Of a DNA stretch of 64,000 nucleotides, positions 1 to 64,000 are shown piece by piece. Under the pieces are notes generated by a model, which saw only the letters and a program-made list of their open reading frames with translations, searched no databases and was not told the origin of the DNA. Positions within the stretch are counted from its first letter, which is position 1, and each line of letters opens with the position of its first letter. The stretch spans positions 1-64,000 of the forward strand of contig CP166131.1 of NCBI GenBank assembly GCA_041228345.1, written 5' to 3'. The position numbers and the translations under genes are program-made. This DNA is from Alphaproteobacteria bacterium LSUCC0396. Lineage in GTDB: Bacteria > Pseudomonadota > Alphaproteobacteria > Puniceispirillales > Puniceispirillaceae.

Positions 1-38
1 ACAAAAGCATTAAGCTTGTTTTCATAGTCTTTTAGGAA

Positions 39-1193
39 TCATTGATTGACCCGATATTTGGCTACAAAATTCCAATCGATATCATAACCAAATCCAGCAC
101 TTTCATTCAGCTGAAGATAGCCTTCCTTTATTTCAGCTTTTTTGGAAAAAAGACCTCCATGCCATAATGGGTTCCTATCCGGGTCTCCGTGTGATTCTGC
201 TATAAAGCCAGCTCGTGGAAATGCTGATACTAAATGTCCATGCATTTCCGGGGCAAGGTGCGGCGCAATGAATATGCCATTTTGTTCAGCCATGTGGGCA
301 ATTCTTAAATGCTCGGTGAAACCTGAATGACGGGTTGAGTCAAACTGAATAAATTTGATGCCACCGTTCTCGATGAAGTCTCTAGCCGTGAATCTGTCAA
401 ATAGCCGTTCACCATGGGCTATAGGTATTGATGTGGCCTCAGCTAACTTAGCAAAATCAGCTGGCTGGAGATACCAATGGAGTGGTTCTTCCAGCCATGT
501 AAGGTTGAAGGGCTCCACCGCTTTGGCAAAATGGATGCATTCGTTGAGGTCGTAGCAAGCATTCATGTCCAGCATCAACATGGCGTCACCAATAGCCTCC
601 CGCGTAGCTTTGACGCGTTTAACTTCTTCTTCCAATGTGTGATGCCCAACCTTTAGTTTAACTGCTGTATACCCCTGATCAATGAAGGCTTTCAGTTCGG
701 CTGCGCAGGCTGTTATAGGTGCACCCTTTTTTAGATAGCCGCCAGTCGCATAGACCGGAATTCTGGATTTTTCGCCTCCAAGTAACCTAAACACTGGCAT
801 ATTGGCAGCTTTTCCTTTGATGTCCCAAAGCGCATTATCGATACCTCCAATAGCTGCAGTGATCTGAAGCCTGTCCGTTCTGGACAGAGGTGGGGGTAAC
901 CCGTCTTTAGCGTTCGCACCATAAGGACGCGGTGAAGTAAGTGAAAAAAGTTTATCCCAGATCACAGTTGAGGATCGAGCATCCATGCCTTTGATGATAG
1001 CACCAAATTGTTGAACATAATCAAGCACCTTTGAGAGGTTTGGTCCAGTGACTTGGCCAACCCCTTGAAGCCCGCTATCGGTGTTGATTTCGATTAAAAG
1101 GCAGGACATCTCAGAAAATGATTCTTGTGCGGTCCATGTTTTAACTTTGAGTGGCACGCTTATAAGATGTGCTTCTGTAGTCTCAATTTTCAT
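39..1193 (-). CDS. Enolase-superfamily (mandelate racemase/muconate lactonizing type) enzyme, probable acid-sugar dehydratase
   Basis: A 384-aa protein of normal length for the mandelate racemase branch of the enolase superfamily. These enzymes abstract the proton alpha to a carboxylate using Mg2+. The N-terminal capping domain covers about residues 1-125 and the barrel follows. A KxK motif (K179, K181) is the usual base site. D209, E235 and E262 fit the three metal ligands (LDMN, LEEP, HGE). H312 in APHLAPEMHGH is placed like the second catalytic histidine of the racemase subgroup. I start at the ATG at 1193, not the TTG one codon upstream. It is the only gene on this side of a long intergenic gap, so context does not give the substrate. 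A sugar-acid dehydratase is the likeliest role and would suit the acid-sugar genes at 5.7-11.3 kb, but that link is an inference. Confidence 0.85.
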   Translation of the reverse strand: MKIETTEAHLISVPLKVKTWTAQESFSEMSCLLIEINTDSGLQGVGQVTGPNLSKVLDYVQQFGAIIKGMDARSSTVIWDKLFSLTSPRPYGANAKDGLPPPLSRTDRLQITAAIGGIDNALWDIKGKAANMPVFRLLGGEKSRIPVYATGGYLKKGAPITACAAELKAFIDQGYTAVKLKVGHHTLEEEVKRVKATREAIGDAMLMLDMNACYDLNECIHFAKAVEPFNLTWLEEPLHWYLQPADFAKLAEATSIPIAHGERLFDRFTARDFIENGGIKFIQFDSTRHSGFTEHLRIAHMAEQNGIFIAPHLAPEMHGHLVSAFPRAGFIAESHGDPDRNPLWHGGLFSKKAEIKEGYLQLNESAGFGYDIDWNFVAKYRVNQ

Positions 1194-1863
1194 CAAGTAA
1201 TTCCGCTTAAATAGGAGTGAGTTTGACCACGATGGACAAAGCTACACCAAATAAAATTCGGCCTCCCACGGATCATTGCTTGCACTCGGCCTTTGGTAAA
1301 CTGGATGTGGGATGGAATGTGGGACGATAGCTAATAAATTTAATATTATTTATATTTTTCAATAATTTAATAGTTTTCTTGGAAGACTTCCCTTCCTCCA
1401 TTTTTCCTAAATCTGTTAATTGAAATTACCTCTAAACATGTTTTTAAAACCTCTGTAACGTTTTAACGCGTGTAACGCCTATTTTTAATCAAAAAATATT
1501 TTTTTATTTTCCGACGTATATAAGGTGATACCCGAAATAACGCGTTACCACTTTTGAAGAAGAGTAACCGTTCCTTGGCTTCGGCACAAAAAAGGGCAGC
1601 CCGAAAGCTGCCCCGTGAGCCTTGGGTCGCTTACTATGCGCCGAAAGTAACAATCCTAAAAACCACAGGCCTTGATGCGTCGTCCTTGATCATTGCTCAA
1701 TATTTAATGTTTGGGGCCCAGTTCACGGGTTCTGAAGCAAGTCCCAAGATCAAACGCTTGCGCACACAAATTTGTATCGTGTAGCTAAAATTGCCTTATG
1801 CTGAGTGACGCTATCAAATTGCCGATAGATGTCTGAACGCTCAATAAATGAGGGAATTAGAAC
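1194..1863. other. Long AT-rich intergenic region
   Basis: This 670-base stretch has no convincing gene. It should hold the promoter of the minus-strand enolase-family gene and that of msrA. From about 1330 to 1540 it is strongly AT-rich, with the related strings GTAACG, AACGCGTG and AACGCGTTAC around 1456-1547. Two copies of TGTGGGA occur at 1305-1324. A terminator-shaped hairpin for the minus strand sits at 1588-1614 and is listed separately. A 76-codon open frame at 1554-1784 runs through this hairpin, has no plausible ribosome binding site and resembles no family I know, so I do not call it. Confidence 0.5.
1588..1614 (-). terminator. Rho-independent terminator-like hairpin reading on the minus strand
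   Basis: A perfect 7-bp stem (GGGCAGC 1594-1600 with GCTGCCC 1607-1613) closes a 6-base loop. On the minus strand it is followed by six T residues (complement of 1588-1593). No annotated minus-strand gene lies just upstream of it (1615-1863). It may end an unrecognised small RNA or mark a decayed gene. Confidence 0.55.
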
Positions 1864-2418
1864 ATGAAAACAATCACCTTTGCCGCGGCGACGCTTTTTA
1901 TGTTTTCCAGTGTGGCTTCAGCTGCGGCAACCGCTGAAACCTTTACCTATTCTGGGGGGTGTTTTTGGTGCACCGAGGCGGACACAGAAAACCTTGACGG
2001 TGTCACCGAAGTCATTAGTGGCTTCACTGGCGGCACGACTGCGAACCCGCGATACGAGCCGGGTAAATGGGGTGACCACCGCGAGGCTGCACAAGTTGTT
2101 TACGACCCTACTATCATTTCATATGAAGAACTAGTTAGGCATGTTTTTGCTACTATCGATTATGAAGATAATGGAGGTCAGTTTTGTGACCGTGGACGCT
2201 CTTACAGCCCAGCTATCTATTATAAGAACGAATCTGAGCGCCTGATTGCACAGCGTTTGGCGCCTAAAAATTCCGTTGTACCAATTGAGCCTGAGAGCAC
2301 ATTCCACCCTGTCCGAGAAGAGCATCAGGATTTTTATAAGAAGCAGACGTTCAAGTATAAGTATTATCGCTTCAGTTGCGGGCGAGATAGCCGCCTCAAA
2401 ACCCTTAAAGAGAATTAG
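1864..2418 (+). CDS. msrA: Exported peptide-methionine (S)-S-oxide reductase
   Basis: MsrA reduces methionine-S-sulfoxide in proteins back to methionine. The catalytic motif GCFWC is at residues 32-36, with Cys33 as the sulfenic-acid-forming nucleophile. The conserved blocks GxTxNPxYE, GDHREAAQVVYDP and CDRGRSYSPAIYY follow. Extra cysteines in GQFCDRG and close to the C terminus can act as resolving or recycling residues. The first ~20 residues form a signal peptide (hydrophobic core, VASA cleavage region), so the enzyme should act in the periplasm on oxidised envelope proteins. At 184 aa it is of ordinary size. The ATG follows a short purine-rich segment (gagggaattagaac). It appears to be a single-gene unit. 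The family assignment is secure; the periplasmic location rests on the signal peptide. Confidence 0.93.
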   Translation: MKTITFAAATLFMFSSVASAAATAETFTYSGGCFWCTEADTENLDGVTEVISGFTGGTTANPRYEPGKWGDHREAAQVVYDPTIISYEELVRHVFATIDYEDNGGQFCDRGRSYSPAIYYKNESERLIAQRLAPKNSVVPIEPESTFHPVREEHQDFYKKQTFKYKYYRFSCGRDSRLKTLKEN

Positions 2419-2535
2419 AAGGCTAGGCACCAAGATGGTTTTATGGTTTTAAAACTTTTATACGCTTGCCCAGCCAGAACGCTTCAAAAGCTGGGATATA
2501 TAGTTCGATGAATGAAATAGCCGCGAGAAACAACA

Positions 2536-3417
2536 ATGCCTTATTTTGATTCTAATAATTGTCGACTTTATTATGAAAAGGTTGGGCAAGGGGATGCGGT
2601 GATTTTTTTGCATGAGTTTGGTGGTGATGTGCGCAGCTGGCAACAACAAATGGCACATTTTTCCATGAAGCACACTGCAATTGCTTTGGCTTGTCGGGGT
2701 TATCCACCGTCAGAGGTTCCAACCATTGAGGCTGAATATGGTTGGCAGAAATCGCTTGATGATGTGCTAGCACTCATTGATAGCCTAGGCATTGAAAAGG
2801 CGCATTTTGTTGGGCTCAGCATGGGTGCATTTACCGGCTTGATGATGTGTTTGCGTCATCCACAAAGAGTGCGCTCGTTGGTTGCGGCAAGTGGTGGTTC
2901 AGGCGCCTTTCCGGCAGGACGGTCTGAATTCATTAAAAAATGTAGGGTTCTTGCTCAAGCAGCTTCGGAGCGCGAATTTATGCCTGCTGATCATCTGGCC
3001 TATGGGCATAATCGTATCCAACTTCGGGAAAAGAATTTTGCGGAATGGGAGAAGTTTTATATCCAGCTTGGAGAGCATCCGGGTATTGGAAGCGGATTGA
3101 CGCAAAAAATGGTTCAGGCTGCACGACCGAGCTTACATGATTTCGATACTGAATTTGCCGCAGTGAAAACCCCTGTGTTGCTTATGGTAGGTGATGAGGA
3201 TGACCCATGCCTTGATACAAATCTCTGGTTGAAGCGGGTGATTCCGACTGCTGGCCTTTCGGTATGGCCAAAATCCGGTCATCTCTTGAATCTTGAGGAT
3301 CCGCAGCGTTTCAATGCTGAATGTGACGTGTTTTTTGATGCGGTTGCTGAAGGTCATTGGCCTGACCGCAATGAGCTTTTAGAGCGGCATCGGGGACCTG
3401 ATAACGCTACTTTTTGA
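2536..3417 (+). CDS. Alpha/beta hydrolase fold protein
   Basis: A 293-aa alpha/beta hydrolase. The nucleophile elbow GLSMG is at residues 93-97 (Ser95). The oxyanion-side HEFGG motif is at 26-30. The acidic residue lies in GDEDDP (219-224), and the catalytic histidine is H249 in SGHLLNLEDP. All three triad residues are therefore present. The architecture matches the 3-oxoadipate enol-lactonase/haloperoxidase-like group, but nothing in the sequence fixes the substrate. No signal peptide is visible, so it is probably cytoplasmic. Its 3' end overlaps the 3' end of the convergent crotonase gene by 11 bases. Esterase, lactonase and C-C hydrolase activities are all possible. Confidence 0.85.
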   Translation: MPYFDSNNCRLYYEKVGQGDAVIFLHEFGGDVRSWQQQMAHFSMKHTAIALACRGYPPSEVPTIEAEYGWQKSLDDVLALIDSLGIEKAHFVGLSMGAFTGLMMCLRHPQRVRSLVAASGGSGAFPAGRSEFIKKCRVLAQAASEREFMPADHLAYGHNRIQLREKNFAEWEKFYIQLGEHPGIGSGLTQKMVQAARPSLHDFDTEFAAVKTPVLLMVGDEDDPCLDTNLWLKRVIPTAGLSVWPKSGHLLNLEDPQRFNAECDVFFDAVAEGHWPDRNELLERHRGPDNATF

Positions 3418-4156
3418 CCTGAGTGGCGACAAATGCCTGAATACGGGCAACAAGCCCGGGTTTGGCCGCCGAGCGCACAAGTGCCGCAAGATCATGGTCA
3501 AGCCCACCATCATCGCGGGTCGCCGCTAGTAACGCAGCCTTGGCCTCAGCCTTTAGATTGGCCGCGTCCGTTGCCAGCTTGTCGAGGTGATCCGGCCAGT
3601 GATCAAACGGCATGACATCGGTAACAAAGCCGCATTCCAATGCTTCATCGGCGCTAAAGGTGCGCGAAGTTTCCAAAAGATCCAACGCTGCATCATCACC
3701 GATTAATCGCGCCAGCCGACGGGTGCCAAGAACAATGCCAAATTGCAGGCCGGGCATGCGAAAGCTGCTGTCCGGTGCAGCAATCCGGTGACGACAGGAT
3801 GCGACAATATCGGCGGCCGCGCCAAAGCATCGCCCCTGAACAAATGCGGCGCTGGCGATCGGCAAGCGATAGATGGCCTGCAATAATTCCTCAACCCGAA
3901 CAAAACGGTACACCAGATCAGCATCGTTTTGCTGATCAAGGCCGCCAAGGTCAAATCCGGCGGAAAAGGCGCGCCCTTCGCCGGTGAAAACAACCAGCGA
4001 TGCGCCGCGGGCAACAGCCTCGTTTACCCCCTCAAGTAAACCCTCGATCAGGTCGGCATTCACCGCATTCAACCGGTCCGGCCGGTTCATTTTTAACGAG
4101 GTGACGCTGCCGTTATGTTCGATAATGACGGGTGTTTCTGCTGAGGCGTCGCTCAT
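3407..4156 (-). CDS. Enoyl-CoA hydratase/isomerase (crotonase) family protein with altered active site
   Basis: A 249-aa crotonase-fold protein. The CoA-binding and oxyanion-hole segments are clear: NRPDRLNAVN (24-33) and GRAFSAGFDLGGL (61-73), then GRCFGAAADIVASC (108-121) and the FRMPGLQFG...LGTRRL region (132-148). The positions of the two catalytic glutamates of true enoyl-CoA hydratase hold D115 and G136. Water addition of the standard type is therefore unlikely; isomerase, decarboxylase or thioesterase chemistry are alternatives. I start at the ATG at 4156, which has AAGGA eight bases upstream and lies one base after the stop codon of the CoA-transferase gene. Longer readings would run into that gene. 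The pair is surely co-transcribed, so the substrate is probably the CoA ester made by the transferase. Confidence 0.82.
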   Translation of the reverse strand: MSDASAETPVIIEHNGSVTSLKMNRPDRLNAVNADLIEGLLEGVNEAVARGASLVVFTGEGRAFSAGFDLGGLDQQNDADLVYRFVRVEELLQAIYRLPIASAAFVQGRCFGAAADIVASCRHRIAAPDSSFRMPGLQFGIVLGTRRLARLIGDDAALDLLETSRTFSADEALECGFVTDVMPFDHWPDHLDKLATDAANLKAEAKAALLAATRDDGGLDHDLAALVRSAAKPGLVARIQAFVATQVKK

Positions 4157-4157
4157 G

Positions 4158-5378
4158 TTACGCATCCTTATCTGCCATGCTGTGTTTGCCAAGCCATTCG
4201 GCGATGACTTCATCATTATGCGCGCCAAGAACAGGCGGTGGACGCATGCGGCTGGTATCAACGCCGGAAATGGCGATCGGAAAGCTAACGCTATTGGTTT
4301 TGTTACCGTTCGGCAATTCCAGCGGCTTTACGATCCCCATATGCTGGACTTGGGGATCGCTCAGAATCTCGGAAAAATCATTAATTGGCGCACACGGAAC
4401 ATTGCGGCGGTCCATTTCAACAAGCCAGTCGGCGGCATTGCGGTTTTTGAAAACCGGTGCCAATATCGCAACAAGTGCTGACTGATTTTTGGCGCGGTCG
4501 ACTTGTGTTATGAATCTTGCATCCATCGCCAATTCCTCCATGCCAACGGCGGCACAGACTTCATGCCATAGTTTATCATTGCCCGCGGCGATCACAAAAT
4601 GAGTGTCAGCGGCCTCGAAAGCCTGATAGGGTGCGTTACGGGGATGCGCCGAGCCGAGCCGTTCGGGCGGTATCTGATTGCCAAAATATTCACTCGTTTG
4701 AAGCGCCGAGACACCTAGCAGGCTGCCCAGCATCGAGCAATCAATATGCGTGCCTTCTCCAGTTTGCTCGGCGTTGCGCAACATCGCAAGAACGCTGAAA
4801 CCTGCATAAAGACCAGCACAGAAATCACCGATTGGCACACCGCATTTTACCGGTGGTGCGCCAGGCTCGCCGGTAACGCTCATAATGCCTGCAATCGCCT
4901 GAACTGTTACATCAAAGGCGCCTTTTCTGGCATAGGGGCCGGTTTGCCCATAGCCAGAAATTGAGCAGTAAATCAGCTTTGGATTAACCGCGCGCAAATC
5001 ATCATAGCCAAGCCCAAGACGCGGCAAAACGCCGGGGCGGTAATTTTCCACTAGAATATCAGCCTTTGCCGCCAGTGATTTCAGCAGCGCGATATCGTCG
5101 GGGCTTTTCAAATCCAGCGCAACACTGCGTTTGTTCCGATTCACCGAGGCAAAATTCTCGCTATACTCGCCGCCATCATCGGTTTTGTTAAGCGGCGGCC
5201 ATTGACGCATCCCATCCCCACCATCGGGGCGTTCAATCTTCACCACATCCGCGCCCAGATCAGCCAATAGGGACGCGGTAAATGGGCCAGCGGCAATCTG
5301 GCCGAGTTCAAGCACGCGAACGCCGGCCAATGGGGCAGCGAGCGGATTTTCTGGATTTGCTTGGGATGGTTTTGACAT
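4158..5378 (-). CDS. Family III CoA-transferase (CaiB/BaiF type)
   Basis: A 406-aa family III CoA-transferase, which moves CoA between carboxylic acids through an aspartyl-CoA thioester. Recognisable blocks are the N-terminal VLELGQIAAGPF..LADLGADVVKIERP, NRNKRSVALDLKSPD, VENYRPGVLPRLGLGYDDL and GQTGPYA. The catalytic aspartate is in the GVPIGDFCAGLYA segment. I start at the ATG at 5378 because AGGAG lies seven bases upstream; the upstream in-frame extension has no support. It forms a two-gene operon with the crotonase homologue and is divergent from the HAD phosphatase gene. It is a paralogue of the Frc-type gene at 23.8 kb but lacks that subgroup's GGGQPG loop, so it is not called formyl-CoA transferase. 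The substrate is unknown. Confidence 0.88.
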   Translation of the reverse strand: MSKPSQANPENPLAAPLAGVRVLELGQIAAGPFTASLLADLGADVVKIERPDGGDGMRQWPPLNKTDDGGEYSENFASVNRNKRSVALDLKSPDDIALLKSLAAKADILVENYRPGVLPRLGLGYDDLRAVNPKLIYCSISGYGQTGPYARKGAFDVTVQAIAGIMSVTGEPGAPPVKCGVPIGDFCAGLYAGFSVLAMLRNAEQTGEGTHIDCSMLGSLLGVSALQTSEYFGNQIPPERLGSAHPRNAPYQAFEAADTHFVIAAGNDKLWHEVCAAVGMEELAMDARFITQVDRAKNQSALVAILAPVFKNRNAADWLVEMDRRNVPCAPINDFSEILSDPQVQHMGIVKPLELPNGNKTNSVSFPIAISGVDTSRMRPPPVLGAHNDEVIAEWLGKHSMADKDA

Positions 5379-5672
5379 AAATAGTCTCCTAAAAAACGCG
5401 GCCAATGCACATCTGTGGTCATCGCTGGTGTTTTCATAACGAATAGGGCAGGGTCCCTCGCCGATGAATATTCCCTATTCAATGACCGATTGCCAGTGTC
5501 GATTATGGATTGCCGCATAAAAATTTGGCGTTTGTCAGTGGTGTGAAAAAAACTTGTCTCAGGGTGCATAAATCATTCGGCAAAGCGGTCATTGCTGACT
5601 AAGCTTTGTTCACAACCTGCCTGACTTTGTCGGTTCCGTCCCGAACCGTTCATTCACTGGAGACTTAAGCGC

Positions 5673-6344
5673 GTGGCAAAAGCGGTCATATTTGATTTGG
5701 ATGGCACCCTGATAGACAGTGTTGGGGATATTCATGCAGCTGTAAACGATGTTTTACAGCTTCGTGATGCGCCGCCGCTTGACCTTCCAACGGTGCGCAG
5801 CTTTATCGGAAAAGGTTCGGCCAATTTGATCATGCGGGCGCTAAACGCGCAAAATCTGCCGGCGGATGAGGCTTCATGCGCAACCGGTCTGGCTGATTTT
5901 CTGCGTCTTTATTCGGCGGGCGCGGCTGATTTAACCACGGTTTTCGACGGCGCAATTGATAGCCTCACATGGCTAAAAGGTAGCGGCTTTCGTCTTGGTA
6001 TCTGTACGAACAAGCCGCTGGCGCCAACGAAGATTGTTCTTGATCAATTTGGTCTCACTAAATTCTTTGATACGGTGATTGGTGGGGATCAGCTTGCCAG
6101 CCGCAAACCCGATCCTGAAATGCTGTGTCATGCAATGGCGTCGATCGATGTGAAATCATGTCTTTTTGTTGGTGATAGCGAGATAGATCGAGACACTGCC
6201 ACTGCCGCTGGACAGCCATTTGCGCTATTTACCAAAGGCTATCGCAAAACCAGTATTGAGTCATTATCACCTGAGTATTATTTTAATAATTTTAATGAAT
6301 TAAAAGATATCGTTAATCTAGAATTTAAAAAAACAAGCCAATGA
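5673..6344 (+). CDS. gph: HAD-superfamily phosphatase, phosphoglycolate phosphatase type
   Basis: A 223-aa HAD hydrolase of the Gph/PGP group. Motif I is FDLDGTLIDS (nucleophile Asp8, acid Asp10), motif II CTNKP, motif III the lysine in SRKPDPEM, and motif IV VGDSEID. The helical cap lies between motifs I and II, as in phosphoglycolate phosphatase. The start is a GTG, with GGAG ten bases upstream. It heads a plus-strand run of acid-sugar-type genes and is 65 bases before the LeuB-like gene. It may therefore remove phosphate from a C2-C4 acid phosphate of that pathway, not only 2-phosphoglycolate. The family is certain; the exact substrate is not. Confidence 0.85.
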   Translation: MAKAVIFDLDGTLIDSVGDIHAAVNDVLQLRDAPPLDLPTVRSFIGKGSANLIMRALNAQNLPADEASCATGLADFLRLYSAGAADLTTVFDGAIDSLTWLKGSGFRLGICTNKPLAPTKIVLDQFGLTKFFDTVIGGDQLASRKPDPEMLCHAMASIDVKSCLFVGDSEIDRDTATAAGQPFALFTKGYRKTSIESLSPEYYFNNFNELKDIVNLEFKKTSQ

Positions 6345-6409
6345 TTCTTGACCAATAATTCTGGACCAAATGCTGTCAATAGCCACTGGCCAAAGGGAGG
6401 ATTAAACGC

Positions 6410-7510
6410 ATGTCAGAGACAGTTAAAACAAACGAACCCGTCGAAATCCTGTGTCTTGAAGGCGATGGGATTGGCCCTGAAATTACTGCGGCTACCCGGC
6501 GTATTCTTGACGTGGTGGATCGGCGCTTTGCTCTCAGTCTGACATTCACCTCGCATGAAATTGGCTTTAACGCGCTTAAAACAGTTGGCACGACCTTCCC
6601 AGACCATGTCCTAGAGGCGGCGCTGGCGGCTGATGGAATTGTCATGGGGCCGGTTTCGACCTTTGACTACCCGCCCGCTGATCAAGGCGGAATCAACCCG
6701 TCGGGCTTCCTTCGAAAGCATCTTGATCTTTATGCCAATATCAGACCGGCAAAATCTTATGAGGGCCTGCCGCCACGCGTTGGCGACAAGATTGATTTGG
6801 TCATTGCCCGGGAAAACACCGAGGGATTTTATTCCGACCGATCAATGTTTTTTGGGCGCGCAGAGTTTATGCCGACAGAAGATATGGCATTATCAGTGCG
6901 GAAAATCACGCGCCACGCCTCGACCAGAATTGCCCGAACCGGCTTTGAATTGGCAGCCCAGCGCCGGCGCAAAGTTACCGTTGTTCACAAAGCCAATGTT
7001 TTTAATGTATCGGATGGCCTGTTTCTTGAGGCGGTGCGGGCGGTTCGCGATGAATTTCCTGATTTTGAATATGAAGAACAAATTATTGATGCCATGGCGG
7101 CATTGTTGATCCGTGACCCGGGCCAGTTCGATGTGATTGTTACAACCAATATGTATGGCGATATTCTATCAGACGAAGCATCTGAAATTGCTGGTAGCCT
7201 TGGCATGGCGGCATCATTGAATGCTGGTGATCAATTCGCCATGGCGCAGGCTCAGCACGGGTCGGCACCATCATTGGCGGGCAAGGATCAGGCCAATCCA
7301 TCATCGCTAATCGGATCTGCGGCAATGTTATTACGCTGGCTTGGCGAGCGGCGTGATGCTGCAAATTTCATTGCTGCGGCTGACGCAATCGAACAAGCAA
7401 TCACGGTGGCGGTCGCCAGCCCTAGCACACGAACTGCCGATCTTGGCGGGGCTTTGGGGACGATGGCTTATGCCGACGGTCTGGTGGCGATGCTAACCCC
7501 ATCAGCATAA
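6410..7510 (+). CDS. Isocitrate/isopropylmalate dehydrogenase family oxidoreductase (LeuB/tartrate dehydrogenase-like)
   Basis: A 366-aa beta-decarboxylating dehydrogenase of the IDH/IPMDH family. Such enzymes oxidise a (2R,3S)-hydroxy acid with NAD(P)+ and a divalent metal and then usually decarboxylate. The sequence shows EGDGIGPEI near the N terminus, the substrate loop LYANIRPAK, ARENTEGFY, the VHKANVF lysine, the metal-binding aspartates in the DVIVTTNMYGDILSDEA block, and the NAD-side HGSAPSLAGKDQANP. GGGAGG precedes the ATG. This gene is not in a leucine operon: its neighbours are LDH2-type, GST and OtnK/OtnC genes. I therefore infer oxidation of a C4 hydroxy acid such as tartrate, malate or a tetronate. 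Housekeeping 3-isopropylmalate dehydrogenase is less likely. Confidence 0.83.
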   Translation: MSETVKTNEPVEILCLEGDGIGPEITAATRRILDVVDRRFALSLTFTSHEIGFNALKTVGTTFPDHVLEAALAADGIVMGPVSTFDYPPADQGGINPSGFLRKHLDLYANIRPAKSYEGLPPRVGDKIDLVIARENTEGFYSDRSMFFGRAEFMPTEDMALSVRKITRHASTRIARTGFELAAQRRRKVTVVHKANVFNVSDGLFLEAVRAVRDEFPDFEYEEQIIDAMAALLIRDPGQFDVIVTTNMYGDILSDEASEIAGSLGMAASLNAGDQFAMAQAQHGSAPSLAGKDQANPSSLIGSAAMLLRWLGERRDAANFIAAADAIEQAITVAVASPSTRTADLGGALGTMAYADGLVAMLTPSA

Positions 7511-7564
7511 TCTATTTTGAAAAAAACCGGCATTAGGTTCCGACATTAAGTAAAGAGACTCATC

Positions 7565-8659
7565 ATGTCCGACAAGAACGTCAAATCTACTTCGCCATCA
7601 TCTGTGGCCTATGTGCAACTGGATGATGCCATTAATTTTGCCGCCGCGATTATGGCCGGACAAGGGGTCAGCGCCGACCATGCGGCAATCATTGCCGAAT
7701 GTCTGGTTGAGGCTGATTTGCGCGGCGTGCAAACGCACGGCCTATCGCGGCTTCCGGTATATGTCGAGCGGGTTCAGCGGGGGCTTGTTAATGGCACTCC
7801 TGATATGAAGCTGGATAAGCCGGTTGCTGCTTGTGCATCGCTGGATGGGGATAATGCGTTCGGCTTTCTGGTGGGGCGGCGTGCCATGCAAGAGGCGATC
7901 GCGATGGCGGAAACTTGTGGTGTCGGGGTTGTTGCTGCCCGCAATAGCAATCATTTCGGTATGGCGGCTACCTATCTTTTGCAAGCGGTAAAGGCTGGTT
8001 ATTTTGCCTTTGTCTTTACCAACGCGTCAAAGGCCATGCCCCCATGGGGCGGGCGCGAAGGATTGCTCGGCACCAGCCCGTTTGGGGCCGCTGCGCCGTC
8101 GGGAAAATTGCCGCCTTTCATATTGGATATGTCGCCAGCCGTTGCGGCACGCGGCAAAATACGTCTTGCTGAAAAACGCGGCGAACCAATCCCCGAAGGC
8201 TACGCACTCGATGAAAATGGACAATCCACGACCGATGCCAGCGCGGCACTTCGCGGGGTTGTTTTGCCGATGGGCGGCTATAAGGGGTCGGGGATTTCGA
8301 TGTTAATGGAAATTCTTGCAGGGGTGTTTTCCGGGGCTAATTTTGGCGGGGATGTTCCGGATCAATATACTGTTTGGGATCGACCGCAGAATGTCGGACA
8401 TTTTTTCATGGCGTTAAAGCCGGGTATTTTTGTCACTGAACAGGGATTTCGTGACCGGATGGATGAACTGGTGATGCGGATCAAGGCAAATCCGCTGGCA
8501 GATGGGTTTACCGAAATCTTGATGCCGGGCGAGATCGAGGCGCGGCTAGAGGCAGAACGACGTCAATCGGGGATACCCTATGCAGCGTCTGACCTTGGGC
8601 TTTTGGCAAAATTGGCGGCTGATCACGGTGTTTCTGCATTGCCACACGAAGCGCGCTAG
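7565..8659 (+). CDS. LDH2/malate-ureidoglycolate-type NAD(P)-dependent oxidoreductase
   Basis: A 364-aa member of the family that includes malate dehydrogenase (YlbC/YiaK), ureidoglycolate and sulfolactate dehydrogenases. These oxidise 2-hydroxy acids with NAD(P)+ and do not have a classical Rossmann fold. Diagnostic segments are EADLRGVQTHGLSRLP (catalytic His region), NGTPDMK, GDNAFGFLVGRRAM, the NSNHFGMAATY nucleotide-binding loop, LGTSPF and the GGYKGSG loop near residue 240. Between P-segments LDMSPAVAARGKIRLA and EGYALDENG the fold is typical. It lies 54 bases after the LeuB-like gene on the same strand. It could oxidise the acid sugar to the 2- or 3-oxo acid needed by the OtnK kinase further down. 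The actual substrate is not readable from the sequence. Confidence 0.87.
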   Translation: MSDKNVKSTSPSSVAYVQLDDAINFAAAIMAGQGVSADHAAIIAECLVEADLRGVQTHGLSRLPVYVERVQRGLVNGTPDMKLDKPVAACASLDGDNAFGFLVGRRAMQEAIAMAETCGVGVVAARNSNHFGMAATYLLQAVKAGYFAFVFTNASKAMPPWGGREGLLGTSPFGAAAPSGKLPPFILDMSPAVAARGKIRLAEKRGEPIPEGYALDENGQSTTDASAALRGVVLPMGGYKGSGISMLMEILAGVFSGANFGGDVPDQYTVWDRPQNVGHFFMALKPGIFVTEQGFRDRMDELVMRIKANPLADGFTEILMPGEIEARLEAERRQSGIPYAASDLGLLAKLAADHGVSALPHEAR

Positions 8660-8704
8660 CAACCGTCTAACACAATCATTTAATAATGAGATAGGTAGGT
8701 AATC

Positions 8705-9319
8705 ATGTTGATTTTTTATTACGCGAAAAGTTCTGCGGCCTATGCTCCGCACATATTGCTTGAGGACATTGGCGTTGACTATAAAGCAGTCCGCATTGAT
8801 TTCACGACGAATGAACAGCAATCGCCAGCCTATCTCAATATCAATCCCAAGGGACGATTGCCCGCACTTGTAACCGAAAAGGGCATTTTAACCGAAACGC
8901 CGGCAATCCTTGCCTATCTTGCGCACCGGTTTCCCGAACATGATCTTGCGCCAACTGATCCGTTTGAGTTTGCCATCGCGCAATCCATCAACAGCTATAT
9001 GGCCTCAACCGTCCATGTTGCGCACGCGCACAAGCATCGGGGCGCACGCTGGGCTGATGATGCGGCGGCACACCAGTCGATGCGTGCCAAGGTCAAAGAA
9101 AACATGACTGAATGTGCACGGATGATTGAAACGCATTATTTGAACGGGCCTTTTGTGCTTGGTGATAAGTTTTCCTTTTGCGATCCCTATATGGCGTTGG
9201 TAACGCGCTGGTTTGGTGATGACGGGGTGGATCTGACGCCATTTCCAAAAATAAGGGCACATGATGCGTTGATGCGGGCGCGCCCTTCAATGCAGCGCGT
9301 ACTCGAGCTTCACGCCTAG
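8705..9319 (+). CDS. Glutathione S-transferase family protein
   Basis: A 204-aa cytosolic-type GST. The N-terminal thioredoxin-like half begins LIFYYAKSSAAYAPHI, where a Ser or Tyr would activate the glutathione thiol. NPKGRLPALVT and the glutathione-binding LTETPAILAYLAHRFP (about residues 61-78) follow. The C-terminal half is helical and carries the N-capping motif GDKFSFCDPYM. It sits within the plus-strand acid-sugar run, 45 bases after the LDH2-type gene. GSTs in catabolic operons often act in dehalogenation or isomerisation, but this one may be a general detoxification enzyme. Nothing specific can be read. Confidence 0.87.
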   Translation: MLIFYYAKSSAAYAPHILLEDIGVDYKAVRIDFTTNEQQSPAYLNINPKGRLPALVTEKGILTETPAILAYLAHRFPEHDLAPTDPFEFAIAQSINSYMASTVHVAHAHKHRGARWADDAAAHQSMRAKVKENMTECARMIETHYLNGPFVLGDKFSFCDPYMALVTRWFGDDGVDLTPFPKIRAHDALMRARPSMQRVLELHA

Positions 9320-9443
9320 CAACCATTGCAGCTTTGCCATCTGGTAGGGGCAGGACTTCATACTAGAAGTTACGCGCCAGCATGATATGCTGGCCCCGCC
9401 TGACGGTTTTGCGGGGTTACATAATAAAGGATGGATCGGCACG

Positions 9444-10697
9444 ATGTTGCTTGGCTGTATTGGAGATGATTTTACCGGGTCAAGCGACCTTGCCAACACA
9501 TTGGCCAAGGCTGGAATGGCGGTTGTACAATATAGCGGCGTGCCATCGGTGCCTGCGCCAGCCGCCGTTGAGGCAGGTGTAGTTGCGCTAAAATCGCGAT
9601 CTATCCCTGCAGCCGAGGCCATTCGGCAGTCACTTGATGCTTTGAAATGGCTGCAAGATCAGGGCTGTAAGCAGTTTTTCTTTAAATATTGTTCAACATT
9701 CGACTCCACCGATGAGGGCAATATTGGCCCCGTCGCCGAAGCGTTGGCAGCGGCACTTTCGGCCGATCAGGTGATCGTCTGTCCAGCCTTTCCTGGAACC
9801 GGACGCGCGGTATTCCAAGGTCATTTATTTGTCAAAGACCAACTGCTATCAGACAGCCCGATGAAAGACCATCCGCTGACGCCAATGCGCGATGCTGATT
9901 TACGCCGTGTCCTTGCCCGCCAGACCCGTGGTGCGGTCGGCCATGTCCCCATGACAATTGTAACAGCGGGCAGTGATGCAATCCGAAAGGCACTGGCCGC
10001 GCAGGCGCAGCAAAACCGCAAATTGATTGTGGTTGACGCGATCCATGACGATGATTTGCTGGCAATTGGCGCGGCGGCGCGTGATTCGGTTTTGGTTACG
10101 GGCGGTTCGGGTGTCGCAATGGGGTTACCGGCAAATTTTGCCACGGCCGGTTTGATATCAGGCGCAAAGACCGAGTGGCAGGGGCAGGCCGGGCGCTGTG
10201 CTGTACTAAGCGGATCTTGTTCTGAGGCAACGCGTAACCAGCTGGCCGTTCACGCTAAGACCAGCGCGCAATTTGAAATTGATGTTGCGCGCGTTATGCG
10301 CGATGAGATAACGCCGGATGCGCTGGTTAGCTGGGTTTTGGCCGCGGATGGGGTGCCGGTTCTATATTCATCAGCCTCGCCGCAATCGGTGCAGGCGGTA
10401 CAGGCTGAATTTGGCGTCACGGCTGTGGCGGAACGGCTTGATCGTCTCTTTGGCGATCTTGCCAAAGCACTTGTTGCAGCGGGGATTGAACGGCTGGTTG
10501 TTGCTGGCGGCGAGACCTCAGGTGCGGTGGTCGAGGCCTTGGGGCTGACTGCATTGTCAATGGGGCCGGAGATTGATCCAGGTGTGCCGGCGATGCGTGC
10601 CGGACCCAATCTGACGATCGCTCTGAAATCAGGAAATTTTGGGGCTGATGATTTCTTTTTGAAGGCAGCGGCGGTTTTGGCGGGTGACACAGGATGA
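9444..10697 (+). CDS. otnK: Four-carbon acid sugar kinase (DUF1537 family)
   Basis: A 417-aa DUF1537 protein. Members phosphorylate 3-oxo-tetronates (some act on threonate or erythronate) with ATP. The N-terminal substrate-binding domain opens with CIGDDFTGSSDLANTLA (GDDFTG at 7-12), and FKYCSTFDST follows. FVCPAFPGTGR is represented by IVCPAFPGTGRAVFQGHLFV. The C-terminal nucleotide-binding domain ends with VVAGGETSGAVVEALG. I chose the ATG at 9444, because the conserved domain begins there; the upstream in-frame extension from 9387 is not conserved-looking. Its stop codon overlaps the start of the class II aldolase gene (ATGA), so the two are translationally coupled. That pair is the standard OtnK-OtnC module, which makes this assignment strong. 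Confidence 0.9.
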   Translation: MLLGCIGDDFTGSSDLANTLAKAGMAVVQYSGVPSVPAPAAVEAGVVALKSRSIPAAEAIRQSLDALKWLQDQGCKQFFFKYCSTFDSTDEGNIGPVAEALAAALSADQVIVCPAFPGTGRAVFQGHLFVKDQLLSDSPMKDHPLTPMRDADLRRVLARQTRGAVGHVPMTIVTAGSDAIRKALAAQAQQNRKLIVVDAIHDDDLLAIGAAARDSVLVTGGSGVAMGLPANFATAGLISGAKTEWQGQAGRCAVLSGSCSEATRNQLAVHAKTSAQFEIDVARVMRDEITPDALVSWVLAADGVPVLYSSASPQSVQAVQAEFGVTAVAERLDRLFGDLAKALVAAGIERLVVAGGETSGAVVEALGLTALSMGPEIDPGVPAMRAGPNLTIALKSGNFGADDFFLKAAAVLAGDTG

Positions 10698-11338
10698 ATG
10701 AATCACAGATACGCGAGCAGATATGCCTGCTGGCAAAATCAATGTTTGACCGCGGGTTAACCGTTGGGTCCAGTGGCAATATATCGGTGCGTTGCAATGA
10801 CGGCGGGCTGCTTGTAACGCCGACCGACAGCTGCTTTGGCAGGTTAGATCCGGCAACGCTAAGTCGGTTTGATGCTGCTGGTAAGCTGATTTCTGGTGAG
10901 ACGCCAACCAAGGAAATGCCGCTTCACGCCGCTTTTTACGAGACCCGTTCAAAGGCTGGGGCGGTTGTGCATCTTCATTCGACCCATTCAGTTGCCTTAT
11001 CGACCTTGCCGGTCGATGATGCTGACAATTTTCTGCCACCTGTGACTGCCTATTCGATAATGCGGCTTGGCAAGGTTGCATTGCTGCCTTATTTCCGACC
11101 GGGTGATGCGGCGGTTGCCAATGCAATCAGGGGGCTGGCCGGAAAACACAGTGCGGTAATGCTGGCTAATCATGGGCCGGTTGTGGCGGGCAAGGGCTTA
11201 GAGGCCGCGGTCTATGCGATTGAAGAATTGGAAGAAACCGCTAGGCTGGCGCTATTATTGCGCGGCCTTCCGGCGCGTGGGCTTGATGCGGCGCAAATTC
11301 GCGATGTTGTTACCCATTTTGATGTCGACTGGGACTAA
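10694..11338 (+). CDS. otnC: Class II aldolase/adducin family, 3-oxo-tetronate-4-phosphate decarboxylase type
   Basis: A 214-aa class II aldolase-fold protein. In OtnK-OtnC modules this partner decarboxylates 3-oxo-tetronate 4-phosphate to dihydroxyacetone phosphate. Visible features are the GSSGNIS phosphate-binding loop (25-31), the acidic residue in PTKEMPLH (E74), the metal ligands H93 and H95 in HLHSTHS, and the third histidine H160 in ANHGP. The length agrees with the family. It overlaps otnK by four bases. This is the last gene of the plus-strand run; the next gene, a quinone oxidoreductase homologue, is convergent. A fuculose-phosphate aldolase-type role is the main alternative, but the kinase partner argues for the decarboxylase. 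Confidence 0.9.
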   Translation: MNESQIREQICLLAKSMFDRGLTVGSSGNISVRCNDGGLLVTPTDSCFGRLDPATLSRFDAAGKLISGETPTKEMPLHAAFYETRSKAGAVVHLHSTHSVALSTLPVDDADNFLPPVTAYSIMRLGKVALLPYFRPGDAAVANAIRGLAGKHSAVMLANHGPVVAGKGLEAAVYAIEELEETARLALLLRGLPARGLDAAQIRDVVTHFDVDWD

Positions 11339-11420
11339 CTGAAATGCGGCCAGACGCGCCGCAAATAGTCCCCGTCAACAACCCCCGTCAACAGCCCGTT
11401 TTACCAGCCCCTAAACCGCC

Positions 11421-12413
11421 CTAAAGCGTTAGTAGAATTTTCCCGCGCTGGCTTCCGGACTCCATTAATTCATGCGCCTTAGCGGCATCAGCAAGAGGAA
11501 ATCTGGTAAAGGTTGTTGCGCGTAATTTGGCTGGTTTTGCGGCGAAAAACGGCCACACCATTTTTTGCAAATCCGTAGCAACAGCCGATTTGAATGCCTC
11601 TGGCCTTGAGCGCAAGGTTGATCCGGTTAGGGTAAGGCGTTTTAGCATCACCGGCATCAGATCAAGTTCCATTTTTGAGCCAAGATTAAACGCCAGCTGG
11701 ATAATGCGCGCATCTGCCTGCGCTGCTTTGATGTTGCGCGCGACATACTCACCGCCAATGATATCAAGAATGATATCGGCACCGCCAGTCTCACGCAGAA
11801 TGGGTACAAAATCATCTTGCTTGAAATTAATGGCGCGTTTTGCCCCCAGATCTTCGCAATAGGCGCAGGCGTCGGGTGAGTCTGCGGTGGTGTATATTTG
11901 CAGTCCCATCGCTGCACCGATCTGGATTGCGGTAGAACCAATACCGCCGGCACCGCCATGCACAAGAAAGATACCGTTCTCTTTTAGCTGATGTCCAAAG
12001 AACACATTGGACCAAACGGTGAAATAGGTTTCTGGCAGGCCAGCGGCGTCAATCTCGTCAACCCCCTCGGGGATCGGCAGGCAATGGCTGGCATTCACGG
12101 CGACATATTCAGCATAGCCCCCGCCATTGGTTAACGCACAAACCCGGTCGCCGATCGCCCACGCCGTTTGCGCGCTGCCAAGCGCAACAATCTCGCCAGA
12201 TACCTCCAAGCCCAATAGATCTGAGGCGCCCTTTGGCGGGGGGTAATGACCGCGACGCTGAACAAGGTCGGGTCCGTTTACACCCGCGGCGGTTACTTTG
12301 ATCACCACTTCGCCGGCGGTGGGCGCTGGAACGTCGCGCCTGCCAGTGATCAGAACATCAGGGCCGCCAGCTTCGCGCATTTCGATGACGGTCATTTGCG
12401 ATGGTAGGCTCAT
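11421..12413 (-). CDS. NAD(P)H quinone oxidoreductase, zinc-independent medium-chain dehydrogenase (PIG3/Qor type)
   Basis: A 330-aa medium-chain dehydrogenase/reductase. The GroES-like N-terminal domain carries GVNGPDLVQRRGHYPPP and GLEVSGEIVALG. The Rossmann domain shows VHGGAGGIGSTAIQIGAA near residue 150. The structural and catalytic zinc cysteines of alcohol dehydrogenases are absent, and the ATTFTRFPLADAAKAHELMESG tail is typical of TP53I3-like quinone reductases. It would reduce quinones or reactive carbonyls with NADPH in the cytoplasm. It is convergent with otnC and divergent from the NAD-formate dehydrogenase operon. The intergenic sequence upstream of otnC's stop and this gene's stop contains a short duplication of CCCGTCAACA. 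Confidence 0.87.
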   Translation of the reverse strand: MSLPSQMTVIEMREAGGPDVLITGRRDVPAPTAGEVVIKVTAAGVNGPDLVQRRGHYPPPKGASDLLGLEVSGEIVALGSAQTAWAIGDRVCALTNGGGYAEYVAVNASHCLPIPEGVDEIDAAGLPETYFTVWSNVFFGHQLKENGIFLVHGGAGGIGSTAIQIGAAMGLQIYTTADSPDACAYCEDLGAKRAINFKQDDFVPILRETGGADIILDIIGGEYVARNIKAAQADARIIQLAFNLGSKMELDLMPVMLKRLTLTGSTLRSRPEAFKSAVATDLQKMVWPFFAAKPAKLRATTFTRFPLADAAKAHELMESGSQRGKILLTL

Positions 12414-12732
12414 AATGCATCCTTCTCTGATCGGCAGGGTGAGCTTGGTTCTAGATTTTAAACATGGTTTGGTGTTTTTGAAAAACCACGATAGGGGTAT
12501 GTGGTAGCGCAGCCATAATTATCCGTCAATTCTTGGCTTGGCACCGATTTCTAAAAGATTTTTTTTGCAGGTTAGAATTTGTCGCTTTCTGTATGCATAT
12601 GGTGTCGCTGGTGAATTAGGGTACAAGCGCTATCACTTCGTTGTAGAAGAATTTTTTTCTGGTATACCAAATATTGTATTTGACGGCGCGGGCGTGAAAT
12701 GTGACACTTTAGATGCAATTTAGGAGAGTTAA
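12414..12732. promoter_or_regulatory. Divergent intergenic region upstream of the NAD-formate dehydrogenase operon
   Basis: This 319-base region separates the minus-strand qor homologue from the plus-strand formate dehydrogenase genes. It holds a perfect TGGTATACCA palindrome (12660-12669) followed by a TTGACG hexamer at 12680, a possible -35 element, and a TAGGAGAG ribosome binding site before the GTG at 12733. Short open frames here look accidental and have no start signals. Confidence 0.5.
12660..12669. promoter_or_regulatory. TGGTATACCA palindrome, candidate FadR-type GntR operator
   Basis: A perfect 10-bp palindrome 63 bases before the formate dehydrogenase start. The FadR subgroup of GntR regulators commonly binds palindromes with GT...AC half-sites, and the FCD-type regulator encoded at 21.2 kb has the same sequence in its own promoter region. 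Assignment of the regulator is an inference. Confidence 0.6.
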
Positions 12733-14424
12733 GTGGATACTTTTGACGGCGATATCGGCGTATGGAAATCGGCTCCCGGAAAAGGGCGTAAAACCCCAAA
12801 AGGGCGTCAGGTTGACGATGGTGCATTGGGTGAGGTTCGGGCGCTTTTAGGCGACCGGCCGCGGCGGCGGGACTTGCTCATCGAGCATCTGCACCTCATT
12901 CAAGATCACTGCGGCCATCTCAGCGTGGCGCATCTCAATGCGCTGGCTGATGAAATGCGTTTGGCGCAAAGCGAAGTCTATGAAGTCGCAACCTTTTACG
13001 CGCATTTTGACGTTGTGAAAGACGGCGAAACGCCACCGCCAGCCCTGACTATTCGGGTTTGCGACTCGTTGTCATGTGAGTTGGCCGGGGCGCAGGCGCT
13101 AAAATCGGCACTTGAGGACGGGCTTGATCCGGCCAAAGTGCGCGTATTGCGGGCACCGTGCATGGGGCGCTGTGATACCGCGCCAGTGCTTGAAATTGGG
13201 CATAACCACATCGATTTTGCCACACCTGAAAAGGTTGAGGCGGCGATTGCGGCTGATGATACGCATCCGCACATGACCGATTATCAGGATCTGGCAGCTT
13301 ACCGCGCGACCGGGGGGTATGAGCAGCTGGTGTCGCTGCGCCAAGATGGCGATTGGGCGGCAGTTCAGAATCTGGTAAATCAGAGCGGCCTTCGCGGGCT
13401 TGGCGGTGCGGGCTTTCCGTCGGGCAAGAAATGGGGCTTTGTTCGTGCAGCCGAAGGGCCGCGCTATCTTGCGGTCAATGGTGACGAGGGTGAGCCGGGT
13501 ACATTCAAAGACCGATACTATCTTGAGCGAACCCCGCATTTGTTCCTTGAGGGGATGCTAATTGCCGCATGGGCAGTCGAGGCTGATACCTGTTTTATCT
13601 ATATGCGGGATGAATATCCGGTTGTTCTGAAAATTCTGGCCAACGAGATTGCGGCGTTAGAAGCTGCGGGACTGGTGCCCGAGGGTTATATTGACCTTCG
13701 TCGCGGGGCGGGTGCCTATATCTGCGGTGAAGAAAGCGCAATGATCGAATCCATCGAGGGTAAGCGCGGTTTGCCGCGGCACCGCCCGCCCTATGTGGCG
13801 CAGGTGGGAATTTTTGATCGGCCAACATTGGTTCACAATATCGAAACCTTGCACTGGATTGCGCGGGTTTGCCGCGAGGGGCCAGAGGTGCTGTCGTCAG
13901 TTGAAAAGAATGGCCGCGTTGGATTGCGCAGCTATTCGGTTTCGGGACGGGTTACTAATCCGGGCGTGCATCTTTTGCCCGCCGGATCGACCATCACGGA
14001 CATCATCGAGGCGGCTGGTGGCATGGCCGAAGGTCACGTCTTTAAGGCCTATCAACCCGGTGGGCCATCATCGGGTCTTTTGCCGGCCAGTTTAAATGAT
14101 GTGCCGCTTGATTTTGATACATTGCAGCCGCACGGCACCTTTATCGGATCGGCCGCTGTTGTGGTGTTGTCTGATCAGGATCGGGTACGTGATGCGGCGC
14201 TGAATATGCTGCGGTTTTTCGAAGATGAAAGCTGCGGTCAATGCACGCCATGTCGCACCGGATGTGGCAAGGCCGTGCAGCTCATGCAGGCCGACAAGTG
14301 GGATCAGCCGCTGTTGAATGATCTGTGTGATGTGATGCAGGACGCATCTATCTGCGGATTGGGACAGGCTGCTCCTAACCCTATTCGTTTGACGATGAAA
14401 CATTTCTCTGAAGAAGTTAGCTGA
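12733..14424 (+). CDS. NAD-dependent formate dehydrogenase, fused gamma-beta (NuoE/NuoF-like) subunit
   Basis: A 563-aa diaphorase subunit that passes electrons from formate oxidation to NAD+ in the cytoplasm. Residues ~25-165 are NuoE-like and bind one [2Fe-2S] cluster; the ligands lie in CDSLSCE and APCMGRCD. Residues ~190-540 are NuoF-like. They show the NADH/FMN segments GLGGAGFPSGKKW, NGDEGEPGTFKDRY and GAGAYICGEESAMIESIEG, then the [4Fe-4S] motif ESCGQCTPCRTGC with a later cysteine. In many bacteria these are two genes (FdsG and FdsB); here they are fused. The GTG start has TAGGAG seven bases upstream. The alpha-subunit gene begins seven bases after the stop. A TGGTATACCA operator candidate precedes the gene. 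Complex I subunits are excluded, because no other nuo genes are present and the partner is a molybdopterin enzyme. Confidence 0.92.
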   Translation: MDTFDGDIGVWKSAPGKGRKTPKGRQVDDGALGEVRALLGDRPRRRDLLIEHLHLIQDHCGHLSVAHLNALADEMRLAQSEVYEVATFYAHFDVVKDGETPPPALTIRVCDSLSCELAGAQALKSALEDGLDPAKVRVLRAPCMGRCDTAPVLEIGHNHIDFATPEKVEAAIAADDTHPHMTDYQDLAAYRATGGYEQLVSLRQDGDWAAVQNLVNQSGLRGLGGAGFPSGKKWGFVRAAEGPRYLAVNGDEGEPGTFKDRYYLERTPHLFLEGMLIAAWAVEADTCFIYMRDEYPVVLKILANEIAALEAAGLVPEGYIDLRRGAGAYICGEESAMIESIEGKRGLPRHRPPYVAQVGIFDRPTLVHNIETLHWIARVCREGPEVLSSVEKNGRVGLRSYSVSGRVTNPGVHLLPAGSTITDIIEAAGGMAEGHVFKAYQPGGPSSGLLPASLNDVPLDFDTLQPHGTFIGSAAVVVLSDQDRVRDAALNMLRFFEDESCGQCTPCRTGCGKAVQLMQADKWDQPLLNDLCDVMQDASICGLGQAAPNPIRLTMKHFSEEVS

Positions 14425-14431
14425 GGCTCAC

Positions 14432-17215
14432 ATGCTCGATTCAACGCCGCAAAAAACTGTAACCATTAAACTGGATGGCAAGGATGTTTCCGTGCCAGAA
14501 GGCGCCACCATCTGGGAAGCGGCACAAGCTCAGGGTACTTTGATTCCGCACCTGTGTCACAAGCCAGAGCCCGGATATCGCTCCGACGGCAATTGCCGTG
14601 CTTGCATGGTTGAGATTGAGGGAGAGCGCGTCTTGGCGGCATCTTGTATCCGGCCTGTGCAGGATGGCATGGTCGTGCATACAGCGAGTGAGCGTGCCGA
14701 GAAATCGCGGGCGCTGGTGGTAGAGCTATTGGCCGCTGATCAGCCTGAGCAGCCGCATGACGCATCGTCGCATTTTCTTGATATGGCGGCATTAAATGGG
14801 GTGTCGGAAAGCCGATTTCCGGCGCGTGATGCTTGCCATGTGCCGCTGCTAGATGACAGTCACGTCGCAATGAGTGTCAATCTTGATGCTTGTATCCATT
14901 GTAACTTGTGCGTTCGGGCTTGCCGTGAAGTGCAGGTGAATGATGTTATTGGCATGGCGGGTCGCGGTCTTAATGCCGAGATCGTATTTGATATGAATGA
15001 TCCAATGGGGCAATCGACCTGTGTGGCGTGCGGTGAGTGCGTTCAGGCCTGTCCAACCGGGGCGCTGATGCCAGCCAGCGTTCTTGATGACGCGCAGCAT
15101 GGTGACAGCAAGGATTATGACCGCGAGGTTCAGTCGGTGTGCCCATATTGCGGCGTTGGTTGTCAATTATCCTTCAAGATCAAGGATGATGAAATCAAAT
15201 ATGTCGAAGGGATAAATGGCCCGGCTAACGAAAACCGGCTATGCGTGAAGGGGCGGTTTGGTTTTGACTATGTGCATCACGATCACCGCTTGACCAAACC
15301 ATTGATCCGGCGTGAAGATGCGCCAGTAAAAGGGCTGAATGTCGATCCGTCAAACCCTTGGACGCATTTCCGTGAAGCCAGTTGGGACGAGGCGTTAGAT
15401 ATCGCTGCCAAGGGGTTTATCCGGCATCGTGATATTTCGGGCAAGCGCATTGCTGGTTTTGGCTCGGCCAAATGCTCGAACGAAGAGGCATATCTTTTCC
15501 AAAAGATGATCCGGCAAGGATTTGGCCATAATAACGTCGATCATTGTACCCGTCTTTGCCATGCGTCGTCGGTCGCGGCTTTATTGGAAAATGTTGGCTC
15601 GGCAGCGGTGACTGCTACCTTTAATGAAATCGAAAATGCCGATGTTGCAATTGTGATCGGTGCGAATCCAACCGAGAACCATCCGGTTGCCGCAACCTAT
15701 TTCAAACAATTTGCCAAGCGTGGCGGCAAGCTGATCGTTATGGATCCGCGCGGACAAGGGCTAAAGCGTCATGCAACGCATATGCTGCAATTCCGCCCGG
15801 GCGCAGATGTGTCGATGCTGAACGCGATTATGAATGTGATCGTCGAAGAAGGCCTTTATGACCAGCAATATATCGACAGCTTTACCGAAAACTGGGATGA
15901 AATGAAGGCGCATCTAAAGGCGTTTTCACCCGAAAAAATGGCTGAATTCTGCGGTATTGATGCCAAGACTTTGCGTGCTGTCGCGCGTGATTTTGCAGGT
16001 GCCAAATCAGCGATGATTTTCTGGGGAATGGGGGTCTCACAGCATATTCATGGCACTGATAACTCGCGGTGCCTGATCTCGCTGGCGCTGATGTGCGGGC
16101 AGGTTGGGCGTCCTGGAACAGGCTTGCATCCATTGCGTGGTCAGAACAATGTTCAAGGGGCGTCAGACGCGGGGTTAATCCCGATGTTCCTGCCAGATTA
16201 TCAGAGTGTGACCGATGATGGCGTGCGCTCGGCCTTTAATGAAATCTGGAATTCGGAGATGATCGCGCCGGAAAAGGGCCTGACCGTTACTGAAATCATG
16301 GATGCAATTCATGATGGTGACATCACCTCGATGTATGTTCTGGGTGAAAATCCAGCAATGTCTGATCCTGACGCCGATCATGCGCGCGCCGCATTGGCCA
16401 AGCTGGATCATTTGGTTGTGCAGGATATCTTCCTGACCGAGACGGCGAATTATGCCGATGTCATCTTGCCAGCTTCGGCGTGGGCTGAAAAAACTGGCAC
16501 GGTTACCAATACCAACCGTCAAGTACAGATGGGGCGTCCAGCAATTGCACCGCCGGGTGATGCACGTGAAGATTGGTGGATTATCGTTGAATTGGCCAAA
16601 CGGATTGGTCTTGACTGGAATTACGCGCATCCGCGTGAGGTGTTTGCCGAAATGAAACTGTCAATGAAGTCGCTTGACAACATCACGTGGGATCGTCTGG
16701 CGGCAGAAAATGTAGTTACCTATCCATCGCTTGATGAGACTGATCCGGGGCAGCCGATTGTCTTTGGTGACGGGTTCCCGCGGCATGAGGGGCGGGCACG
16801 CTTTACCCCGGCCAGCATTATTCCGCCTGCGGAAACGCCAGATACAGACTATCCGATGATCCTGACAACGGGGCGTCAGCTTGAACATTGGCATACCGGT
16901 TCGATGACCCGCCGCGCCACTGTTCTTGATGCTGTCGAGCCGCAAGCAAATGCGTCATTGAATCCGCGCACCTTGCGTAAACTCGGTGTTGAGGCAGGGG
17001 ATATGGTTACGATTGAAACGCGGCGTGGGGCGATTTCAATCATGGCACGGGCTGACCGTGCGGTTGCCGAGGATATGGTTTTTGTGCCGTTCGCCTATGT
17101 TGAGGCAGCAGCCAATATCCTCACAAATCCGGTGGTTGATCCCTTTGGGAAAATCCCTGAATTCAAATTTGCTGCGTGTCGGGTTTTAGCGTCTGTTAGC
17201 GTAGCGGCTGAGTAA
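14432..17215 (+). CDS. NAD-dependent formate dehydrogenase, catalytic alpha subunit (FdsA/FdhF type)
   Basis: A 927-aa Mo/W-bisMGD formate dehydrogenase that oxidises formate to CO2. The N-terminal NuoG-like part binds [2Fe-2S] through C42, C55, C58 and C72. CxxCxxC sets for two [4Fe-4S] clusters follow (HCNLCVRAC and CVACGECVQAC). The catalytic core begins with CPYCGVGC at 237-244 ([4Fe-4S]). The metal ligand is Cys376 followed by His377 in TRLCHAS, so this is the cysteine form, not the selenocysteine form. HIHGTDNSR and GLHPLRGQNNVQGASD are standard cofactor-binding blocks. There is no Tat signal, so the enzyme is cytoplasmic. It forms a two-gene operon with the beta subunit and ends at a strong terminator. 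No fdhD or small FdsD-like gene is adjacent; those must be elsewhere. Confidence 0.94.
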   Translation: MLDSTPQKTVTIKLDGKDVSVPEGATIWEAAQAQGTLIPHLCHKPEPGYRSDGNCRACMVEIEGERVLAASCIRPVQDGMVVHTASERAEKSRALVVELLAADQPEQPHDASSHFLDMAALNGVSESRFPARDACHVPLLDDSHVAMSVNLDACIHCNLCVRACREVQVNDVIGMAGRGLNAEIVFDMNDPMGQSTCVACGECVQACPTGALMPASVLDDAQHGDSKDYDREVQSVCPYCGVGCQLSFKIKDDEIKYVEGINGPANENRLCVKGRFGFDYVHHDHRLTKPLIRREDAPVKGLNVDPSNPWTHFREASWDEALDIAAKGFIRHRDISGKRIAGFGSAKCSNEEAYLFQKMIRQGFGHNNVDHCTRLCHASSVAALLENVGSAAVTATFNEIENADVAIVIGANPTENHPVAATYFKQFAKRGGKLIVMDPRGQGLKRHATHMLQFRPGADVSMLNAIMNVIVEEGLYDQQYIDSFTENWDEMKAHLKAFSPEKMAEFCGIDAKTLRAVARDFAGAKSAMIFWGMGVSQHIHGTDNSRCLISLALMCGQVGRPGTGLHPLRGQNNVQGASDAGLIPMFLPDYQSVTDDGVRSAFNEIWNSEMIAPEKGLTVTEIMDAIHDGDITSMYVLGENPAMSDPDADHARAALAKLDHLVVQDIFLTETANYADVILPASAWAEKTGTVTNTNRQVQMGRPAIAPPGDAREDWWIIVELAKRIGLDWNYAHPREVFAEMKLSMKSLDNITWDRLAAENVVTYPSLDETDPGQPIVFGDGFPRHEGRARFTPASIIPPAETPDTDYPMILTTGRQLEHWHTGSMTRRATVLDAVEPQANASLNPRTLRKLGVEAGDMVTIETRRGAISIMARADRAVAEDMVFVPFAYVEAAANILTNPVVDPFGKIPEFKFAACRVLASVSVAAE

Positions 17216-17240
17216 TTCTCTAAAGTTGATTGCAGGAACG

Positions 17241-17288
17241 GCCCCTGATTGCCCTCTTTTTATAAGAGTGTGATCAGGGGCTTTTCTT
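17241..17288 (+). terminator. Rho-independent terminator of the NAD-formate dehydrogenase operon
   Basis: GCCCCTGAT (17241-17249) pairs with ATCAGGGGC (17273-17281) and is followed by TTTTCTTT. It lies 25 bases after the alpha-subunit stop. Confidence 0.85.
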
Positions 17289-17361
17289 TGATGAAAGCCG
17301 AATTTCGCCCATGCTAATCCCGCATGTGAGTTTGCGGTAAACCGATTAAGTAAAAAGAAAA

Positions 17362-17376
17362 TGTAAAAATTTTACA
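17362..17376. promoter_or_regulatory. Perfect palindrome TGTAAAA-A-TTTTACA
   Basis: A 15-base perfect inverted repeat (7-bp arms, one central base) in an AT-rich stretch. It is about 135 bases before the reductase-like gene at 17511. It looks like an operator for a dimeric repressor or activator; I do not know which. Confidence 0.45.
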
Positions 17377-17510
17377 ATTTTCAAATTTTCACTATTTTCC
17401 TTTTGATCTGAGGTGCCGGCCAGTACAACGAATGAGGTAGGGGCGTGAAGCTGCCGTAATTCGGCTTTTGCTTTTGCTGATCGTTATGAAAGAAAAGGGA
17501 GATTAGTGAC

Positions 17511-18572
17511 ATGAAGATTTTGATATTGGGCGCATCATACGGCTCGCTTCTATCAACGAAATTATTGATGGCAGGTCACGATGTCACTTTGATTTGTCGC
17601 AGTAAATCAGCGGATCTGATTAATCGTGAGGGAACCGAGGTGCGGATCAAGCTCCGCGATGAGGACACGCATCGGGCATTTCGCTCGCATGATTTAGCCG
17701 GCATGCTGGATGCGGTGACGCCAGCCGATGCACGGCCTGAAGATTACGACATGATCGGGCTTGCGATGCAGGAGCCTCAATATTCTGAGCCGCAGGTAAA
17801 AGGCCTGATGCGCCGCATTGCAGCGAGCCGCCGGCCCTGTCTTTCGATTATGAATATGCCGCCATTACCGTTTTTGCGGCGGATTGACGCCTTGGCTGAG
17901 GCGCCGTTGGATATGTGTTATGATGATGTTTCAGTGTGGGCAGATTTTGAGCCGGGTCTGATGTCGCTATGCAGCCCAGACCCACAGGCATTTCGCCCAC
18001 CAGAAGACGGAACCAACGTCCTTCATGTGGGTTTGCCGACCAATTTCAAGGCGGCAGCTTTTGCTGATCCTCAGCATAATTCAATGCTTCGTCAACTGGA
18101 GGCCGACATTTCAGGCGTGACCGTTGATGGCAAGGATGTGCCGGTAAAGCTGCGCGTTTATGACAGCCTGTTTGTGCCAATGGCAAAATGGAGCATGTTG
18201 CTGACTGGTAATTACCAATGTGTCCAGCGCGACGGCATTAGGCCTATCCGTGATGCGGTGCATGGAGATATTGATGCCTCGGCCGAAATGTATGCGTGGG
18301 TTGATACTCTTGCTCGTGCGCTTGGCGCCGATGCCGGTGATCAGGTGCCGTTTGAAAAATACGCCAATGCCGCCAGCAGTCTGTTAAAGCCGTCATCAGC
18401 GGCAAGAGCCATTGATGCTGGTGCCAAGACTATCGAGCGGGTTGACCTGTTGGTGCAAAGAATTGCTGCCAGCATCGGCATGCAGAATGATCTGCTGGAC
18501 GAAACCGTCGCGATTGTGAATGAGCGCCTTGATACTAACCGATTCGAGGCACCAGTTTACCGTGTGGCGTAA
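17511..18572 (+). CDS. Ketopantoate reductase-like (ApbA/PanE family) dehydrogenase
   Basis: A 353-aa protein with an N-terminal Rossmann domain (KILILGASYGSLLSTKLLMAGHDVTLICRS). It has a C-terminal helical domain that contains the MAKWSMLLTGNYQC segment, corresponding to the conserved lysine helix of the PanE group. The dinucleotide motif is GxSxGS, not the usual GxGxxG, so the second glycine is replaced. This, and a length above PanE's ~300 aa, suggests a side branch acting on another 2-oxo acid and not pantothenate synthesis. GGGAG lies upstream of the ATG. It stands alone between the formate dehydrogenase terminator and a bidirectional terminator, with its own AT-rich promoter region and palindrome. 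The physiological substrate is unknown. Confidence 0.72.
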   Translation: MKILILGASYGSLLSTKLLMAGHDVTLICRSKSADLINREGTEVRIKLRDEDTHRAFRSHDLAGMLDAVTPADARPEDYDMIGLAMQEPQYSEPQVKGLMRRIAASRRPCLSIMNMPPLPFLRRIDALAEAPLDMCYDDVSVWADFEPGLMSLCSPDPQAFRPPEDGTNVLHVGLPTNFKAAAFADPQHNSMLRQLEADISGVTVDGKDVPVKLRVYDSLFVPMAKWSMLLTGNYQCVQRDGIRPIRDAVHGDIDASAEMYAWVDTLARALGADAGDQVPFEKYANAASSLLKPSSAARAIDAGAKTIERVDLLVQRIAASIGMQNDLLDETVAIVNERLDTNRFEAPVYRVA

Positions 18573-18648
18573 GGCAGCCGCGCCCCGCAGACGGGGGACA
18601 CAAGGCCGGATCAGGCAGCGTTGCTAAGGTCGGGTTTGTGATTGCATT

Positions 18649-18682
18649 GAAAAAGGGCGGCCCCAGAGGAACCGCCCTTTTA
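18649..18682. terminator. Bidirectional terminator between convergent genes
   Basis: AAAAAGGGCGG and CCGCCCTTTT form a stem around an 11-base loop. It is flanked by A and T runs, so it can stop transcription from the 17.5-kb gene (+) and from sucD (-). Confidence 0.75.
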
Positions 18683-18751
18683 TTCATCGAATTTGCTGTT
18701 TTATCACCGCATTTTGCGGCAATAACGACGTGTGGCTTGGTTGAACCGGAT

Positions 18752-19654
18752 TTAGCCTTTTAAAACATCTACCAAGGTGACGCCAAGTTTGGCTGGCGAA
18801 GGCGAGACGCGAACACCGGCTGCCTCTAAGGCGGCAATCTTTTCATCAGCGCCGCCTTTACCGCCAGAAATAACCGCGCCAGCATGGCCCATGGTGCGGC
18901 CAGGCGGTGAGGTACGGCCAGCAATAAAGCCAACCATCGGCTTTGAGCGGCCTTTTTTGGCTTCGTCAATCAGGAATTGCGCCGCATCTTCCTCGGCTGA
19001 ACCGCCAATCTCACCAATCATGATGATTGATTCGGTCTGCGCATCAGCAAGGAACATCTCTAGCACATCGATGAATTCCGTGCCCTTGACCGGATCGCCG
19101 CCAATACCAACGGCAGATGACTGGCCGAGGCCCGCCATTGATGTTTGGTAAACCGCCTCATAGGTCAGCGTTCCCGACCGGGATAGCACGCCAACCGAGC
19201 CTTTGCGAAAAATGCTTGGTGGCATGATCCCGATTTTGCATTCATCCGGTGTCATCAGGCCGGGACAATTGGGGCCAATCAAACGTGAATTTGATTTATC
19301 CAGCTTTTCCTTTACCCGCACCATGTCCATAACCGGAACACCCTCTGTGATACAGGTTATCAGCTCAATGCCTGCATCAATCGCTTCTTCTATTGCTGCG
19401 GCGGCGCCTGCTGGCGGAACATAGATTACCGAGGCGTTAGCGCCAGTGGCGTCTTTGGCTTCGGCAACCGTGGCATATAGCGGCAGGTTTTGTCCCGCAG
19501 CGCTAGTCCATTCTTGGCCGCCTTTTTTCGGGTGAGTGCCGGCAACCATTTGGGTTCCATGATAGGCGAGTGCCTGTTCAGTATGAAATGTGCCGGTTTT
19601 ACCAGTCAGGCCCTGCACAATGATTTTGGTGTCTTTGTTAATGAGAATCGACAT
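18752..19654 (-). CDS. sucD: Succinate-CoA ligase, alpha subunit
   Basis: A 300-aa CoA-binding subunit of succinyl-CoA synthetase. It interconverts succinyl-CoA + NDP + Pi with succinate + CoA + NTP. The N-terminal CoA domain shows [17 protein letters not shown]. The phosphohistidine loop is in the [21 protein letters not shown] segment near residue 245. GPNCPG and [11 protein letters not shown] are standard. It starts four bases after sucC, so the pair is an operon. The pair is not next to sucAB or mdh, which is the usual alphaproteobacterial arrangement. Instead it is divergent from the oxalate regulator gene. A malate-CoA ligase (MtkB) cannot be ruled out by eye, because the two families are very close. 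Confidence 0.93.
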
Positions 19655-19658
19655 GTGC

Positions 19659-20852
19659 TTAGCCTTTCACTGCTTTTACAATTTTCTGCGCGGCGTCATC
19701 CAGATCATCAGCGGCAATCACATTCAGTCCGCTGCTATTGATGATCGCTTTTCCTTCGTCAACCTTGGTGCCTTCGAGACGTACCACCAATGGCACCTCA
19801 AGATTGATGTCCTTCGCCGCCTGAACGACGCCGTCAGCAATCACGTCACAGCGCATGATGCCGCCAAAAATATTCACCAGAATACCTTTCACATTGGGAT
19901 CGGCGGTGATGATCTTAAAGGCTGCGGTAACGCGTTCGGTCGTTGCGCTGCCGCCAACATCAAGAAAGTTTGCTGGCTCAGCTCCATAAAGCTTGATGAT
20001 GTCCATAGTTGCCATCGCAAGCCCTGCACCGTTCACCATGCAGCCAATTTCGCCGTCCAGCGCAATGTAGGCGAGGTCATATTTTGATGCCTCAACTTCC
20101 TTTTCGTCTTCTTCGGTTTCGTCCCGCAATTCTAAAATATCGGGATGCCGAAACAGCGCATTATTGTCAAAAGACACTTTTGCGTCGAGCACCTGAACAT
20201 CGTTTGACTTGGTAACAATCAACGGGTTGATTTCCAGGAGGCTCATATCCTTGCTGCTAAAAGCCTCATAGAGGTTTTTGAAAAGTGCAATGCCCTGATC
20301 TCGGGCTGATCCGGTGAGCTTTAGCGCGTCAGCAATCCTGGCTGCATCAGCATCAGTGCACCCGGTGCTGGCAGTGATGCCAACTGAATGGATTAATTCA
20401 GGCGTGTCATGCGCGACCGTCTCAATATCCATGCCGCCTTCGGTTGATGCGACAAAAGATGTTTTGCAAGTCTCGCGATCAACGAGGATCGAAAGATACA
20501 GTTCGCGATCAATTTCGGCGCCAGCTTCGACATATAGCTGATTTACAGCCTTGCCATTGGGACCGGTTTGCTTGGTCACAAGGGTTTTTCCAAACATTTC
20601 CCGCGCATTTTCCAGCGCCTCTTCGGCTGAAAAAGATACGCGAACGCCGCCTTTGGCGTCAGGGCCAAGCTCTTTGAACTTGCCTTTACCGCGTCCACCG
20701 GCGTGGATCTGGCTCTTTACCACCCAGACAGGGCCGGGCAGCGATGCAATCGCGCTTTCGGCATCGTCAAGATTGGTAATCGCAACACCGGCGGCAATGG
20801 GCGCGCCAAATGTCTGTAAAATTTTCTTGGCCTGATGTTCATGGATGTTCAT
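19659..20852 (-). CDS. sucC: Succinate-CoA ligase, beta subunit
   Basis: A 397-aa ATP-grasp subunit, normal for SucC. It begins with the family signature [12 protein letters not shown], which fixes the start at 20852; a longer in-frame reading to 21032 has no conserved sequence and runs into regulatory [37 protein letters not shown] and [13 protein letters not shown] are the nucleotide- and subunit-interface blocks. It is transcribed away from the GntR gene. The 357-base gap between them carries two TGGTATACCA-like palindromes, so sucCD may share regulation with the oxalate operon. Its role there could be to supply succinyl-CoA as the first CoA donor for oxalate, or simply the TCA cycle. Confidence 0.93.
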
Positions 20853-21050
20853 TGCTACTGTCTTTCTCCCACTGTGCGGCCTCGGTTGCTGAGGCCGCAT
20901 TAATTGCAACGATCCCGTCTTGGGCGTTCCGCGTTCCGGTGTAAGCCTTATAGCGGACAAAAACCGTTTTTGCCTATAGTTCGCAAAAGCTGGCACGGGA
21001 TAAATCTGTCTGTTGATATACCTTAAATTCACAGATATTTACTATTTATA

Positions 21051-21060
21051 TGGTATACCA
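21051..21060. promoter_or_regulatory. TGGTATACCA palindrome, candidate GntR operator 1
   Basis: Perfect 10-bp palindrome identical to the one before the NAD-formate dehydrogenase operon, 150 bases before the GntR start and 199 bases before the sucC start on the other strand. Confidence 0.65.
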
Positions 21061-21134
21061 CACACCACTAATAGCAAGAACTATCAGCAATAAAACACCC
21101 TAAAAACCCCTTGACGAGTGTTGTGTCAGGTGTA

Positions 21135-21144
21135 AGGTATACCA
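21135..21144. promoter_or_regulatory. AGGTATACCA, candidate GntR operator 2 overlapping the -10 region
   Basis: One base away from TGGTATACCA. It lies about 18 bases after a TTGACG -35-like hexamer, so a bound repressor would cover the -10 region. Autorepression of the regulator is the expected outcome. Confidence 0.6.
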
Positions 21145-21209
21145 GATAAAGCGTGTGATCACGTGATTGGTTGACTTATTTTAACGAGGATTGAAGAGGG
21201 GGGGGTGAC

Positions 21210-21944
21210 GTGGCAATCGATGTCAAACTAAAGCCTGTTTCGATCAATTTTACCCTGAAAGACCATATATATGAGGTGCTGCGCGAGAGCATCTTGAAGG
21301 TCGATATCTATGATGCTGATGAAGAGTTACGATTGGATGAGCGCCGGCTTGCCGAGCAGCTTGGCATCTCGCGTACACCGATTCGCGAAGCGTTAGCGCG
21401 ATTGGCGCAGGATGGTTTAGTCGAGATTTTGCCACGCAAAGGCGTGTTTATTCACCGTAAAAGCCTTAATGAGATTCTTGACATGGTTGTGACGTGGGCG
21501 GCGCTGGAAAGCATGGCGGCGCACATCGCGGCGCGTGTTGCCTCAGATGCCGAGATTAAGGCGCTTCGTGACCTAGCAATGCGCCACAGCACCTCAGCAA
21601 GCAAGGCTGAGCTAAGTGAGTATTCCGACGCAAATATCAAATTCCATCAGGCAATTTTTGACATGTCCGGCAGCCCCTTGTTGAAATCAACAACTGATGG
21701 GCTTTTTGCACATATGTTTGCGGTTCGTCGGCGGGCAATGGGCGAGAATAACCGTGCTACCAATTCGGTTGCTGACCATATGGAAATTATCGAAGCGCTT
21801 GAGTCCCGCGACAGTGAATTGGCGTCGCGTTTGGTGCGTGAGCACACGATGCGGTTGCATGATCATATTCGGGAGAGATGGACGCGGCTGGCCAACAAAA
21901 CAAAGGTGGGCTCCAGCCCCGAAAAATCTGACACAGAAACATAA
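21210..21944 (+). CDS. GntR-family transcriptional regulator with FCD (FadR-type) ligand domain
   Basis: A 244-aa regulator. The N-terminal winged helix-turn-helix is typical of GntR proteins: LRLDERRLAEQLGISRTPIREALARLAQDGLVEILPRKG (about residues 46-85). The C-terminal FCD helical domain contains the metal/ligand histidines (IKFHQAIFDMSG, DHMEIIEALESRD, REHTMRLHDHIRERW). FCD proteins respond to small carboxylates or acyl-CoA compounds. The GTG start follows a strong GAGGGGGGG sequence. It is 137 bases before the oxalyl-CoA decarboxylase gene, in the same direction. It has palindromic candidate operators in its own promoter, so it is the likely local regulator of oxalate/formyl-CoA catabolism. 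The effector (oxalate, oxalyl-CoA or formyl-CoA) is not known. Confidence 0.9.
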   Translation: MAIDVKLKPVSINFTLKDHIYEVLRESILKVDIYDADEELRLDERRLAEQLGISRTPIREALARLAQDGLVEILPRKGVFIHRKSLNEILDMVVTWAALESMAAHIAARVASDAEIKALRDLAMRHSTSASKAELSEYSDANIKFHQAIFDMSGSPLLKSTTDGLFAHMFAVRRRAMGENNRATNSVADHMEIIEALESRDSELASRLVREHTMRLHDHIRERWTRLANKTKVGSSPEKSDTET

Positions 21945-22081
21945 ATTAGAAACAAAACACCGGTAGTTGACACCAAAGTAAGAGCGGGCTCCAAAGAAAC
22001 AACAAGAAATCGGCCGCCAAAACCAAACACTAACCAAATTTATCAATTCGAAAATTACGAAGGTTCTTACAGGAGACAAAA

Positions 22082-23794
22082 ATGACTTCATCCGAGACAC
22101 AGGCGCTAACAGACGGTTTTCACCTCGTTATCGACGCGCTCAAGCTCAATGATATCAACACAATTTACGGCGTTCCGGGCATCCCGATCACCGATCTTGG
22201 GCGGATTGCGCAGGCCGAAGGTATGCGCGTAATTTCATTCCGCCATGAGCAGCATGCAGGTAACGCTGCATCAATTGCCGGTTATCTGACAAAAAAGCCG
22301 GGCATTTGCCTGACTGTTTCGGCGCCGGGCTTCTTGAACGGTCTGACCGCATTGGCAAATGCAACAACTAACTGTTTCCCAATGATCCTGATCAGTGGCT
22401 CGTCCGAGCGTGAAATCGTTGATTTGCAGCAGGGTGACTATGAAGAAATGGATCAGCTGGCGATCGCCAAGCCACTATGTAAAGCCGCGTTCCGGGTGCT
22501 TCATGCCGAAGATATTGGCATTGCCGTTGCCCGCGCCATTCGTGCCGCCGTTTCGGGTCGTCCAGGCGGTGTTTACCTTGATCTTCCAGCAAAATTATTT
22601 GCCCAAGTCATGGACGCGGAAGCAGGCCAAAAGTCGCTTGTTAAGGTTATCGATCCGGCACCGCGGCAACTGCCAGCCCCTGATGCGGTTGCACGGGCAC
22701 TTGATGTTCTAAAAAGCGCAAAGCGCCCATTGATTATTCTGGGCAAGGGCGCTGCCTATGCTCAAGACGATGAGATTGTAAAAAGCTTTGTCGAGAAAAG
22801 CGGCGTGCCGTACCTGCCAATGAGCATGGCCAAGGGCCTTTTGCCGGATGATCACCCGCAATCTGCCGGTGCAGCGCGTTCGCTGGTGCTAAAAGAGGCA
22901 GATGTTGTGGTGATGGTTGGGGCGCGTTTGAACTGGCTCTTGTCACACGGTAAAGGCAAGAGCTGGGGTGAGCCAGGTTCAAAGCGCTTTATCCAAGTTG
23001 ATATCGAACCGCGTGAAATGGACAGCAATGTCGAGATTACAGCACCTGTTGTTGGTGACATTGGATCATGCTTGAGTGCAATGACACAAGGCATGGGCGA
23101 TAATTGGCCTGCCGTTCCGGCCGATTGGACAGCGACGATCCAGCAGCGCAAAGATATCAACCTTGAAAAAATGGGCGCCAAGTTGAAAAGCAACACCGTG
23201 CCAATGGATTTCCATAGCGCGCTAGGTGCGCTGCGTACGATCGTGAAAGAACGCCCAGACGCGATTCTGGTGAACGAGGGCGCCAACACGCTCGATTTTG
23301 CCCGCAGCATCATTGATATCTATAAGCCGCGCAAACGTCTTGACGTGGGAACATGGGGTATCATGGGCATCGGTATGGGCGCTGCCGTTGCGGCGGCGGT
23401 TGAGACGGGTCAGCGGGTCTTGGCTGTCGAGGGTGATAGCGCCTTTGGTTTCTCTGGAATGGAAATCGAGACTATCTGTCGCTACAACCTGCCGGTTTGT
23501 GTGGTCGTGTTTAATAATAACGGTATTTACCGTGGCACTGACACAAATCCGACTGGCGGCGAAGATGTGGCGCCAACGGTATTCGTTAAGGATGCGCGGT
23601 ATGATCAGATGATGGCAGCCTTTGGTGGGGTTGGCGTTTACGCCACGACGCCTGACGAGCTTACCCGCGCGGTAAATGAGGCGATGGATAGCGGCAAACC
23701 AACCTTGGTTAACGCTGTCATTGATGAAAATGCCGGCACTGAAAGTGGCCGTATTGGCAATCTCAACCCACAAAGTGTGGTGTCTAAGAAATAG
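22082..23794 (+). CDS. oxc: Oxalyl-CoA decarboxylase
   Basis: A 570-aa thiamine-diphosphate enzyme that converts oxalyl-CoA to formyl-CoA and CO2. Length and sequence match the Oxalobacter-type enzyme. Glu56 in [11 protein letters not shown] is the TPP-activating glutamate. The stretch [15 protein letters not shown] near residue 30 is an Oxc hallmark. The C-terminal TPP/Mg motif is [19 protein letters not shown] ... NNNGIYRG. The ATG is preceded by ACAGGAGAC. It is the first catabolic gene after the GntR regulator and is followed 42 bases later by frc. The pairing with frc removes most doubt versus acetolactate synthase or benzoylformate decarboxylase homologues. The product formyl-CoA feeds the next three genes. 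Confidence 0.95.
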
Positions 23795-23836
23795 CGCCAC
23801 GGCCTAGTCACTCAGGTTTAGAAATAGGATAAGACG

Positions 23837-25096
23837 ATGAAAGCTCTTGAAGGTATTAAAGTTCTGGATTTCACCCATGTTCAATCAGGTCCAACCTGTA
23901 CCCAGCTTCTGGCTTGGTTTGGCGCTGATGTGATCAAGGTCGAGCGTCCGGGGGTTGGGGATGCAACACGCCAGCAATTGGTCGATGTTGAAGGTGCCGA
24001 TAGCCTTTATTTCACCATGCTGAACCACAATAAACGGTCAATTGAGCTGAATTCCAAAAATGAAACCGGAAAGCAGATCTTAACCCGTCTTATCGAAACC
24101 TGTGATGTGCTGGTTGAAAATTTTGCGCCCGGCGCGCTGGATCGCATGGGCTTTACATGGGAGCGGATTCAAGAAATCAACCCGCGCCTCATTATGGCTT
24201 CGATCAAAGGATTTGGCCCGGGCAAATACCAAGATTGCAAAGTCTATGAGAACGTCGCCCAATGTGCTGGTGGTTCTGCGTCAACAACCGGTTTTCGTGA
24301 TGGCCCGCCATTGGTAACCGGCGCGCAAATCGGTGATTCTGGAACCGGCCTGCACCTTTGCCTAGGGATTGTCACTGCGCTATTCCACCGGGAAAAATCT
24401 GGTCGAGGCCAGAAGGTAACGGCAGCGATGCAAGACTCGGTGCTGAACCTTGCGCGGGTCAAGCTTCGCGATCAGCAGCGCCTTGCCGCTGGCCCTTTGA
24501 AGGAATATTCGCAATTTGGTGAGGGGATTCCGTTTGGCGATGCGACACCGCGTGCGGGTAATGATTCGGGCGGCGGTCAGCCGGGCCGCATATTGCGGTG
24601 CAAGGGCTGGGAACAGGATCCCAACGCATATACCTATTTCATCATTCAGGCTGCGGTTTGGGAAAAGGTCTGCGATATCATTGGTGAGCCTGAGTGGAAA
24701 ACCAAAGAAGGGTATGCCAAGCCGCCACAGCGCCTTGATAAACTGAATGAAATCTTTGAACGTATCGAGCAGTGGACAATGACCAAAACAAAGTTTGAGG
24801 TCATGGATGCTTGTAACCCGCTGGATATTCCGGTTGGCCCGATCCTGTCGATGAAAGAAATTTCTGAAGATGAAGGTCTTTACGCAACTGGCACATTGGT
24901 CAAGGTCGACCATCCAGAGCGCGGCGAATATATTTCGGTCGGATGTCCGATTAAATTGTCTGACAGCCCAGCTGATGTGAAACGTTCACCGTTGCTTGGC
25001 GAGCATACAACCGAGATTTTGACTGATGTTCTTGGCTATTCAGCTGATGAACTCGCCCAGATTATTGAATCGGGTGCTGTGGGCAATGTGAAGTAA
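23837..25096 (+). CDS. frc: Formyl-CoA:oxalate CoA-transferase
   Basis: A 419-aa family III CoA-transferase that moves CoA from formyl-CoA (or succinyl-CoA in some relatives) to oxalate. The catalytic aspartate is Asp167 in [10 protein letters not shown]. The block [19 protein letters not shown] and the flexible glycine loop in [11 protein letters not shown] are characteristic of Frc and not of CaiB or mesaconate enzymes. The family start [14 protein letters not shown] is intact. It lies 42 bases after oxc and its product, oxalyl-CoA, is the Oxc substrate, so the two close the formyl-CoA cycle. It releases formate, which the NAD-formate dehydrogenase or Fhs can use. Confidence 0.95.
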
Positions 25097-25172
25097 AGTA
25101 ATATTCCATAAGCTATTAATTTGAATGGCTTATGTTTTAAAAATTTAGCTTGGTAGGTTGGGAGAGCAAGCG

Positions 25173-26087
25173 ATGAGAATTGTATTACATGGACAGCAGG
25201 CATTTGGTCAGGCTGTGTTGGAACGACTATTGGAGCGCGGAGAAGACGTTGTTGCTGTCTGTTGCGCACCGACAAAAGAGGGCAAGCCTGAAGACCCGCT
25301 AGTTGAACTGGCACGCGAAAAAGGATTGCCAGTTCATCAGCCAGCATCGTGGAAAACCCCCGAAGCACTTGAATTGATGAAATCATTTAACGCCGACGTC
25401 TGCATGATGGCCTATGTGCTGTTATTTGTGCCGCAAGAAGTGCGCGATGCGCCTAAATACGGCACATTCCAGTATCACCCGTCACTTTGCCCAGAACATC
25501 GCGGCCCTTCATCAATCAACTGGCCGATCGCAATGGGTAAAACCCGCACCGGCCTGTCGATTTTCTGGCCAGATGATGGTTTGGATGAAGGCCCGATGAT
25601 GCTGCAGAAAACCTGCGAAATCGGCCCTGATGAAACGCTTGGGGATGTTTATTTCAAAAAGTTGTTCCCAATGGGCGTCGATGCAATGATCGAGGGGCTA
25701 GAGCTGGTGAAGGCTGGCGTTATTATCAAGCATGATCAGCGCCTCGAAGATGGGTCTTATGAAAGCTGGTTTGGCAAGGCGGCGGCCGAGATCGATTGGT
25801 CAAGGCCGGTTGCTGACGTCTATAATATTATCCGCGCTGCCAACCCTGCACCGGGGGCTTGGACGACCTTTAATGGCAGCGAGTTAAAGATTTATGATAG
25901 TGCGCGCGTTGATGGCACTGGAGCTGCTGGCGAAGTGGTTTCGGTCGATGAAAACGGCGTTACGGTTCAAGGAAATGGCGGACGTATCCTGATCAAAAGG
26001 GTGCGGCCTGCTGATGGTGGAAAAATGGCGGCAAGCGAATGGGCTTCTGCTGCTGGGATTAACTCTGGAACAAAGTTAGGATCATAG
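25173..26087 (+). CDS. Stand-alone formyltransferase homologous to the 10-formyl-THF hydrolase domain of ALDH1L
   Basis: A 304-aa protein. The N-terminal formyltransferase domain (about 1-200) resembles the hydrolase domain of 10-formyltetrahydrofolate dehydrogenase (ALDH1L1). Shared features are [35 protein letters not shown] and [17 protein letters not shown]. The catalytic pair is H102 and D138; the position of the methionyl-tRNA formyltransferase asparagine holds Q100. The C-terminal Fmt-like beta domain (about 205-285) is present, but the carrier and aldehyde-dehydrogenase parts of ALDH1L are missing. I start at 25173, six bases after GGAGAG. It lies between frc and fhs, two bases before the latter. 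It could hydrolyse 10-formyl-THF to formate, or move a formyl group between formyl-CoA and THF. Housekeeping Met-tRNA formyltransferase is unlikely, since there is no adjacent def gene. Confidence 0.82.
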
Positions 26088-26089
26088 TT

Positions 26090-27766
26090 GTGAGCTTCAA
26101 AACAGACATCGAAATCGCGCGTGAAGCCAAGAAAATTGCTATTCAGGATGTGGGGGCAAAACTAGGTATTCCTAGTGCTGACCTGCTTCCATTTGGACAT
26201 GATAAGGCAAAAGTTTCTGAGAGTTTTATTAAGAGCCTTGCCAAAAACAAAGATGGCCGCTTGATCTTGGTTACCGCTATCAACCCAACTCCAGCCGGTG
26301 AGGGTAAAACCACAACAACTGTCGGCCTTGGCGATGGTTTGAATAAAATTGGCAAAAAAACCGCTGTATGTATCCGCGAGGCCTCGCTTGGCCCGTGTTT
26401 TGGTATGAAGGGCGGCGCCGCTGGTGGTGGCTATGCCCAAGTCGTTCCAATGGAAGATATGAACCTGCATTTTACTGGTGACTTCCACGCGATTACGTCG
26501 GCTCATAACCTTCTGGCTGCGATGCTTGATAACCATATTTATTGGGGTAACGAGCTGGATATTGATATTCGCCGCGTTGCATTCCGCCGCGTGTTGGATA
26601 TGAATGATCGGGCGCTTCGTGAAATCGTCTGTAACCTTGGTGGCGTTGCCAACGGCTTTCCGCGTGAAGCCGGTTTTGACATCACTGTTGCATCTGAAGT
26701 GATGGCAATCTTGTGTTTGGCGACTGACCTTGCCGATCTCGAGCGTCGTCTTGGTGATATCATAGTTGCCTATCGCCGCGATCGTTCACCTGTATTTTGC
26801 CGTGATATCAAGGCTGATGGTGCGATGACAGTGTTGTTGCAGCAGGCAATGCAGCCAAATCTTGTACAAACATTAGAAAACAACCCTGCATTCGTGCATG
26901 GAGGCCCATTTGCCAATATTGCGCATGGCTGTAATTCAGTTGTTGCAACAACGACAGCGTTAAAGCTGGCTGACTATGTTGTCACCGAAGCTGGATTTGG
27001 CGCCGATCTCGGTGCTGAAAAATTCCTCAACATTAAATGCCGTAAAGCTGGCCTTCGTCCAGATGCGGTTGTCATTGTGGCCACAGTCCGGGCGATGAAG
27101 ATGAACGGTGGTGTTGCCAAAGCCGATCTTGGCCAAGAGAATGTCGAGGCCGTGAAAAAGGGTTGCCCAAATCTTGGCCGTCATATCGAAAATATCCAGC
27201 AATTCGGTGTTCCGGCAATCGTTGCGATCAACCATTTTGTCACTGACACTGATGCCGAGGTTCAAGCGCTTAAAGATTTTGTTGCTGCACAAGGCACCGA
27301 GGCTGTTCTGGCAACACATTGGGCAAATGGTAGTGAGGGCACTGTTGATCTTGCGAATAAAGTTGTCGCTTTGATCGATGGAAACCCATCACAATATGCG
27401 CCGCTATACCCGGCTGAAATGCCGTTGTTCGAAAAGATTGAGACAATTGCCAAAAAAATCTACCGTGCTGATGAGGTGCTGGCTGATTCGAAGATCCGTG
27501 ACCAGCTGAAACAGTGGGAGGCTCAAGGCTATGGTGACCTGCCGGTGTGTATGGCAAAGACCCAATATAGCTTTACCACCGACCCTAATCGTCGGGGGGC
27601 GCCAACCGGTCACAGCCTGCCAATTCGTGAGGTTCGTTTGTCGGCCGGAGCTGGATTTGTTGTGGTAATTTGTGGTGATGTTATGACCATGCCAGGCCTG
27701 CCGCGGGTGCCGTCAGCCGAGACAATTCGGATTAATGAGAATGGTTTGATTGATGGGCTGTTTTAG
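26090..27766 (+). CDS. fhs: Formate-tetrahydrofolate ligase
   Basis: A 558-aa ligase that makes 10-formyl-THF from formate, THF and ATP. The nucleotide loop [19 protein letters not shown] is near residue 66-84. The blocks [40 protein letters not shown] and the C-terminal [16 protein letters not shown] are diagnostic. The start is GTG and lies two bases after the formyltransferase gene, so the two are translated together. In this operon it captures formate released by Frc, linking oxalate to purine, serine and glycine synthesis. It may also run in reverse to make ATP from 10-formyl-THF. Confidence 0.96.
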
Positions 27767-27835
27767 CATTGATCTGCCACGAAAGTCTCATAGACTTCAA
27801 TGATACCAATCTAATGTTCTAGGGGGAGAACTTTA

Positions 27836-28693
27836 ATGATACGCAAGATTCTTGTGCCAGTTCGGGGCGACGGTAAGGGCGACAATGTTCTTGCGCACGC
27901 GGCTGCGTTGGCGCGAGGTTTTAATGCGCACATTAAAATCACCCATTGCCGCGCCAAGCCGGAAAATCTATTGCCTTTCGGGGTGCCGATTCCGGCGGCG
28001 CTTCGGGCTCAGCTTGCCGAGAGTACCAGTCAGGTGTTCGATATTGAGGAGGCGGGACTTCGTGATGAAGTTCTCGCGCTGAGTAAAACCTTGAACATCC
28101 GCTTGTCAGATGCAGCAGACGGAAAATCGGTAACGGCAAGTTTTGTTGAAGAAGCCGGACGTCAAATTGACGTGATCGGACATCACGGGCGGCTTGCTGA
28201 TATTATTGCTGTGGCGCAGCCTGATATTGACCGTAACCTTGGCGCTAATACACTAAAGGCTGCACTGTTTAATACTGGGCGGCCCGTGTTGATGTGTCCT
28301 GAGGCAAAAAAGCCCATTCCTGAAATTCTTGGTAAAAATATAACGATTGCCTGGGATGGGTCGCGTGAGGCATCGCGAGCAGTGACAAGCTGTCTGCAAT
28401 TACTTGTTGCGGCAAAATCAGTGTCAGTTCTGACCGTTAAGTCAAAACCGGTCAGTGTGAAGCCTGACGAATTGCAAGATTACTTATCTGCGCATGGCAT
28501 TGCGGCTGATGTCGTTGAAATCGAAACCAAGTTACAAACGGCACAGGCGCTTTTGGATAAGTCAGTGGCACTTGGCGCCGATCTTATGGTGCTTGGCGCT
28601 TACAGTAAACATCATGATTTAGAGAGGTTTTGGGGTGGCACTACCCAATATATCGTGGATCACGCAACGATCCCGGTGATTATGACGAATTAG
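27836..28693 (+). CDS. Universal stress protein with two Usp domains
   Basis: A 285-aa protein made of two tandem Usp folds: residues ~1-145 (starting RKILVPVRGDGKGDNVLAHAAALA) and ~160-285 (starting NITIAWDGSREASRAV). The second ends with the nucleotide-binding region LGAYSKHHDLERFWGGTTQYI and VIMTN. UspA proteins bind ATP or AMP and respond to stress or energy state; a direct role in oxalate metabolism is not known. It lies between fhs (69 bases) and the Tct transporter (109 bases), on the same strand. It is probably part of the operon. GGGGGAG precedes the ATG. Confidence 0.85.
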   Translation: MIRKILVPVRGDGKGDNVLAHAAALARGFNAHIKITHCRAKPENLLPFGVPIPAALRAQLAESTSQVFDIEEAGLRDEVLALSKTLNIRLSDAADGKSVTASFVEEAGRQIDVIGHHGRLADIIAVAQPDIDRNLGANTLKAALFNTGRPVLMCPEAKKPIPEILGKNITIAWDGSREASRAVTSCLQLLVAAKSVSVLTVKSKPVSVKPDELQDYLSAHGIAADVVEIETKLQTAQALLDKSVALGADLMVLGAYSKHHDLERFWGGTTQYIVDHATIPVIMTN

Positions 28694-28802
28694 GTGTCGG
28701 CTCAGCAAATGTTGGGTAAAAATCATTAAAAGCCATCGGGTTAGAAGAATGGCGTGGGGTATGAAGATGTTCTTCATACAAAAGAAACCAAAGGAGGAGA
28801 CT

Positions 28803-29804
28803 ATGAAGTCTATCAAAAAACTTTTTATTGGAGCAGTTGGAATGGTCTTGGCGGCAACGTCAATTTCAGGTGCAGCTGTTGCCGGTGGCCATGGCTGGGA
28901 GCCAACCAAGCCAATTGATTTTATTATTATGGCTGGTAAAGGCGGTGGTGCCGATAAGATGGCGCGCTTGATGCAGGCGATTGTTGAAAAGGAAAACTTG
29001 GCAAACCGTCCACTTGTTCCAACCAACAAGTCTGGTGGTTCGGGTGCAGAGGCGCTTATTGCCGCCTCAAAAGCCAGCGATCCAGACCATACGATTATGG
29101 TTACCTTGAACTCTTTCTACACAACACCACTGCGTCAGCCTGGCCTAAAAATTGACAGCATGAGCTTTGCTCCTGTTGCCCGTATGGCTGAAGACACATT
29201 TTTGTTGTGGGTTCACAAAGACAGTGGCCTCAAAACATTCCAGGAATTCCTGACAAAGGCAAAAGCCGACGGTAACAAATGGGTTATGGGCGGCACCGGT
29301 AAAAACTCTGAGGACAACATCATTACTGACTTCCTGAATGACAATTACGGTCTTTCAATGAAGTACATCCCTTACAAGGGCGGCGGAGCTGTTGCAAAGC
29401 AGGTTGCCGGTAAGCAGCTGAACTCATCAGTGAACAACCCATCAGAGGCGCTTGGTTTCTATGAGTCAGGCGATATGGTGCCACTGGTTGCCTTTACAAA
29501 TAGCCGTCTTCCAATGTTCCCTAATGTCCCAACATTGGGTGAAATTTTTGCCGGTGGTAAGCAGCAGAAATGGTCATACTTTATGCAGCGTTCTGTTGTA
29601 GGTGCACCTGGTATGTCTGAGAAGGCCCAGGCTTATTATACTGATTTGTTTACAAAGGTTTACAACTCAGCTGACTGGCAGGCTTACAAGAAAAAACAGT
29701 CTTTAATGGGTGATTTCATGGCAGGTGATGAGCTCAAGGCTTATTGGAAAGGCCAAATTGCTAACCACGAAAAAATCTTGAAAGCATCGGGCGCAATTAA
29801 ATAG
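28803..29804 (+). CDS. Tripartite tricarboxylate transporter, periplasmic binding protein TctC
   Basis: A 333-aa solute-binding protein of the Bug/TctC family. A signal peptide covers about residues 1-27 (SGAAVAG cleavage region). The mature protein begins with the family motif KPIDFIIMAGKGGGADKMAR, and PYKGGGAVAKQVAGKQL and FPNVPTLGE follow, which form the carboxylate-binding cleft. I start at 28803, ten bases after AGGAGGAG; the longer in-frame reading has no signal. It is first of a TctC-TctB-TctA set directly downstream of the oxalate genes. This makes oxalate or a related small carboxylate its likely ligand, an inference from position only. Confidence 0.93.
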   Translation: MKSIKKLFIGAVGMVLAATSISGAAVAGGHGWEPTKPIDFIIMAGKGGGADKMARLMQAIVEKENLANRPLVPTNKSGGSGAEALIAASKASDPDHTIMVTLNSFYTTPLRQPGLKIDSMSFAPVARMAEDTFLLWVHKDSGLKTFQEFLTKAKADGNKWVMGGTGKNSEDNIITDFLNDNYGLSMKYIPYKGGGAVAKQVAGKQLNSSVNNPSEALGFYESGDMVPLVAFTNSRLPMFPNVPTLGEIFAGGKQQKWSYFMQRSVVGAPGMSEKAQAYYTDLFTKVYNSADWQAYKKKQSLMGDFMAGDELKAYWKGQIANHEKILKASGAIK

Positions 29805-29842
29805 CGTTATAAAAAATAAAATATTGAGAGGAGTTTTGAGTT

Positions 29843-30373
29843 ATGCGTAGAGCAGAAATAATAACAGCATTTATCTTGGGAATCCTCTCAATATACTTCA
29901 TGTGGAAGTCGGGGGAAGCACCAGAGTGGAACCCTGACATTGCCAGATTTGATAATATCTGGATGATCGAAGGCGAGGGGCCTGGTAGCGGGTTTTGGCC
30001 TTTCTGGTTGTCCGCAATAATGCTGATCTGTTGTATCTGGATTGGTGTTAACTGGTATCGTAGAACATCCTCTCCATCGCAGTCTGAAGAAGAGTTTCTG
30101 GATGGATATGGTCGGCGCATGCTTTTGGTCGTCGGCGGTGGATTGCTTGGCTTTCTGATCATGATTGAGATTGCTGGCTTTTACGGTGCAATTATGTTGT
30201 TCATGATTTACTACGTGCGCTTTTTGGGGCGTCACACATGGTGGGCGACATTGTCTATTGCTACGGGTTTGGTCGTCACCAGCTTTTTCTTTTTCGACAT
30301 CGCAATGCGCATCGTGCTTCCAAAAGGTTATTTGGAACCGCTGTTCATTCCTTTGTACGATATTTTTCTATAG
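29843..30373 (+). CDS. Tripartite tricarboxylate transporter, small membrane subunit TctB
   Basis: A 176-aa inner-membrane protein with four predicted transmembrane helices (about residues 5-25, 48-72, 92-122 and 132-155), as in TctB. The segment GPGSGFWPFWLSAIM in the first loop is common to the family. It is 38 bases after tctC and 30 before tctA. The function of TctB in transport is poorly understood; it is needed alongside TctA in studied systems. AGGAG precedes the ATG. Confidence 0.88.
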   Translation: MRRAEIITAFILGILSIYFMWKSGEAPEWNPDIARFDNIWMIEGEGPGSGFWPFWLSAIMLICCIWIGVNWYRRTSSPSQSEEEFLDGYGRRMLLVVGGGLLGFLIMIEIAGFYGAIMLFMIYYVRFLGRHTWWATLSIATGLVVTSFFFFDIAMRIVLPKGYLEPLFIPLYDIFL

Positions 30374-30403
30374 TTGCCGCGTCGTTAGCTGAGGATTACT
30401 GAA

Positions 30404-31924
30404 ATGGAAATTATAGCATCGCTAATGCAGGGTATTTTGATTGCGCTTGAGCCGATCAATCTTGGTCTTGCCATCATTGGTGTGATTGTTGGCTTGTTCG
30501 TTGGGGCAATGCCCGGCTTGGGTTCGGTGAACGGTGTTGCAATCTTGCTGCCATTTACCTTTGTTATTCAGAGTTTTACTGGTGGTGCAACGTCACCAAT
30601 GATCTTTCTTGCGTCGATTTACTATGGGGCAATGTATGGCGGTGCGATCTCGTCGATCACGCTGGGCATTCCTGGGGCGTCGACCGCGGTTGCCACAACC
30701 TTTGATGGGCGCCCGCTGGCTTTGGCCGGCAAGGCCCATGTCGCACTGGTTGCCGCTGCTCTCGCCTCGTTTGCAGGCGGCACGATCTCAAATGTCATGT
30801 TCACCGCCTTTGCACCTTTGCTGGCGACTGTGGCGTTGTCATTTGGTGATCCGGAAGTCTTTGCACTGATGCTGTTGGCCTTTGCGACCTTCGTCGGTCT
30901 TGGTGGTGATGATATTCCAAAGACGATTTTTTCAATCTGCATAGGTTTGGTGCTGGCAACAGTAGGGTTCGATGTGGTGTCTGGCGAGCCTCGCCTGGTG
31001 TTCTTTGATATCACCGGCTTTTCGCATGGCATCCGCTTCCTTGTTCTGGCGATTGGTGTTTACGGTATTGGTGAAATGCTGTGGACAATCAACACGTCAC
31101 GCTATGGCTCATCTATGACTAATGTAGACGTTACCGCGCGTGCGATCATTGATGCGATCAAGGAGTTCCGTTATGCTTGGCGTGGAACAGTCATTGGTTC
31201 TTTTCTTGGGTTTTTTGTCGGTATTTTGCCGGCGGCAGGTGCTACTCCTGGATCATTGATGGCCTATGGTGTGGCAAAGTTAACCTCAAGCGATCCAAAA
31301 TCATACGGCAAGGGTGCAGTGGATGGTGTTGCAGCGCCCGAGGCCGCAAATAACTCGGCGTCGACAGGGGCAATGTTGCCAATGATGACACTTGGTATTC
31401 CAGGCTCGCCGACAACGGCGGTTTTGCTTGCAGGTATGGTTATCTGGGGTCTCCAGCCCGGACCATTGCTATTCGCTAACCAGCCAGATTTCGTTTGGCC
31501 GCTGATCGGGTCTTTTTACATCTCAAACGTTGTTGCGGTGTTGATCAATCTAGCCTTTATTCCGGTGTTCTTGTGGATGCTTCGGATGCCATTTACCATT
31601 CTGGCGCCGTTGATTTTTGTGCTGTCACTTGTTGGTACATATGCGGCCTATCAGGATATGTTTGATGTTTGGCTGATGGTGCTTGTTGGTGTTGGTGCGT
31701 TCTTCTTGCGCCTGCTGGATTATCCGGTTGCACCCGCCGTGCTGGCGATTGTTCTGGGGCCGATTGCCGAACCTAAATTGCGGCAGTCGCTACTGTTCTC
31801 TGATGGTGACATCATGATCTTTTTCAACCGGCCAATCGCCGGGCCGATCACGGTAATTGCCATCGTGCTAATCCTCTTGCCATTGTTCAAATTGATCCGT
31901 GACAAGATGAGGCAAACCGCATAA
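30404..31924 (+). CDS. Tripartite tricarboxylate transporter, large membrane subunit TctA
   Basis: A 506-aa, about 12-helix permease that uses the ion gradient to import carboxylates delivered by TctC. Two related glycine-proline motifs, typical of the family, are visible: AMPGLGSVNGVAILLPFTF with SITLGIPGAST near residues 40-90, and ILPAAGATPGSLMAYG with TLGIPGSPTTAVLLAGM near 275-355. Its position ends the operon, and a terminator follows nine bases after the stop. Substrate: see tctC. Confidence 0.93.
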   Translation: MEIIASLMQGILIALEPINLGLAIIGVIVGLFVGAMPGLGSVNGVAILLPFTFVIQSFTGGATSPMIFLASIYYGAMYGGAISSITLGIPGASTAVATTFDGRPLALAGKAHVALVAAALASFAGGTISNVMFTAFAPLLATVALSFGDPEVFALMLLAFATFVGLGGDDIPKTIFSICIGLVLATVGFDVVSGEPRLVFFDITGFSHGIRFLVLAIGVYGIGEMLWTINTSRYGSSMTNVDVTARAIIDAIKEFRYAWRGTVIGSFLGFFVGILPAAGATPGSLMAYGVAKLTSSDPKSYGKGAVDGVAAPEAANNSASTGAMLPMMTLGIPGSPTTAVLLAGMVIWGLQPGPLLFANQPDFVWPLIGSFYISNVVAVLINLAFIPVFLWMLRMPFTILAPLIFVLSLVGTYAAYQDMFDVWLMVLVGVGAFFLRLLDYPVAPAVLAIVLGPIAEPKLRQSLLFSDGDIMIFFNRPIAGPITVIAIVLILLPLFKLIRDKMRQTA

Positions 31925-31932
31925 GACCAAAA

Positions 31933-31960
31933 AGGGGCACTTTGGTGCCCCTTTGTTTTT
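31933..31960 (+). terminator. Rho-independent terminator of the oxalate-tct operon
   Basis: AGGGGCAC (31933-31940) and GTGCCCCT (31945-31952) pair around TTTG and are followed by TTGTTTTT. It lies just after tctA, so the 592-aa gene downstream needs its own promoter or read-through. Confidence 0.88.
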
Positions 31961-31983
31961 CGGTGTTGATTGGATCACGTAAG

Positions 31984-33762
31984 ATGGATCAAAAACCAGA
32001 AATTAGGGATGATGAGCATCACGCATGGAACCCCGGTCTTACTTCCAGCCTGCCGACACGGCTATTGCCACTAATCACGTTGTTTCGGCCAGAAAATAGT
32101 GACGTCGGTTATCAGCCGGCAAAGGAGGCAGCTGATTTCTGTGGCCTTGCGGTTGAACAGCTATGTGCCCTAAAAGTCGAGCGCCTTGTTGTGCATGAGG
32201 TTTTAATAAGGGTTACTGCGGATTTGTCCGTACCTGATGGGCCGAGTTATGAATATCTCGGAATTCAGCTGCGCGGTATGGTCGACCGTATTTATCGCCA
32301 TTATATTCTTCCCGAAATGGATTGCGTCAAAGCTGATTTTGCTTTTGTGAAGCAACGCGCCAACGATAAAATTTGCCAACTTGTTGATGAGATTTATGCG
32401 TTTGAATCCGCGCCACAGCCGCCAAAGCAGCGGTTTTTGAATTTTTGGAAAAAAGCACCGAAATCGCCTGCATCAAACACCACACCGCCGGAACTTCAGG
32501 CGCTGGATAAAATGCGCCAGCAGGTAACACAGGCCGATGATTTTACGGCCGCCTGTATGGCTGCCCTAATCAGTGTTGTTGGTGGCATTTTGGGAAAACA
32601 GGGGCGAATTGTCACTGACCGGTCGTTGATTGCGCAGCTGGCGCTGAGAGTTTTTTGCAATGATCAAGGCAGTGCCGAAATTGGCCGGTTGATTGCGCCG
32701 ATTTTTGAGACAGCGGCAAGCGCCGAAGGCTATCGCTTTTTGCCAGCGCAAAGCGAGCCGATTGTGATGAATACCAAAGGTGCCTCTGCCGCGGGTAAAA
32801 GCACGATCCGGCCACAGCAACGCTTGCTGGCCGAACGGATGGGAGTGCCATGGGAGGATTTTGCCCTTATCAGCCCAGATTATTGGCGAAAATATCTGTT
32901 GGATTATGACAGTCTTGGTGCCGATTACAAATATGCGGCGATGCTAACCGGGCGTGAGCTGGAATTTGTGGACAAAAAGCTAGATCGCTATATGGCGCAA
33001 AAGGCGATAACCAAAACGGTTCCACATCTGCTGATTGACCGGTTTCGGTTTGATAGTTTCAAAATTGATAGCGAGGGTGATTATAAAAGCACGTTGCTGA
33101 GCCGGTTTGGGTCAACCGTATTTTTGTTCTTTGCGATTACACCGCCGCCCGCAACGGTTGAACGGGCGTGGCAGCGAGGGTTAACAACAGCACGCTACAA
33201 AGCTGTTGATGATTTGCTTTATCATAATATTGAGGCATTTACCGGCATCCCCGAGCTGTTTTTCTCGTGGATGTCGATTACTGACAAAAACATTTATTTC
33301 GAATTTTTGGATAATGACGTGCCTTTGGGTGATTTGCCGAAAACAATTGCCTTTGGGCGGAACGGATTAATGACGGTTCTCGATCCGGTTGCCTTGTCTA
33401 ACATTGATCGATTTAAAGAGGTTAATGTCGCGGCAACTTGCCCTGAGGACGTGCTTAACCCCGAATGGACGCCAAGTTTTCAGTTCTTGCGGCAATGTAT
33501 TGAGGCCTTGCCAAAGTTGGAATTTGCCGATCAAGCCAGCGCGTTAATCTATGGGCGTATTGAAACGAGGGATTGGGTGTATAAAAACGCCGCTGCCAAG
33601 CCGCAGAATGATGCGGCTGATCAGGGATTAAATGCGATCGGATGGGATGCCAATCCATCACCGCAACCCTTGCCGGTCGAGCGGCTTGATATTGATGCCG
33701 CAAAGCGGGTGACGCTGGGCGCATGGGGCGACATATCAGCCAACCCCGGGGTCGCCGATTGA
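31984..33762 (+). CDS. Uncharacterised P-loop protein with zeta-toxin-like kinase core
   Basis: A 592-aa protein I do not recognise as a named family. The N-terminal ~260 residues are mainly helical and featureless. Near residue 260 there is a clear Walker A motif, GASAAGKST. It is followed by RPQQRLLAERMG..WEDFALISPDYWRKYLLDYDSLGADYKYAAMLTGREL, which resembles the substrate region of zeta-toxin/AAA kinases (DPD-R and Y-A-A-L-T-E motifs). A possible lid arginine segment TPPPATVERAWQRG comes about 120 residues later. There is no signal peptide or membrane helix. I start at 31984, because the upstream reading crosses the tctA terminator. No antitoxin-like small gene is adjacent, so a toxin-antitoxin system is not evident. 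A kinase acting on a small molecule, nucleotide or protein is the best guess. Confidence 0.7.
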   Translation: MDQKPEIRDDEHHAWNPGLTSSLPTRLLPLITLFRPENSDVGYQPAKEAADFCGLAVEQLCALKVERLVVHEVLIRVTADLSVPDGPSYEYLGIQLRGMVDRIYRHYILPEMDCVKADFAFVKQRANDKICQLVDEIYAFESAPQPPKQRFLNFWKKAPKSPASNTTPPELQALDKMRQQVTQADDFTAACMAALISVVGGILGKQGRIVTDRSLIAQLALRVFCNDQGSAEIGRLIAPIFETAASAEGYRFLPAQSEPIVMNTKGASAAGKSTIRPQQRLLAERMGVPWEDFALISPDYWRKYLLDYDSLGADYKYAAMLTGRELEFVDKKLDRYMAQKAITKTVPHLLIDRFRFDSFKIDSEGDYKSTLLSRFGSTVFLFFAITPPPATVERAWQRGLTTARYKAVDDLLYHNIEAFTGIPELFFSWMSITDKNIYFEFLDNDVPLGDLPKTIAFGRNGLMTVLDPVALSNIDRFKEVNVAATCPEDVLNPEWTPSFQFLRQCIEALPKLEFADQASALIYGRIETRDWVYKNAAAKPQNDAADQGLNAIGWDANPSPQPLPVERLDIDAAKRVTLGAWGDISANPGVAD

Positions 33763-33895
33763 ACCGATATTTCGGCAGATATTATTGCCCAAAGGTTATT
33801 ATATAATTGACGCTTAACGCGCAATGGTGGAGCCTTTTTAGGCTCGCTTGTGCCTTTTCCGTGTCCGTGTTATTGGTAAAGAAGGAATTTCCAAA

Positions 33896-34582
33896 ATGAC
33901 GAATTATGTAATTGAACCGCCAAAACAGGTGACTTTGCCGGTTCGGGGCAGCGATGCTGAATTTCCGGTGCGTCGGATTTACTGCATTGGCCGGAATTAT
34001 GCTGATCATGCCATTGAGATGGGCCATGATCCGGATAAAGAGCCACCGTTCTTTTTCCAGAAAAACGCTGAAAATGTTGATACCAGCGGTGAGTTTCCCT
34101 ACCCGCCGCAGACCAGTGACGTCCATTTCGAGATGGAAATGATTGTAGCACTGAAAAGCGGCGGCGTTGATATTCCGGAAAAGGATGCGCTGGATCATGT
34201 TTTTGGGTATGGGCTGGGGCTTGATATGACGCGCCGTGACTTGCAAGGTGAAGCCAAGAAAATGGGGCGTCCTTGGGAAATCGGAAAAGCCTTTGAGAGA
34301 TCTGCGCCAATGAGTGAACTGGTGCCGGCCAGCGAGACAGGTCATCTGGATCATGGCCGTGTTGCTCTTGAAGTGAATGGCGAGCTGCGCCAAGAGGGTG
34401 ACCTGAACCAAATGATCTGGAAAGTGCCAGAAATGATTTCGTATCTTTCGCGCTTTTATGACATTGCAGCAGGCGACCTGATCATGTCTGGCACACCGGC
34501 CGGTGTTGGCCCGATCACGCGCGGTGATGTAATGGTAGGCACCGTCGACGGCTTAGGTTCCTTTACCATTACCGTCGTTTAA
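33896..34582 (+). CDS. Fumarylacetoacetate hydrolase (FAH) family protein
   Basis: A 228-aa FAH-fold enzyme close to acylpyruvases and fumarylpyruvate hydrolases (FAHD1-like). The family motif CIGRNYADHAIEMG is near residue 32. The metal-binding acidic residues sit in HFEMEMIVAL and GLGLDMTRRDLQ, with the lysine-containing GRPWEIGKAFE and the terminal GTPAGVGPI following. Such enzymes cleave beta-dicarbonyl compounds or decarboxylate oxaloacetate. Oxaloacetate decarboxylation would fit a dicarboxylate-rich context, but nothing proves it. The ATG at 33896 has GAAGGA upstream. It is convergent with the multicopper oxidase gene; a 6-bp hairpin at 33830-33845 lies in its 5' leader. Confidence 0.88.
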   Translation: MTNYVIEPPKQVTLPVRGSDAEFPVRRIYCIGRNYADHAIEMGHDPDKEPPFFFQKNAENVDTSGEFPYPPQTSDVHFEMEMIVALKSGGVDIPEKDALDHVFGYGLGLDMTRRDLQGEAKKMGRPWEIGKAFERSAPMSELVPASETGHLDHGRVALEVNGELRQEGDLNQMIWKVPEMISYLSRFYDIAAGDLIMSGTPAGVGPITRGDVMVGTVDGLGSFTITVV

Positions 34583-34595
34583 ACCTAATGTGGGG

Positions 34596-34622
34596 GCGGT
34601 TCTAGCTAATTGACAGAACCGC
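34596..34622. terminator. Hairpin between convergent FAH and multicopper-oxidase genes
   Basis: GCGGTTCT and AGAACCGC pair perfectly around an 11-base loop that includes the oxidase stop codon. There is no T-run on either side, so termination would have to be by other means. Confidence 0.3.
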
Positions 34623-36008
34623 GCCCATTCCCGCAGCAGCATGCTCTAGCATGTGGCAGTGAAACAGCCATAAACCCGGATTATCCGCGCGGAAGACAAG
34701 GCTGATACGTTCTTGCGGCTGCATCAACCATGTATCACGCTGGCCTGATGGCAGGGCGATGGTCGGGTCGTCGGATAATACCCAGAAATGATGCCCGTGA
34801 AGATGCATTGCGTGCTGCCACGCGGTGTCGTTGTAAACATCAATAGAAACCAGTGAATTCAGCTCAATTTCGGCCATTATCTGGCGATAATCACCGACCG
34901 CACCGTTAAAGGCCCATAGTTTTTTATGATTTTGTGCCAATTCACGCAGTGGCTTTTCTTCGCCATCAAATAATGCTGATTGCAAATTACCCATCGCGCC
35001 CCCCTGCATGTGGATCGGGATCCGCCGCACGTTGTTTAAAGACGGCAGTTTGGGTGGCGCTGGCAGAGTGAGTGCGGTTTTAGCACGTTCTAATGTGCCC
35101 AATGATGATACACCAAGCGCTGGGTCGACGTTAATCGTTCCCGCAGGATAAGGCTCACCAGTGCTGACCTCGGATAGAGTGAGGGTGCCGCGATCCATGT
35201 CGAGAATAACATCGGCGCGCTGTGCTGGTGCCAGAATAATCCTATTGATCTGTTCTGGCAGGCAGATCGCCCCATCAAGCGCGACAAGCGTCGCTTGAGC
35301 ATCGTCGAGCTGGATCGTCATCACTCGCGCATTGGCTGCGTTAATCATCCGTAACCGGATCCGCGCCTTGTCCTTTACCTGAAAGCTGGGGGCGGATAAG
35401 CCATTAACCGTCAGCCAATTGCCAAGTCGTCCGGCGTGCGACCAATCATGCAGGCTGCCCAGCGAGGCCTGATGGATCTGACCATCATTATCTAGCCGCC
35501 AATCATCAATCATCAGGCAAATATCATGGTCAACTGGCGGGTCATCATCATCATCAATGATCAACGGGCCATAGAGCCCACGTGCCACCTGTTCCCACCC
35601 CATATTATGCGCATGATACCAGTAGGTGCCGCTGTCTTTCAGTGGGAATTCATATTCGAATGTCTCTCCCGGCTCGATCGGGGCCTGGCTCAGGTCAGGA
35701 ACGCCGTCCATCTCGCTAAGATTACGGATCCCATGCCAGTGAATTGTTGTTGGAACGTCCAGATTGTTGCGAACCGAAGCGCGCAGGATATCGCCTTTGC
35801 GATAACGCAGCATCGGCCCCGGGCAAGATTGGTTGTAAAGCCATAAATCGGTATCGGGCTGACCGGCACCGGCAATGTTCAATCGTGTTTTGCCAGCAGT
35901 GATCTGGGTTTGGCGCGGTGTAGCAACCGCCGACAATGATAGGGACGGTGCCACCAGAGTGCTTGATGCCCCCGCCGCAGCGAGGGTTAAAAAATGACGA
36001 CGTTTCAT
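34602..36008 (-). CDS. Tat-exported multicopper oxidase (CopA/SufI-like)
   Basis: A 468-aa three-cupredoxin multicopper oxidase. The N terminus has a twin-arginine signal (KRRHFLTLAAAG), so it is exported folded to the periplasm. All four copper motifs are intact: HWHG (90-93), HAHN (132-135), HLHGHHFW near residue 400 and HCHMLEHAAAGM near the C terminus, the last with a methionine as T1 axial ligand. Intact motifs argue for real oxidase activity (Cu(I), Mn, Fe or phenolics), unlike FtsP/SufI, which has lost copper. No copper-resistance genes are nearby. Its substrate is unknown; Cu(I) or metal detoxification is the usual role. Confidence 0.92.
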   Translation of the reverse strand: MKRRHFLTLAAAGASSTLVAPSLSLSAVATPRQTQITAGKTRLNIAGAGQPDTDLWLYNQSCPGPMLRYRKGDILRASVRNNLDVPTTIHWHGIRNLSEMDGVPDLSQAPIEPGETFEYEFPLKDSGTYWYHAHNMGWEQVARGLYGPLIIDDDDDPPVDHDICLMIDDWRLDNDGQIHQASLGSLHDWSHAGRLGNWLTVNGLSAPSFQVKDKARIRLRMINAANARVMTIQLDDAQATLVALDGAICLPEQINRIILAPAQRADVILDMDRGTLTLSEVSTGEPYPAGTINVDPALGVSSLGTLERAKTALTLPAPPKLPSLNNVRRIPIHMQGGAMGNLQSALFDGEEKPLRELAQNHKKLWAFNGAVGDYRQIMAEIELNSLVSIDVYNDTAWQHAMHLHGHHFWVLSDDPTIALPSGQRDTWLMQPQERISLVFRADNPGLWLFHCHMLEHAAAGMGAVLSIS

Positions 36009-36118
36009 ATTATTCTGATATCACCGAGGCCGAAGGTTGGCGATGAAAAATTGCGACTGATGGGCAATTTGCCGCATCTGTCGTAATTGGCGAAAAACAG
36101 GAATAGGGTGAACGTTCC

Positions 36119-36976
36119 CTAATGCGCTGGGCTGGCATTTGGAAAAAATAAGGGTCGGTTCTTGTACTGAAAGGCCGTTATTGCGGCCTGACCCTTGTCC
36201 GATAATAGCCATTTGACAAACCTGCGGGATAAGGCGTCCTTTACAGTGGGGCAATGGTCTTTACTGACGATTACGATGCCGTATTGATTGAACAATGCAG
36301 GATCACCTTCAAACAGGATTTCGTGATTGGCTTTATTGCGGAATGTCAGCCATGTTGCGCGGTCGCTAAGTGTGTAGGTATCTGACTGCACCGCAAAATT
36401 CAGTGTGGCGCCCATACCGAGGCCGGTTTCTAAATACCATTTTCCGCTGGCGTCTTTCGTTGATATGCCCGCCATGTTCCAAAAGCGGCGCTCGGCTTTA
36501 TGCGTGCCGCTATCATCGCCGCGCGAGGCAAATCTGGATTTGGTATTGGCGAGTTTTTGAAATGCTTCGATGGTAGAATTGGCGGTGCGGATGTGGGCGG
36601 GGTCACTTTTGGGGCCAACCATCACAAAATCATTATACATCAGATTGTAACGCTGGCTGCCAAAGCCCTTTGCAACAAATTCTTCTTCATCAATTGTTGA
36701 ATGAACAATCACCATATCAGCGTCGCATTTTTCTGCATTGCGAAGCGCTTGCCCGGTGCCAACGGCAACAATCCTTACTTTAGTGTCCTGCTCAGCCTCG
36801 AATAGTGGCAGTAAATGTTCATATAGCCCCGAATTCTGGATCGATGTGGTCGATTGCACAATTATTACGGGTGTTGCTGTCGCCGGGCTAGCAGCTAAAA
36901 AGCTGGCAGCAAAAAAGCTGGCCGCGATGATCAGCTCCCGCAACCTCATTAGGCGCGTCATCAATGGGCGCGACAT
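36119..36976 (-). CDS. tupA: Tungstate (or molybdate) ABC transporter substrate-binding protein, TupA-like
   Basis: A 285-aa periplasmic oxyanion-binding protein. The mature part starts VIIVQSTTSIQNSGLYEHLLPLFE, and VAVGTGQALRNAEKCDADMVIVHS, YNDFVMVGPKSDPA and RGDDSGTHKAERRFW follow. All are hallmarks of TupA, which prefers tungstate. A signal peptide is present (AASFFAASFLAASPATA). The DNA of this part contains a 15-bp tandem near-repeat (36892-36922 region). The start is uncertain: ATGs at 36976 and 36949 are both plausible. TupB and TupC genes are not adjacent, so the permease and ATPase lie elsewhere or are shared. It is divergent from a ModE-like regulator, a sensible partner for Mo/W-dependent expression. 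Confidence 0.88.
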   Translation of the reverse strand: MSRPLMTRLMRLRELIIAASFFAASFLAASPATATPVIIVQSTTSIQNSGLYEHLLPLFEAEQDTKVRIVAVGTGQALRNAEKCDADMVIVHSTIDEEEFVAKGFGSQRYNLMYNDFVMVGPKSDPAHIRTANSTIEAFQKLANTKSRFASRGDDSGTHKAERRFWNMAGISTKDASGKWYLETGLGMGATLNFAVQSDTYTLSDRATWLTFRNKANHEILFEGDPALFNQYGIVIVSKDHCPTVKDALSRRFVKWLLSDKGQAAITAFQYKNRPLFFPNASPAH

Positions 36977-37091
36977 TAATAAAAGACGGCCAAAGGCTCG
37001 ATTTGGGCAAAAAGCAGGTGATAGCATCCTATTCTTTTATTAGAGATTTACCGGTGTTGCAAACCGCATATTTGGTTTTTCGTATCGCATC

Positions 37092-37108
37092 GCCTATCAA
37101 TATTAGGC
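37092..37108. promoter_or_regulatory. Inverted repeat GCCTA-N7-TAGGC in the tupA/modE-like intergenic region
   Basis: A 5-bp inverted repeat in the 174-base gap between the divergent tupA and regulator genes, 43 bases before the regulator's TTG start. It is a candidate binding site for the ModE-like protein, not proven by resemblance to the E. coli ModE box. Confidence 0.35.
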
Positions 37109-37150
37109 TAGATTATGATTTGGCGAATATTTCGACGAGGGAGGCCATTT

Positions 37151-37534
37151 TTGACCGCAACAAAAAAAATCAGGCATGTGGCTAAGGAACCGGGGGTACG
37201 CACAAAACTATTCATCGCTGATGAAACGATTGGTGTTGGCAAGATTAATTTACTGGCCTTGGTTGGCGACGTTGGGTCAATCAGCGCTGCTGCGCGTCAG
37301 ATGGGGATGAGCTATCGCCGCGCATGGTTTTTGCTTGATTCGATGCAAAGCGGGTTTCGTGACCCCTTGTTCGTTACTGAACGTGGGGGGTCTAAAAGGG
37401 GCGGTGCCAAATTGACCCGGCTTGGCGAGGAATTGATCCGTCGCTATCGCGCGCATGTGGCGCTAGTTGATAATCAGTCGGCCGATATATTGGCGTGGAT
37501 GACGGCGGTTCAGGTTAGTCATAATGATGACTAG
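37151..37534 (+). CDS. ModE-type winged-helix regulator lacking the molybdate-binding domain
   Basis: A 127-aa protein corresponding to the N-terminal DNA-binding half of ModE. The signature NLLALVGDVGSISAAARQMGMSYRRAWFLLDSM is followed by the wing GGSKRGGAKLTRLGEELIRRYR. The C-terminal molybdate-binding (MOP) domains of full ModE are absent. Proteins of this short form regulate Mo or W genes in many proteobacteria, probably sensing by another route. I start at a TTG (37151), because GAGGGAGG lies exactly six bases upstream; the ORF upstream of this has no signal. It is divergent from tupA, and its downstream neighbours are formate dehydrogenase accessory genes. Confidence 0.85.
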   Translation: MTATKKIRHVAKEPGVRTKLFIADETIGVGKINLLALVGDVGSISAAARQMGMSYRRAWFLLDSMQSGFRDPLFVTERGGSKRGGAKLTRLGEELIRRYRAHVALVDNQSADILAWMTAVQVSHNDD

Positions 37535-37634
37535 AGGGGTCTAAGTAACGCGAACCTGTGTTGCAACGGCTTCATCTGGTGAAAAAAAGCTGTTACAATG
37601 TCCCGACTAACCCGTTACCAAGGATCCTACCACA

Positions 37635-37937
37635 ATGAAATTTCCACCATGGCACCAGCGGCCTGATGTTTTTGATCCCACAATGCACCGCGAAGGGATT
37701 TTAGATAGTCAGGCGTTTCTGCGCGTTGCCGATCAGTTTATTTCCCTAGCTAACCAGCGAAATAAGAAAATTGATTCGACTGAACTGCAAATGGTAATGC
37801 TTTACGCAGCGGCGCGTTATGCGGCACATGTTGGTAAAAACGTCCTTGGTGTCGAGGAGCAAGAAGAATTCGTTCAGCACATGGCAGCGCAATATACGGA
37901 TATGCTGCGTGAGCACATGGCCGATCCGACCGTCTAG
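37635..37937 (+). CDS. DUF5076 family protein
   Basis: A 100-aa soluble protein that I assign to DUF5076 by its core SQAFLRVADQFISLANQRNKK and AARYAAHVGKNVLGVEEQEE. It is all-helical in appearance, with no cysteine or signal peptide. Function is unknown. It starts the run of accessory genes before the periplasmic formate dehydrogenase, 18 bases before a c-type cytochrome gene. Confidence in being a real gene is high; the family name is from memory of the sequence pattern. Confidence 0.75.
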   Translation: MKFPPWHQRPDVFDPTMHREGILDSQAFLRVADQFISLANQRNKKIDSTELQMVMLYAAARYAAHVGKNVLGVEEQEEFVQHMAAQYTDMLREHMADPTV

Positions 37938-37954
37938 CGGGGTGACTTGATATT

Positions 37955-38341
37955 TTGCGCGCGATTTATTTGAGTATTATCACCGTTCTTTTGGGTGGTG
38001 GCGTTGGCCCAATTTCTGCTGCCGAGGCCAGCACGAATGTAGAACGTGGGCGTGAAATCGTGCGCCAGCATTGTACGCGCTGTCATGTGATACCGGGCAT
38101 TAACCCTTATGGCGGCATCGGGTCGACCCCATCGTTTTCGGCGATGAAATGGCTGGATGATTGGGCGTATCGTTTCGAAATATTTTACCAATTGCCGCCG
38201 CACCCATCACTGGTTCGCATTGAAGGCGTAAGCGGAGAGCGAAGCCAATCCTTGCCAGCCTTTAGCAAGGAAATCATCCTCAAGCTTGAAGATGTTGACG
38301 ATATTCTTGAATTTGTAAAAACCCTGAAAACACCTGAATAG
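37955..38341 (+). CDS. Small exported c-type cytochrome
   Basis: A 128-aa protein with a signal peptide (about residues 1-22) and one heme-binding motif, CTRCH (40-44), so heme is attached in the periplasm. The usual distal MPxF methionine is replaced: the corresponding segment reads SLPAF. If no other methionine (for example in SAMKW) takes its place, the heme may be His-His or five-coordinate. The start is a TTG with no strong ribosome binding site; no better in-frame start exists. It lies in the formate dehydrogenase accessory region and could accept electrons from FdhABC, though this is only positional. Confidence 0.75.
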   Translation: MRAIYLSIITVLLGGGVGPISAAEASTNVERGREIVRQHCTRCHVIPGINPYGGIGSTPSFSAMKWLDDWAYRFEIFYQLPPHPSLVRIEGVSGERSQSLPAFSKEIILKLEDVDDILEFVKTLKTPE

Positions 38342-38427
38342 CGGGTGGATCGGGGATATTAGCCACATTGTGGCGTGACGTGGCGGTTTTGTAATTTACA
38401 ATCGCCTCAATTTGAACGGGAAAGATA

Positions 38428-38655
38428 ATGACCAAGGACCAACGAGACGAGATGACTGCCAGCGAAGTGGCAATGCGGAAATTTTTGAAGCAGCTTGGCG
38501 TCACGGCGCATCAAGAGCTTGCTGCGGCGTTGGCGAAGGCGGTGGCTGATGGCAAGATTGCCTCAGGCGCCGAGCTGGCGGTGACGGCACGCGTTGAAAT
38601 TGCAGATTTGCAGTTCACTCATGACGTCACAGCAAATTTGGTGGCACCTGAGTAA
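38428..38655 (+). CDS. DUF6494 family small protein
   Basis: A 75-aa acidic soluble protein. The pattern AMRKFLKQLGVTAHQELAAALAKAVADGKI followed by an ARVEIADLQF strand fits DUF6494, a family I know from formate dehydrogenase neighbourhoods. It ends directly at the start codon of the Mrp gene (stop and ATG adjacent), so it is translated with it. Function is unknown. Confidence 0.72.
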   Translation: MTKDQRDEMTASEVAMRKFLKQLGVTAHQELAAALAKAVADGKIASGAELAVTARVEIADLQFTHDVTANLVAPE

Positions 38656-39756
38656 ATGGCCGCTTTAACCGAAGATGTGATTCTGGCAGCCCTTGCCAGT
38701 GTAATGGATCCATCGCAAGGTAAAGATATCGTTGCGCTTGGCATGGTGAATGGCCTGCAAATCAAGGATAGCAACATTATCTTTGCCCTAGAGGTGCCAG
38801 CTCATCGGGGGCCAGCAATGGAACCGGTGCGCCGTGCTGCAGAAAAGGCGGCGTTGGCGATTGATGGGGTTACCAGCGCAACGGTGATGGTAACCGCCCA
38901 TGCAAGCTCTGGTGGAGGCACTCGTGCCGGTGCTAGTGGCGGAAATGCCGATGATGGGCCGGTTATCGAAAAAATTCTGGAAAGCAAGGTGCGCCGCTTT
39001 GTTGCGGTGGCATCCGGCAAAGGCGGTGTTGGCAAATCAACGACCGCGGTTAACCTCGCGATTGCGCTGCGCCTTGAGGGGCTGCGGGTTGGTTTGCTGG
39101 ACGCTGATGTTTATGGACCATCGCAGCCGCGTATGCTTGGTGTTAGCGGGCGCCCCGCCTCGGCTGGGGGTGACATGGTCAAGCCGCTAGAGAGCTATGG
39201 CGTACAATTGATGTCTATGGGGCTGCTAGTCCCTGATGATACGGCGATGATCTGGCGCGGACCGATGGTGCAGTCGGCATTGACGCAAATGCTGGACTCG
39301 GTTGCGTGGGGTGTGCTTGATGTCATCATTATTGATTTGCCCCCCGGAACTGGCGATATTCAGATTTCACTGGCCCAGCAGGTCAAACTTGCTGGTGCGG
39401 TGATTGTCTCAACGCCGCAAGATATTGCGTTACTTGACGTGGTCAAAGCCTTGACTATGTTTGAAAAGGCACAAGTTCCCGTTCTTGGCATGGTGCAGAA
39501 TATGTCGCATTGGAGCTGTCCTGATTGCGGGCGCAAGGACCATATCTTTGGCGATGGTGGTGCAGCCCGTGAAGCCAAAAAACGCGGTATCGAGTTGCTC
39601 GGAGAAATTCCGCTATCACTGGCGGTTCGGGTAGGGTCTGACTCGGGGACGCCCATTGTTGTGGCCGAGCCGCAGTCCGAGCAGGCCAAGACCTATCGCA
39701 GTATTGCCAAACGTTTGATGGAGGTCGCCGATCTCCGCTATGAGGAAAACGAATGA
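38656..39756 (+). CDS. mrp: Mrp/NBP35-type iron-sulfur cluster carrier ATPase
   Basis: A 366-aa Fe-S scaffold/carrier protein. An N-terminal MIP18/DUF59 domain (about 1-85) precedes the P-loop ATPase, whose deviant Walker A is GKGGVGKST at 121-129. The metal-binding motif CPDC at 288-291 binds a bridging [4Fe-4S] cluster between monomers. ATP-driven cluster transfer to apo-enzymes is the known role. This copy sits in the formate dehydrogenase accessory set, where FdhA, FdhB and the 676-aa ferredoxin-like protein need many clusters. It overlaps the next gene by four bases (ATGA). Confidence 0.92.
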   Translation: MAALTEDVILAALASVMDPSQGKDIVALGMVNGLQIKDSNIIFALEVPAHRGPAMEPVRRAAEKAALAIDGVTSATVMVTAHASSGGGTRAGASGGNADDGPVIEKILESKVRRFVAVASGKGGVGKSTTAVNLAIALRLEGLRVGLLDADVYGPSQPRMLGVSGRPASAGGDMVKPLESYGVQLMSMGLLVPDDTAMIWRGPMVQSALTQMLDSVAWGVLDVIIIDLPPGTGDIQISLAQQVKLAGAVIVSTPQDIALLDVVKALTMFEKAQVPVLGMVQNMSHWSCPDCGRKDHIFGDGGAAREAKKRGIELLGEIPLSLAVRVGSDSGTPIVVAEPQSEQAKTYRSIAKRLMEVADLRYEENE

Positions 39757-40526
39757 CACTTTATTTCGAAGATGATCCAGCTGATCCGACAACCCCGCCG
39801 CAATTACCGCCCCTGTTAAGGGCGGTTGATTTACCGGCCGGTCAGGATGTTCTCGCAAAGGCAATAGCCGTTGCGCCAAACACTGAAGTTGGCACGGTTT
39901 TCTATTCGCAAAGAATTGACCGGATGCAGATCGCAGTTCGGCTAGAACCCGATGTGCCGGTGCGCAATGCTGGCCAGATGTTATTTGCGATGATGATCGG
40001 GCTTGGTGATGCCGTTGGTGCGTTGGCGCCGCCGGAAATCGCCGTGACATATCAATTGCCCGGCTATTTACTGTTAAATCGTGGCCGCGCCGGGCTGGTT
40101 CGTTTGGCAATTGATCCCGCCGCGGGGTCTGATGATGTTCCAGATTGGATGATCGTAAGCGCCGAATTGCGGCTGACATCTGAGGAAAATGAGCAGACTG
40201 AATGGCTGAAAACCGCCGGTCCCGAACAAACCACAATGACCGAAGAGGGCGGCGGGTTTATCTCACGCACGCGTTTGGTTGAGTCCTGTTGTCGGCATTT
40301 TCTGGTATGGGTCAATCGCTGGCAGGATGACAGCTTTCGTCCGCTTTATGATAGCTGGATGCAGCGGCTGGAAACGCCCGCGCCAATTGATTTTGCTGGT
40401 GGCGAGCAGGCCGAATGGCTGGGGCTTGATGAGGATGGTGGGGCATTGGTCAAGCTTGATGGCAAGCCATCATCAGTGTTGCCGCATGAATTAGAGGCTG
40501 TTTGCGGTACGCCGCAACTGCCTTAA
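39753..40526 (+). CDS. Biotin/lipoate ligase-like protein with DUF4444 tail
   Basis: A 257-aa protein in which residues ~20-190 follow the biotin/lipoate ligase fold: AVAPNTEVGTVFYSQRIDRMQIAVRLEPDVP, and NAGQMLFAMMIGLGDAVGALAPPEIAVTYQLPGYLLLNRGRAGLVRLA. The C-terminal ~60 residues resemble DUF4444, ending in a small beta domain (FAGGEQAEWLGLDEDGGALVKLDG). A canonical GRGRxxR biotin motif is not evident, so the activity is uncertain; it may attach a cofactor or scaffold formate dehydrogenase maturation. It overlaps mrp by four bases. Confidence 0.75.
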   Translation: MTLYFEDDPADPTTPPQLPPLLRAVDLPAGQDVLAKAIAVAPNTEVGTVFYSQRIDRMQIAVRLEPDVPVRNAGQMLFAMMIGLGDAVGALAPPEIAVTYQLPGYLLLNRGRAGLVRLAIDPAAGSDDVPDWMIVSAELRLTSEENEQTEWLKTAGPEQTTMTEEGGGFISRTRLVESCCRHFLVWVNRWQDDSFRPLYDSWMQRLETPAPIDFAGGEQAEWLGLDEDGGALVKLDGKPSSVLPHELEAVCGTPQLP

Positions 40527-40565
40527 TCCAGTGATGCGCTGGCGTAACCCAATGGTAATAAAGTG

Positions 40566-41102
40566 ATGAAATTAGCCCGCACCATTCGTTTCGATCCGTC
40601 TGACCTGAATGTGTTTCCACGCGCCGCAGATGAGGGTGAATGGGCGCTGGTCGGAACATTTTGTTTTGCTGGCCTTGGTGAAGCGGATATAAAAGGTAAA
40701 GTAAAACAAGCCTTTAGTAACGGTTTTCTGGGTCTTGACTCATTAGGGTTTTCAACCTTGGTCAGTATCTCTACGGCCAAACCCGGTGACATTGACAAGA
40801 TTGAAAGCCGGCTTTGCGAGATTTTTATCACTGAGTTCGGGGCACCGGATAAAGCCGCTGCAATGGCCGCTGTAACCGAAGAAATTAAATTTATGGCCGA
40901 GCTTTGTTCCGAACATAAAACTGGAACTTTACTGGCCATTCAGCGCAGTCTTGGTGATGACGGTATCCGCGAATCATTTCGCAGCCTGCCCAAGCCTGAT
41001 TCTTGCGCCGAGCAAAAAATTTGGACGATGGTCGAAGATGATGATGATGAGACCAGTGCTGATGTCAGTGCTGGTGCTGGTGCTGGTGCTGGCGATAAAT
41101 AG
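40566..41102 (+). CDS. DUF6505 family protein
   Basis: A 178-aa soluble protein. The segments RFDPSDLNVFPRAADEGEWALVGTFCF and NGFLGLDSLGFSTLVSIS match what I remember of DUF6505, found beside DUF6352 and formate dehydrogenase genes. There is no known motif for catalysis; function is unknown. The C terminus is a low-complexity acidic/Gly-Ala tail encoded by a GCTGGT repeat (about 41069-41094). The ATG at 40566 is preceded by a GTG in frame, so the exact start is one codon uncertain. Confidence 0.7.
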   Translation: MKLARTIRFDPSDLNVFPRAADEGEWALVGTFCFAGLGEADIKGKVKQAFSNGFLGLDSLGFSTLVSISTAKPGDIDKIESRLCEIFITEFGAPDKAAAMAAVTEEIKFMAELCSEHKTGTLLAIQRSLGDDGIRESFRSLPKPDSCAEQKIWTMVEDDDDETSADVSAGAGAGAGDK

Positions 41103-41140
41103 GCAGTGATTACTGGGCGTTTATGGAGTTTGGGAACATA

Positions 41141-42130
41141 ATGAGTAATGATTTTTGGCTAACGTCTGGATGGCATCTCACAGCACGTGACGATCACGGG
41201 CATATGGTGCCATCTGTCGATTTCATGCGGGCCTATTTTATGCGCGAAGAGGTAGCCCCTGAAGAGGGGTCATGTGATGCTGAAATTGCTCTTCATAAGC
41301 GCTTGATTGATGATCCATTTGCCGTGGTCGTTCCAACAGATCTGTTTGAAATTGCTGATAAAGATGTCGTTCATAATTATCAGGCAGTGTTACGGTTCCG
41401 TAATTTTCTGGCGGATTACCCAACGTTGGAATCGGCTTATATGGCGATGGCGCGCAATGCCCAGCCTAACATTCCACCGCTATTTTTTGAGCAGGTGGCA
41501 CAAATAATCCTGCGCAATATCCTTGATGGCGAGACCGACCCGTTGCAGCTACGCGCAGCAGAAATACTGTTCCGAAATCAGGTTGTCACACTTGATGATG
41601 GCCGGATCATGGTCGCCGATCATGCAACGGTGCAGCTGCAATCCGGGATGCAGAAAATCATCGAGCCCGCAACCACGTCTGATGAGGTGCAGATTGATAT
41701 TCTGGCAACCGAAACTGCAAGTGAATATTGGGCACGCTCGGACCTATTTAACACGTCGGTAGATATTGCCTATACGCAGCCTGCATTGGATGGTTTGGCG
41801 CGCGTTATGGAAAAATGGGTTGCGCATTTCTTGCCACTATCTGTCCGCATTTCACCAATGATCAAAATCGAAGATGAAGCATGGTCATGGCATATTGGTC
41901 TCGATGCTGAAGCCACAAAAATCCTCAATGATCTTTACCGCGGTGAGGCGGTGGACGAGGCGCGTTTGCGGCGGATTCTTTGTCTGTTCACGCTTGAAAC
42001 CGACAATGGTTTTGTGCCTGAAATGAGTGGTAAGCCGGTCTATCTCGGTCTTGCGATGGATGCTGCTGGAATCGTTCGTATGAAGCCACAAAATTTGTTA
42101 GTAAATCTGCCAGTTATAGACCCATCTTAA
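41141..42130 (+). CDS. DUF6352 family protein
   Basis: A 329-aa soluble protein whose N terminus SNDFWLTSGWHLTARDDHG is the start pattern of DUF6352. The length fits. It is mostly helical, with no cysteines clustered for metal binding and no signal peptide. I start at 41141 (GGGAAC six bases upstream); an ATG at 41123 is also in frame. Function is unknown, but the family keeps company with formate dehydrogenase assembly genes. It is convergent with the Fe-S protein gene. Confidence 0.72.
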   Translation: MSNDFWLTSGWHLTARDDHGHMVPSVDFMRAYFMREEVAPEEGSCDAEIALHKRLIDDPFAVVVPTDLFEIADKDVVHNYQAVLRFRNFLADYPTLESAYMAMARNAQPNIPPLFFEQVAQIILRNILDGETDPLQLRAAEILFRNQVVTLDDGRIMVADHATVQLQSGMQKIIEPATTSDEVQIDILATETASEYWARSDLFNTSVDIAYTQPALDGLARVMEKWVAHFLPLSVRISPMIKIEDEAWSWHIGLDAEATKILNDLYRGEAVDEARLRRILCLFTLETDNGFVPEMSGKPVYLGLAMDAAGIVRMKPQNLLVNLPVIDPS

Positions 42131-42223
42131 AGTTGAATTTAATGTAATTTAGGCAAAAAAAGGGACAGAAACCACATGGGAATCTGCCGCTTTATTTTTC
42201 TGGATTCACTTTGGATAGTCGGG

Positions 42224-44254
42224 CTAGTTCAGATAATCATCTGTTGTGCGCGGCTTTGGCCGGTCAGCAAGATCCATAACCTTGTCATTCTGCTCAAACA
42301 TTGCTTCAACCCGGCAATCTTCGCACATCTTCAACATATCGGTTCGTGCCGTCTGCTGGAACATGCTGTGATCAGCAAGTTTGCTTATCACGCGTTCGAT
42401 TGATTTTGAGCTGCCAAACGGCTTGCCGCAAGATTTGCATTCGAACGGCGTATCTTCAATCACTAATTCAGCTGCCATTGCACTATCGGCAAGGTTGAAT
42501 TGCGGAACGAGTGTGATCACTTTTTCTGGGCAGGTTGACGCGCAAATACCGCATTGCAGGCAAGCATCCTCGCGGAATAGCAATTGCGGTGCATCCGGAT
42601 TATCTTGCAAGGCACCGGCAGGGCAGGCGCTAACGCAAGACAGGCAAATTGTGCAATTATCCGTGTCAATATCAACCCGTCCATAGGGTGATCCGGCCGG
42701 AAGCTCGATCGTTGTGCCAGCACTGGTGTTTGCAGCGGCAAGTCCGCGCATGGCTAAGCGTGTCATCGAGCGCGGCGCCCCGATTGGGCTGAACGGTGCC
42801 GGCTTTGCCTTGCTTTTACACGGGCTATTATACAATGCTTCAGCAACTGCGTCCGGGTCGGCTGCATCAATCAGAATAATCCGGTTATCGGCATCTGCCT
42901 TAACTCCGGCGAGCATTGCCTTTGCCAATGTCACCTGATCGGCCAATGGTGCGTTTTCAACAGCTTTCGCTGGGTTCAGCAACACAAATACCTGCTGATA
43001 ACCAAGCGCAATTGCGGCAACCATGACATCATGACCGACGCGCCCCATCGCATGCATCGACACCGGCAATAGATTGGCCGGTAAGCCGCGACCAAATCGG
43101 GCGATTGTTTCAATCATTTCAGCGCCGTAAGAGTCGTCGTGCAACAACAGGCTGGGCGCTTTGCCGCCAGCATCTTGGTAATAGCTGATCAGATTGGCGA
43201 TGCCTGAAATCAGTTGATCTGCAGGCGGATATGCAGTTTGCGCCGCGCCGGATGGACAAACCGCCCCGCATAGGCCGCAGCCACCGCAGATCGCCGGATC
43301 GATGGCGACATGATCGCCAAGGCTTTGGATCGCACCGGCCGGACAAACATCAAGACAGCGTGAGCAGCCGCTGATTTTGTTGCGTGAATGGGCGCATAGG
43401 TTTTCGTCATAACGCACATAGATCGGCTTTTCGAATTCGCCAATCAGCTGTGCGGCTTCGATTTCAATTGCGGCAAGCGCGCCAATATCATCACCAGCAG
43501 CACGGAAATAGCCGTCACGCTTTTCCCAACCGGTGAAAAGTGGTGTGTCGCCGGTCAAATCAATTAAGATGTCGCAGCTTGTCTCAACGCCATCGGATCG
43601 CGGCTCAAATTTCAACGCATCGCGGCTCGACGGAAGGGCTGAACCAAATTGGTCAATGACCAGATCGAAATGGGTGAAATGGCCTTTGGTACTCTTGATC
43701 TTGCCAGTTGTTATGATGCCACAATCACGCGTTGGAAACAGGTCATCGGTGGGGTTTGCCAGCATAATGGTCACGCCCAATTGGCCGTTGAGCTTGGTGC
43801 CAAGCGCTATCGCTGCCTCTGCGCCGCCATTAGTCCGTCCAGCATCAGCATAGATCAGGCAGCGCCCGTCGGAGTTTAGGGCAATGCTGCGGGATGGGCG
43901 GTGCACATCGCCGGTCTGCGTAATTAAGGCAGCAATTTTCGCAATGCTGTCTTTTGATTCGTCAGACCAGCCAGCACGCTCACGGATATTCACCGTTGCC
44001 GGTGTAGGGCATTCCATTTCCTCAGCAATCGCATCAAAAACTGCGGTTTCCTGGGTGCAGGCGATCAATAATGATAGGTTCTGATCCTTGGCGTCACGCA
44101 TCGCTGCGGCAAGTGTTTCGGTTTCCGCCCGGCATAATGATGTCGCAACTTCACATCCGCTGGCCGCACCGCACGCCTTGGCAAGTTTTGGCCCATCAAT
44201 CGCCATTGTGCCACCGCAGTTGCAAACCATAATTTTTTGGTTGGATAAAATCAT
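42224..44254 (-). CDS. Polyferredoxin-type protein of the formate dehydrogenase cluster
   Basis: A 676-aa protein of unknown exact function. The middle holds two 4Fe-4S motifs of the CxxCxxxCP type (CSRCLDVCPAG and CGGCGLCGAVCPSG, near residues 305-345). The C-terminal third has two more (CTICLSCVSACPAG and CLQCGICASTCPEK). The tail has two CxxC pairs (CKSCGK and CEDCR) that could bind zinc or another cluster. The N terminus has cysteines in VCNCGGTM and a Rossmann-like segment, reminiscent of HdrA/MvhD-type electron carriers. Four [4Fe-4S] sites suggest an electron conduit in the cytoplasm. It is divergent from the DUF3305 gene and convergent with DUF6352, in a cluster of formate dehydrogenase assembly genes. 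Confidence 0.8.
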   Translation of the reverse strand: MILSNQKIMVCNCGGTMAIDGPKLAKACGAASGCEVATSLCRAETETLAAAMRDAKDQNLSLLIACTQETAVFDAIAEEMECPTPATVNIRERAGWSDESKDSIAKIAALITQTGDVHRPSRSIALNSDGRCLIYADAGRTNGGAEAAIALGTKLNGQLGVTIMLANPTDDLFPTRDCGIITTGKIKSTKGHFTHFDLVIDQFGSALPSSRDALKFEPRSDGVETSCDILIDLTGDTPLFTGWEKRDGYFRAAGDDIGALAAIEIEAAQLIGEFEKPIYVRYDENLCAHSRNKISGCSRCLDVCPAGAIQSLGDHVAIDPAICGGCGLCGAVCPSGAAQTAYPPADQLISGIANLISYYQDAGGKAPSLLLHDDSYGAEMIETIARFGRGLPANLLPVSMHAMGRVGHDVMVAAIALGYQQVFVLLNPAKAVENAPLADQVTLAKAMLAGVKADADNRIILIDAADPDAVAEALYNSPCKSKAKPAPFSPIGAPRSMTRLAMRGLAAANTSAGTTIELPAGSPYGRVDIDTDNCTICLSCVSACPAGALQDNPDAPQLLFREDACLQCGICASTCPEKVITLVPQFNLADSAMAAELVIEDTPFECKSCGKPFGSSKSIERVISKLADHSMFQQTARTDMLKMCEDCRVEAMFEQNDKVMDLADRPKPRTTDDYLN

Positions 44255-44418
44255 TTTACACGCCTTTGCTCGATATGTTGTGGCAATGGCACCCGTTCGC
44301 CAATGACCTCGCTAAACTAGCCTAGATCGCCGTAAAGACAAGATGGTTTCGCGATAAACCTTGCAACGTGGGGCGGTTTTGATAGATAGTGCTGACCTAT
44401 TTTTAGGAGCTTTACGAC

Positions 44419-45057
44419 GTGACCAATTCTATATCGCCGGAAAGTCGGCACGTTTTGTACGCGGTTCGGTTAATCATCGAGCGTCAGTCAATCGACAATC
44501 CCTGGCAGTCGCATCGCTGGGTAATCCACGATCTTGTTCCGCTAAATCTTAGTGCTGGTGACGGATTACCGCCGAGTAATGACATTCATTTTCAGCGATT
44601 GCGCCAGCCATCCGGTAGTGAGGCGGGCGAGGCACTGTTCACGGCTGAGGCGTCGCTGGACTTGCATCGTGCCGAGGCTGAGGCTTACGCGGAAAACCTG
44701 GCATCATCAGAGCCGGCGATCTATGTGGTGTTGCGGCAAAATGAAGCGGATGACGAAAACAACGATGCGGATATCGACATTCATTTGGCCGAAATCAGTC
44801 TCTCACCATATAATATTCAGGATTATGAGGATTGCGGCGAAGATCAGATTGAAAAACTGCCACTCCAGGGGCCTATTGCCAATTTTGTCAAAGAGTTTGT
44901 CGATATTCATTTCAAACCCGAGCCTTTTAAAAAGCGCAAGCGCGACAAGGCAAAGTTGGAACGTGACCAGCTTGGTGGGGCTGATCCGAGGTTGCGCCGT
45001 AAGGGTGATATGTTTCAGGTTCCATCAGATCACAAAAATCATGATGAATACCATTAG
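44419..45057 (+). CDS. DUF3305 family protein
   Basis: A 212-aa protein. The N-terminal ~140 residues (VLYAVRLIIERQSIDNPWQSHRWV, then DIHFQR and ALFTAEASLDLHRAEAEAYAENLAS) match DUF3305. The tail is charged (KPEPFKKRKRDKAKLERDQLGG). No catalytic motif is known. The GTG start has TAGGAGC eight bases upstream. Together with DUF3306 it regularly occurs just upstream of fdhA; a part in enzyme assembly or cofactor delivery is inferred from this association only. Confidence 0.82.
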   Translation: MTNSISPESRHVLYAVRLIIERQSIDNPWQSHRWVIHDLVPLNLSAGDGLPPSNDIHFQRLRQPSGSEAGEALFTAEASLDLHRAEAEAYAENLASSEPAIYVVLRQNEADDENNDADIDIHLAEISLSPYNIQDYEDCGEDQIEKLPLQGPIANFVKEFVDIHFKPEPFKKRKRDKAKLERDQLGGADPRLRRKGDMFQVPSDHKNHDEYH

Positions 45058-45191
45058 ACCTGTGATAGGGTTTCCTGCAGTCGGGTTGGGTTTCTATCTA
45101 GCTCGGCCTTTTGCTAGCGGAGTATGTTGAGGCGCTTTTGCATCTCACCATCGCAATTTAACAACCAGTTCAGCCCCAAGAGGTCAAGCGA

Positions 45192-46148
45192 ATGTCGCGG
45201 CGCATTAAACAGGATGATCACGACAAGCCGGATGGTAATGGCACCGGTGGCGGCTTTTTATCTCGTTGGTCGGCGCGGAAAAGCCAGATTGCCAAAGGTG
45301 AGCCTGTGCCCGAAGAAGCGCCGCTTCCGCTTGCAGAAGATGGAACTGCCCTCAAGGTCAATGATGAGGTTGAGGATGATGAAGACGCCGCGCTAACCAA
45401 TGCGGAGCTTCTTGAAAAATATGAATTGCCCGACCCTGAGGATGTAACCGAGGAAACCGGCCTTGATCGCTTCATGAGCGGTGATATGCCTGAACGTCTG
45501 CGGCAGATGGCGTTGCGCCGCCTGTGGCGGTTGAACCCGATGTTTGGCATTGTTGATGACATGGTCGAATATGGCGAGGATTATACCGATGCCGCCGTCG
45601 TTATCGAGGGCATGCAGACTGCATATACCGCTGGTAGAGGCTATGCGAGCAAAGCAGTCGAGCCTGAGGAAATAGCGGAAGCTGAAGATCAGGTTGAAGA
45701 TGGGCCTGGAGATGGGTCTGAAGATGGGTCTGAAGACAGGCAAGACGATCAGGCAGAAGAAGCCAAGCCGGATAACGCGGTGACTGACGCCAGCGATGAC
45801 GCGGGTAAAAGCGCTGAAAACGGTGCAGAAGACGCGCAGAAACAGCCAGACATCGCGGCCGATGGAAACCCCGAAGGTGATGATTCTGTATCGGCCAAAA
45901 TCCCACATGGTTTGCCAGATAATCCAACCGGTGCGCATTTGGTTTTGCCCGACATGGCCGAGATGGCACCGGATCTTGTTGCGGTTATGCCGTCAACGCC
46001 GGTTTCCAACGCATTCGAGCCTGCATCTGAAACCGCCGCGAGTGCAGCGCTCACAGCACCTTATGATCAGACAGAGAAAAGCAATAATACTGAGGAAAAT
46101 CAGGCTCCTGCATGGCGTCCAGCGCGAATGAATTTCCATAAAAAATAG
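45192..46148 (+). CDS. DUF3306 family protein
   Basis: A 318-aa protein. The recognisable DUF3306 part is the first ~140 residues: GFLSRWSARKSQIAKGE, LTNAELLEKYELPDPEDVTEETGLDRFMSGD and LRQMALRRLWRLNPMFGIVDDMVEYGEDYTD. The rest is a long acidic, low-complexity tail with the repeated units GDGSEDGSED near residue 175, probably disordered. Function is unknown. It pairs with DUF3305 in formate dehydrogenase clusters, so a maturation role is plausible. It ends 174 bases before torD. Confidence 0.82.
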   Translation: MSRRIKQDDHDKPDGNGTGGGFLSRWSARKSQIAKGEPVPEEAPLPLAEDGTALKVNDEVEDDEDAALTNAELLEKYELPDPEDVTEETGLDRFMSGDMPERLRQMALRRLWRLNPMFGIVDDMVEYGEDYTDAAVVIEGMQTAYTAGRGYASKAVEPEEIAEAEDQVEDGPGDGSEDGSEDRQDDQAEEAKPDNAVTDASDDAGKSAENGAEDAQKQPDIAADGNPEGDDSVSAKIPHGLPDNPTGAHLVLPDMAEMAPDLVAVMPSTPVSNAFEPASETAASAALTAPYDQTEKSNNTEENQAPAWRPARMNFHKK

Positions 46149-46322
46149 TGTCTTGAGTTCAGCAGTGGCGGCAGTATTCGCGACGGTGGGTAAGACCATC
46201 TCAGTGATTGTTTCTAATGTAGCGAAAAAAACTTTCCAAAATGGCACTAAAATTGGCACTGATGGTTTGCGGATCGTGAAGTGTTATGTTAGCTTTTTGG
46301 TAATATATGAGATTGGGGTGCT

Positions 46323-46937
46323 ATGTCGGGTTCGAATACAGCAGAAGTTGAAATTCCTCAGGAGGATATCCTCCGTGCTGATATGTATGATTTTCTTGCG
46401 TCTTTGCTGCGCAAGGAGCCTAGTGATGCGCTGATTGAAGAGGTTGGGCGCCTGCAGGGCGACAGCTCGCCGATCGGCAGCGCGTGTCTAACCTTGTCTC
46501 ACCTCGCCAAAACCCTCGATAATGGCCTGATTCGGAATGAATATGTGACAATGTTCATTGGTGTTGGCCGCGGTGAAATACTGCCATTTGCATCCTATTA
46601 CCTGACCGGTTTCCTGAACGATAAGCCGCTGGCGAACTTACGCGCCGACATGGACGCGATTGGTATCCGCCGCGCCGAGGGTGTAAAAGAGCCTGAAGAT
46701 CACATTGCGAGCCTGTTTGACATCATGTCAGGATTGATTAGAGGGCGCTTTGGCCGCTGCTATTCAATTGGTGAGCAGGCGACATTCTTTCGTAAACATA
46801 TCGAACCTTGGGCAGACTTGCTGATGCGCGATATTGAGGCGGCAAAAACGGTGGTGTTTTTTGCGCCTGTGGGCAGCATTGGTCGAGCCTTTTTAGAAAT
46901 TGAAAGCGAAGCTTTCAGCATGGATGGAACAGGGTAG
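46323..46937 (+). CDS. TorD/DmsD-family molybdoenzyme chaperone
   Basis: A 204-aa cytoplasmic chaperone. Members bind the Tat signal peptide and help insert the Mo/W cofactor before export. Family features are the helical bundle, YDFLASLLRKEPSD near the N terminus, LIRNEYVTMFIGVGRGEILPFASYY (the conserved EYxxLFxG...P..S region), and EPEDHIASLFDIMSGL. It is followed by the Tat-target peptide gene and fdhA, its probable client. The ATG is preceded by GGGG. The TorD assignment is secure; client specificity is inferred from position. Confidence 0.9.
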   Translation: MSGSNTAEVEIPQEDILRADMYDFLASLLRKEPSDALIEEVGRLQGDSSPIGSACLTLSHLAKTLDNGLIRNEYVTMFIGVGRGEILPFASYYLTGFLNDKPLANLRADMDAIGIRRAEGVKEPEDHIASLFDIMSGLIRGRFGRCYSIGEQATFFRKHIEPWADLLMRDIEAAKTVVFFAPVGSIGRAFLEIESEAFSMDGTG

Positions 46938-46996
46938 CGAGAGGCCCCTGTTTCCTAGCGTCGCATATGGTGTGCGGCACATTTTTGGAGGGAAAA

Positions 46997-47194
46997 ATGG
47001 AAAATAAAAACAGAAAAGATGCGGTGGCGGATCGTCGTGACTTCCTCAAGCGTTCTGCGGTTTCTGTTGCAGCTGCCGGTGTGGTAGCGGTTGCAGGAAA
47101 AACAGCGTCAGCAAGTGAAGTTGAGGCGCCTACGGGCTCTGGCTACCGTGAAACTGAACATGTGAAGGCGTTTTATGCCTCAGCACGGTTTTAA
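46997..47194 (+). CDS. Small twin-arginine signal protein of the formate dehydrogenase operon
   Basis: A 65-aa protein that carries a Tat motif, DRRDFLKRSAVSVAAAGVVAVAGK, and a short tail ending in AFYASARF. It is the 'formate dehydrogenase region TAT target' type. The start at 46997 follows GGAGGG; the longer ORF start is not supported. It is located between torD and fdhA. It may be a tiny accessory subunit or a decoy for Tat chaperones; its function is unknown. Confidence 0.85.
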   Translation: MENKNRKDAVADRRDFLKRSAVSVAAAGVVAVAGKTASASEVEAPTGSGYRETEHVKAFYASARF

Positions 47195-47225
47195 TCAATT
47201 TTCTTGATTCTATTAGGAGGATAAC

Positions 47226-50117
47226 ATGCTTAGAAAGAAGACGTCCGGGGTTGCGAGAGGCCCCCAGTCATCGTCTTTCATTAGTAAAGCAACCGAAACG
47301 GTTGTTGACCGTCGCGCGTTTTTGCGTGGTTCAGGTCTTGCTATTGGAGGTTTGGCTACGGCCGCTGCACTTGTGGGGTCAAATGTGACGCCAGCAAAAG
47401 CTGCATTTTCAGGAGCAGCAGCAGAAATTAAAAAGTCAGTCTGCACCCATTGTTCTGTCGGTTGTACCGTTATTGCAGAAGTGCAAAACGGTGTATGGAC
47501 GGGGCAAGAGCCTGGTTGGGACAGTCCAATCAATCTTGGAGCGCATTGTGCCAAAGGTTCTTCAGTTCGGGAAACTGCAAGCGGTGAACGCCGTTTAAAA
47601 TACCCAATGAAACTAGTTGGTGGAAAATGGGTTCGGATGAGTTGGGATGACGCCATCAATGAAATTGGCGATCAGATGCTCGATATCCGTGAAAAGTCTG
47701 GCCCTGACTCAGTTTATTGGCTTGGTTCGGCTAAGCATAACAACGAGCAGGCATATCTGTTCCGTAAGCTATACGCGTATTGGGGATCCAATAACGGTGA
47801 CCACCAAGCTCGTATTTGTCACTCAACCACAGTGGCCGGTGTTGCGAACACCTGGGGCTATGGTGCGATGACAAACTCCTATAATGATATGCACAATTCA
47901 AAAGCAATTTTCATTATTGGCGGTAACCCTGCTGAAGCTCACCCCGTTTCATTGATGCATGTTCTTAAAGCAAAAGAGCAAAACAATGCACCAGTGATTG
48001 TTTGTGACCCACGTTTCACCCGTACAGCAGCTCATGCAGATGAGTATGTTCGCTTCCGTCCGGGATCAGACGTTGCCCTTATCTGGGGTATTATGTGGCA
48101 CATTTTTGAAAACAAGTGGGAGGATAAAGAATTTATCCGCCAGCGTGTTTACGGCATGGAAGATGTCCTTGCTGAAGTCAAAAAATGGAACCCGGCTGAA
48201 ACCGAGCGTGTAACTGGTGTTCCAGGATCGCAGCTCAAGCGTGTTGCCCAGATTATGGCAAACAATCGTCCAGGCACCTTTGTATGGTGTATGGGAGGCA
48301 CACAGCATACAAACGGCAACAACAATACCCGGGCTTATTGTGCGTTCCAGCTTGCACTTGGAAATATGGGTACTGCCGGCGGTGGTGCAAACATTTTCCG
48401 GGGCCATGATAATGTTCAGGGTGCCACAGATATGTGCGTTCTTTCTCATTCACTGCCTGGCTATTATGGGCTTGCAGCTGGATCATGGAAGCATTGGGCA
48501 CGTGTTTGGGGCGAGGACTATGAATGGCTAAAAGGGCGGTTTGCATCAATCAAAGGCAAAGACGGCAAGTCCAAGAGCCTAATGAATTCAAGTGGTATTC
48601 CCGTATCACGTTGGATTGATGGTGTTCTTGAAAACAAAGAGAACATGGACCAGCCAGATAATCTTCGTGCGATGGTTTTCTGGGGCCATGCTCCAAACTC
48701 GCAGACCCGTATGAAGGAAATGAAGACGGCGATGGAAAAGCTCGACTTGATGGTCGTGATTGATCCTTACCCTACTGTCTCTGCTGTGCTTTCTGATCGT
48801 ACAGACGGTGTTTATTTGCTTCCGGCGACTACGCAGTTTGAGACCTATGGCTCCGTTACAGCTTCAAACCGGTCAATCCAATGGCGTGAAAAGGTTATCG
48901 AGCCTTCATTTGACTCGCTCCCTGATCATACAATCATTTATAAGTTTGCCAAAAAACTTGGCTTCGCTGATCGTATGTTCCGCAAAATAAAAGTCACCAA
49001 TGATGAGCCACTAATCGAAGATGTCACCCGTGAGTTTAACAGTGGCATGTGGACCATCGGATACACTGGCCAGTCGCCAGAACGTCTGAAAGCTCACATG
49101 GCTAATCAGCACGTGTTCGATAGAACATCATTGCAGGCTGTTGGTGGTGAGCTTGATGGTGAATATTATGGCTTGCCTTGGCCTTGTTGGGGTACAGCAG
49201 AGATGGGGCATCCAGGCACACCTCTACTATACGACACTTCAAAACCAGTGGCTGAAGGGGGTCTTTGTTTCCGTGCCCGATTTGGGGTAGAGCATGAGGG
49301 CAACAATCTGTTGGCTGAAGGTTCTTACCCCGTTGGGTCTGAAATCAAGGACGGTTACCCAGAATTTACGATGGGTATGCTGAAGAAGCTTGGCTGGGAT
49401 GGTGACCTGACTGCTGACGAACGTTCGGCAATTGAAAAGGTTGCTGGTGACAAGACCAACTGGAAGGTTGATTTGTCAGGTGGTATCCAAAGGGTTGCGA
49501 TCAAGCATGGTTGTGCACCATTTGGTAACGCGAAGGCACGTGTAAAGGTCTGGACATTCCCAGATCCAATTCCGCTCCATCGTGAGCCATTGTACACATC
49601 GCGTCGTGATCTTGTGGCCGATTATCCAACCTACTCAGACCGTAAGCTCTATCGTCTGCCGACTTTATATAAGTCGATCCAGGATAAGGATTATTCGGTT
49701 GAATATCCGATGATTCTGACCTCAGGTCGTTTGGTCGAATATGAGGGCGGTGGTGATGAAACCCGTTCAAACCCATGGCTTGCTGAATTACAGCAGGACA
49801 TGTTTGTTGAGATGAACCCATTTGATGCCAATGGAAAGAATATCCGTAACGGCGATATGGTTTGGGTGAAGACACCTGAAGGCGCGCAGATCAAGGTCAT
49901 GGCCATGGTCACGGAACGTGTCGCCAAAGGTGTTGCCTTCTTGCCATTCCATTTTGGTGGGCATCTTGAGGGGGTAGACCAACGGTCCAAGTATCCAGAG
50001 GGATCCGATCCTTATGTACTTGGTGAAGCAGCCAACACGGCCATGACTTATGGCTATGACTCAGTGACATTGATGCAGGAGACGAAATGTTCGCTCTGCA
50101 CAATTGAACGCGTATAA
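47226..50117 (+). CDS. fdhA: Periplasmic formate dehydrogenase, catalytic subunit
   Basis: A 963-aa Mo/W-bisMGD formate dehydrogenase. The Tat signal VDRRAFLRGSGLAIGGL shows export to the periplasm as a folded protein. A [4Fe-4S] cluster is bound by CTHCSVGC (73-80) and a later cysteine. The metal ligand is Cys198, followed by His199 in QARICHSTTVAG, so it is the cysteine form. Further standard blocks are GGNPAEAHPVSLMHVL, GGTQHTNGNNNTRAYC and GGGANIFRGHDNVQGATDMC. AGGAGG precedes the ATG. It forms FdhAB(C) with the next genes and sends electrons to the quinone pool. Both upstream neighbours (TorD, Tat peptide) and the accessory genes fit. Confidence 0.95.
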   Translation: MLRKKTSGVARGPQSSSFISKATETVVDRRAFLRGSGLAIGGLATAAALVGSNVTPAKAAFSGAAAEIKKSVCTHCSVGCTVIAEVQNGVWTGQEPGWDSPINLGAHCAKGSSVRETASGERRLKYPMKLVGGKWVRMSWDDAINEIGDQMLDIREKSGPDSVYWLGSAKHNNEQAYLFRKLYAYWGSNNGDHQARICHSTTVAGVANTWGYGAMTNSYNDMHNSKAIFIIGGNPAEAHPVSLMHVLKAKEQNNAPVIVCDPRFTRTAAHADEYVRFRPGSDVALIWGIMWHIFENKWEDKEFIRQRVYGMEDVLAEVKKWNPAETERVTGVPGSQLKRVAQIMANNRPGTFVWCMGGTQHTNGNNNTRAYCAFQLALGNMGTAGGGANIFRGHDNVQGATDMCVLSHSLPGYYGLAAGSWKHWARVWGEDYEWLKGRFASIKGKDGKSKSLMNSSGIPVSRWIDGVLENKENMDQPDNLRAMVFWGHAPNSQTRMKEMKTAMEKLDLMVVIDPYPTVSAVLSDRTDGVYLLPATTQFETYGSVTASNRSIQWREKVIEPSFDSLPDHTIIYKFAKKLGFADRMFRKIKVTNDEPLIEDVTREFNSGMWTIGYTGQSPERLKAHMANQHVFDRTSLQAVGGELDGEYYGLPWPCWGTAEMGHPGTPLLYDTSKPVAEGGLCFRARFGVEHEGNNLLAEGSYPVGSEIKDGYPEFTMGMLKKLGWDGDLTADERSAIEKVAGDKTNWKVDLSGGIQRVAIKHGCAPFGNAKARVKVWTFPDPIPLHREPLYTSRRDLVADYPTYSDRKLYRLPTLYKSIQDKDYSVEYPMILTSGRLVEYEGGGDETRSNPWLAELQQDMFVEMNPFDANGKNIRNGDMVWVKTPEGAQIKVMAMVTERVAKGVAFLPFHFGGHLEGVDQRSKYPEGSDPYVLGEAANTAMTYGYDSVTLMQETKCSLCTIERV

Positions 50118-50128
50118 GGGAGGTACAC

Positions 50129-50719
50129 ATGGCAAGAATGAAATTTCTTTGTGATGCAGAACGCTGTATCGAATGTAACGCCTGTGTTACTGCATGTAAG
50201 AACGAGCATGAGGTTCCGTGGGGTGTGAACCGTCGTCGGGTGGTTACCATCCAAGACGGCAAGCCCGGCGAACGCTCAATCTCAGTTGCATGTATGCATT
50301 GTTCAGACGCGCCTTGTATGGCTGTCTGTCCTGTGGATTGCTTCTACCAGACCGAACAGGGTGTGGTATTGCATTCAAAGGACCTCTGCATTGGCTGTGG
50401 TTATTGCTTCTATGCTTGCCCATTTGGAGCACCGCAATATCCGCAGGCTGGTAACTATGGTTCACGTGGCAAAATGGACAAATGTACATTCTGCGCAGGT
50501 GGCCCAGAGGACGACATGAGCAGCCTCGAATTCCAGAAATACGGTCGTAACCGTCTGGCTGAAGGCAAACTGCCAATTTGTGCAGAAATGTGTTCAACTA
50601 AAGCGTTGCTGGCAGGGGATGGAGACCAAGTCTCTAACATCTTCCGTGAGCGGATCGTTGCCCGTGGATTTGGGTCAGGCGCTTGGGGATGGGGCACTGC
50701 ATATTCCATCAAGGGCTAA
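50129..50719 (+). CDS. fdhB: Formate dehydrogenase, iron-sulfur beta subunit
   Basis: A 196-aa four-cluster ferredoxin-type subunit: cysteine sets CIECNACVTAC, CMHCSDAPCMAVCP, CIGCGYCFYACP and CTFC...MC account for four [4Fe-4S] clusters. It has no transmembrane C-terminal helix, unlike E. coli FdnH (~290 aa). It is therefore soluble and docks to FdhA and FdhC. It lies 11 bases after fdhA. A terminator-like hairpin follows its stop. Confidence 0.93.
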   Translation: MARMKFLCDAERCIECNACVTACKNEHEVPWGVNRRRVVTIQDGKPGERSISVACMHCSDAPCMAVCPVDCFYQTEQGVVLHSKDLCIGCGYCFYACPFGAPQYPQAGNYGSRGKMDKCTFCAGGPEDDMSSLEFQKYGRNRLAEGKLPICAEMCSTKALLAGDGDQVSNIFRERIVARGFGSGAWGWGTAYSIKG

Positions 50720-50736
50720 TCTGCCAAACTGAAATC

Positions 50737-50775
50737 GGTGGGCTCCTCCTGTTGCGAGGGGCCCACCCCTTTTAT
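50737..50775 (+). terminator. Rho-independent terminator-like hairpin after fdhB
   Basis: GGTGGGCTCCTC pairs with GAGGGGCCCACC (one G-T pair) and is followed by CCTTTTATT. It may lower expression of the lipoprotein and gamma-subunit genes relative to fdhAB. Confidence 0.75.
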
Positions 50776-50839
50776 TGTAATTTCTACCCAAGATGCGCAG
50801 GTTACCATGTAAACCGCGTCTGGGGTTTGTGAGGGGCAA

Positions 50840-51040
50840 ATGATTGCAATCACACGTAAATTTTTTATTCTCTTTGCTTTGACAGCGGTCGCGACCGGGT
50901 TGTCAGCTTGTGCAGAGGAAGAGCAAAACCGGGTTCTCAGTTATAAAAAGGGAACCTATCTCGGCAAAGCGGATCAGCAGTTGACCGAAGATCAGTTACG
51001 CACATTGATCTATCGATCAAACGCTCAGCGCTCCGACTAA
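50840..51040 (+). CDS. Small lipoprotein between fdhB and fdhC
   Basis: A 66-aa protein with a lipoprotein signal: hydrophobic core then TGLSAC, where the cysteine (residue 24) would be lipidated. The mature ~43 residues (EEEQNRVLSYKKGTYLGKADQQL..) are polar and have no motif. It should sit in the inner or outer membrane facing the periplasm. Its place between FdhB and FdhC suggests a structural or assembly role, unproven. Confidence 0.75.
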   Translation: MIAITRKFFILFALTAVATGLSACAEEEQNRVLSYKKGTYLGKADQQLTEDQLRTLIYRSNAQRSD

Positions 51041-51072
51041 GGCGCGATTTAAGGATAGGGAGACCGGGGACT

Positions 51073-52128
51073 ATGTTTAAAAGATATTTAGGTATTTTAG
51101 CGGTTATGTTGACGATGTTTATCGGCACTGCCGCATCTGTTACACCTGCCGTTGCGCAAGTAAATGGTGAGGTACCGGGTACTGCGCTTGGCATCAAATC
51201 AGACACAGATTTATGGCGGTTTGTGCGCACAGGTAATGCTGGATCGACGCAGATGAAGGATGAATTGTCGGCTGTGATGATTCAATCTGAAGGCGACAAT
51301 TGGCGCGCGTTTCGCAATGGCCCGTTGTCAATTTATGGCGCGTATGGACTTGCCGGCATCATTGGCCTGTTAGTGGTGTTTTATATGGTTCGTGGTCGCA
51401 TCCGTATCGATGCAGGCCCGTCTGAAGATAAAATTCTGCGCTTTGGCACGATTGACCGCTTTGCGCATTGGTTGATGGCCGGTTCATTTGTCGTGCTAGG
51501 TATCACTGGCCTTAATATGCTTTACGGCCGTTATGTGCTGTTGCCAGTTTTGGGAAAGGACACTTTTGCGACCATCACTGCATTTGGCAAATATGCGCAT
51601 AATTATCTGGCTTTTGCCTTTATGGTTGGCTTGGCGCTGTCGTTCGTTCTTTGGGTGCGTCACAATATTCCAAACAAGCTTGACCTTAAATGGCTGGCGA
51701 TGGGTGGCGGTATTTTTGCCAAGGGTGTTCATCCACCAGCGCGGAAATTCAACGCAGGTCAGAAGATCATTTTCTGGGCGGTGATGATCGGTGGCTTGTC
51801 GGTCAGCATGTCAGGCATCGCTTTGATGTTCCCGTTCCAGACACATATGTTCGCTGAAACATTCGCGATGTTGAACGGTCTTGGCTTTAGTCTGCCAACC
51901 GACTTTACACCATTGCAGGAACAGCAGATGAACCAGCTGTGGCACGGTGTTGTGTCACTTGCGCTTGTGACCATGATCATTGCGCATATCTATATTGGTT
52001 CGGTTGGCATGGAAGGCGCTCTTGACGCGATGAATTCAGGTATGGTTGACCGTAACTGGGCGAAAGAGCACCATAATCTTTGGGTTGAAGAAGAAGATCA
52101 AAAGGCCAACCCAAAGCCGGCTGAATAA
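51073..52128 (+). CDS. fdhC: Formate dehydrogenase, cytochrome b gamma subunit
   Basis: A 351-aa membrane protein. It begins with a signal-like helix (about 1-30), a periplasmic stretch and then about five transmembrane helices (near 95-115, 135-160, 178-200, 238-258 and 290-312). Heme b ligands are likely the histidines in RFAHWLMAGSF, KYAHNYLAFAF and LWHGVVSLALVTMIIAHIYIGS. The end AKEHHNLW is typical of this type. It passes electrons from FdhB to ubiquinone. It lies 32 bases after the lipoprotein gene. The extra N-terminal periplasmic domain is longer than in E. coli FdnI (~217 aa). Confidence 0.93.
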   Translation: MFKRYLGILAVMLTMFIGTAASVTPAVAQVNGEVPGTALGIKSDTDLWRFVRTGNAGSTQMKDELSAVMIQSEGDNWRAFRNGPLSIYGAYGLAGIIGLLVVFYMVRGRIRIDAGPSEDKILRFGTIDRFAHWLMAGSFVVLGITGLNMLYGRYVLLPVLGKDTFATITAFGKYAHNYLAFAFMVGLALSFVLWVRHNIPNKLDLKWLAMGGGIFAKGVHPPARKFNAGQKIIFWAVMIGGLSVSMSGIALMFPFQTHMFAETFAMLNGLGFSLPTDFTPLQEQQMNQLWHGVVSLALVTMIIAHIYIGSVGMEGALDAMNSGMVDRNWAKEHHNLWVEEEDQKANPKPAE

Positions 52129-52156
52129 CAGTTTGTCACTCATGCTTGGTTGATCA

Positions 52157-53530
52157 ATGTCATCTTGCAATACCACGTCTCAAACAGCCGGCCCCTTTGT
52201 GAGCCGGCTGTTTCTATGTCTATTCCTTGCTATCCTGATGCCACTATCAGCGTCGGCCTTTGACCGGTTTACCGCGCATGGTGGGCCGGTTCGTGATCTG
52301 GCGCTATCACCCGATGGAAACTACCTCGTTACTGCCAGTTTTGATTATTCGGCAGTTTTGTGGTCGGCCGGTGATATTGCTGAAAAAACCACTCTTATAG
52401 GGCATGAAGCGGCGCTGAATACGGCGCAATTCTCGCCTGATGGTCGGCTGCTTGCGACCGCCGGTGATGATGGGTTGGTGCTGGTCTGGCCGGCTGACAA
52501 GTTTGAGAATCCGGCGATAGAGCCGATCATTCTGCGTGGCCATAAGGGTAAGATTGTTGATCTAGCTTTTTCCGACGATAATTCCATGCTGGCATCGGCC
52601 AGTTGGGACGGATCCATTGGCATTTGGCCGCTAGATGCTGGTCTTGATAATGCTGAGGGTAATGTCAGGTTTATTACCGGCCATGAGGGTCCGGTTAATG
52701 CGGTGCAGTTTTCCGATGATAGCGCCTTTCTCTATAGCGCAGGCTATGACGGACAAATCCGCTATTGGCGGCTGGAAAATGACGAATATCTGCGCAGCAT
52801 TGTTCGCAATGGCTGGAGTGTCTCGGTTTTTGCCGTTGATGAGAAGCGCGATATTGTTGCGTTTGGGTCGTCTGACGGGGTGATGAGTGTGACGCGCATA
52901 TCTGACCAGAGCGAGCTTTTGCGGGTTGGTGATGAGCGTGTGCCCGTGCTCTCGCTGTTCTATCGGGCGGGATCTGGCTTCATTGGCTTTGGTAATGCCA
53001 AGGGGCGGGTTTTTCTTGCCGACACAAAAGACTGGTCGGTTGTGCGTGATTTCAACGCGGCAAACGGCCCGATCTGGAGCTTGCTAGTCTTGCCTGATCA
53101 GCAATCTTTAATGGTGGCGGGGCTTGATGATTTCATTACACGCTGGCCGATTTTTGAATTTCCACCTGAATTTCTTGACAGACCGGGCCCAGCGCGCCGG
53201 TTTCATCCAAAGCAAGCCGTCAGCAATGGCGAATTGCAGTTCGCCCGTAAATGCAGTGTTTGTCATACGTTGACAGCAGATGGCCGGCGGCGTGCCGGAC
53301 CAACATTATTTGGTGTTTTTGGTCGGCGTGCAGGGGGGCTTGAGGGATATCCATATTCACCGGCATTGCAGAACTCTGACATTATCTGGAGTGCCGCGAC
53401 GATTAACCGTCTATTCGAAGAGGGGCCGGACAAGGTTACGCCCGGGACCAAAATGCCAATCCAGCGGATGAAAAATGCGCAAGATCGAGAGGATCTTGTG
53501 TCGTTCTTGCAATCTGCGACACAAAATTAG
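52157..53530 (+). CDS. Exported WD40-repeat protein fused to a C-terminal cytochrome c domain
   Basis: A 457-aa protein. A signal peptide (about 1-34, LMPLSASAF) precedes six or seven WD40-type repeats (GGPVRDLALSPDG, GHEAALNTAQFSPDG, GHKGKIVDLAFSDD, GHEGPVNAVQFSDD). The last ~90 residues are a class I cytochrome c: CSVCH at 366-370, GPTLFGVFGR, YSPAL and PGTKMPIQRM with the axial methionine. The propeller probably docks a partner while the heme moves electrons. It is 28 bases after fdhC on the same strand, so it is likely co-transcribed and may take electrons from formate oxidation in the periplasm. Confidence 0.85.
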   Translation: MSSCNTTSQTAGPFVSRLFLCLFLAILMPLSASAFDRFTAHGGPVRDLALSPDGNYLVTASFDYSAVLWSAGDIAEKTTLIGHEAALNTAQFSPDGRLLATAGDDGLVLVWPADKFENPAIEPIILRGHKGKIVDLAFSDDNSMLASASWDGSIGIWPLDAGLDNAEGNVRFITGHEGPVNAVQFSDDSAFLYSAGYDGQIRYWRLENDEYLRSIVRNGWSVSVFAVDEKRDIVAFGSSDGVMSVTRISDQSELLRVGDERVPVLSLFYRAGSGFIGFGNAKGRVFLADTKDWSVVRDFNAANGPIWSLLVLPDQQSLMVAGLDDFITRWPIFEFPPEFLDRPGPARRFHPKQAVSNGELQFARKCSVCHTLTADGRRRAGPTLFGVFGRRAGGLEGYPYSPALQNSDIIWSAATINRLFEEGPDKVTPGTKMPIQRMKNAQDREDLVSFLQSATQN

Positions 53531-53586
53531 ATAATCAGTTTGGCAGGGTGTCTCAGTGACAATTGCCATGAAATGGAGAAGTTAAC

Positions 53587-53724
53587 ATGAAAATGCTTAT
53601 GATCAGCAGCGCTGCTGCAATCGTCATCGCTGTTGTCGCCTATTACGTTCTTACCAGCACAGGTATGGATACAGCATCTGTCTATTCAAGCGACGCTGTC
53701 CGCTTGACAGGTGGCCGCTACTAA
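53587..53724 (+). CDS. Small (45-aa) single-helix membrane protein after the WD40-cytochrome
   Basis: A 45-aa reading frame whose residues ~5-25 form a transmembrane helix (AAAIVIAVVAYYVLTST), followed by a short periplasmic or cytoplasmic tail, SVYSSDAVRLTGGRY. GGAG lies eight bases before the ATG, which supports translation. It is 56 bases after the WD40-cytochrome gene. Short proteins at this place are part of the FDH neighbourhood as I remember it, but function is unknown. It is too short for standard ORF cut-offs. Confidence 0.7.
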   Translation: MKMLMISSAAAIVIAVVAYYVLTSTGMDTASVYSSDAVRLTGGRY

Positions 53725-53734
53725 TTGCCGTTTG

Positions 53735-55069
53735 TTATTGCGATGCGCGCCGATATGGTGCGCATTCCGCATCAATTTGGCTGTCTGACAAAAACAACCC
53801 ATAGGCGTAATTATGGTGCTGCGGGCGGATGCTATCTTTGACGGCTCGCGCTAATTCGGCGCCGTCCATCTTTGCGGTTTTTGTGCTAGCGACAATACAG
53901 ATCGCATATCCGGCTAGTTTCGGTACAGCAAAGCTGCTTCCAGACATCATGGTTTCTTGATTCCCAACGCCGATTGCGGGTAGGTTCTCTGCTGGCAGTC
54001 CAATGCTGACATCTTGGCCGAAATTCACCCCGTCCGCCAATGATCCATCCTTAAGGGTTGAGGTAACGGTTAAGGTATTCGAAAGCTGGTTCACTGCCGG
54101 ATAGGTCGGTTGTTTGCTCAAATCGACACCGTTATTGCCAGCTGAGATGATAAACAGCATTTCTGGATGACGCGCGGCGGCGGCAAAAAAGGCCTCCCAT
54201 TCATCGGCATCGCGGCTGCCGAGTGGCATCATCACAATGCGCGCTTTGTGAGTGGCTAGCCATTCGACCGCGTCTTCCATCAAACGCATATTGCGGCGGG
54301 GATATCGCACTGGCAAAAGCCGAAAATCCGGGCCAACGCGGCTTAATATATCAACGACATAGCTTCCATGGCTTTGCGGGTAAAATGGGCTGCGTGCAAG
54401 GTTGGCATCGAACGGCAGGCTATCGCCGTCCCACAGGTCACGGGCAACCAAATTGCCGTCACGGTCATAAATCAGATGGGGCTGGAAATCAGGACGGCGA
54501 TAATCGATTCCAGAATCGATATGCCCCACAATTAAGGCTGGATTTGTGCCCTGACGCTTGTTATTTATCTTTGCGAGGGGCGGCGGGTTAATCCATATCT
54601 GCTCATCAGATTTATCGCTATGTTGCACTGTCACCCGTTCCATCCTGCCATCATCCAAATAGGTGATCTTGCGGCGTTCACGCAAATTGCAATCCGGTTT
54701 GAACACCGACAATGTCACCGGATCAAGGCCGTGATAGATCTCGTTTCGCATCCCGCGCAATCGGTCAGCCACAAAAAAAGCCGACAGCCTGAACTGGGTA
54801 ATCTTATCAATTTGAAAAATATAATGAAACCTTGCCGCCATGCCGCGTTGATTGTGGGTATGCCGCGCCAGTTTCCAGCCATTTTGCGCCGCGAATATCT
54901 GGGCAATTTTGATCATCTCGTCTGGATTCGCGGTCTGATTGGCTTTTGGCTGCAAATCAACGCAGAATTGTGCCAGACTATCGTCATCGGTATTGTCGAC
55001 GGCAATGACATCCGCAGGTGCGACAAAAAATAGCAAGCTTGCAATCAAGCCGAGACAACGTCGTAACAT
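53735..55069 (-). CDS. Exported subtilisin-like (S8) serine protease
   Basis: A 444-aa protease. A signal peptide covers about residues 1-23. After a ~150-residue N-terminal region the subtilase domain has a full triad: Asp185 (VGHIDSGID), His234 (SHGSYV) and Ser379 (SGSSFAVP). The oxyanion asparagine is Asn312 (SAGNNGVD). It should act in the periplasm or be secreted. It is convergent with the small membrane-protein gene and divergent from the trypsin-like gene at 55200, with about 130 bases between the starts. No target is evident; it could process envelope proteins. Confidence 0.88.
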   Translation of the reverse strand: MLRRCLGLIASLLFFVAPADVIAVDNTDDDSLAQFCVDLQPKANQTANPDEMIKIAQIFAAQNGWKLARHTHNQRGMAARFHYIFQIDKITQFRLSAFFVADRLRGMRNEIYHGLDPVTLSVFKPDCNLRERRKITYLDDGRMERVTVQHSDKSDEQIWINPPPLAKINNKRQGTNPALIVGHIDSGIDYRRPDFQPHLIYDRDGNLVARDLWDGDSLPFDANLARSPFYPQSHGSYVVDILSRVGPDFRLLPVRYPRRNMRLMEDAVEWLATHKARIVMMPLGSRDADEWEAFFAAAARHPEMLFIISAGNNGVDLSKQPTYPAVNQLSNTLTVTSTLKDGSLADGVNFGQDVSIGLPAENLPAIGVGNQETMMSGSSFAVPKLAGYAICIVASTKTAKMDGAELARAVKDSIRPQHHNYAYGLFLSDSQIDAECAPYRRASQ

Positions 55070-55199
55070 GCGAAATTGGAACGGTGTCTTAATCTGATAT
55101 TGCGTGTTTGGTTTATGCCTGTTTAAACGCTCTGTTAGCAGAATCTGTGTTTTCAGAATCTGTGTTACCAGCAGCTTTGATTGTTTGGTTAGGCTTTCG

Positions 55200-55940
55200 A
55201 TGATACATCACCTGATAAATATTAAACTATTAAGATATCTATTTTTTGGCCTTGCAGCGATTAGTTTAGGCGTGTTTGGCCATGCTGCCAATGCAGAGCA
55301 TGGTGCTAAAACATGGACAAAGGCAAAAAAATCGCTGGTGGCTGTTAATCCGGTTTGGCCGGGTTACGACCGTCCGGGATTCGGTGCGCCGCAGGGGACT
55401 GCACCGGCTGGAACCGGTGTCTATTTCAGTATGAATGAGGCACAGGATACAGCGTTTATTCTCACTGCTGCTCATGTTGTGGCGCAGGCAAAATCTATTG
55501 AAATTGTTGATTTTTCTGGAAATTCATCTGCCGCATCTCTGCATGCCATAGATTGGCGGCGTGATATTGCCGTTTTAAAAACAGATCTGATCGGAACCGG
55601 TATTGTCGTTACCGATGATAGGCCGCTTATTGGAAGCCATGTCTGCGCCCTTGGAAACAGCTTTGGACTGGGGACAGGCATGAGCTGCGGTATTGTATCT
55701 GCGGTCGGTCGTTCCAATATAGGATTTAATGAAGTCGAGGATTTTATCCAGACAGATGCGGCGGTGAACCCCGGAATGTCTGGCGGGGCGCTGGTGGATC
55801 CGGACGGCCGTCTGATCGGACTCATTGATGGAATTTTTACAAAGGAAGCCGATATTGACGCCGGTGTGAATTTTGCCATTTCAGTGCCGCTTTTGCGCCA
55901 GAGTCTGGCCGAACATTTAAGCGCAGGGGTGCAGTTCTAA
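55200..55940 (+). CDS. Exported trypsin-like (S1/DegP-type) serine protease
   Basis: A 246-aa protease with signal peptide (about 1-32, HAANA). The triad is complete: His92 in LTAAHVV, Asp122 in WRRDIAVL and Ser194 in NPGMSGGALVD. There is no PDZ domain, so it is shorter than DegP. I start at 55200, where the ATG begins a proper signal peptide; the upstream extension is not signal-like. It is divergent from the S8 protease gene. The two lie between the formate dehydrogenase operon and the molybdopterin genes, perhaps as an envelope quality-control pair. Confidence 0.88.
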   Translation: MIHHLINIKLLRYLFFGLAAISLGVFGHAANAEHGAKTWTKAKKSLVAVNPVWPGYDRPGFGAPQGTAPAGTGVYFSMNEAQDTAFILTAAHVVAQAKSIEIVDFSGNSSAASLHAIDWRRDIAVLKTDLIGTGIVVTDDRPLIGSHVCALGNSFGLGTGMSCGIVSAVGRSNIGFNEVEDFIQTDAAVNPGMSGGALVDPDGRLIGLIDGIFTKEADIDAGVNFAISVPLLRQSLAEHLSAGVQF

Positions 55941-56060
55941 CGGAATAATTCTTCACCCGACATGACTAGCGCCCGGGCACAAGACTCTCTATAGTGATGC
56001 GCTTGTACTGATGTGATTTTGTCCGGACGGTTTGACGATCGCCAAGGCAGCAAAGGTTAT

Positions 56061-57086
56061 ATGCGAATTATGGATAATGTAGTGCCACCAAAAACCCTTA
56101 TCGACCCTTTCGGGCGAACGGTTGATTATATCCGCGTGTCGGTTACCGATCGATGCGATTTCCGGTGCGTCTATTGTATGGCCGAACATATGACATTCCT
56201 GCCAAAGGCGGAATTGCTGTCGCTTGAGGAGCTTGAGCAGGTTTGCCGTAATTTTATGGCACTCGGTACCCGCAAAATCCGGCTAACGGGCGGTGAGCCC
56301 TTGGTGCGCCGTAACATCATGCATCTTATCCGTAATCTTGGCAGTGAAGTGAAAGCCGGCAATCTGGATGAATTAACAATCACCACCAATGGCAGTCAAT
56401 TGCATAAAATGGCGGATGAGCTGGTCGATGCCGGTGTAAAGCGGCTGAATATCTCAATTGATACTCTTGATCCGGATCGGTTCCGTGAAATCACCCGTTG
56501 GGGTGATCTGGATAATGTGCTTGCCGGTCTTGAGGCGGCAAAACGCGCTGGTCTAGATATCAAGCTGAATGCCGTGGCCTTGAAAGGCGTTAATGAATTT
56601 GACCTTGGCAACATGGTTGCATGGGCTGGTGATCAGGGATTTGACATGACGATCATCGAGGTTATGCCGATGGGTGATATCGGTAATGAAAACCGCGTTG
56701 ATCAATATCTGCCGCTTTCGCAGGTGCGGGCCGAACTGTCCAAACGCTTTACACTGACTGACAGCAATTTTCAAACGCCCGGGCCGGCGCGTTATGTAAC
56801 GGTCGAGGAAACCGGCCGCAGGTTGGGCTTTATTACGCCGTTGACGCATAATTTCTGCGAATCCTGTAATCGGGTACGAGTTACCTGCACCGGACAGCTT
56901 TATATGTGTCTTGGTCAGGATGATAATGCTGATCTGGCAAAGGCGCTTCGCGACCATGGTGAAGACGGGCTCCGTGATGCCATCATCGAGGCTATTGGTC
57001 GTAAACCAAAAGGGCATGATTTTGTGATTAGCCGGCGTTCGCCTTCAGCCGCTGTCGCGCGCCATATGAATGTAACCGGGGGCTAA
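56061..57086 (+). CDS. moaA: GTP 3',8-cyclase
   Basis: A 341-aa radical-SAM enzyme that starts molybdopterin synthesis by rearranging GTP. The SAM cluster is bound by C32, C36 and C39 (CDFRCVYC), and the second C-terminal cluster by [11 protein letters not shown] and a later cysteine. The C-terminal tail ends in a GG motif, needed by MoaA. The start is uncertain: ATG at 56061 (AAAGG four bases upstream) or 56070; the longer reading to 56013 has no signal. It heads the moaA-mobB-moeA-moaE operon that serves the molybdoenzymes of this window. Confidence 0.95.
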
Positions 57087-57632
57087 ATGATGACCGAGGC
57101 GCACCTTATTCGCCCGGGTCGGCATGGAGCCATTTTCGGGTTCGCGGGTTGGTCTGGTTCAGGCAAAACCACGCTTGTTGAAAAGATCATTGCCCATATC
57201 AGCGCCAGCGGGGTTGATGTTGCAACAATAAAACACGCACATCATCATTTTGATGCCGATCATGCTGGCAAAGATAGCTATCGTCACCGTGAGGCGGGGT
57301 CGCGGCAGGTTCTGGTATCATCGGCCTATCGCTCGGCGCATTTTATTGAACATGGTGATCGCGGCGAACCTGAACTTTCCACGTTACTCGACCAATTAAT
57401 GCCGGCCGATCTGGTGCTTGTTGAGGGCTTTAAAAGCTATCCTATTCAAAAGATCGAGATACACCGGCCATCGGTTGGCAAGCCAATCCTTTATCCGAAC
57501 GATGATTTGGTGATTGCGTTGGCGAGTGATGAACAAATTAGTGACTGCCCGTTGACCTTTTTTGATCTTGAGGATGTTGCCGGTATCGCGTCGTTTATAT
57601 TGATGCAAACAAAGCTGAAGCAGGCGAGCTAG
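57087..57632 (+). CDS. mobB: Molybdopterin-guanine dinucleotide biosynthesis adaptor protein
   Basis: A 181-aa P-loop GTP-binding protein with Walker A GWSGSGKT at 21-28. It aids MobA, which forms the bis-MGD cofactor used by both formate dehydrogenases. The ATG follows the moaA stop directly, so the two are coupled. KHAHHHFDADHAGKDSYRHREAG and VEGFKSYPIQKIEIHRP are typical. MobA itself is not in the window. Confidence 0.92.
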   Translation: MMTEAHLIRPGRHGAIFGFAGWSGSGKTTLVEKIIAHISASGVDVATIKHAHHHFDADHAGKDSYRHREAGSRQVLVSSAYRSAHFIEHGDRGEPELSTLLDQLMPADLVLVEGFKSYPIQKIEIHRPSVGKPILYPNDDLVIALASDEQISDCPLTFFDLEDVAGIASFILMQTKLKQAS

Positions 57633-57636
57633 GCTG

Positions 57637-58872
57637 ATGCCCAACCAGCAGACGGCCCCCATTCCTATCGATTTGGCCCGTGACGAATTGCTTGCCAGTA
57701 TTGATGCGATAGAGGGTATAGAAACCGTCGATCTTGATCAGGCTTGCGGCAGAATCGCCGCTGAAACGATCACCAGCACAATTGATTTACCGCGAACGCA
57801 TAATGCGGCGGTTGACGGCTATGGCGTCGATTCTGCCAGCCTGATTGACGCGCCTGATCGTGCATTTAAGATTGTTGGCGTCGCCCGCGCTGGTCATCCA
57901 TTTGATGGTGTCATTGGCGCTGATGAGGCTATTGAAATCTACACTGGCGGCGTGATGCCACAAGGCCCTGATTGCGTTGCGATGCACGAAGATTGCACCC
58001 GTAGCGGTGACAATGTTGTGATCGCGGCAAAATTAACAAAAGGCAGCAATATGCGCCCGCCTGGTGAAAATCTTGCAAAGGGCGAGATCGTGATCGCCAA
58101 AGGGCAAATGATCAGCGCTGCTCTGGTGGGTCAGCTAGCCGCATCGGGAACAGCGCAAATCACAGTTCGGCGCCGCCTTCGGGTTGCGGTTATGTCCACT
58201 GGTGATGAGGTGGTGCCAGCTGGCAGTTCAGCCAGCCATGGACAGATTTTTGATGCAAATCGTCCAATGTTAAAGGCCATTCTCGCAAGCAGCCAAATGA
58301 CCTTAATTGATTGCGGTATTGTTCCGGACAAGCTAGCGGCGCTTAGCGCGGCGTATGAAAATGCGCTAGAACAGGCTGATGTGGTGATTTCGTCAGGCGG
58401 GGCATCGGATGGGATTGAGGATCATACCCAGCAAGCCATGCAGCATATTGGCGCAAATTGCGCGTTTTGGCGGCTTGCGATGAAACCGGGGCGGCCAATG
58501 GCAGTTGGGCGACGTGAAAAGCAGCTTATTTTCTGCCTGCCGGGTAATCCGGTTGCCGCCTTTGTTTGCACGCGCCTTCTTATCAAGCCGGTTTTGAACA
58601 AGCTGCTGGATGGTGCCGTATCACCGATTTTGAAAATTCGTGTGCCTGCGGGTTTTACCCACAAGAAAAAGCCCGGCCGCGCCGAATTTCTGCGGGTTGT
58701 TCTGGTTGATAATGCTGATGGGCAGTATCTTCAATTGCATGGCCGCAAAGGGGCAGGGGTGATTTCATCGCTGACAGGTGCAGACGGGCTGGTTGAGATT
58801 CCCCTAGACAATGCTGGTGTCGATAAGGGGCTGATGCTCAATTTCCTGCCGTTTCACGAGCGCGGCCTTTAG
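57637..58872 (+). CDS. moeA: Molybdopterin molybdotransferase
   Basis: A 411-aa protein that inserts molybdate into adenylated molybdopterin. Hallmarks include THNAAVDGYGVD, GDEVVPAGSS (with the preceding STGDE), FDANRPMLKAIL, GGASDGIEDHTQQ and CLPGNPVAAFVC. The four-domain layout and length match. The start lies four bases after the mobB stop. The neighbour genes place it in Mo/W cofactor formation for the formate dehydrogenases. In some organisms MoeA homologues choose W over Mo, which TupA nearby would supply; this is an inference. Confidence 0.95.
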   Translation: MPNQQTAPIPIDLARDELLASIDAIEGIETVDLDQACGRIAAETITSTIDLPRTHNAAVDGYGVDSASLIDAPDRAFKIVGVARAGHPFDGVIGADEAIEIYTGGVMPQGPDCVAMHEDCTRSGDNVVIAAKLTKGSNMRPPGENLAKGEIVIAKGQMISAALVGQLAASGTAQITVRRRLRVAVMSTGDEVVPAGSSASHGQIFDANRPMLKAILASSQMTLIDCGIVPDKLAALSAAYENALEQADVVISSGGASDGIEDHTQQAMQHIGANCAFWRLAMKPGRPMAVGRREKQLIFCLPGNPVAAFVCTRLLIKPVLNKLLDGAVSPILKIRVPAGFTHKKKPGRAEFLRVVLVDNADGQYLQLHGRKGAGVISSLTGADGLVEIPLDNAGVDKGLMLNFLPFHERGL

Positions 58873-58896
58873 GCCTTATGTTGGATGAGGAATAAA

Positions 58897-59349
58897 ATGA
58901 GCGTACGCATTACCGAAGATGATTTTGATATTGCGCTTGAGCATGAAAAGCTGAAATCGCGCGACTCTGGGGCGATTGTTACCTTTACCGGAACGGTTCG
59001 TGACCTGCCCAATGGGGGCGGGTTGAACGCGATGACGCTTGAGCATTATCCCGGCATGACCGAAGCCGAAATCGAAACGATTATCGAACAGGCCAAGGCA
59101 CGGTGGCCGCTAAACGAAGTTACGGTAATTCACCGCGTTGGGCGGCTTTTGCCAACTGAAAATATTGTCTTTGTCGGATGTTCATCGGCGCATCGTGGGG
59201 CTGCATTTGATGCCGCAAATTTCATCATGGACTTTCTCAAGACGAGGGCACCCTTTTGGAAGCTGGAAGACGGGCCAGACGGTGCAAAATGGGTTGATGC
59301 ACGCGACTCTGACACGAGGGCGCTGGATCGCTGGGATCTGCCGAAATAA
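58897..59349 (+). CDS. moaE: Molybdopterin synthase catalytic subunit
   Basis: A 150-aa MoaE, which with MoaD adds the dithiolene sulfurs to precursor Z. The catalytic lysines are K115 and K122 (LKTRAPFWKLED), and HRVGRL and SSAHRGAAF are conserved. I start at 58897, because GAGGA lies five bases upstream; the ATG at 58885 is the alternative. No moaD or moaC gene is adjacent in this window. It ends the molybdopterin operon. Confidence 0.93.
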   Translation: MSVRITEDDFDIALEHEKLKSRDSGAIVTFTGTVRDLPNGGGLNAMTLEHYPGMTEAEIETIIEQAKARWPLNEVTVIHRVGRLLPTENIVFVGCSSAHRGAAFDAANFIMDFLKTRAPFWKLEDGPDGAKWVDARDSDTRALDRWDLPK

Positions 59350-59375
59350 TATTGGGGCTGGTAAGGCCGGCGCGC

Positions 59376-59433
59376 CCTTAACCGGACGCCCTAAACCGGA
59401 CGCCATTAACCGGACGCTCTTAACCCGACGCCA
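59376..59433. repeat. Four imperfect tandem repeats of a ~14-15-base unit
   Basis: The unit TTAACCGGACGCC recurs about four times, with small changes: TTAACCGGACGCC, TAAACCGGACGCC, TTAACCGGACGC and TTAACCCGACGCC. The array fills the gap between the convergent moaE and dioxygenase-like genes, up to the latter's stop codon. Confidence 0.65.
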
Positions 59434-60081
59434 TTATCGCGGGATGTAGTCGTTCTTCCATTTCAGCACGACATTAAACGATACTGAAATCCGCGGCATA
59501 TCTGACATATTAGGGTGCACCAGATGATGCAGAAATGCTGGCCATAGAAATAGATCGCCATTGTTTGGAAGCAGCCGATGTTCGGCGTCAACCTGGCCAT
59601 CATTTCGGATCGAGTTCATATTTGCCTGTGGCCGCGGGTCAAAGAAACTGATCGCGCTGGGGTTCAAATCAGACCGAAATGTATCGGCATTGCTTTGGTC
59701 AGGCACCGATACATAATAGGTTCCGGACAGCCATGAATGCGGATGATTATGTAAATTGTGGTAATCGCCGCGCATATTCACATTGGCCCAGCCTTGCAAA
59801 ACCCACTCAAGGTCATAATCAATACCCGCATGACGCGCATAATCCAGAACCGCCCGATCGCAACATTGCCGAAGCCAGATCAACGCCGGATGATCGGTCG
59901 CAAAAAGATTTCCCGAAATATAATCAACCGTCATATCATCGCGGGCAACGTTCTGCTCTAGCAAATGGTTGGATAGAACCGGATTAGCGGTGTCGTGTCC
60001 AGGCAGGCTCAGTGACATAAACTGCGTCGGCCAGAGTTGTTTGAATTCTGGTTTACCCGGTACATTCTCCGATTGTGACAT
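59434..60081 (-). CDS. 2OG-Fe(II) oxygenase-like protein (TIGR02466-type)
   Basis: A 215-aa double-stranded beta-helix protein. YHNLHNHPHSWLSGTYYVS and NGDLFLWPAFLHHLVHPNMSDMPRISVSFN look like the core of the putative 2-oxoglutarate-Fe(II) oxygenases. The histidines and the final arginine (PRISVSFN) would bind iron and 2OG; an acidic ligand (HxD/E) is not clear by eye. I start at 60081, because GGAGA lies nine bases upstream; the longer frame has no signal. Substrate and function are unknown. It is convergent with moaE and divergent from the molybdoenzyme gene, with about 330 bases between starts. Confidence 0.72.
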   Translation of the reverse strand: MSQSENVPGKPEFKQLWPTQFMSLSLPGHDTANPVLSNHLLEQNVARDDMTVDYISGNLFATDHPALIWLRQCCDRAVLDYARHAGIDYDLEWVLQGWANVNMRGDYHNLHNHPHSWLSGTYYVSVPDQSNADTFRSDLNPSAISFFDPRPQANMNSIRNDGQVDAEHRLLPNNGDLFLWPAFLHHLVHPNMSDMPRISVSFNVVLKWKNDYIPR

Positions 60082-60410
60082 TCTCTTACTTCTCCGGATC
60101 AATTCGGTTGATATGCTGGCGGCCAGATAGGCAGAAAAGGCATTTTCCCTAGCTTTTTTGAAGGCTAGCACCATTGAAACTTTAGGGCGCAATAGTGCCA
60201 CCAGTCTATTGGCAGAGACAAGCGGTTAATGTGAAAAACGGTTTGCCAAATGACGCCAAAAGTCGGGAACGGGCTTATCCTGCATTAAAATTTGTTTTGG
60301 TAGTTGCCAAATTTATCATTTCACTGTCACTATATACCGGCGGTGCTTGCTGCGTCCGCCACCTGTCTGTTTTCACCCCCGTTTTCTTCACAATGTTATG
60401 AGTTTTTGCA

Positions 60411-62723
60411 ATGAATGATCAGACTGGGCCTGCCTTTAAGGGGCGCGTTGAAGATATCCGTTTTGTTTCTGGCCATGGCCGATTTACTGCAGACATTGTT
60501 CCTGACAATGCGCTTCATGCCGTGTTTTTGCGCAGCAATGTTGCGGCGGGCGTGATTACCAGCCTTGATTGCAGCGCTGCCAAAACAGCGCCCGGCGTTG
60601 TGTCGGTATTAACCGCCTTGGACGCGGCGGCTGACGGCGTTGCCAATATGGTCTGGACGGGTGGGCCGGTCCGTGAAGATGGCGGTGTTACCGTCGATAG
60701 TCCGCGTCCGTTGCTGAGTGGAAAAGAAATACGCCACCTCGGTGAGCCAGTGGCGATGGTAATCGCTAACACACGGCAAGCGGCGGCTGATGCTGCCGAA
60801 TTAATCGAGGTGCAGATTGATGCCGCTGATGCGGTCGCGCTGTCGGTTAAGCATATGCTGGGTGGGCCTCTGGTCTGGCCTGGCACTAACGATAATATCG
60901 CATCGTTGCACCGTCAGGGAAATCGTGATGAGGTTGATGCGATTCTGGCGAAATCGGCCCATGTAAGCCATTTCGCGTTTGATATCTCGAAAATCACCGC
61001 TTGCACGATGGAAATGCGCGCCTCGATCGGTTTCATCGACGAAAACGGGAAATCTTCTTTGACCACAAGTGCGCAAAGCCCCTATCAATTGCATGGCGAG
61101 TTGGCGCAATTATTTGGCATCAGCCCTGACGAGGTGCGGGTGACGTCACCTGATGTGGGTGGATCATTTGGCATGAAGGGTGCGCTATATCGCGAGGATG
61201 CGCTGGTGGTCTGGGCGGCGCGCCGCCTTGGTCGGCCGGTATTCTGGACAGCCGATCGCGGCGAGGCCTTTTTAAGTGATGAACATGCGCGTGCGGTTAG
61301 TGGCACTGCATCGCTTGGTCTTGATGCTGAGGGTAATTTTACCGCGCTTTGGGTGGATGCACGTATTGATGCTGGCGCCTATCTATCGCGCCGTACCAAG
61401 GGTTTGCTGAATAATATGGGCGGGGTCGCTGGACAATATAAAACCCCAGCCATCGCTACCCAGATGTCGTTCTTTTTCACCAACACAATGCAGACATCGC
61501 CCTATCGCGGGTTTGGCCGTCCCGAAGCCACTTATGTAATTGAACGGCTAATTGATCAGGCGGCGCGTGAGACTGGCCGTGATGCGTTAGCACTGCGCCA
61601 GCAAAATCTGGTTACGCCTGAGGCGATGCCGTACCAGACAGCGCTGACGTTTCTTTATGATTGTGGTGATTTCCCAAAAATTGTTGCCGCTGCTTCGAAA
61701 AATGCCGATTACGCTGGGTTTGCCGCACGGCGCAAGGCGTCTGAAGCGCGCGGGATGCTGCGCGGTATCGGCATTTCAAACCCGATCGAGGTGGCAGGCG
61801 GCCCCTTAAAGCAGGTACGAAAAGACATTGCCCGTATTACCGCCCGCCCCGATGGGCAGATTGTCGTAACGCCCGGGTTGATGTCGGTTGGGCAGGGGCA
61901 TGAAACGGCACTTGCGCGGATGGCGTCGCAGCGCCTTGGTGTTGATATTGACGATATCATCTACCAGCAGGGCGATACAGATCTATTGCCCTCTGGACGG
62001 GGCAGTGGCGGCTCGGCGGCGACAGTTATTGGCGGTGCGGCGGTTCATGTCGCGCTAAACGAGTTTGTTGCGGCAGGTAAGGGCATTGCGGCGGGTGTAT
62101 TGGGGTGTGATGCTGATCAAATCACCTTTGATGCTGGCCTGTTCAGCAACCCTGCAGAACCTGCGCGGCCGCCCATGAGCTGGGCCGATATTGCCAGCCA
62201 CAGTAACGAAGCGGGCGGGATGAGCGTGCTTGGCGAGTTTTTACCGCCAGATGTGACCTATCCGAACGGCTGTCATATCTGTGAGGTCGAAATTGATCCG
62301 GCAACCGGCAAGGTTAGTTTTGCTGATTATGTTGTTGTCGAAGATGTCGGCACCGTGCTGAATGCGGATCTTGTTGAGGGCCAGATGCATGGCGGAATTG
62401 CCCAAGGCGTCGGGCAGGCGCTGGGTGAAATTCTGCATTTCGACGAGTCCGGCCAGCTGATCACCGGTTCATTTATGGATTACCAAATGCCAATCGCGGC
62501 AGATTTTCCGAATTTTCGGATTTCAACAATTGCCGTGCCGACCAAGATAAATCCGCTTGGTGCGAAGGGGGTTGGTGAGGCCGGAACCGTTGGGGCTTTA
62601 GCGGCCACAATGAATGCTATAGTTGATGCGATGGCTTGCGCCGGTGTTGCCGCATTTGAAATGCCGGCAACGCCGCATCGGGTCTGGCAGGCACTGCAAG
62701 ACGCCAAAAAATCAGCTAGTTAG
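60411..62723 (+). CDS. Xanthine/CO dehydrogenase-family molybdopterin-binding (large) subunit, form II-like
   Basis: A 770-aa molybdenum hydroxylase large subunit. Conserved parts are GGSFGMKGALYRED, the active-site loop PYRGFGRPEATY (around residue 365), VGQGHETALARM and the catalytic glutamate E723 in AKGVGEAGTVGA. True CO dehydrogenases of form I carry a cysteine in AYRCSFR; this loop instead resembles the form II AYRGAGR type, whose substrates are mostly unknown. It binds a mono-nucleotide molybdopterin (MCD type). The [2Fe-2S] and FAD subunits (coxS and coxM) are not adjacent. It is close to the molybdopterin genes. Its substrate (an aldehyde, CO or an N-heterocycle) is not readable. Confidence 0.88.
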   Translation: MNDQTGPAFKGRVEDIRFVSGHGRFTADIVPDNALHAVFLRSNVAAGVITSLDCSAAKTAPGVVSVLTALDAAADGVANMVWTGGPVREDGGVTVDSPRPLLSGKEIRHLGEPVAMVIANTRQAAADAAELIEVQIDAADAVALSVKHMLGGPLVWPGTNDNIASLHRQGNRDEVDAILAKSAHVSHFAFDISKITACTMEMRASIGFIDENGKSSLTTSAQSPYQLHGELAQLFGISPDEVRVTSPDVGGSFGMKGALYREDALVVWAARRLGRPVFWTADRGEAFLSDEHARAVSGTASLGLDAEGNFTALWVDARIDAGAYLSRRTKGLLNNMGGVAGQYKTPAIATQMSFFFTNTMQTSPYRGFGRPEATYVIERLIDQAARETGRDALALRQQNLVTPEAMPYQTALTFLYDCGDFPKIVAAASKNADYAGFAARRKASEARGMLRGIGISNPIEVAGGPLKQVRKDIARITARPDGQIVVTPGLMSVGQGHETALARMASQRLGVDIDDIIYQQGDTDLLPSGRGSGGSAATVIGGAAVHVALNEFVAAGKGIAAGVLGCDADQITFDAGLFSNPAEPARPPMSWADIASHSNEAGGMSVLGEFLPPDVTYPNGCHICEVEIDPATGKVSFADYVVVEDVGTVLNADLVEGQMHGGIAQGVGQALGEILHFDESGQLITGSFMDYQMPIAADFPNFRISTIAVPTKINPLGAKGVGEAGTVGALAATMNAIVDAMACAGVAAFEMPATPHRVWQALQDAKKSAS

Positions 62724-63241
62724 CCCTGCGCGGCGCGGTCACGGGCTGATCTGGATCGCGCCACCATGCCGTCAATTTCATGCCGCAGCTTGGCCTTTTC
62801 AATTGGGTGCAGAAACGCCCCAATTTCGGTTTCGACGCCGTGACTGGAAAGGATTACGCGCTGGCGGTAGCGCGCCGAAGGTGCGGGTGCTGTCGGCGGG
62901 CTTAACTGTACCCGAAGCCAGCCAACGGGAAATTCTGAAACGGCCGCGTTTCCATGTTCGTCCCGATGCTCAACCTTTAGGGTTTCGGTCGTTGTTTCAA
63001 TGGTTTCGCGTACCTTTGCGGCGCGGTAATTCAGTTTGAATGCACCCCAGACAATCAATAATTCGAGGCCTAAAAATCCAATAACTGGCCATGCACCAGC
63101 CAGAAAAAAGCCCAGTCCGATGGTGAACAGCAATCCAGCCAATAGCCCAATCACAATTGCAAAGCCCTTTGGCGATAGCGAGCGGTGCGGCCAGATTGTC
63201 AACCGTTCCAGCGGTTGCGGTTTTGAAGAGTTTTCAACCAT
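62720..63241 (-). CDS. DUF2244 family membrane protein
   Basis: A 173-aa protein with two close transmembrane helices (about 25-48 and 52-68: FAIVIGLLAGLLFTIGLGFFLAG and PVIGFLGLELLIVWGAF). A cytoplasmic beta domain follows (ETTTETLKVEHRDEHG, FPVGWLRVQL, QRVILSSHGVETEIGAFLHPIEKAKL). This is DUF2244, whose function is unknown. It is convergent with the molybdenum hydroxylase gene, overlapping its stop by four bases. Confidence 0.85.
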   Translation of the reverse strand: MVENSSKPQPLERLTIWPHRSLSPKGFAIVIGLLAGLLFTIGLGFFLAGAWPVIGFLGLELLIVWGAFKLNYRAAKVRETIETTTETLKVEHRDEHGNAAVSEFPVGWLRVQLSPPTAPAPSARYRQRVILSSHGVETEIGAFLHPIEKAKLRHEIDGMVARSRSARDRAAQG

Positions 63242-63381
63242 TGGCTAAGAAGATGGTGATCTAGCAGCATAGCGTCAAGATGGCACCGCTCATTACGGTG
63301 CAGATTGCTGTTCGCCTTATGATGGTTTCGAGCCTATAAGGGGGGAACGGAACCGATAGAGCGGAGAGGGATTTCGGGGTA

Positions 63382-63717
63382 ATGAATTATATTTATAAGA
63401 TTTGTGATAGATCCCTTTGGGCGGCGGCGGAGCAAGCTGGCCGGTTTACCGGCGCGGAAATTGATTTAAAAGACGGATTTATCCATTTTTCTACTGCAGA
63501 TCAGCTTGCCGAGACATTACGTCTGCATTTCGCCGGCCGAACCGGCCTATGCCTGATCACGGTCGATGCCAGCGTTTTAAAGATTAAGTGGGAACCGGCA
63601 AGAAGCGGCGATTTATTCCCGCATCTTTATGATGATTTGCCATTATCGGCGGTGCGGTCAGTTGACGATCTGAACGTTGGTTCGGATGGGATTCATCACT
63701 TGCCTAGCCAGCTTTGA
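63382..63717 (+). CDS. DUF952 family protein
   Basis: A 111-aa small protein of the DUF952 group: YIYKICDRSLWAAAEQAGRFTGAEIDLKDGFIHFSTADQLAETLRLHF and the second half VDASVLKIKWEPARSGDLFPHLYDDL. The fold resembles an ADP-ribosyl-transferase-related domain; activity is unknown. It overlaps the 3' end of the HIT gene by 22 bases (convergent). Confidence 0.85.
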   Translation: MNYIYKICDRSLWAAAEQAGRFTGAEIDLKDGFIHFSTADQLAETLRLHFAGRTGLCLITVDASVLKIKWEPARSGDLFPHLYDDLPLSAVRSVDDLNVGSDGIHHLPSQL

Positions 63718-64000
63718 ACGGTTGAAATCCGCGCCGTTTTAGTGGCGTCGCTAAGCGGTTCTGATGTGCCATGCCCCCATATCGGATTTGGCCATGCAGC
63801 GTCGTCAGTATGGCGTGCCACGATATGAAAATGCAGTTGCGGTACCATATTGCCAATAGCCGCACTATTGATTTTGCTGGCATCACAATGTTGCTTTAGC
63901 GCCTTGCCGAGCATTCGCGCCAGTTTCCACAAGGATTGAGCGGTTTTTTCATCAAGATCATGCAGCTCGGTTGCGCTGACTTCTGGCACGATCATCAGCC
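63696..64000 (-). CDS. HIT-domain protein, 5' part beyond the window
   Basis: The 3' part of a HIT-family nucleotide hydrolase. The histidine triad is in MVPQLHFHIVARHTDD. The upstream part LMIVPEVSATELHDL is where the family motif sits, so the true start lies outside the window (HIT proteins are usually ~110-150 aa; about 100 residues are visible). Members hydrolyse dinucleoside polyphosphates or AMP derivatives. Confidence 0.82.
   Translation of the reverse strand, partial: LMIVPEVSATELHDLDEKTAQSLWKLARMLGKALKQHCDASKINSAAIGNMVPQLHFHIVARHTDDAAWPNPIWGHGTSEPLSDATKTARISTVQSWLGK

Follow-up and report, generated by a model that had tools for sequence, protein, structure and literature searches.

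What does a stand-alone formyltransferase do between genes of oxalate breakdown and a gene for charging folate with formate? In the window, the whole 64,000-nucleotide stretch of DNA that was analysed, oxc, frc, the formyltransferase gene (product termed FT here) and fhs follow one another co-directionally on the forward strand (22082–27766). The ThDP enzyme oxalyl-CoA decarboxylase (oxc, 22082–23794) scores 1003.8 bits against TIGR03254 (cut-off 739.4) and also exceeds the cut-off of NF006721; its nearest PDB entry is 7ayg, and it retains Y120, E121, Y483 and the C-terminal tail. Formyl-CoA:oxalate CoA-transferase (frc, 23837–25096) reaches 698.7 bits against TIGR03253 (cut-off 504.2), and formate–tetrahydrofolate (THF) ligase (fhs, 26090–27766), the sole Fhs match in the genome at E 1e-50, reaches 933.1 bits against NF010030 (cut-off 652) and exceeds the cut-off of PF01268. 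FT (25173–26087) is 304 aa long from its ATG, or 309 aa from a TTG at 25158, and its stop codon (26085–26087) is followed after two bases by the GTG of fhs at 26090. The operon and its two-base junction, both part of the original prediction from the sequence, are thereby confirmed.

FT contains two Pfam domains only, PF00551 and PF02911. Its nearest PDB relatives are the N-terminal domains of ALDH1L1 (4qpd, 8.8e-57; 2.6e-80 by profile), then Fmt (2.9e-39), ArnA and HypX, which bears out the proposed likeness to the hydrolase part of ALDH1L. With that domain of ALDH1L1, FT shares the two-domain fold, the H/S/D triad (His106, Ser108 and Asp142 in ALDH1L1, matched in FT by H102, S104 and D138), R114 (R or K in FT), Y200 and an INW stretch; in FT, H102, S104, D138 and Y196 are invariant in 113/113 FT sequences. 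Unlike whole ALDH1L1, FT stands alone, the carrier and aldehyde dehydrogenase domains being absent as predicted; it is located in Oxc/Frc-type operons and it has Gln (94/113) or Cys (19/113), and in no case Ile, at the position of ALDH1L1 Ile104. In the window this residue is Q100, overlooked in the original prediction, in the column that holds Asn in Fmt. The predicted model (pLDDT 95.4) superposes on ALDH1L1 (4qpd; Z 34.4, rmsd 1.8 over 289, 35% identity), on Fmt (1fmt; Z 34.8, rmsd 1.9) and on HypX (6j1e; Z 22.2, 265 aligned, 20% identity); with Fmt and ALDH1L1 tied, the fold alone is uninformative as to function. Two basic residues are also conserved, K284 in 112/113 sequences and R276 as R or K in 113/113, and as possible contacts to CoA they are only suggestive.

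Several lines of evidence connect FT to oxalate. First, this operon design is widespread and has been re-used, and FT-bearing oxalate operons are present in many proteobacteria. An order of the oxc/frc/FT/fhs type was found again in scores of genomes, placing it far beyond chance. Among the 79 loci used from the best 80 of 579 confirmed relatives, a set biased towards close relatives, 67 have Frc within 3.5 kb of FT; in a fixed set of 385 alphaproteobacterial genomes, FT is Frc-linked in 18/34 (the window and 17 of 33 loci). The gene immediately preceding FT is a co-oriented frc in each of the 84 Frc-linked relatives, and the one immediately following it is fhs in 60/60, a count restricted to Frc-linked loci where an Fhs of at least 55% identity turned up. 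Some FT genes adjoin unrelated genes, and one relative is annotated fmt_2.

Second, FT co-occurs with enzymes of its operon, or with a replacement for one of them. The original prediction had proposed looking for co-occurrence with oxc/frc across genomes; in the 385-genome sample FT is present in 28/35 genomes that have Oxc or TPPX, a ThDP enzyme that takes the place of Oxc in other genomes, and in 6/350 that have neither (Fisher 2.7e-30, genomes counted without regard to relatedness). The rate is similar for either partner (16/20 Oxc genomes, 12/15 TPPX genomes), and 17 of the 18 families with FT include at least one genome with Oxc or TPPX (a family-level test that assumes 172 families). Since 10 of the 28 FT genes in Oxc/TPPX genomes do not adjoin frc, the link exceeds operon inheritance. 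Fhs accompanies FT in 13/14 genomes against 71/176 others in a 190-genome subset (assumed to be G000, G005 and G061–G248). Frc, Oxc/TPPX and Fhs are the strongest genomic partners of FT. Some observations count against a role between formyl-CoA and THF: seven of the 35 Oxc/TPPX genomes lack FT, and Oxc and TPPX are both missing from six FT genomes (soft absences, the TPP search having scored at most three candidates per genome), with FT genes found near unrelated genes.

Third, Oxc and TPPX appear to be interchangeable beside FT. No genome of the 385 has both, where chance would predict merely 0.8, and quick tree searches force at least seven Oxc–TPPX swaps on the FT tree and likewise on the Frc tree (locus L162, whose match is shorter than 250 residues, was omitted); as read from these trees, TPPX may have taken the place of Oxc repeatedly under the same FT and Frc. 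TPPX is distinct from Oxc: four of five proteins, among the matches listed, score 212.5–242.7 bits against the TIGR03254 cut-off of 739.4, and in 28/28 sequences Oxc Tyr120, Glu121 and Tyr483 are replaced by L, Q and I, and there is no Ser-containing tail. The Tyr483 column, Ile in 28/28 TPPX sequences, is also that of AcHACL Glu493, as placed through the mutagenesis primers given in PMC8760513 (the AcHACL chain compared has Ala there). The E493A variant is reported to stay active with a 10-fold lower kcat (PMC8760513), so the lack of Glu in TPPX is compatible with a lyase. If TPPX is a lyase, what it shares with Oxc would be formyl-CoA, and we infer that TPPX makes formyl-CoA. We found no description of the TPPX class in the open-access literature examined; this family, which takes over from Oxc at loci with Frc and FT and does so without the Oxc active-site residues, is a second clear target.

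The Frc linkage, together with the Oxc/TPPX co-occurrence and swaps, points to formyl-CoA as the FT substrate. The explanation that best fits the gene order, the homology, the conserved triad and the co-occurrence with Oxc/TPPX and Fhs is that FT probably passes formyl units between CoA and folate. In its full form, which we put at about an even chance, FT would be a soluble, reversible formyl-CoA:THF formyltransferase, with CoA as a substrate, that keeps the formyl carried on CoA in equilibrium with that carried on folate. Frc loads the CoA of formyl-CoA onto oxalate and Oxc regenerates formyl-CoA, as TPPX would in other genomes, while FT, using a catalytic site of the ALDH1L/HypX type (H102, S104, D138), would swap formyl between formyl-CoA and THF, the CoA thiol serving as acceptor or leaving group. 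With formyl-CoA plentiful, FT would supply 10-formyl-THF; with none, Fhs and FT would convert formate, at the expense of ATP, into formyl-CoA and so prime or replenish the Frc/Oxc cycle. Somewhat more tentatively, we propose that across many proteobacteria a free-standing FT joins both activated-formyl carriers, CoA and folate, makes the Frc/Oxc cycle self-starting, feeds surplus formyl-CoA into one-carbon metabolism and serves Oxc and TPPX alike.

In ALDH1L1, a 4′-phosphopantetheine thiol accepts the formyl group. The N-terminal domain of HypX/HoxX, homologous to FT, is reported to move the formyl group from 10-formyl-THF to CoA, yielding formyl-CoA (PMC12134894, citing Schulz 2020), which favours a reversible formyl-CoA:THF formyltransferase and means that the chemistry does have a precedent, contrary to the original prediction. 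HypX, which makes CO for hydrogenase, differs in its own triad (His74/Asp80/Asp109) and in a fused enoyl-CoA-hydratase-like decarbonylase domain, absent from FT, with CoA held between the two. The E. coli cycle uses the same Oxc and Frc families as the window, has the primer YfdE, an acetyl-CoA:oxalate CoA-transferase, and likewise depends on a first CoA ester; priming is held to be required when formyl-CoA is scarce (PMC3720670). Unlike in E. coli, FT and Fhs may deliver formyl-CoA by way of folate in place of a second CoA-transferase.

The main rival casts FT as a simple 10-formyl-THF hydrolase, a stand-in for PurU that frees formate and THF when Fhs over-formylates folate during oxalate use; we consider this unlikely, though a serious contender. 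The N-terminal domain of ALDH1L1, the nearest solved relative of FT, hydrolyses 10-formyl-THF by itself, and PurU, which belongs to the same formyl-transferase superfamily and acts on the folate that FT is expected to use, does not co-occur with FT in the 385-genome sample (0/34 FT genomes against 89/351 others, p 1.5e-4). The three Oxc/TPPX genomes of 35 that have PurU are all among the seven without FT. This pattern, as if FT could stand in for PurU, also counts against the formyl-CoA:THF role. Fhs accounts for the avoidance only partly, and within the Fhs genomes of the 190-genome subset the contrast is 0/13 with FT against 12/71 without (p 0.20), which speaks against the rival. At E 0.001 four NCBIfam families were listed for FT, and PurU is not one of them. 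A hydrolase two bases from Fhs would run a futile ATP cycle, and would leave the tie to Oxc/TPPX unexplained. FT also carries Gln or Cys in place of ALDH1L1 Ile104, a position at which I104N reduces hydrolysis to below 10%, as cited in PMC4388273, in a passage silent on Gln and Cys.

Rather improbable is the first option of the original prediction, a one-way enzyme that transfers formyl from formyl-CoA to THF, here as the assimilation step of growth on oxalate. One-carbon assimilation is suggested by Fhs and, at some loci, by SucCD-like and PEP-carboxylase genes: a SucC/SucD homologue occurs at 17/57 Frc-linked loci of at least 12 kb against 1/18 unlinked loci, and ppc lies beside sucCD on pLA6_002 (a search of 114 loci with a 5′ fragment gave no ppc match elsewhere). 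However, sucCD is not specific to FT, as in Paracoccus alcaliphilus it also adjoins oxc-frc unaccompanied by FT, an absence read from single plasmid records, which would miss an FT carried by a different replicon of that strain. A one-way FT would also make Fhs partly redundant, yet both are kept together, and it would drain the CoA carrier from the Frc cycle. Frc hands the CoA of formyl-CoA to the next oxalate; judged from the Frc and Oxc reactions, formyl-CoA diverted to THF would therefore need another activated CoA ester, at a cost equal to that of Fhs, and no net ATP would be saved. Of the original interpretation, the ALDH1L-like character, the link to oxalate metabolism and the co-occurrence it proposed to check stand; the ATP saving lacks support in the form proposed, and the lack of precedent needs correction.

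It is quite doubtful that FT formylates another acceptor, such as an amino sugar, amino acid or protein, of importance to oxalate users. The fold is common to sugar formyltransferases, and the six FT genomes without Oxc or TPPX would fit; however, the operon of the window contains no recognisable nucleotide-sugar gene, the strongest partners lie elsewhere, and the catalytic Asn common to Fmt, ArnA and GART (PMC4388273), two residues before the His, is missing at position 100 in 113/113 FTs. FT and Fmt share fold and length. A second methionyl-tRNA formyltransferase, suggested by TIGR00460 as the best NCBIfam match of FT and by the fmt_2 annotation, is very improbable and was rejected, given the score (137.1 bits, cut-off 201.5), Gln in place of Asn and a separate Fmt in the genome above that cut-off at 251.3 bits.

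Neither FT nor a formyl-CoA:THF transferase in oxalate metabolism is described in the open-access literature examined; there, formyl-CoA features in oxalate breakdown, in HACL reactions and in the action of HypX, each time as an intermediate. If the proposed exchange between formyl-CoA and 10-formyl-THF holds, it would give oxalate, which is an abundant organic acid, a direct connection with one-carbon metabolism, suggest one way in which the formyl-CoA:oxalate transferase cycle gets under way, and add a building block to synthetic pathways for formate and formyl-CoA.

The neighbourhood of the operon is in part shared with relatives. Upstream lies a GntR/FCD-family gene (21210–21944, forward; PF00392, PF07729), probably the operon regulator, with homologues at 62/84 Frc-linked loci. 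A divergent sucCD (18752–20852, reverse) exceeds the cut-offs of NF001913 and NF004230. As SucC/SucD homologues recur, an oxalate–CoA ligase was considered for this pair and not adopted, because SucC is the only ATP-grasp_2 match of the genome and the pair scores as succinate–CoA ligase, and in view of the pLA6_002 and Paracoccus arrangements. Further upstream, formate dehydrogenase subunits (12733–17215, forward; TIGR01591 above cut-off at 14432–17215, a NuoF-like subunit below cut-off at 12733–14424) are a probable formate sink, presumably linked to NAD. Downstream on the forward strand follow a universal-stress-like gene (27836–28693; PF00582), with homologues at 23/84 Frc-linked loci, and a Tct-type tripartite transporter (28749–31924), comprising TctC (28749–29804; PF03401), TctB (29843–30373; PF07331) and TctA (30404–31924; PF01970), all above cut-off. 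TctA homologues occur at 44/84 Frc-linked loci, and the transporter probably takes up oxalate or another acid. A terminator-like hairpin, recognised by consensus only, follows at 31931–31954.

In the window, genes for a GntR regulator, Oxc (22082-23794), Frc (23837-25096), the 304-aa stand-alone formyltransferase (FT, 25173-26087), Fhs (26090-27766), a universal-stress-like protein and TctCBA follow one another, all on the plus strand. The genome (2.59 Mb, a single contig) is one that we take to be SAR116 from its kinship with Candidatus Puniceispirillum, the nearest named record, whose FT is 97% identical (among the best 80 of at least 579 confirmed relatives). FT and fhs do lie two bases apart, as originally predicted, and a Pfam search finds two domains in FT and, as also predicted, no carrier or dehydrogenase domain. 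The expected likeness to the hydrolase part of ALDH1L holds as well: the closest solved structures are ALDH1L1 N-domains, with Fmt, ArnA and HypX behind. An AlphaFold2 model from 48 sequences (pLDDT 95.4) has the two-domain Fmt/ALDH1L1 fold, with Fmt and ALDH1L1 tied as structural matches.

Across 113 FTs (the window and 112 loci), H102 and D138, the two residues already reported as kept, are invariant, as are S104 and Y196. At position 100, 94 have Gln and the other 19 Cys; 0/113 have Ile, as in ALDH1L1, or Asn, as in Fmt, ArnA and GART. In ALDH1L1, changing Ile104 to Asn leaves less than 10% of hydrolase activity, according to the account of Reuland 2006 in PMC4388273. The genome has six Formyl_trans_N matches, including one Fmt and one PurN above cut-offs and three further matches below every NCBIfam cut-off; no PurU was found in it. 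The FT family is real, widespread and without assigned function. In the FT tree, the ALDH1L1 N-domain is nested within the bacterial family rather than alongside it (SH-aLRT 86), on a long branch of unsure position, which hints that this domain may be of bacterial origin.

The operon recurs. Frc (at least 55% identity) lies within 3.5 kb of FT in 84 of the 112 loci, the window not counted, in a set that draws on the best 80 of at least 579 confirmed relatives from a contig scan and is weighted to close relatives. Frc immediately precedes FT on the same strand in 84/84, and Fhs immediately follows FT in all 60 of these loci that have Fhs at 55% identity or above. In the comparison set, a fixed sample of 385 Alphaproteobacteria, frc adjoins FT in 18/34. 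Within the window's family, 12/61 genomes have FT and 13/61 Oxc; the contig of the extra Oxc genome (G019) stops within frc. Among 32 plasmid records with a close Frc, one, pLA6_002, carries this FT, annotated as methionyl-tRNA formyltransferase. In two Paracoccaceae MAGs, FT directly follows a GntR regulator (L096:10001-10912, L102:704-1615), with no oxc or frc match within either locus; Dus and MoaA-like genes lie downstream in L096. An AMP-binding (PF14535/PF00501) ligase-like gene comes after FT in a Binatia MAG (L156:11073-12344), and 2OG-Fe(II) oxygenase genes adjoin some unlinked FT genes (L058:782-1420, L056:8658-9785).

FT, Oxc, PurU and TPPX, our label for a second ThDP enzyme in place of Oxc, occur in 34, 20, 89 and 15 of the 385 genomes, respectively. 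FT is found in 28/35 genomes with Oxc or TPPX vs 6/350 of the rest (Fisher 2.7e-30, kinship ignored), in support of the co-occurrence with oxc/frc that the original prediction had named as a check. The 34 FT genomes comprise 16 with Oxc, 12 with TPPX and 6 with neither; 7 of the 385 have Oxc or TPPX and lack FT. At family level, 17/18 FT families also include an Oxc or TPPX genome. Because FT does not adjoin frc in 10 of the 28, the association cannot be put down to linkage alone. Frc is present in 28/34 FT genomes above cut-off and in 33/34 at E 1e-120, and Fhs in 31/34 overall (within a subset of 190 genomes, 13/14 vs 71/176 others). Oxc and TPPX coincide in 0 of 385 genomes, which with 0.8 expected is weak evidence taken alone.

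TPPX, which takes the place of Oxc in the same operon, occurs in 35/113 FT loci, and Frc accompanies it in 34 of these (for example, L048:4990-6630, L068:10255-11886, L099, L103, L114 and others); Oxc is in 43/113. Among solved structures, TPPX is closest to the 2-hydroxyacyl-CoA lyase AcHACL (7pt3), then to other HACL and Oxc-like enzymes. Unlike Oxc, TPPX lacks Tyr120, Glu121, Tyr483 and the tail in 28/28; unlike AcHACL, it has Ile at the Glu493 position in 28/28, but the Gln at Oxc position 121 (28/28) is common to both. In both the FT tree and the Frc tree, well-supported branches require at least seven swaps between Oxc and TPPX labels. Such an exchange of two differing enzymes while Frc and FT stay the same suggests that the compound they share is formyl-CoA, which we infer to be the product of TPPX. 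A third ThDP arrangement, with split TPP_N and TPP_C genes, lies directly upstream of FT at L136:8777-9894 and L142:8712-9847.

CoA bears the same 4′-phosphopantetheine arm as the group that receives formyl in ALDH1L1. Transfer to the thiol of that group is described in passages of PMC8748788 and PMC4388273, and transfer from 10-formyl-THF to CoA by the HypX N-domain was proposed by the HypX authors (in a passage of PMC6802093) and shown by the Lenz group, according to a 2025 review (PMC12134894). On these grounds, we propose that FT would catalyse formyl-CoA + THF ↔ 10-formyl-THF + CoA. The formyl thioester is the more energetic, and at equal concentrations the folate side would be favoured; at start-up, when CoA is abundant and formyl-CoA absent, mass action would yield some formyl-CoA. 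The predicted novelty survives in part: the function would be new for oxalate metabolism, whereas the chemistry itself is not, given the review's account of the HypX N-domain (PMC12134894).

The predicted ATP saving is not supported. Frc and Oxc would convert oxalate to formate and CO2 with the CoA ester conserved and without ATP, and the subsequent Fhs step would cost one ATP; FT drawing formyl off formyl-CoA would lose the ester, and activating the next oxalate would cost one ATP, so the saving would vanish. What FT and Fhs would add is a route from formate and ATP to formyl-CoA. For E. coli, a priming need has been argued in a passage of PMC3720670, with YfdE suggested to meet it.

The main rival, that FT hydrolyses 10-formyl-THF, is in our judgement less likely than exchange. 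PurU is found in 0/34 FT genomes vs 89/351 others (p 1.5e-4, kinship ignored), as a substitute hydrolase would predict, but within Fhs-bearing genomes the contrast falls to 0/13 vs 12/71 (p 0.20), and next to Fhs a hydrolase would be futile whereas an exchange enzyme would be useful. Counting against exchange are the 6 FT genomes that lack both Oxc and TPPX and the unrelated genes beside unlinked FTs (2OG oxygenases, coproporphyrinogen oxidase, DEAD helicase, acyl-CoA dehydrogenase). FT was set aside as an Fmt, given a separate Fmt in the genome and residue 100, and as an ALDH1L1, given residue 100 and the absent domains.

Elsewhere in the window, a 606-aa protein (31942-33762), for which neither Pfam nor NCBIfam gave a match at E 0.001, has a homologue in 9/84 Frc-linked loci, and a second formate-dehydrogenase-alpha-like protein (47226-50117) and a CO/aldehyde/xanthine-dehydrogenase-like large subunit (60411-62723) score under curated cut-offs. 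SucC/SucD-like pairs are repeatedly found near the operon (window 18752-20852; L094, L116, L123, L127, L143, L154; pLA6_002 66928-69081; L203:901-2987), with a count of 17/57 Frc-linked loci of at least 12 kb vs 1/18 unlinked; their SucC proteins form six groups at 55% identity. One pair has ppc beside it, and in Paracoccus alcaliphilus a pair sits beside oxc-frc with no FT adjoining. These pairs perhaps point to a malate-CoA ligase and a serine cycle.
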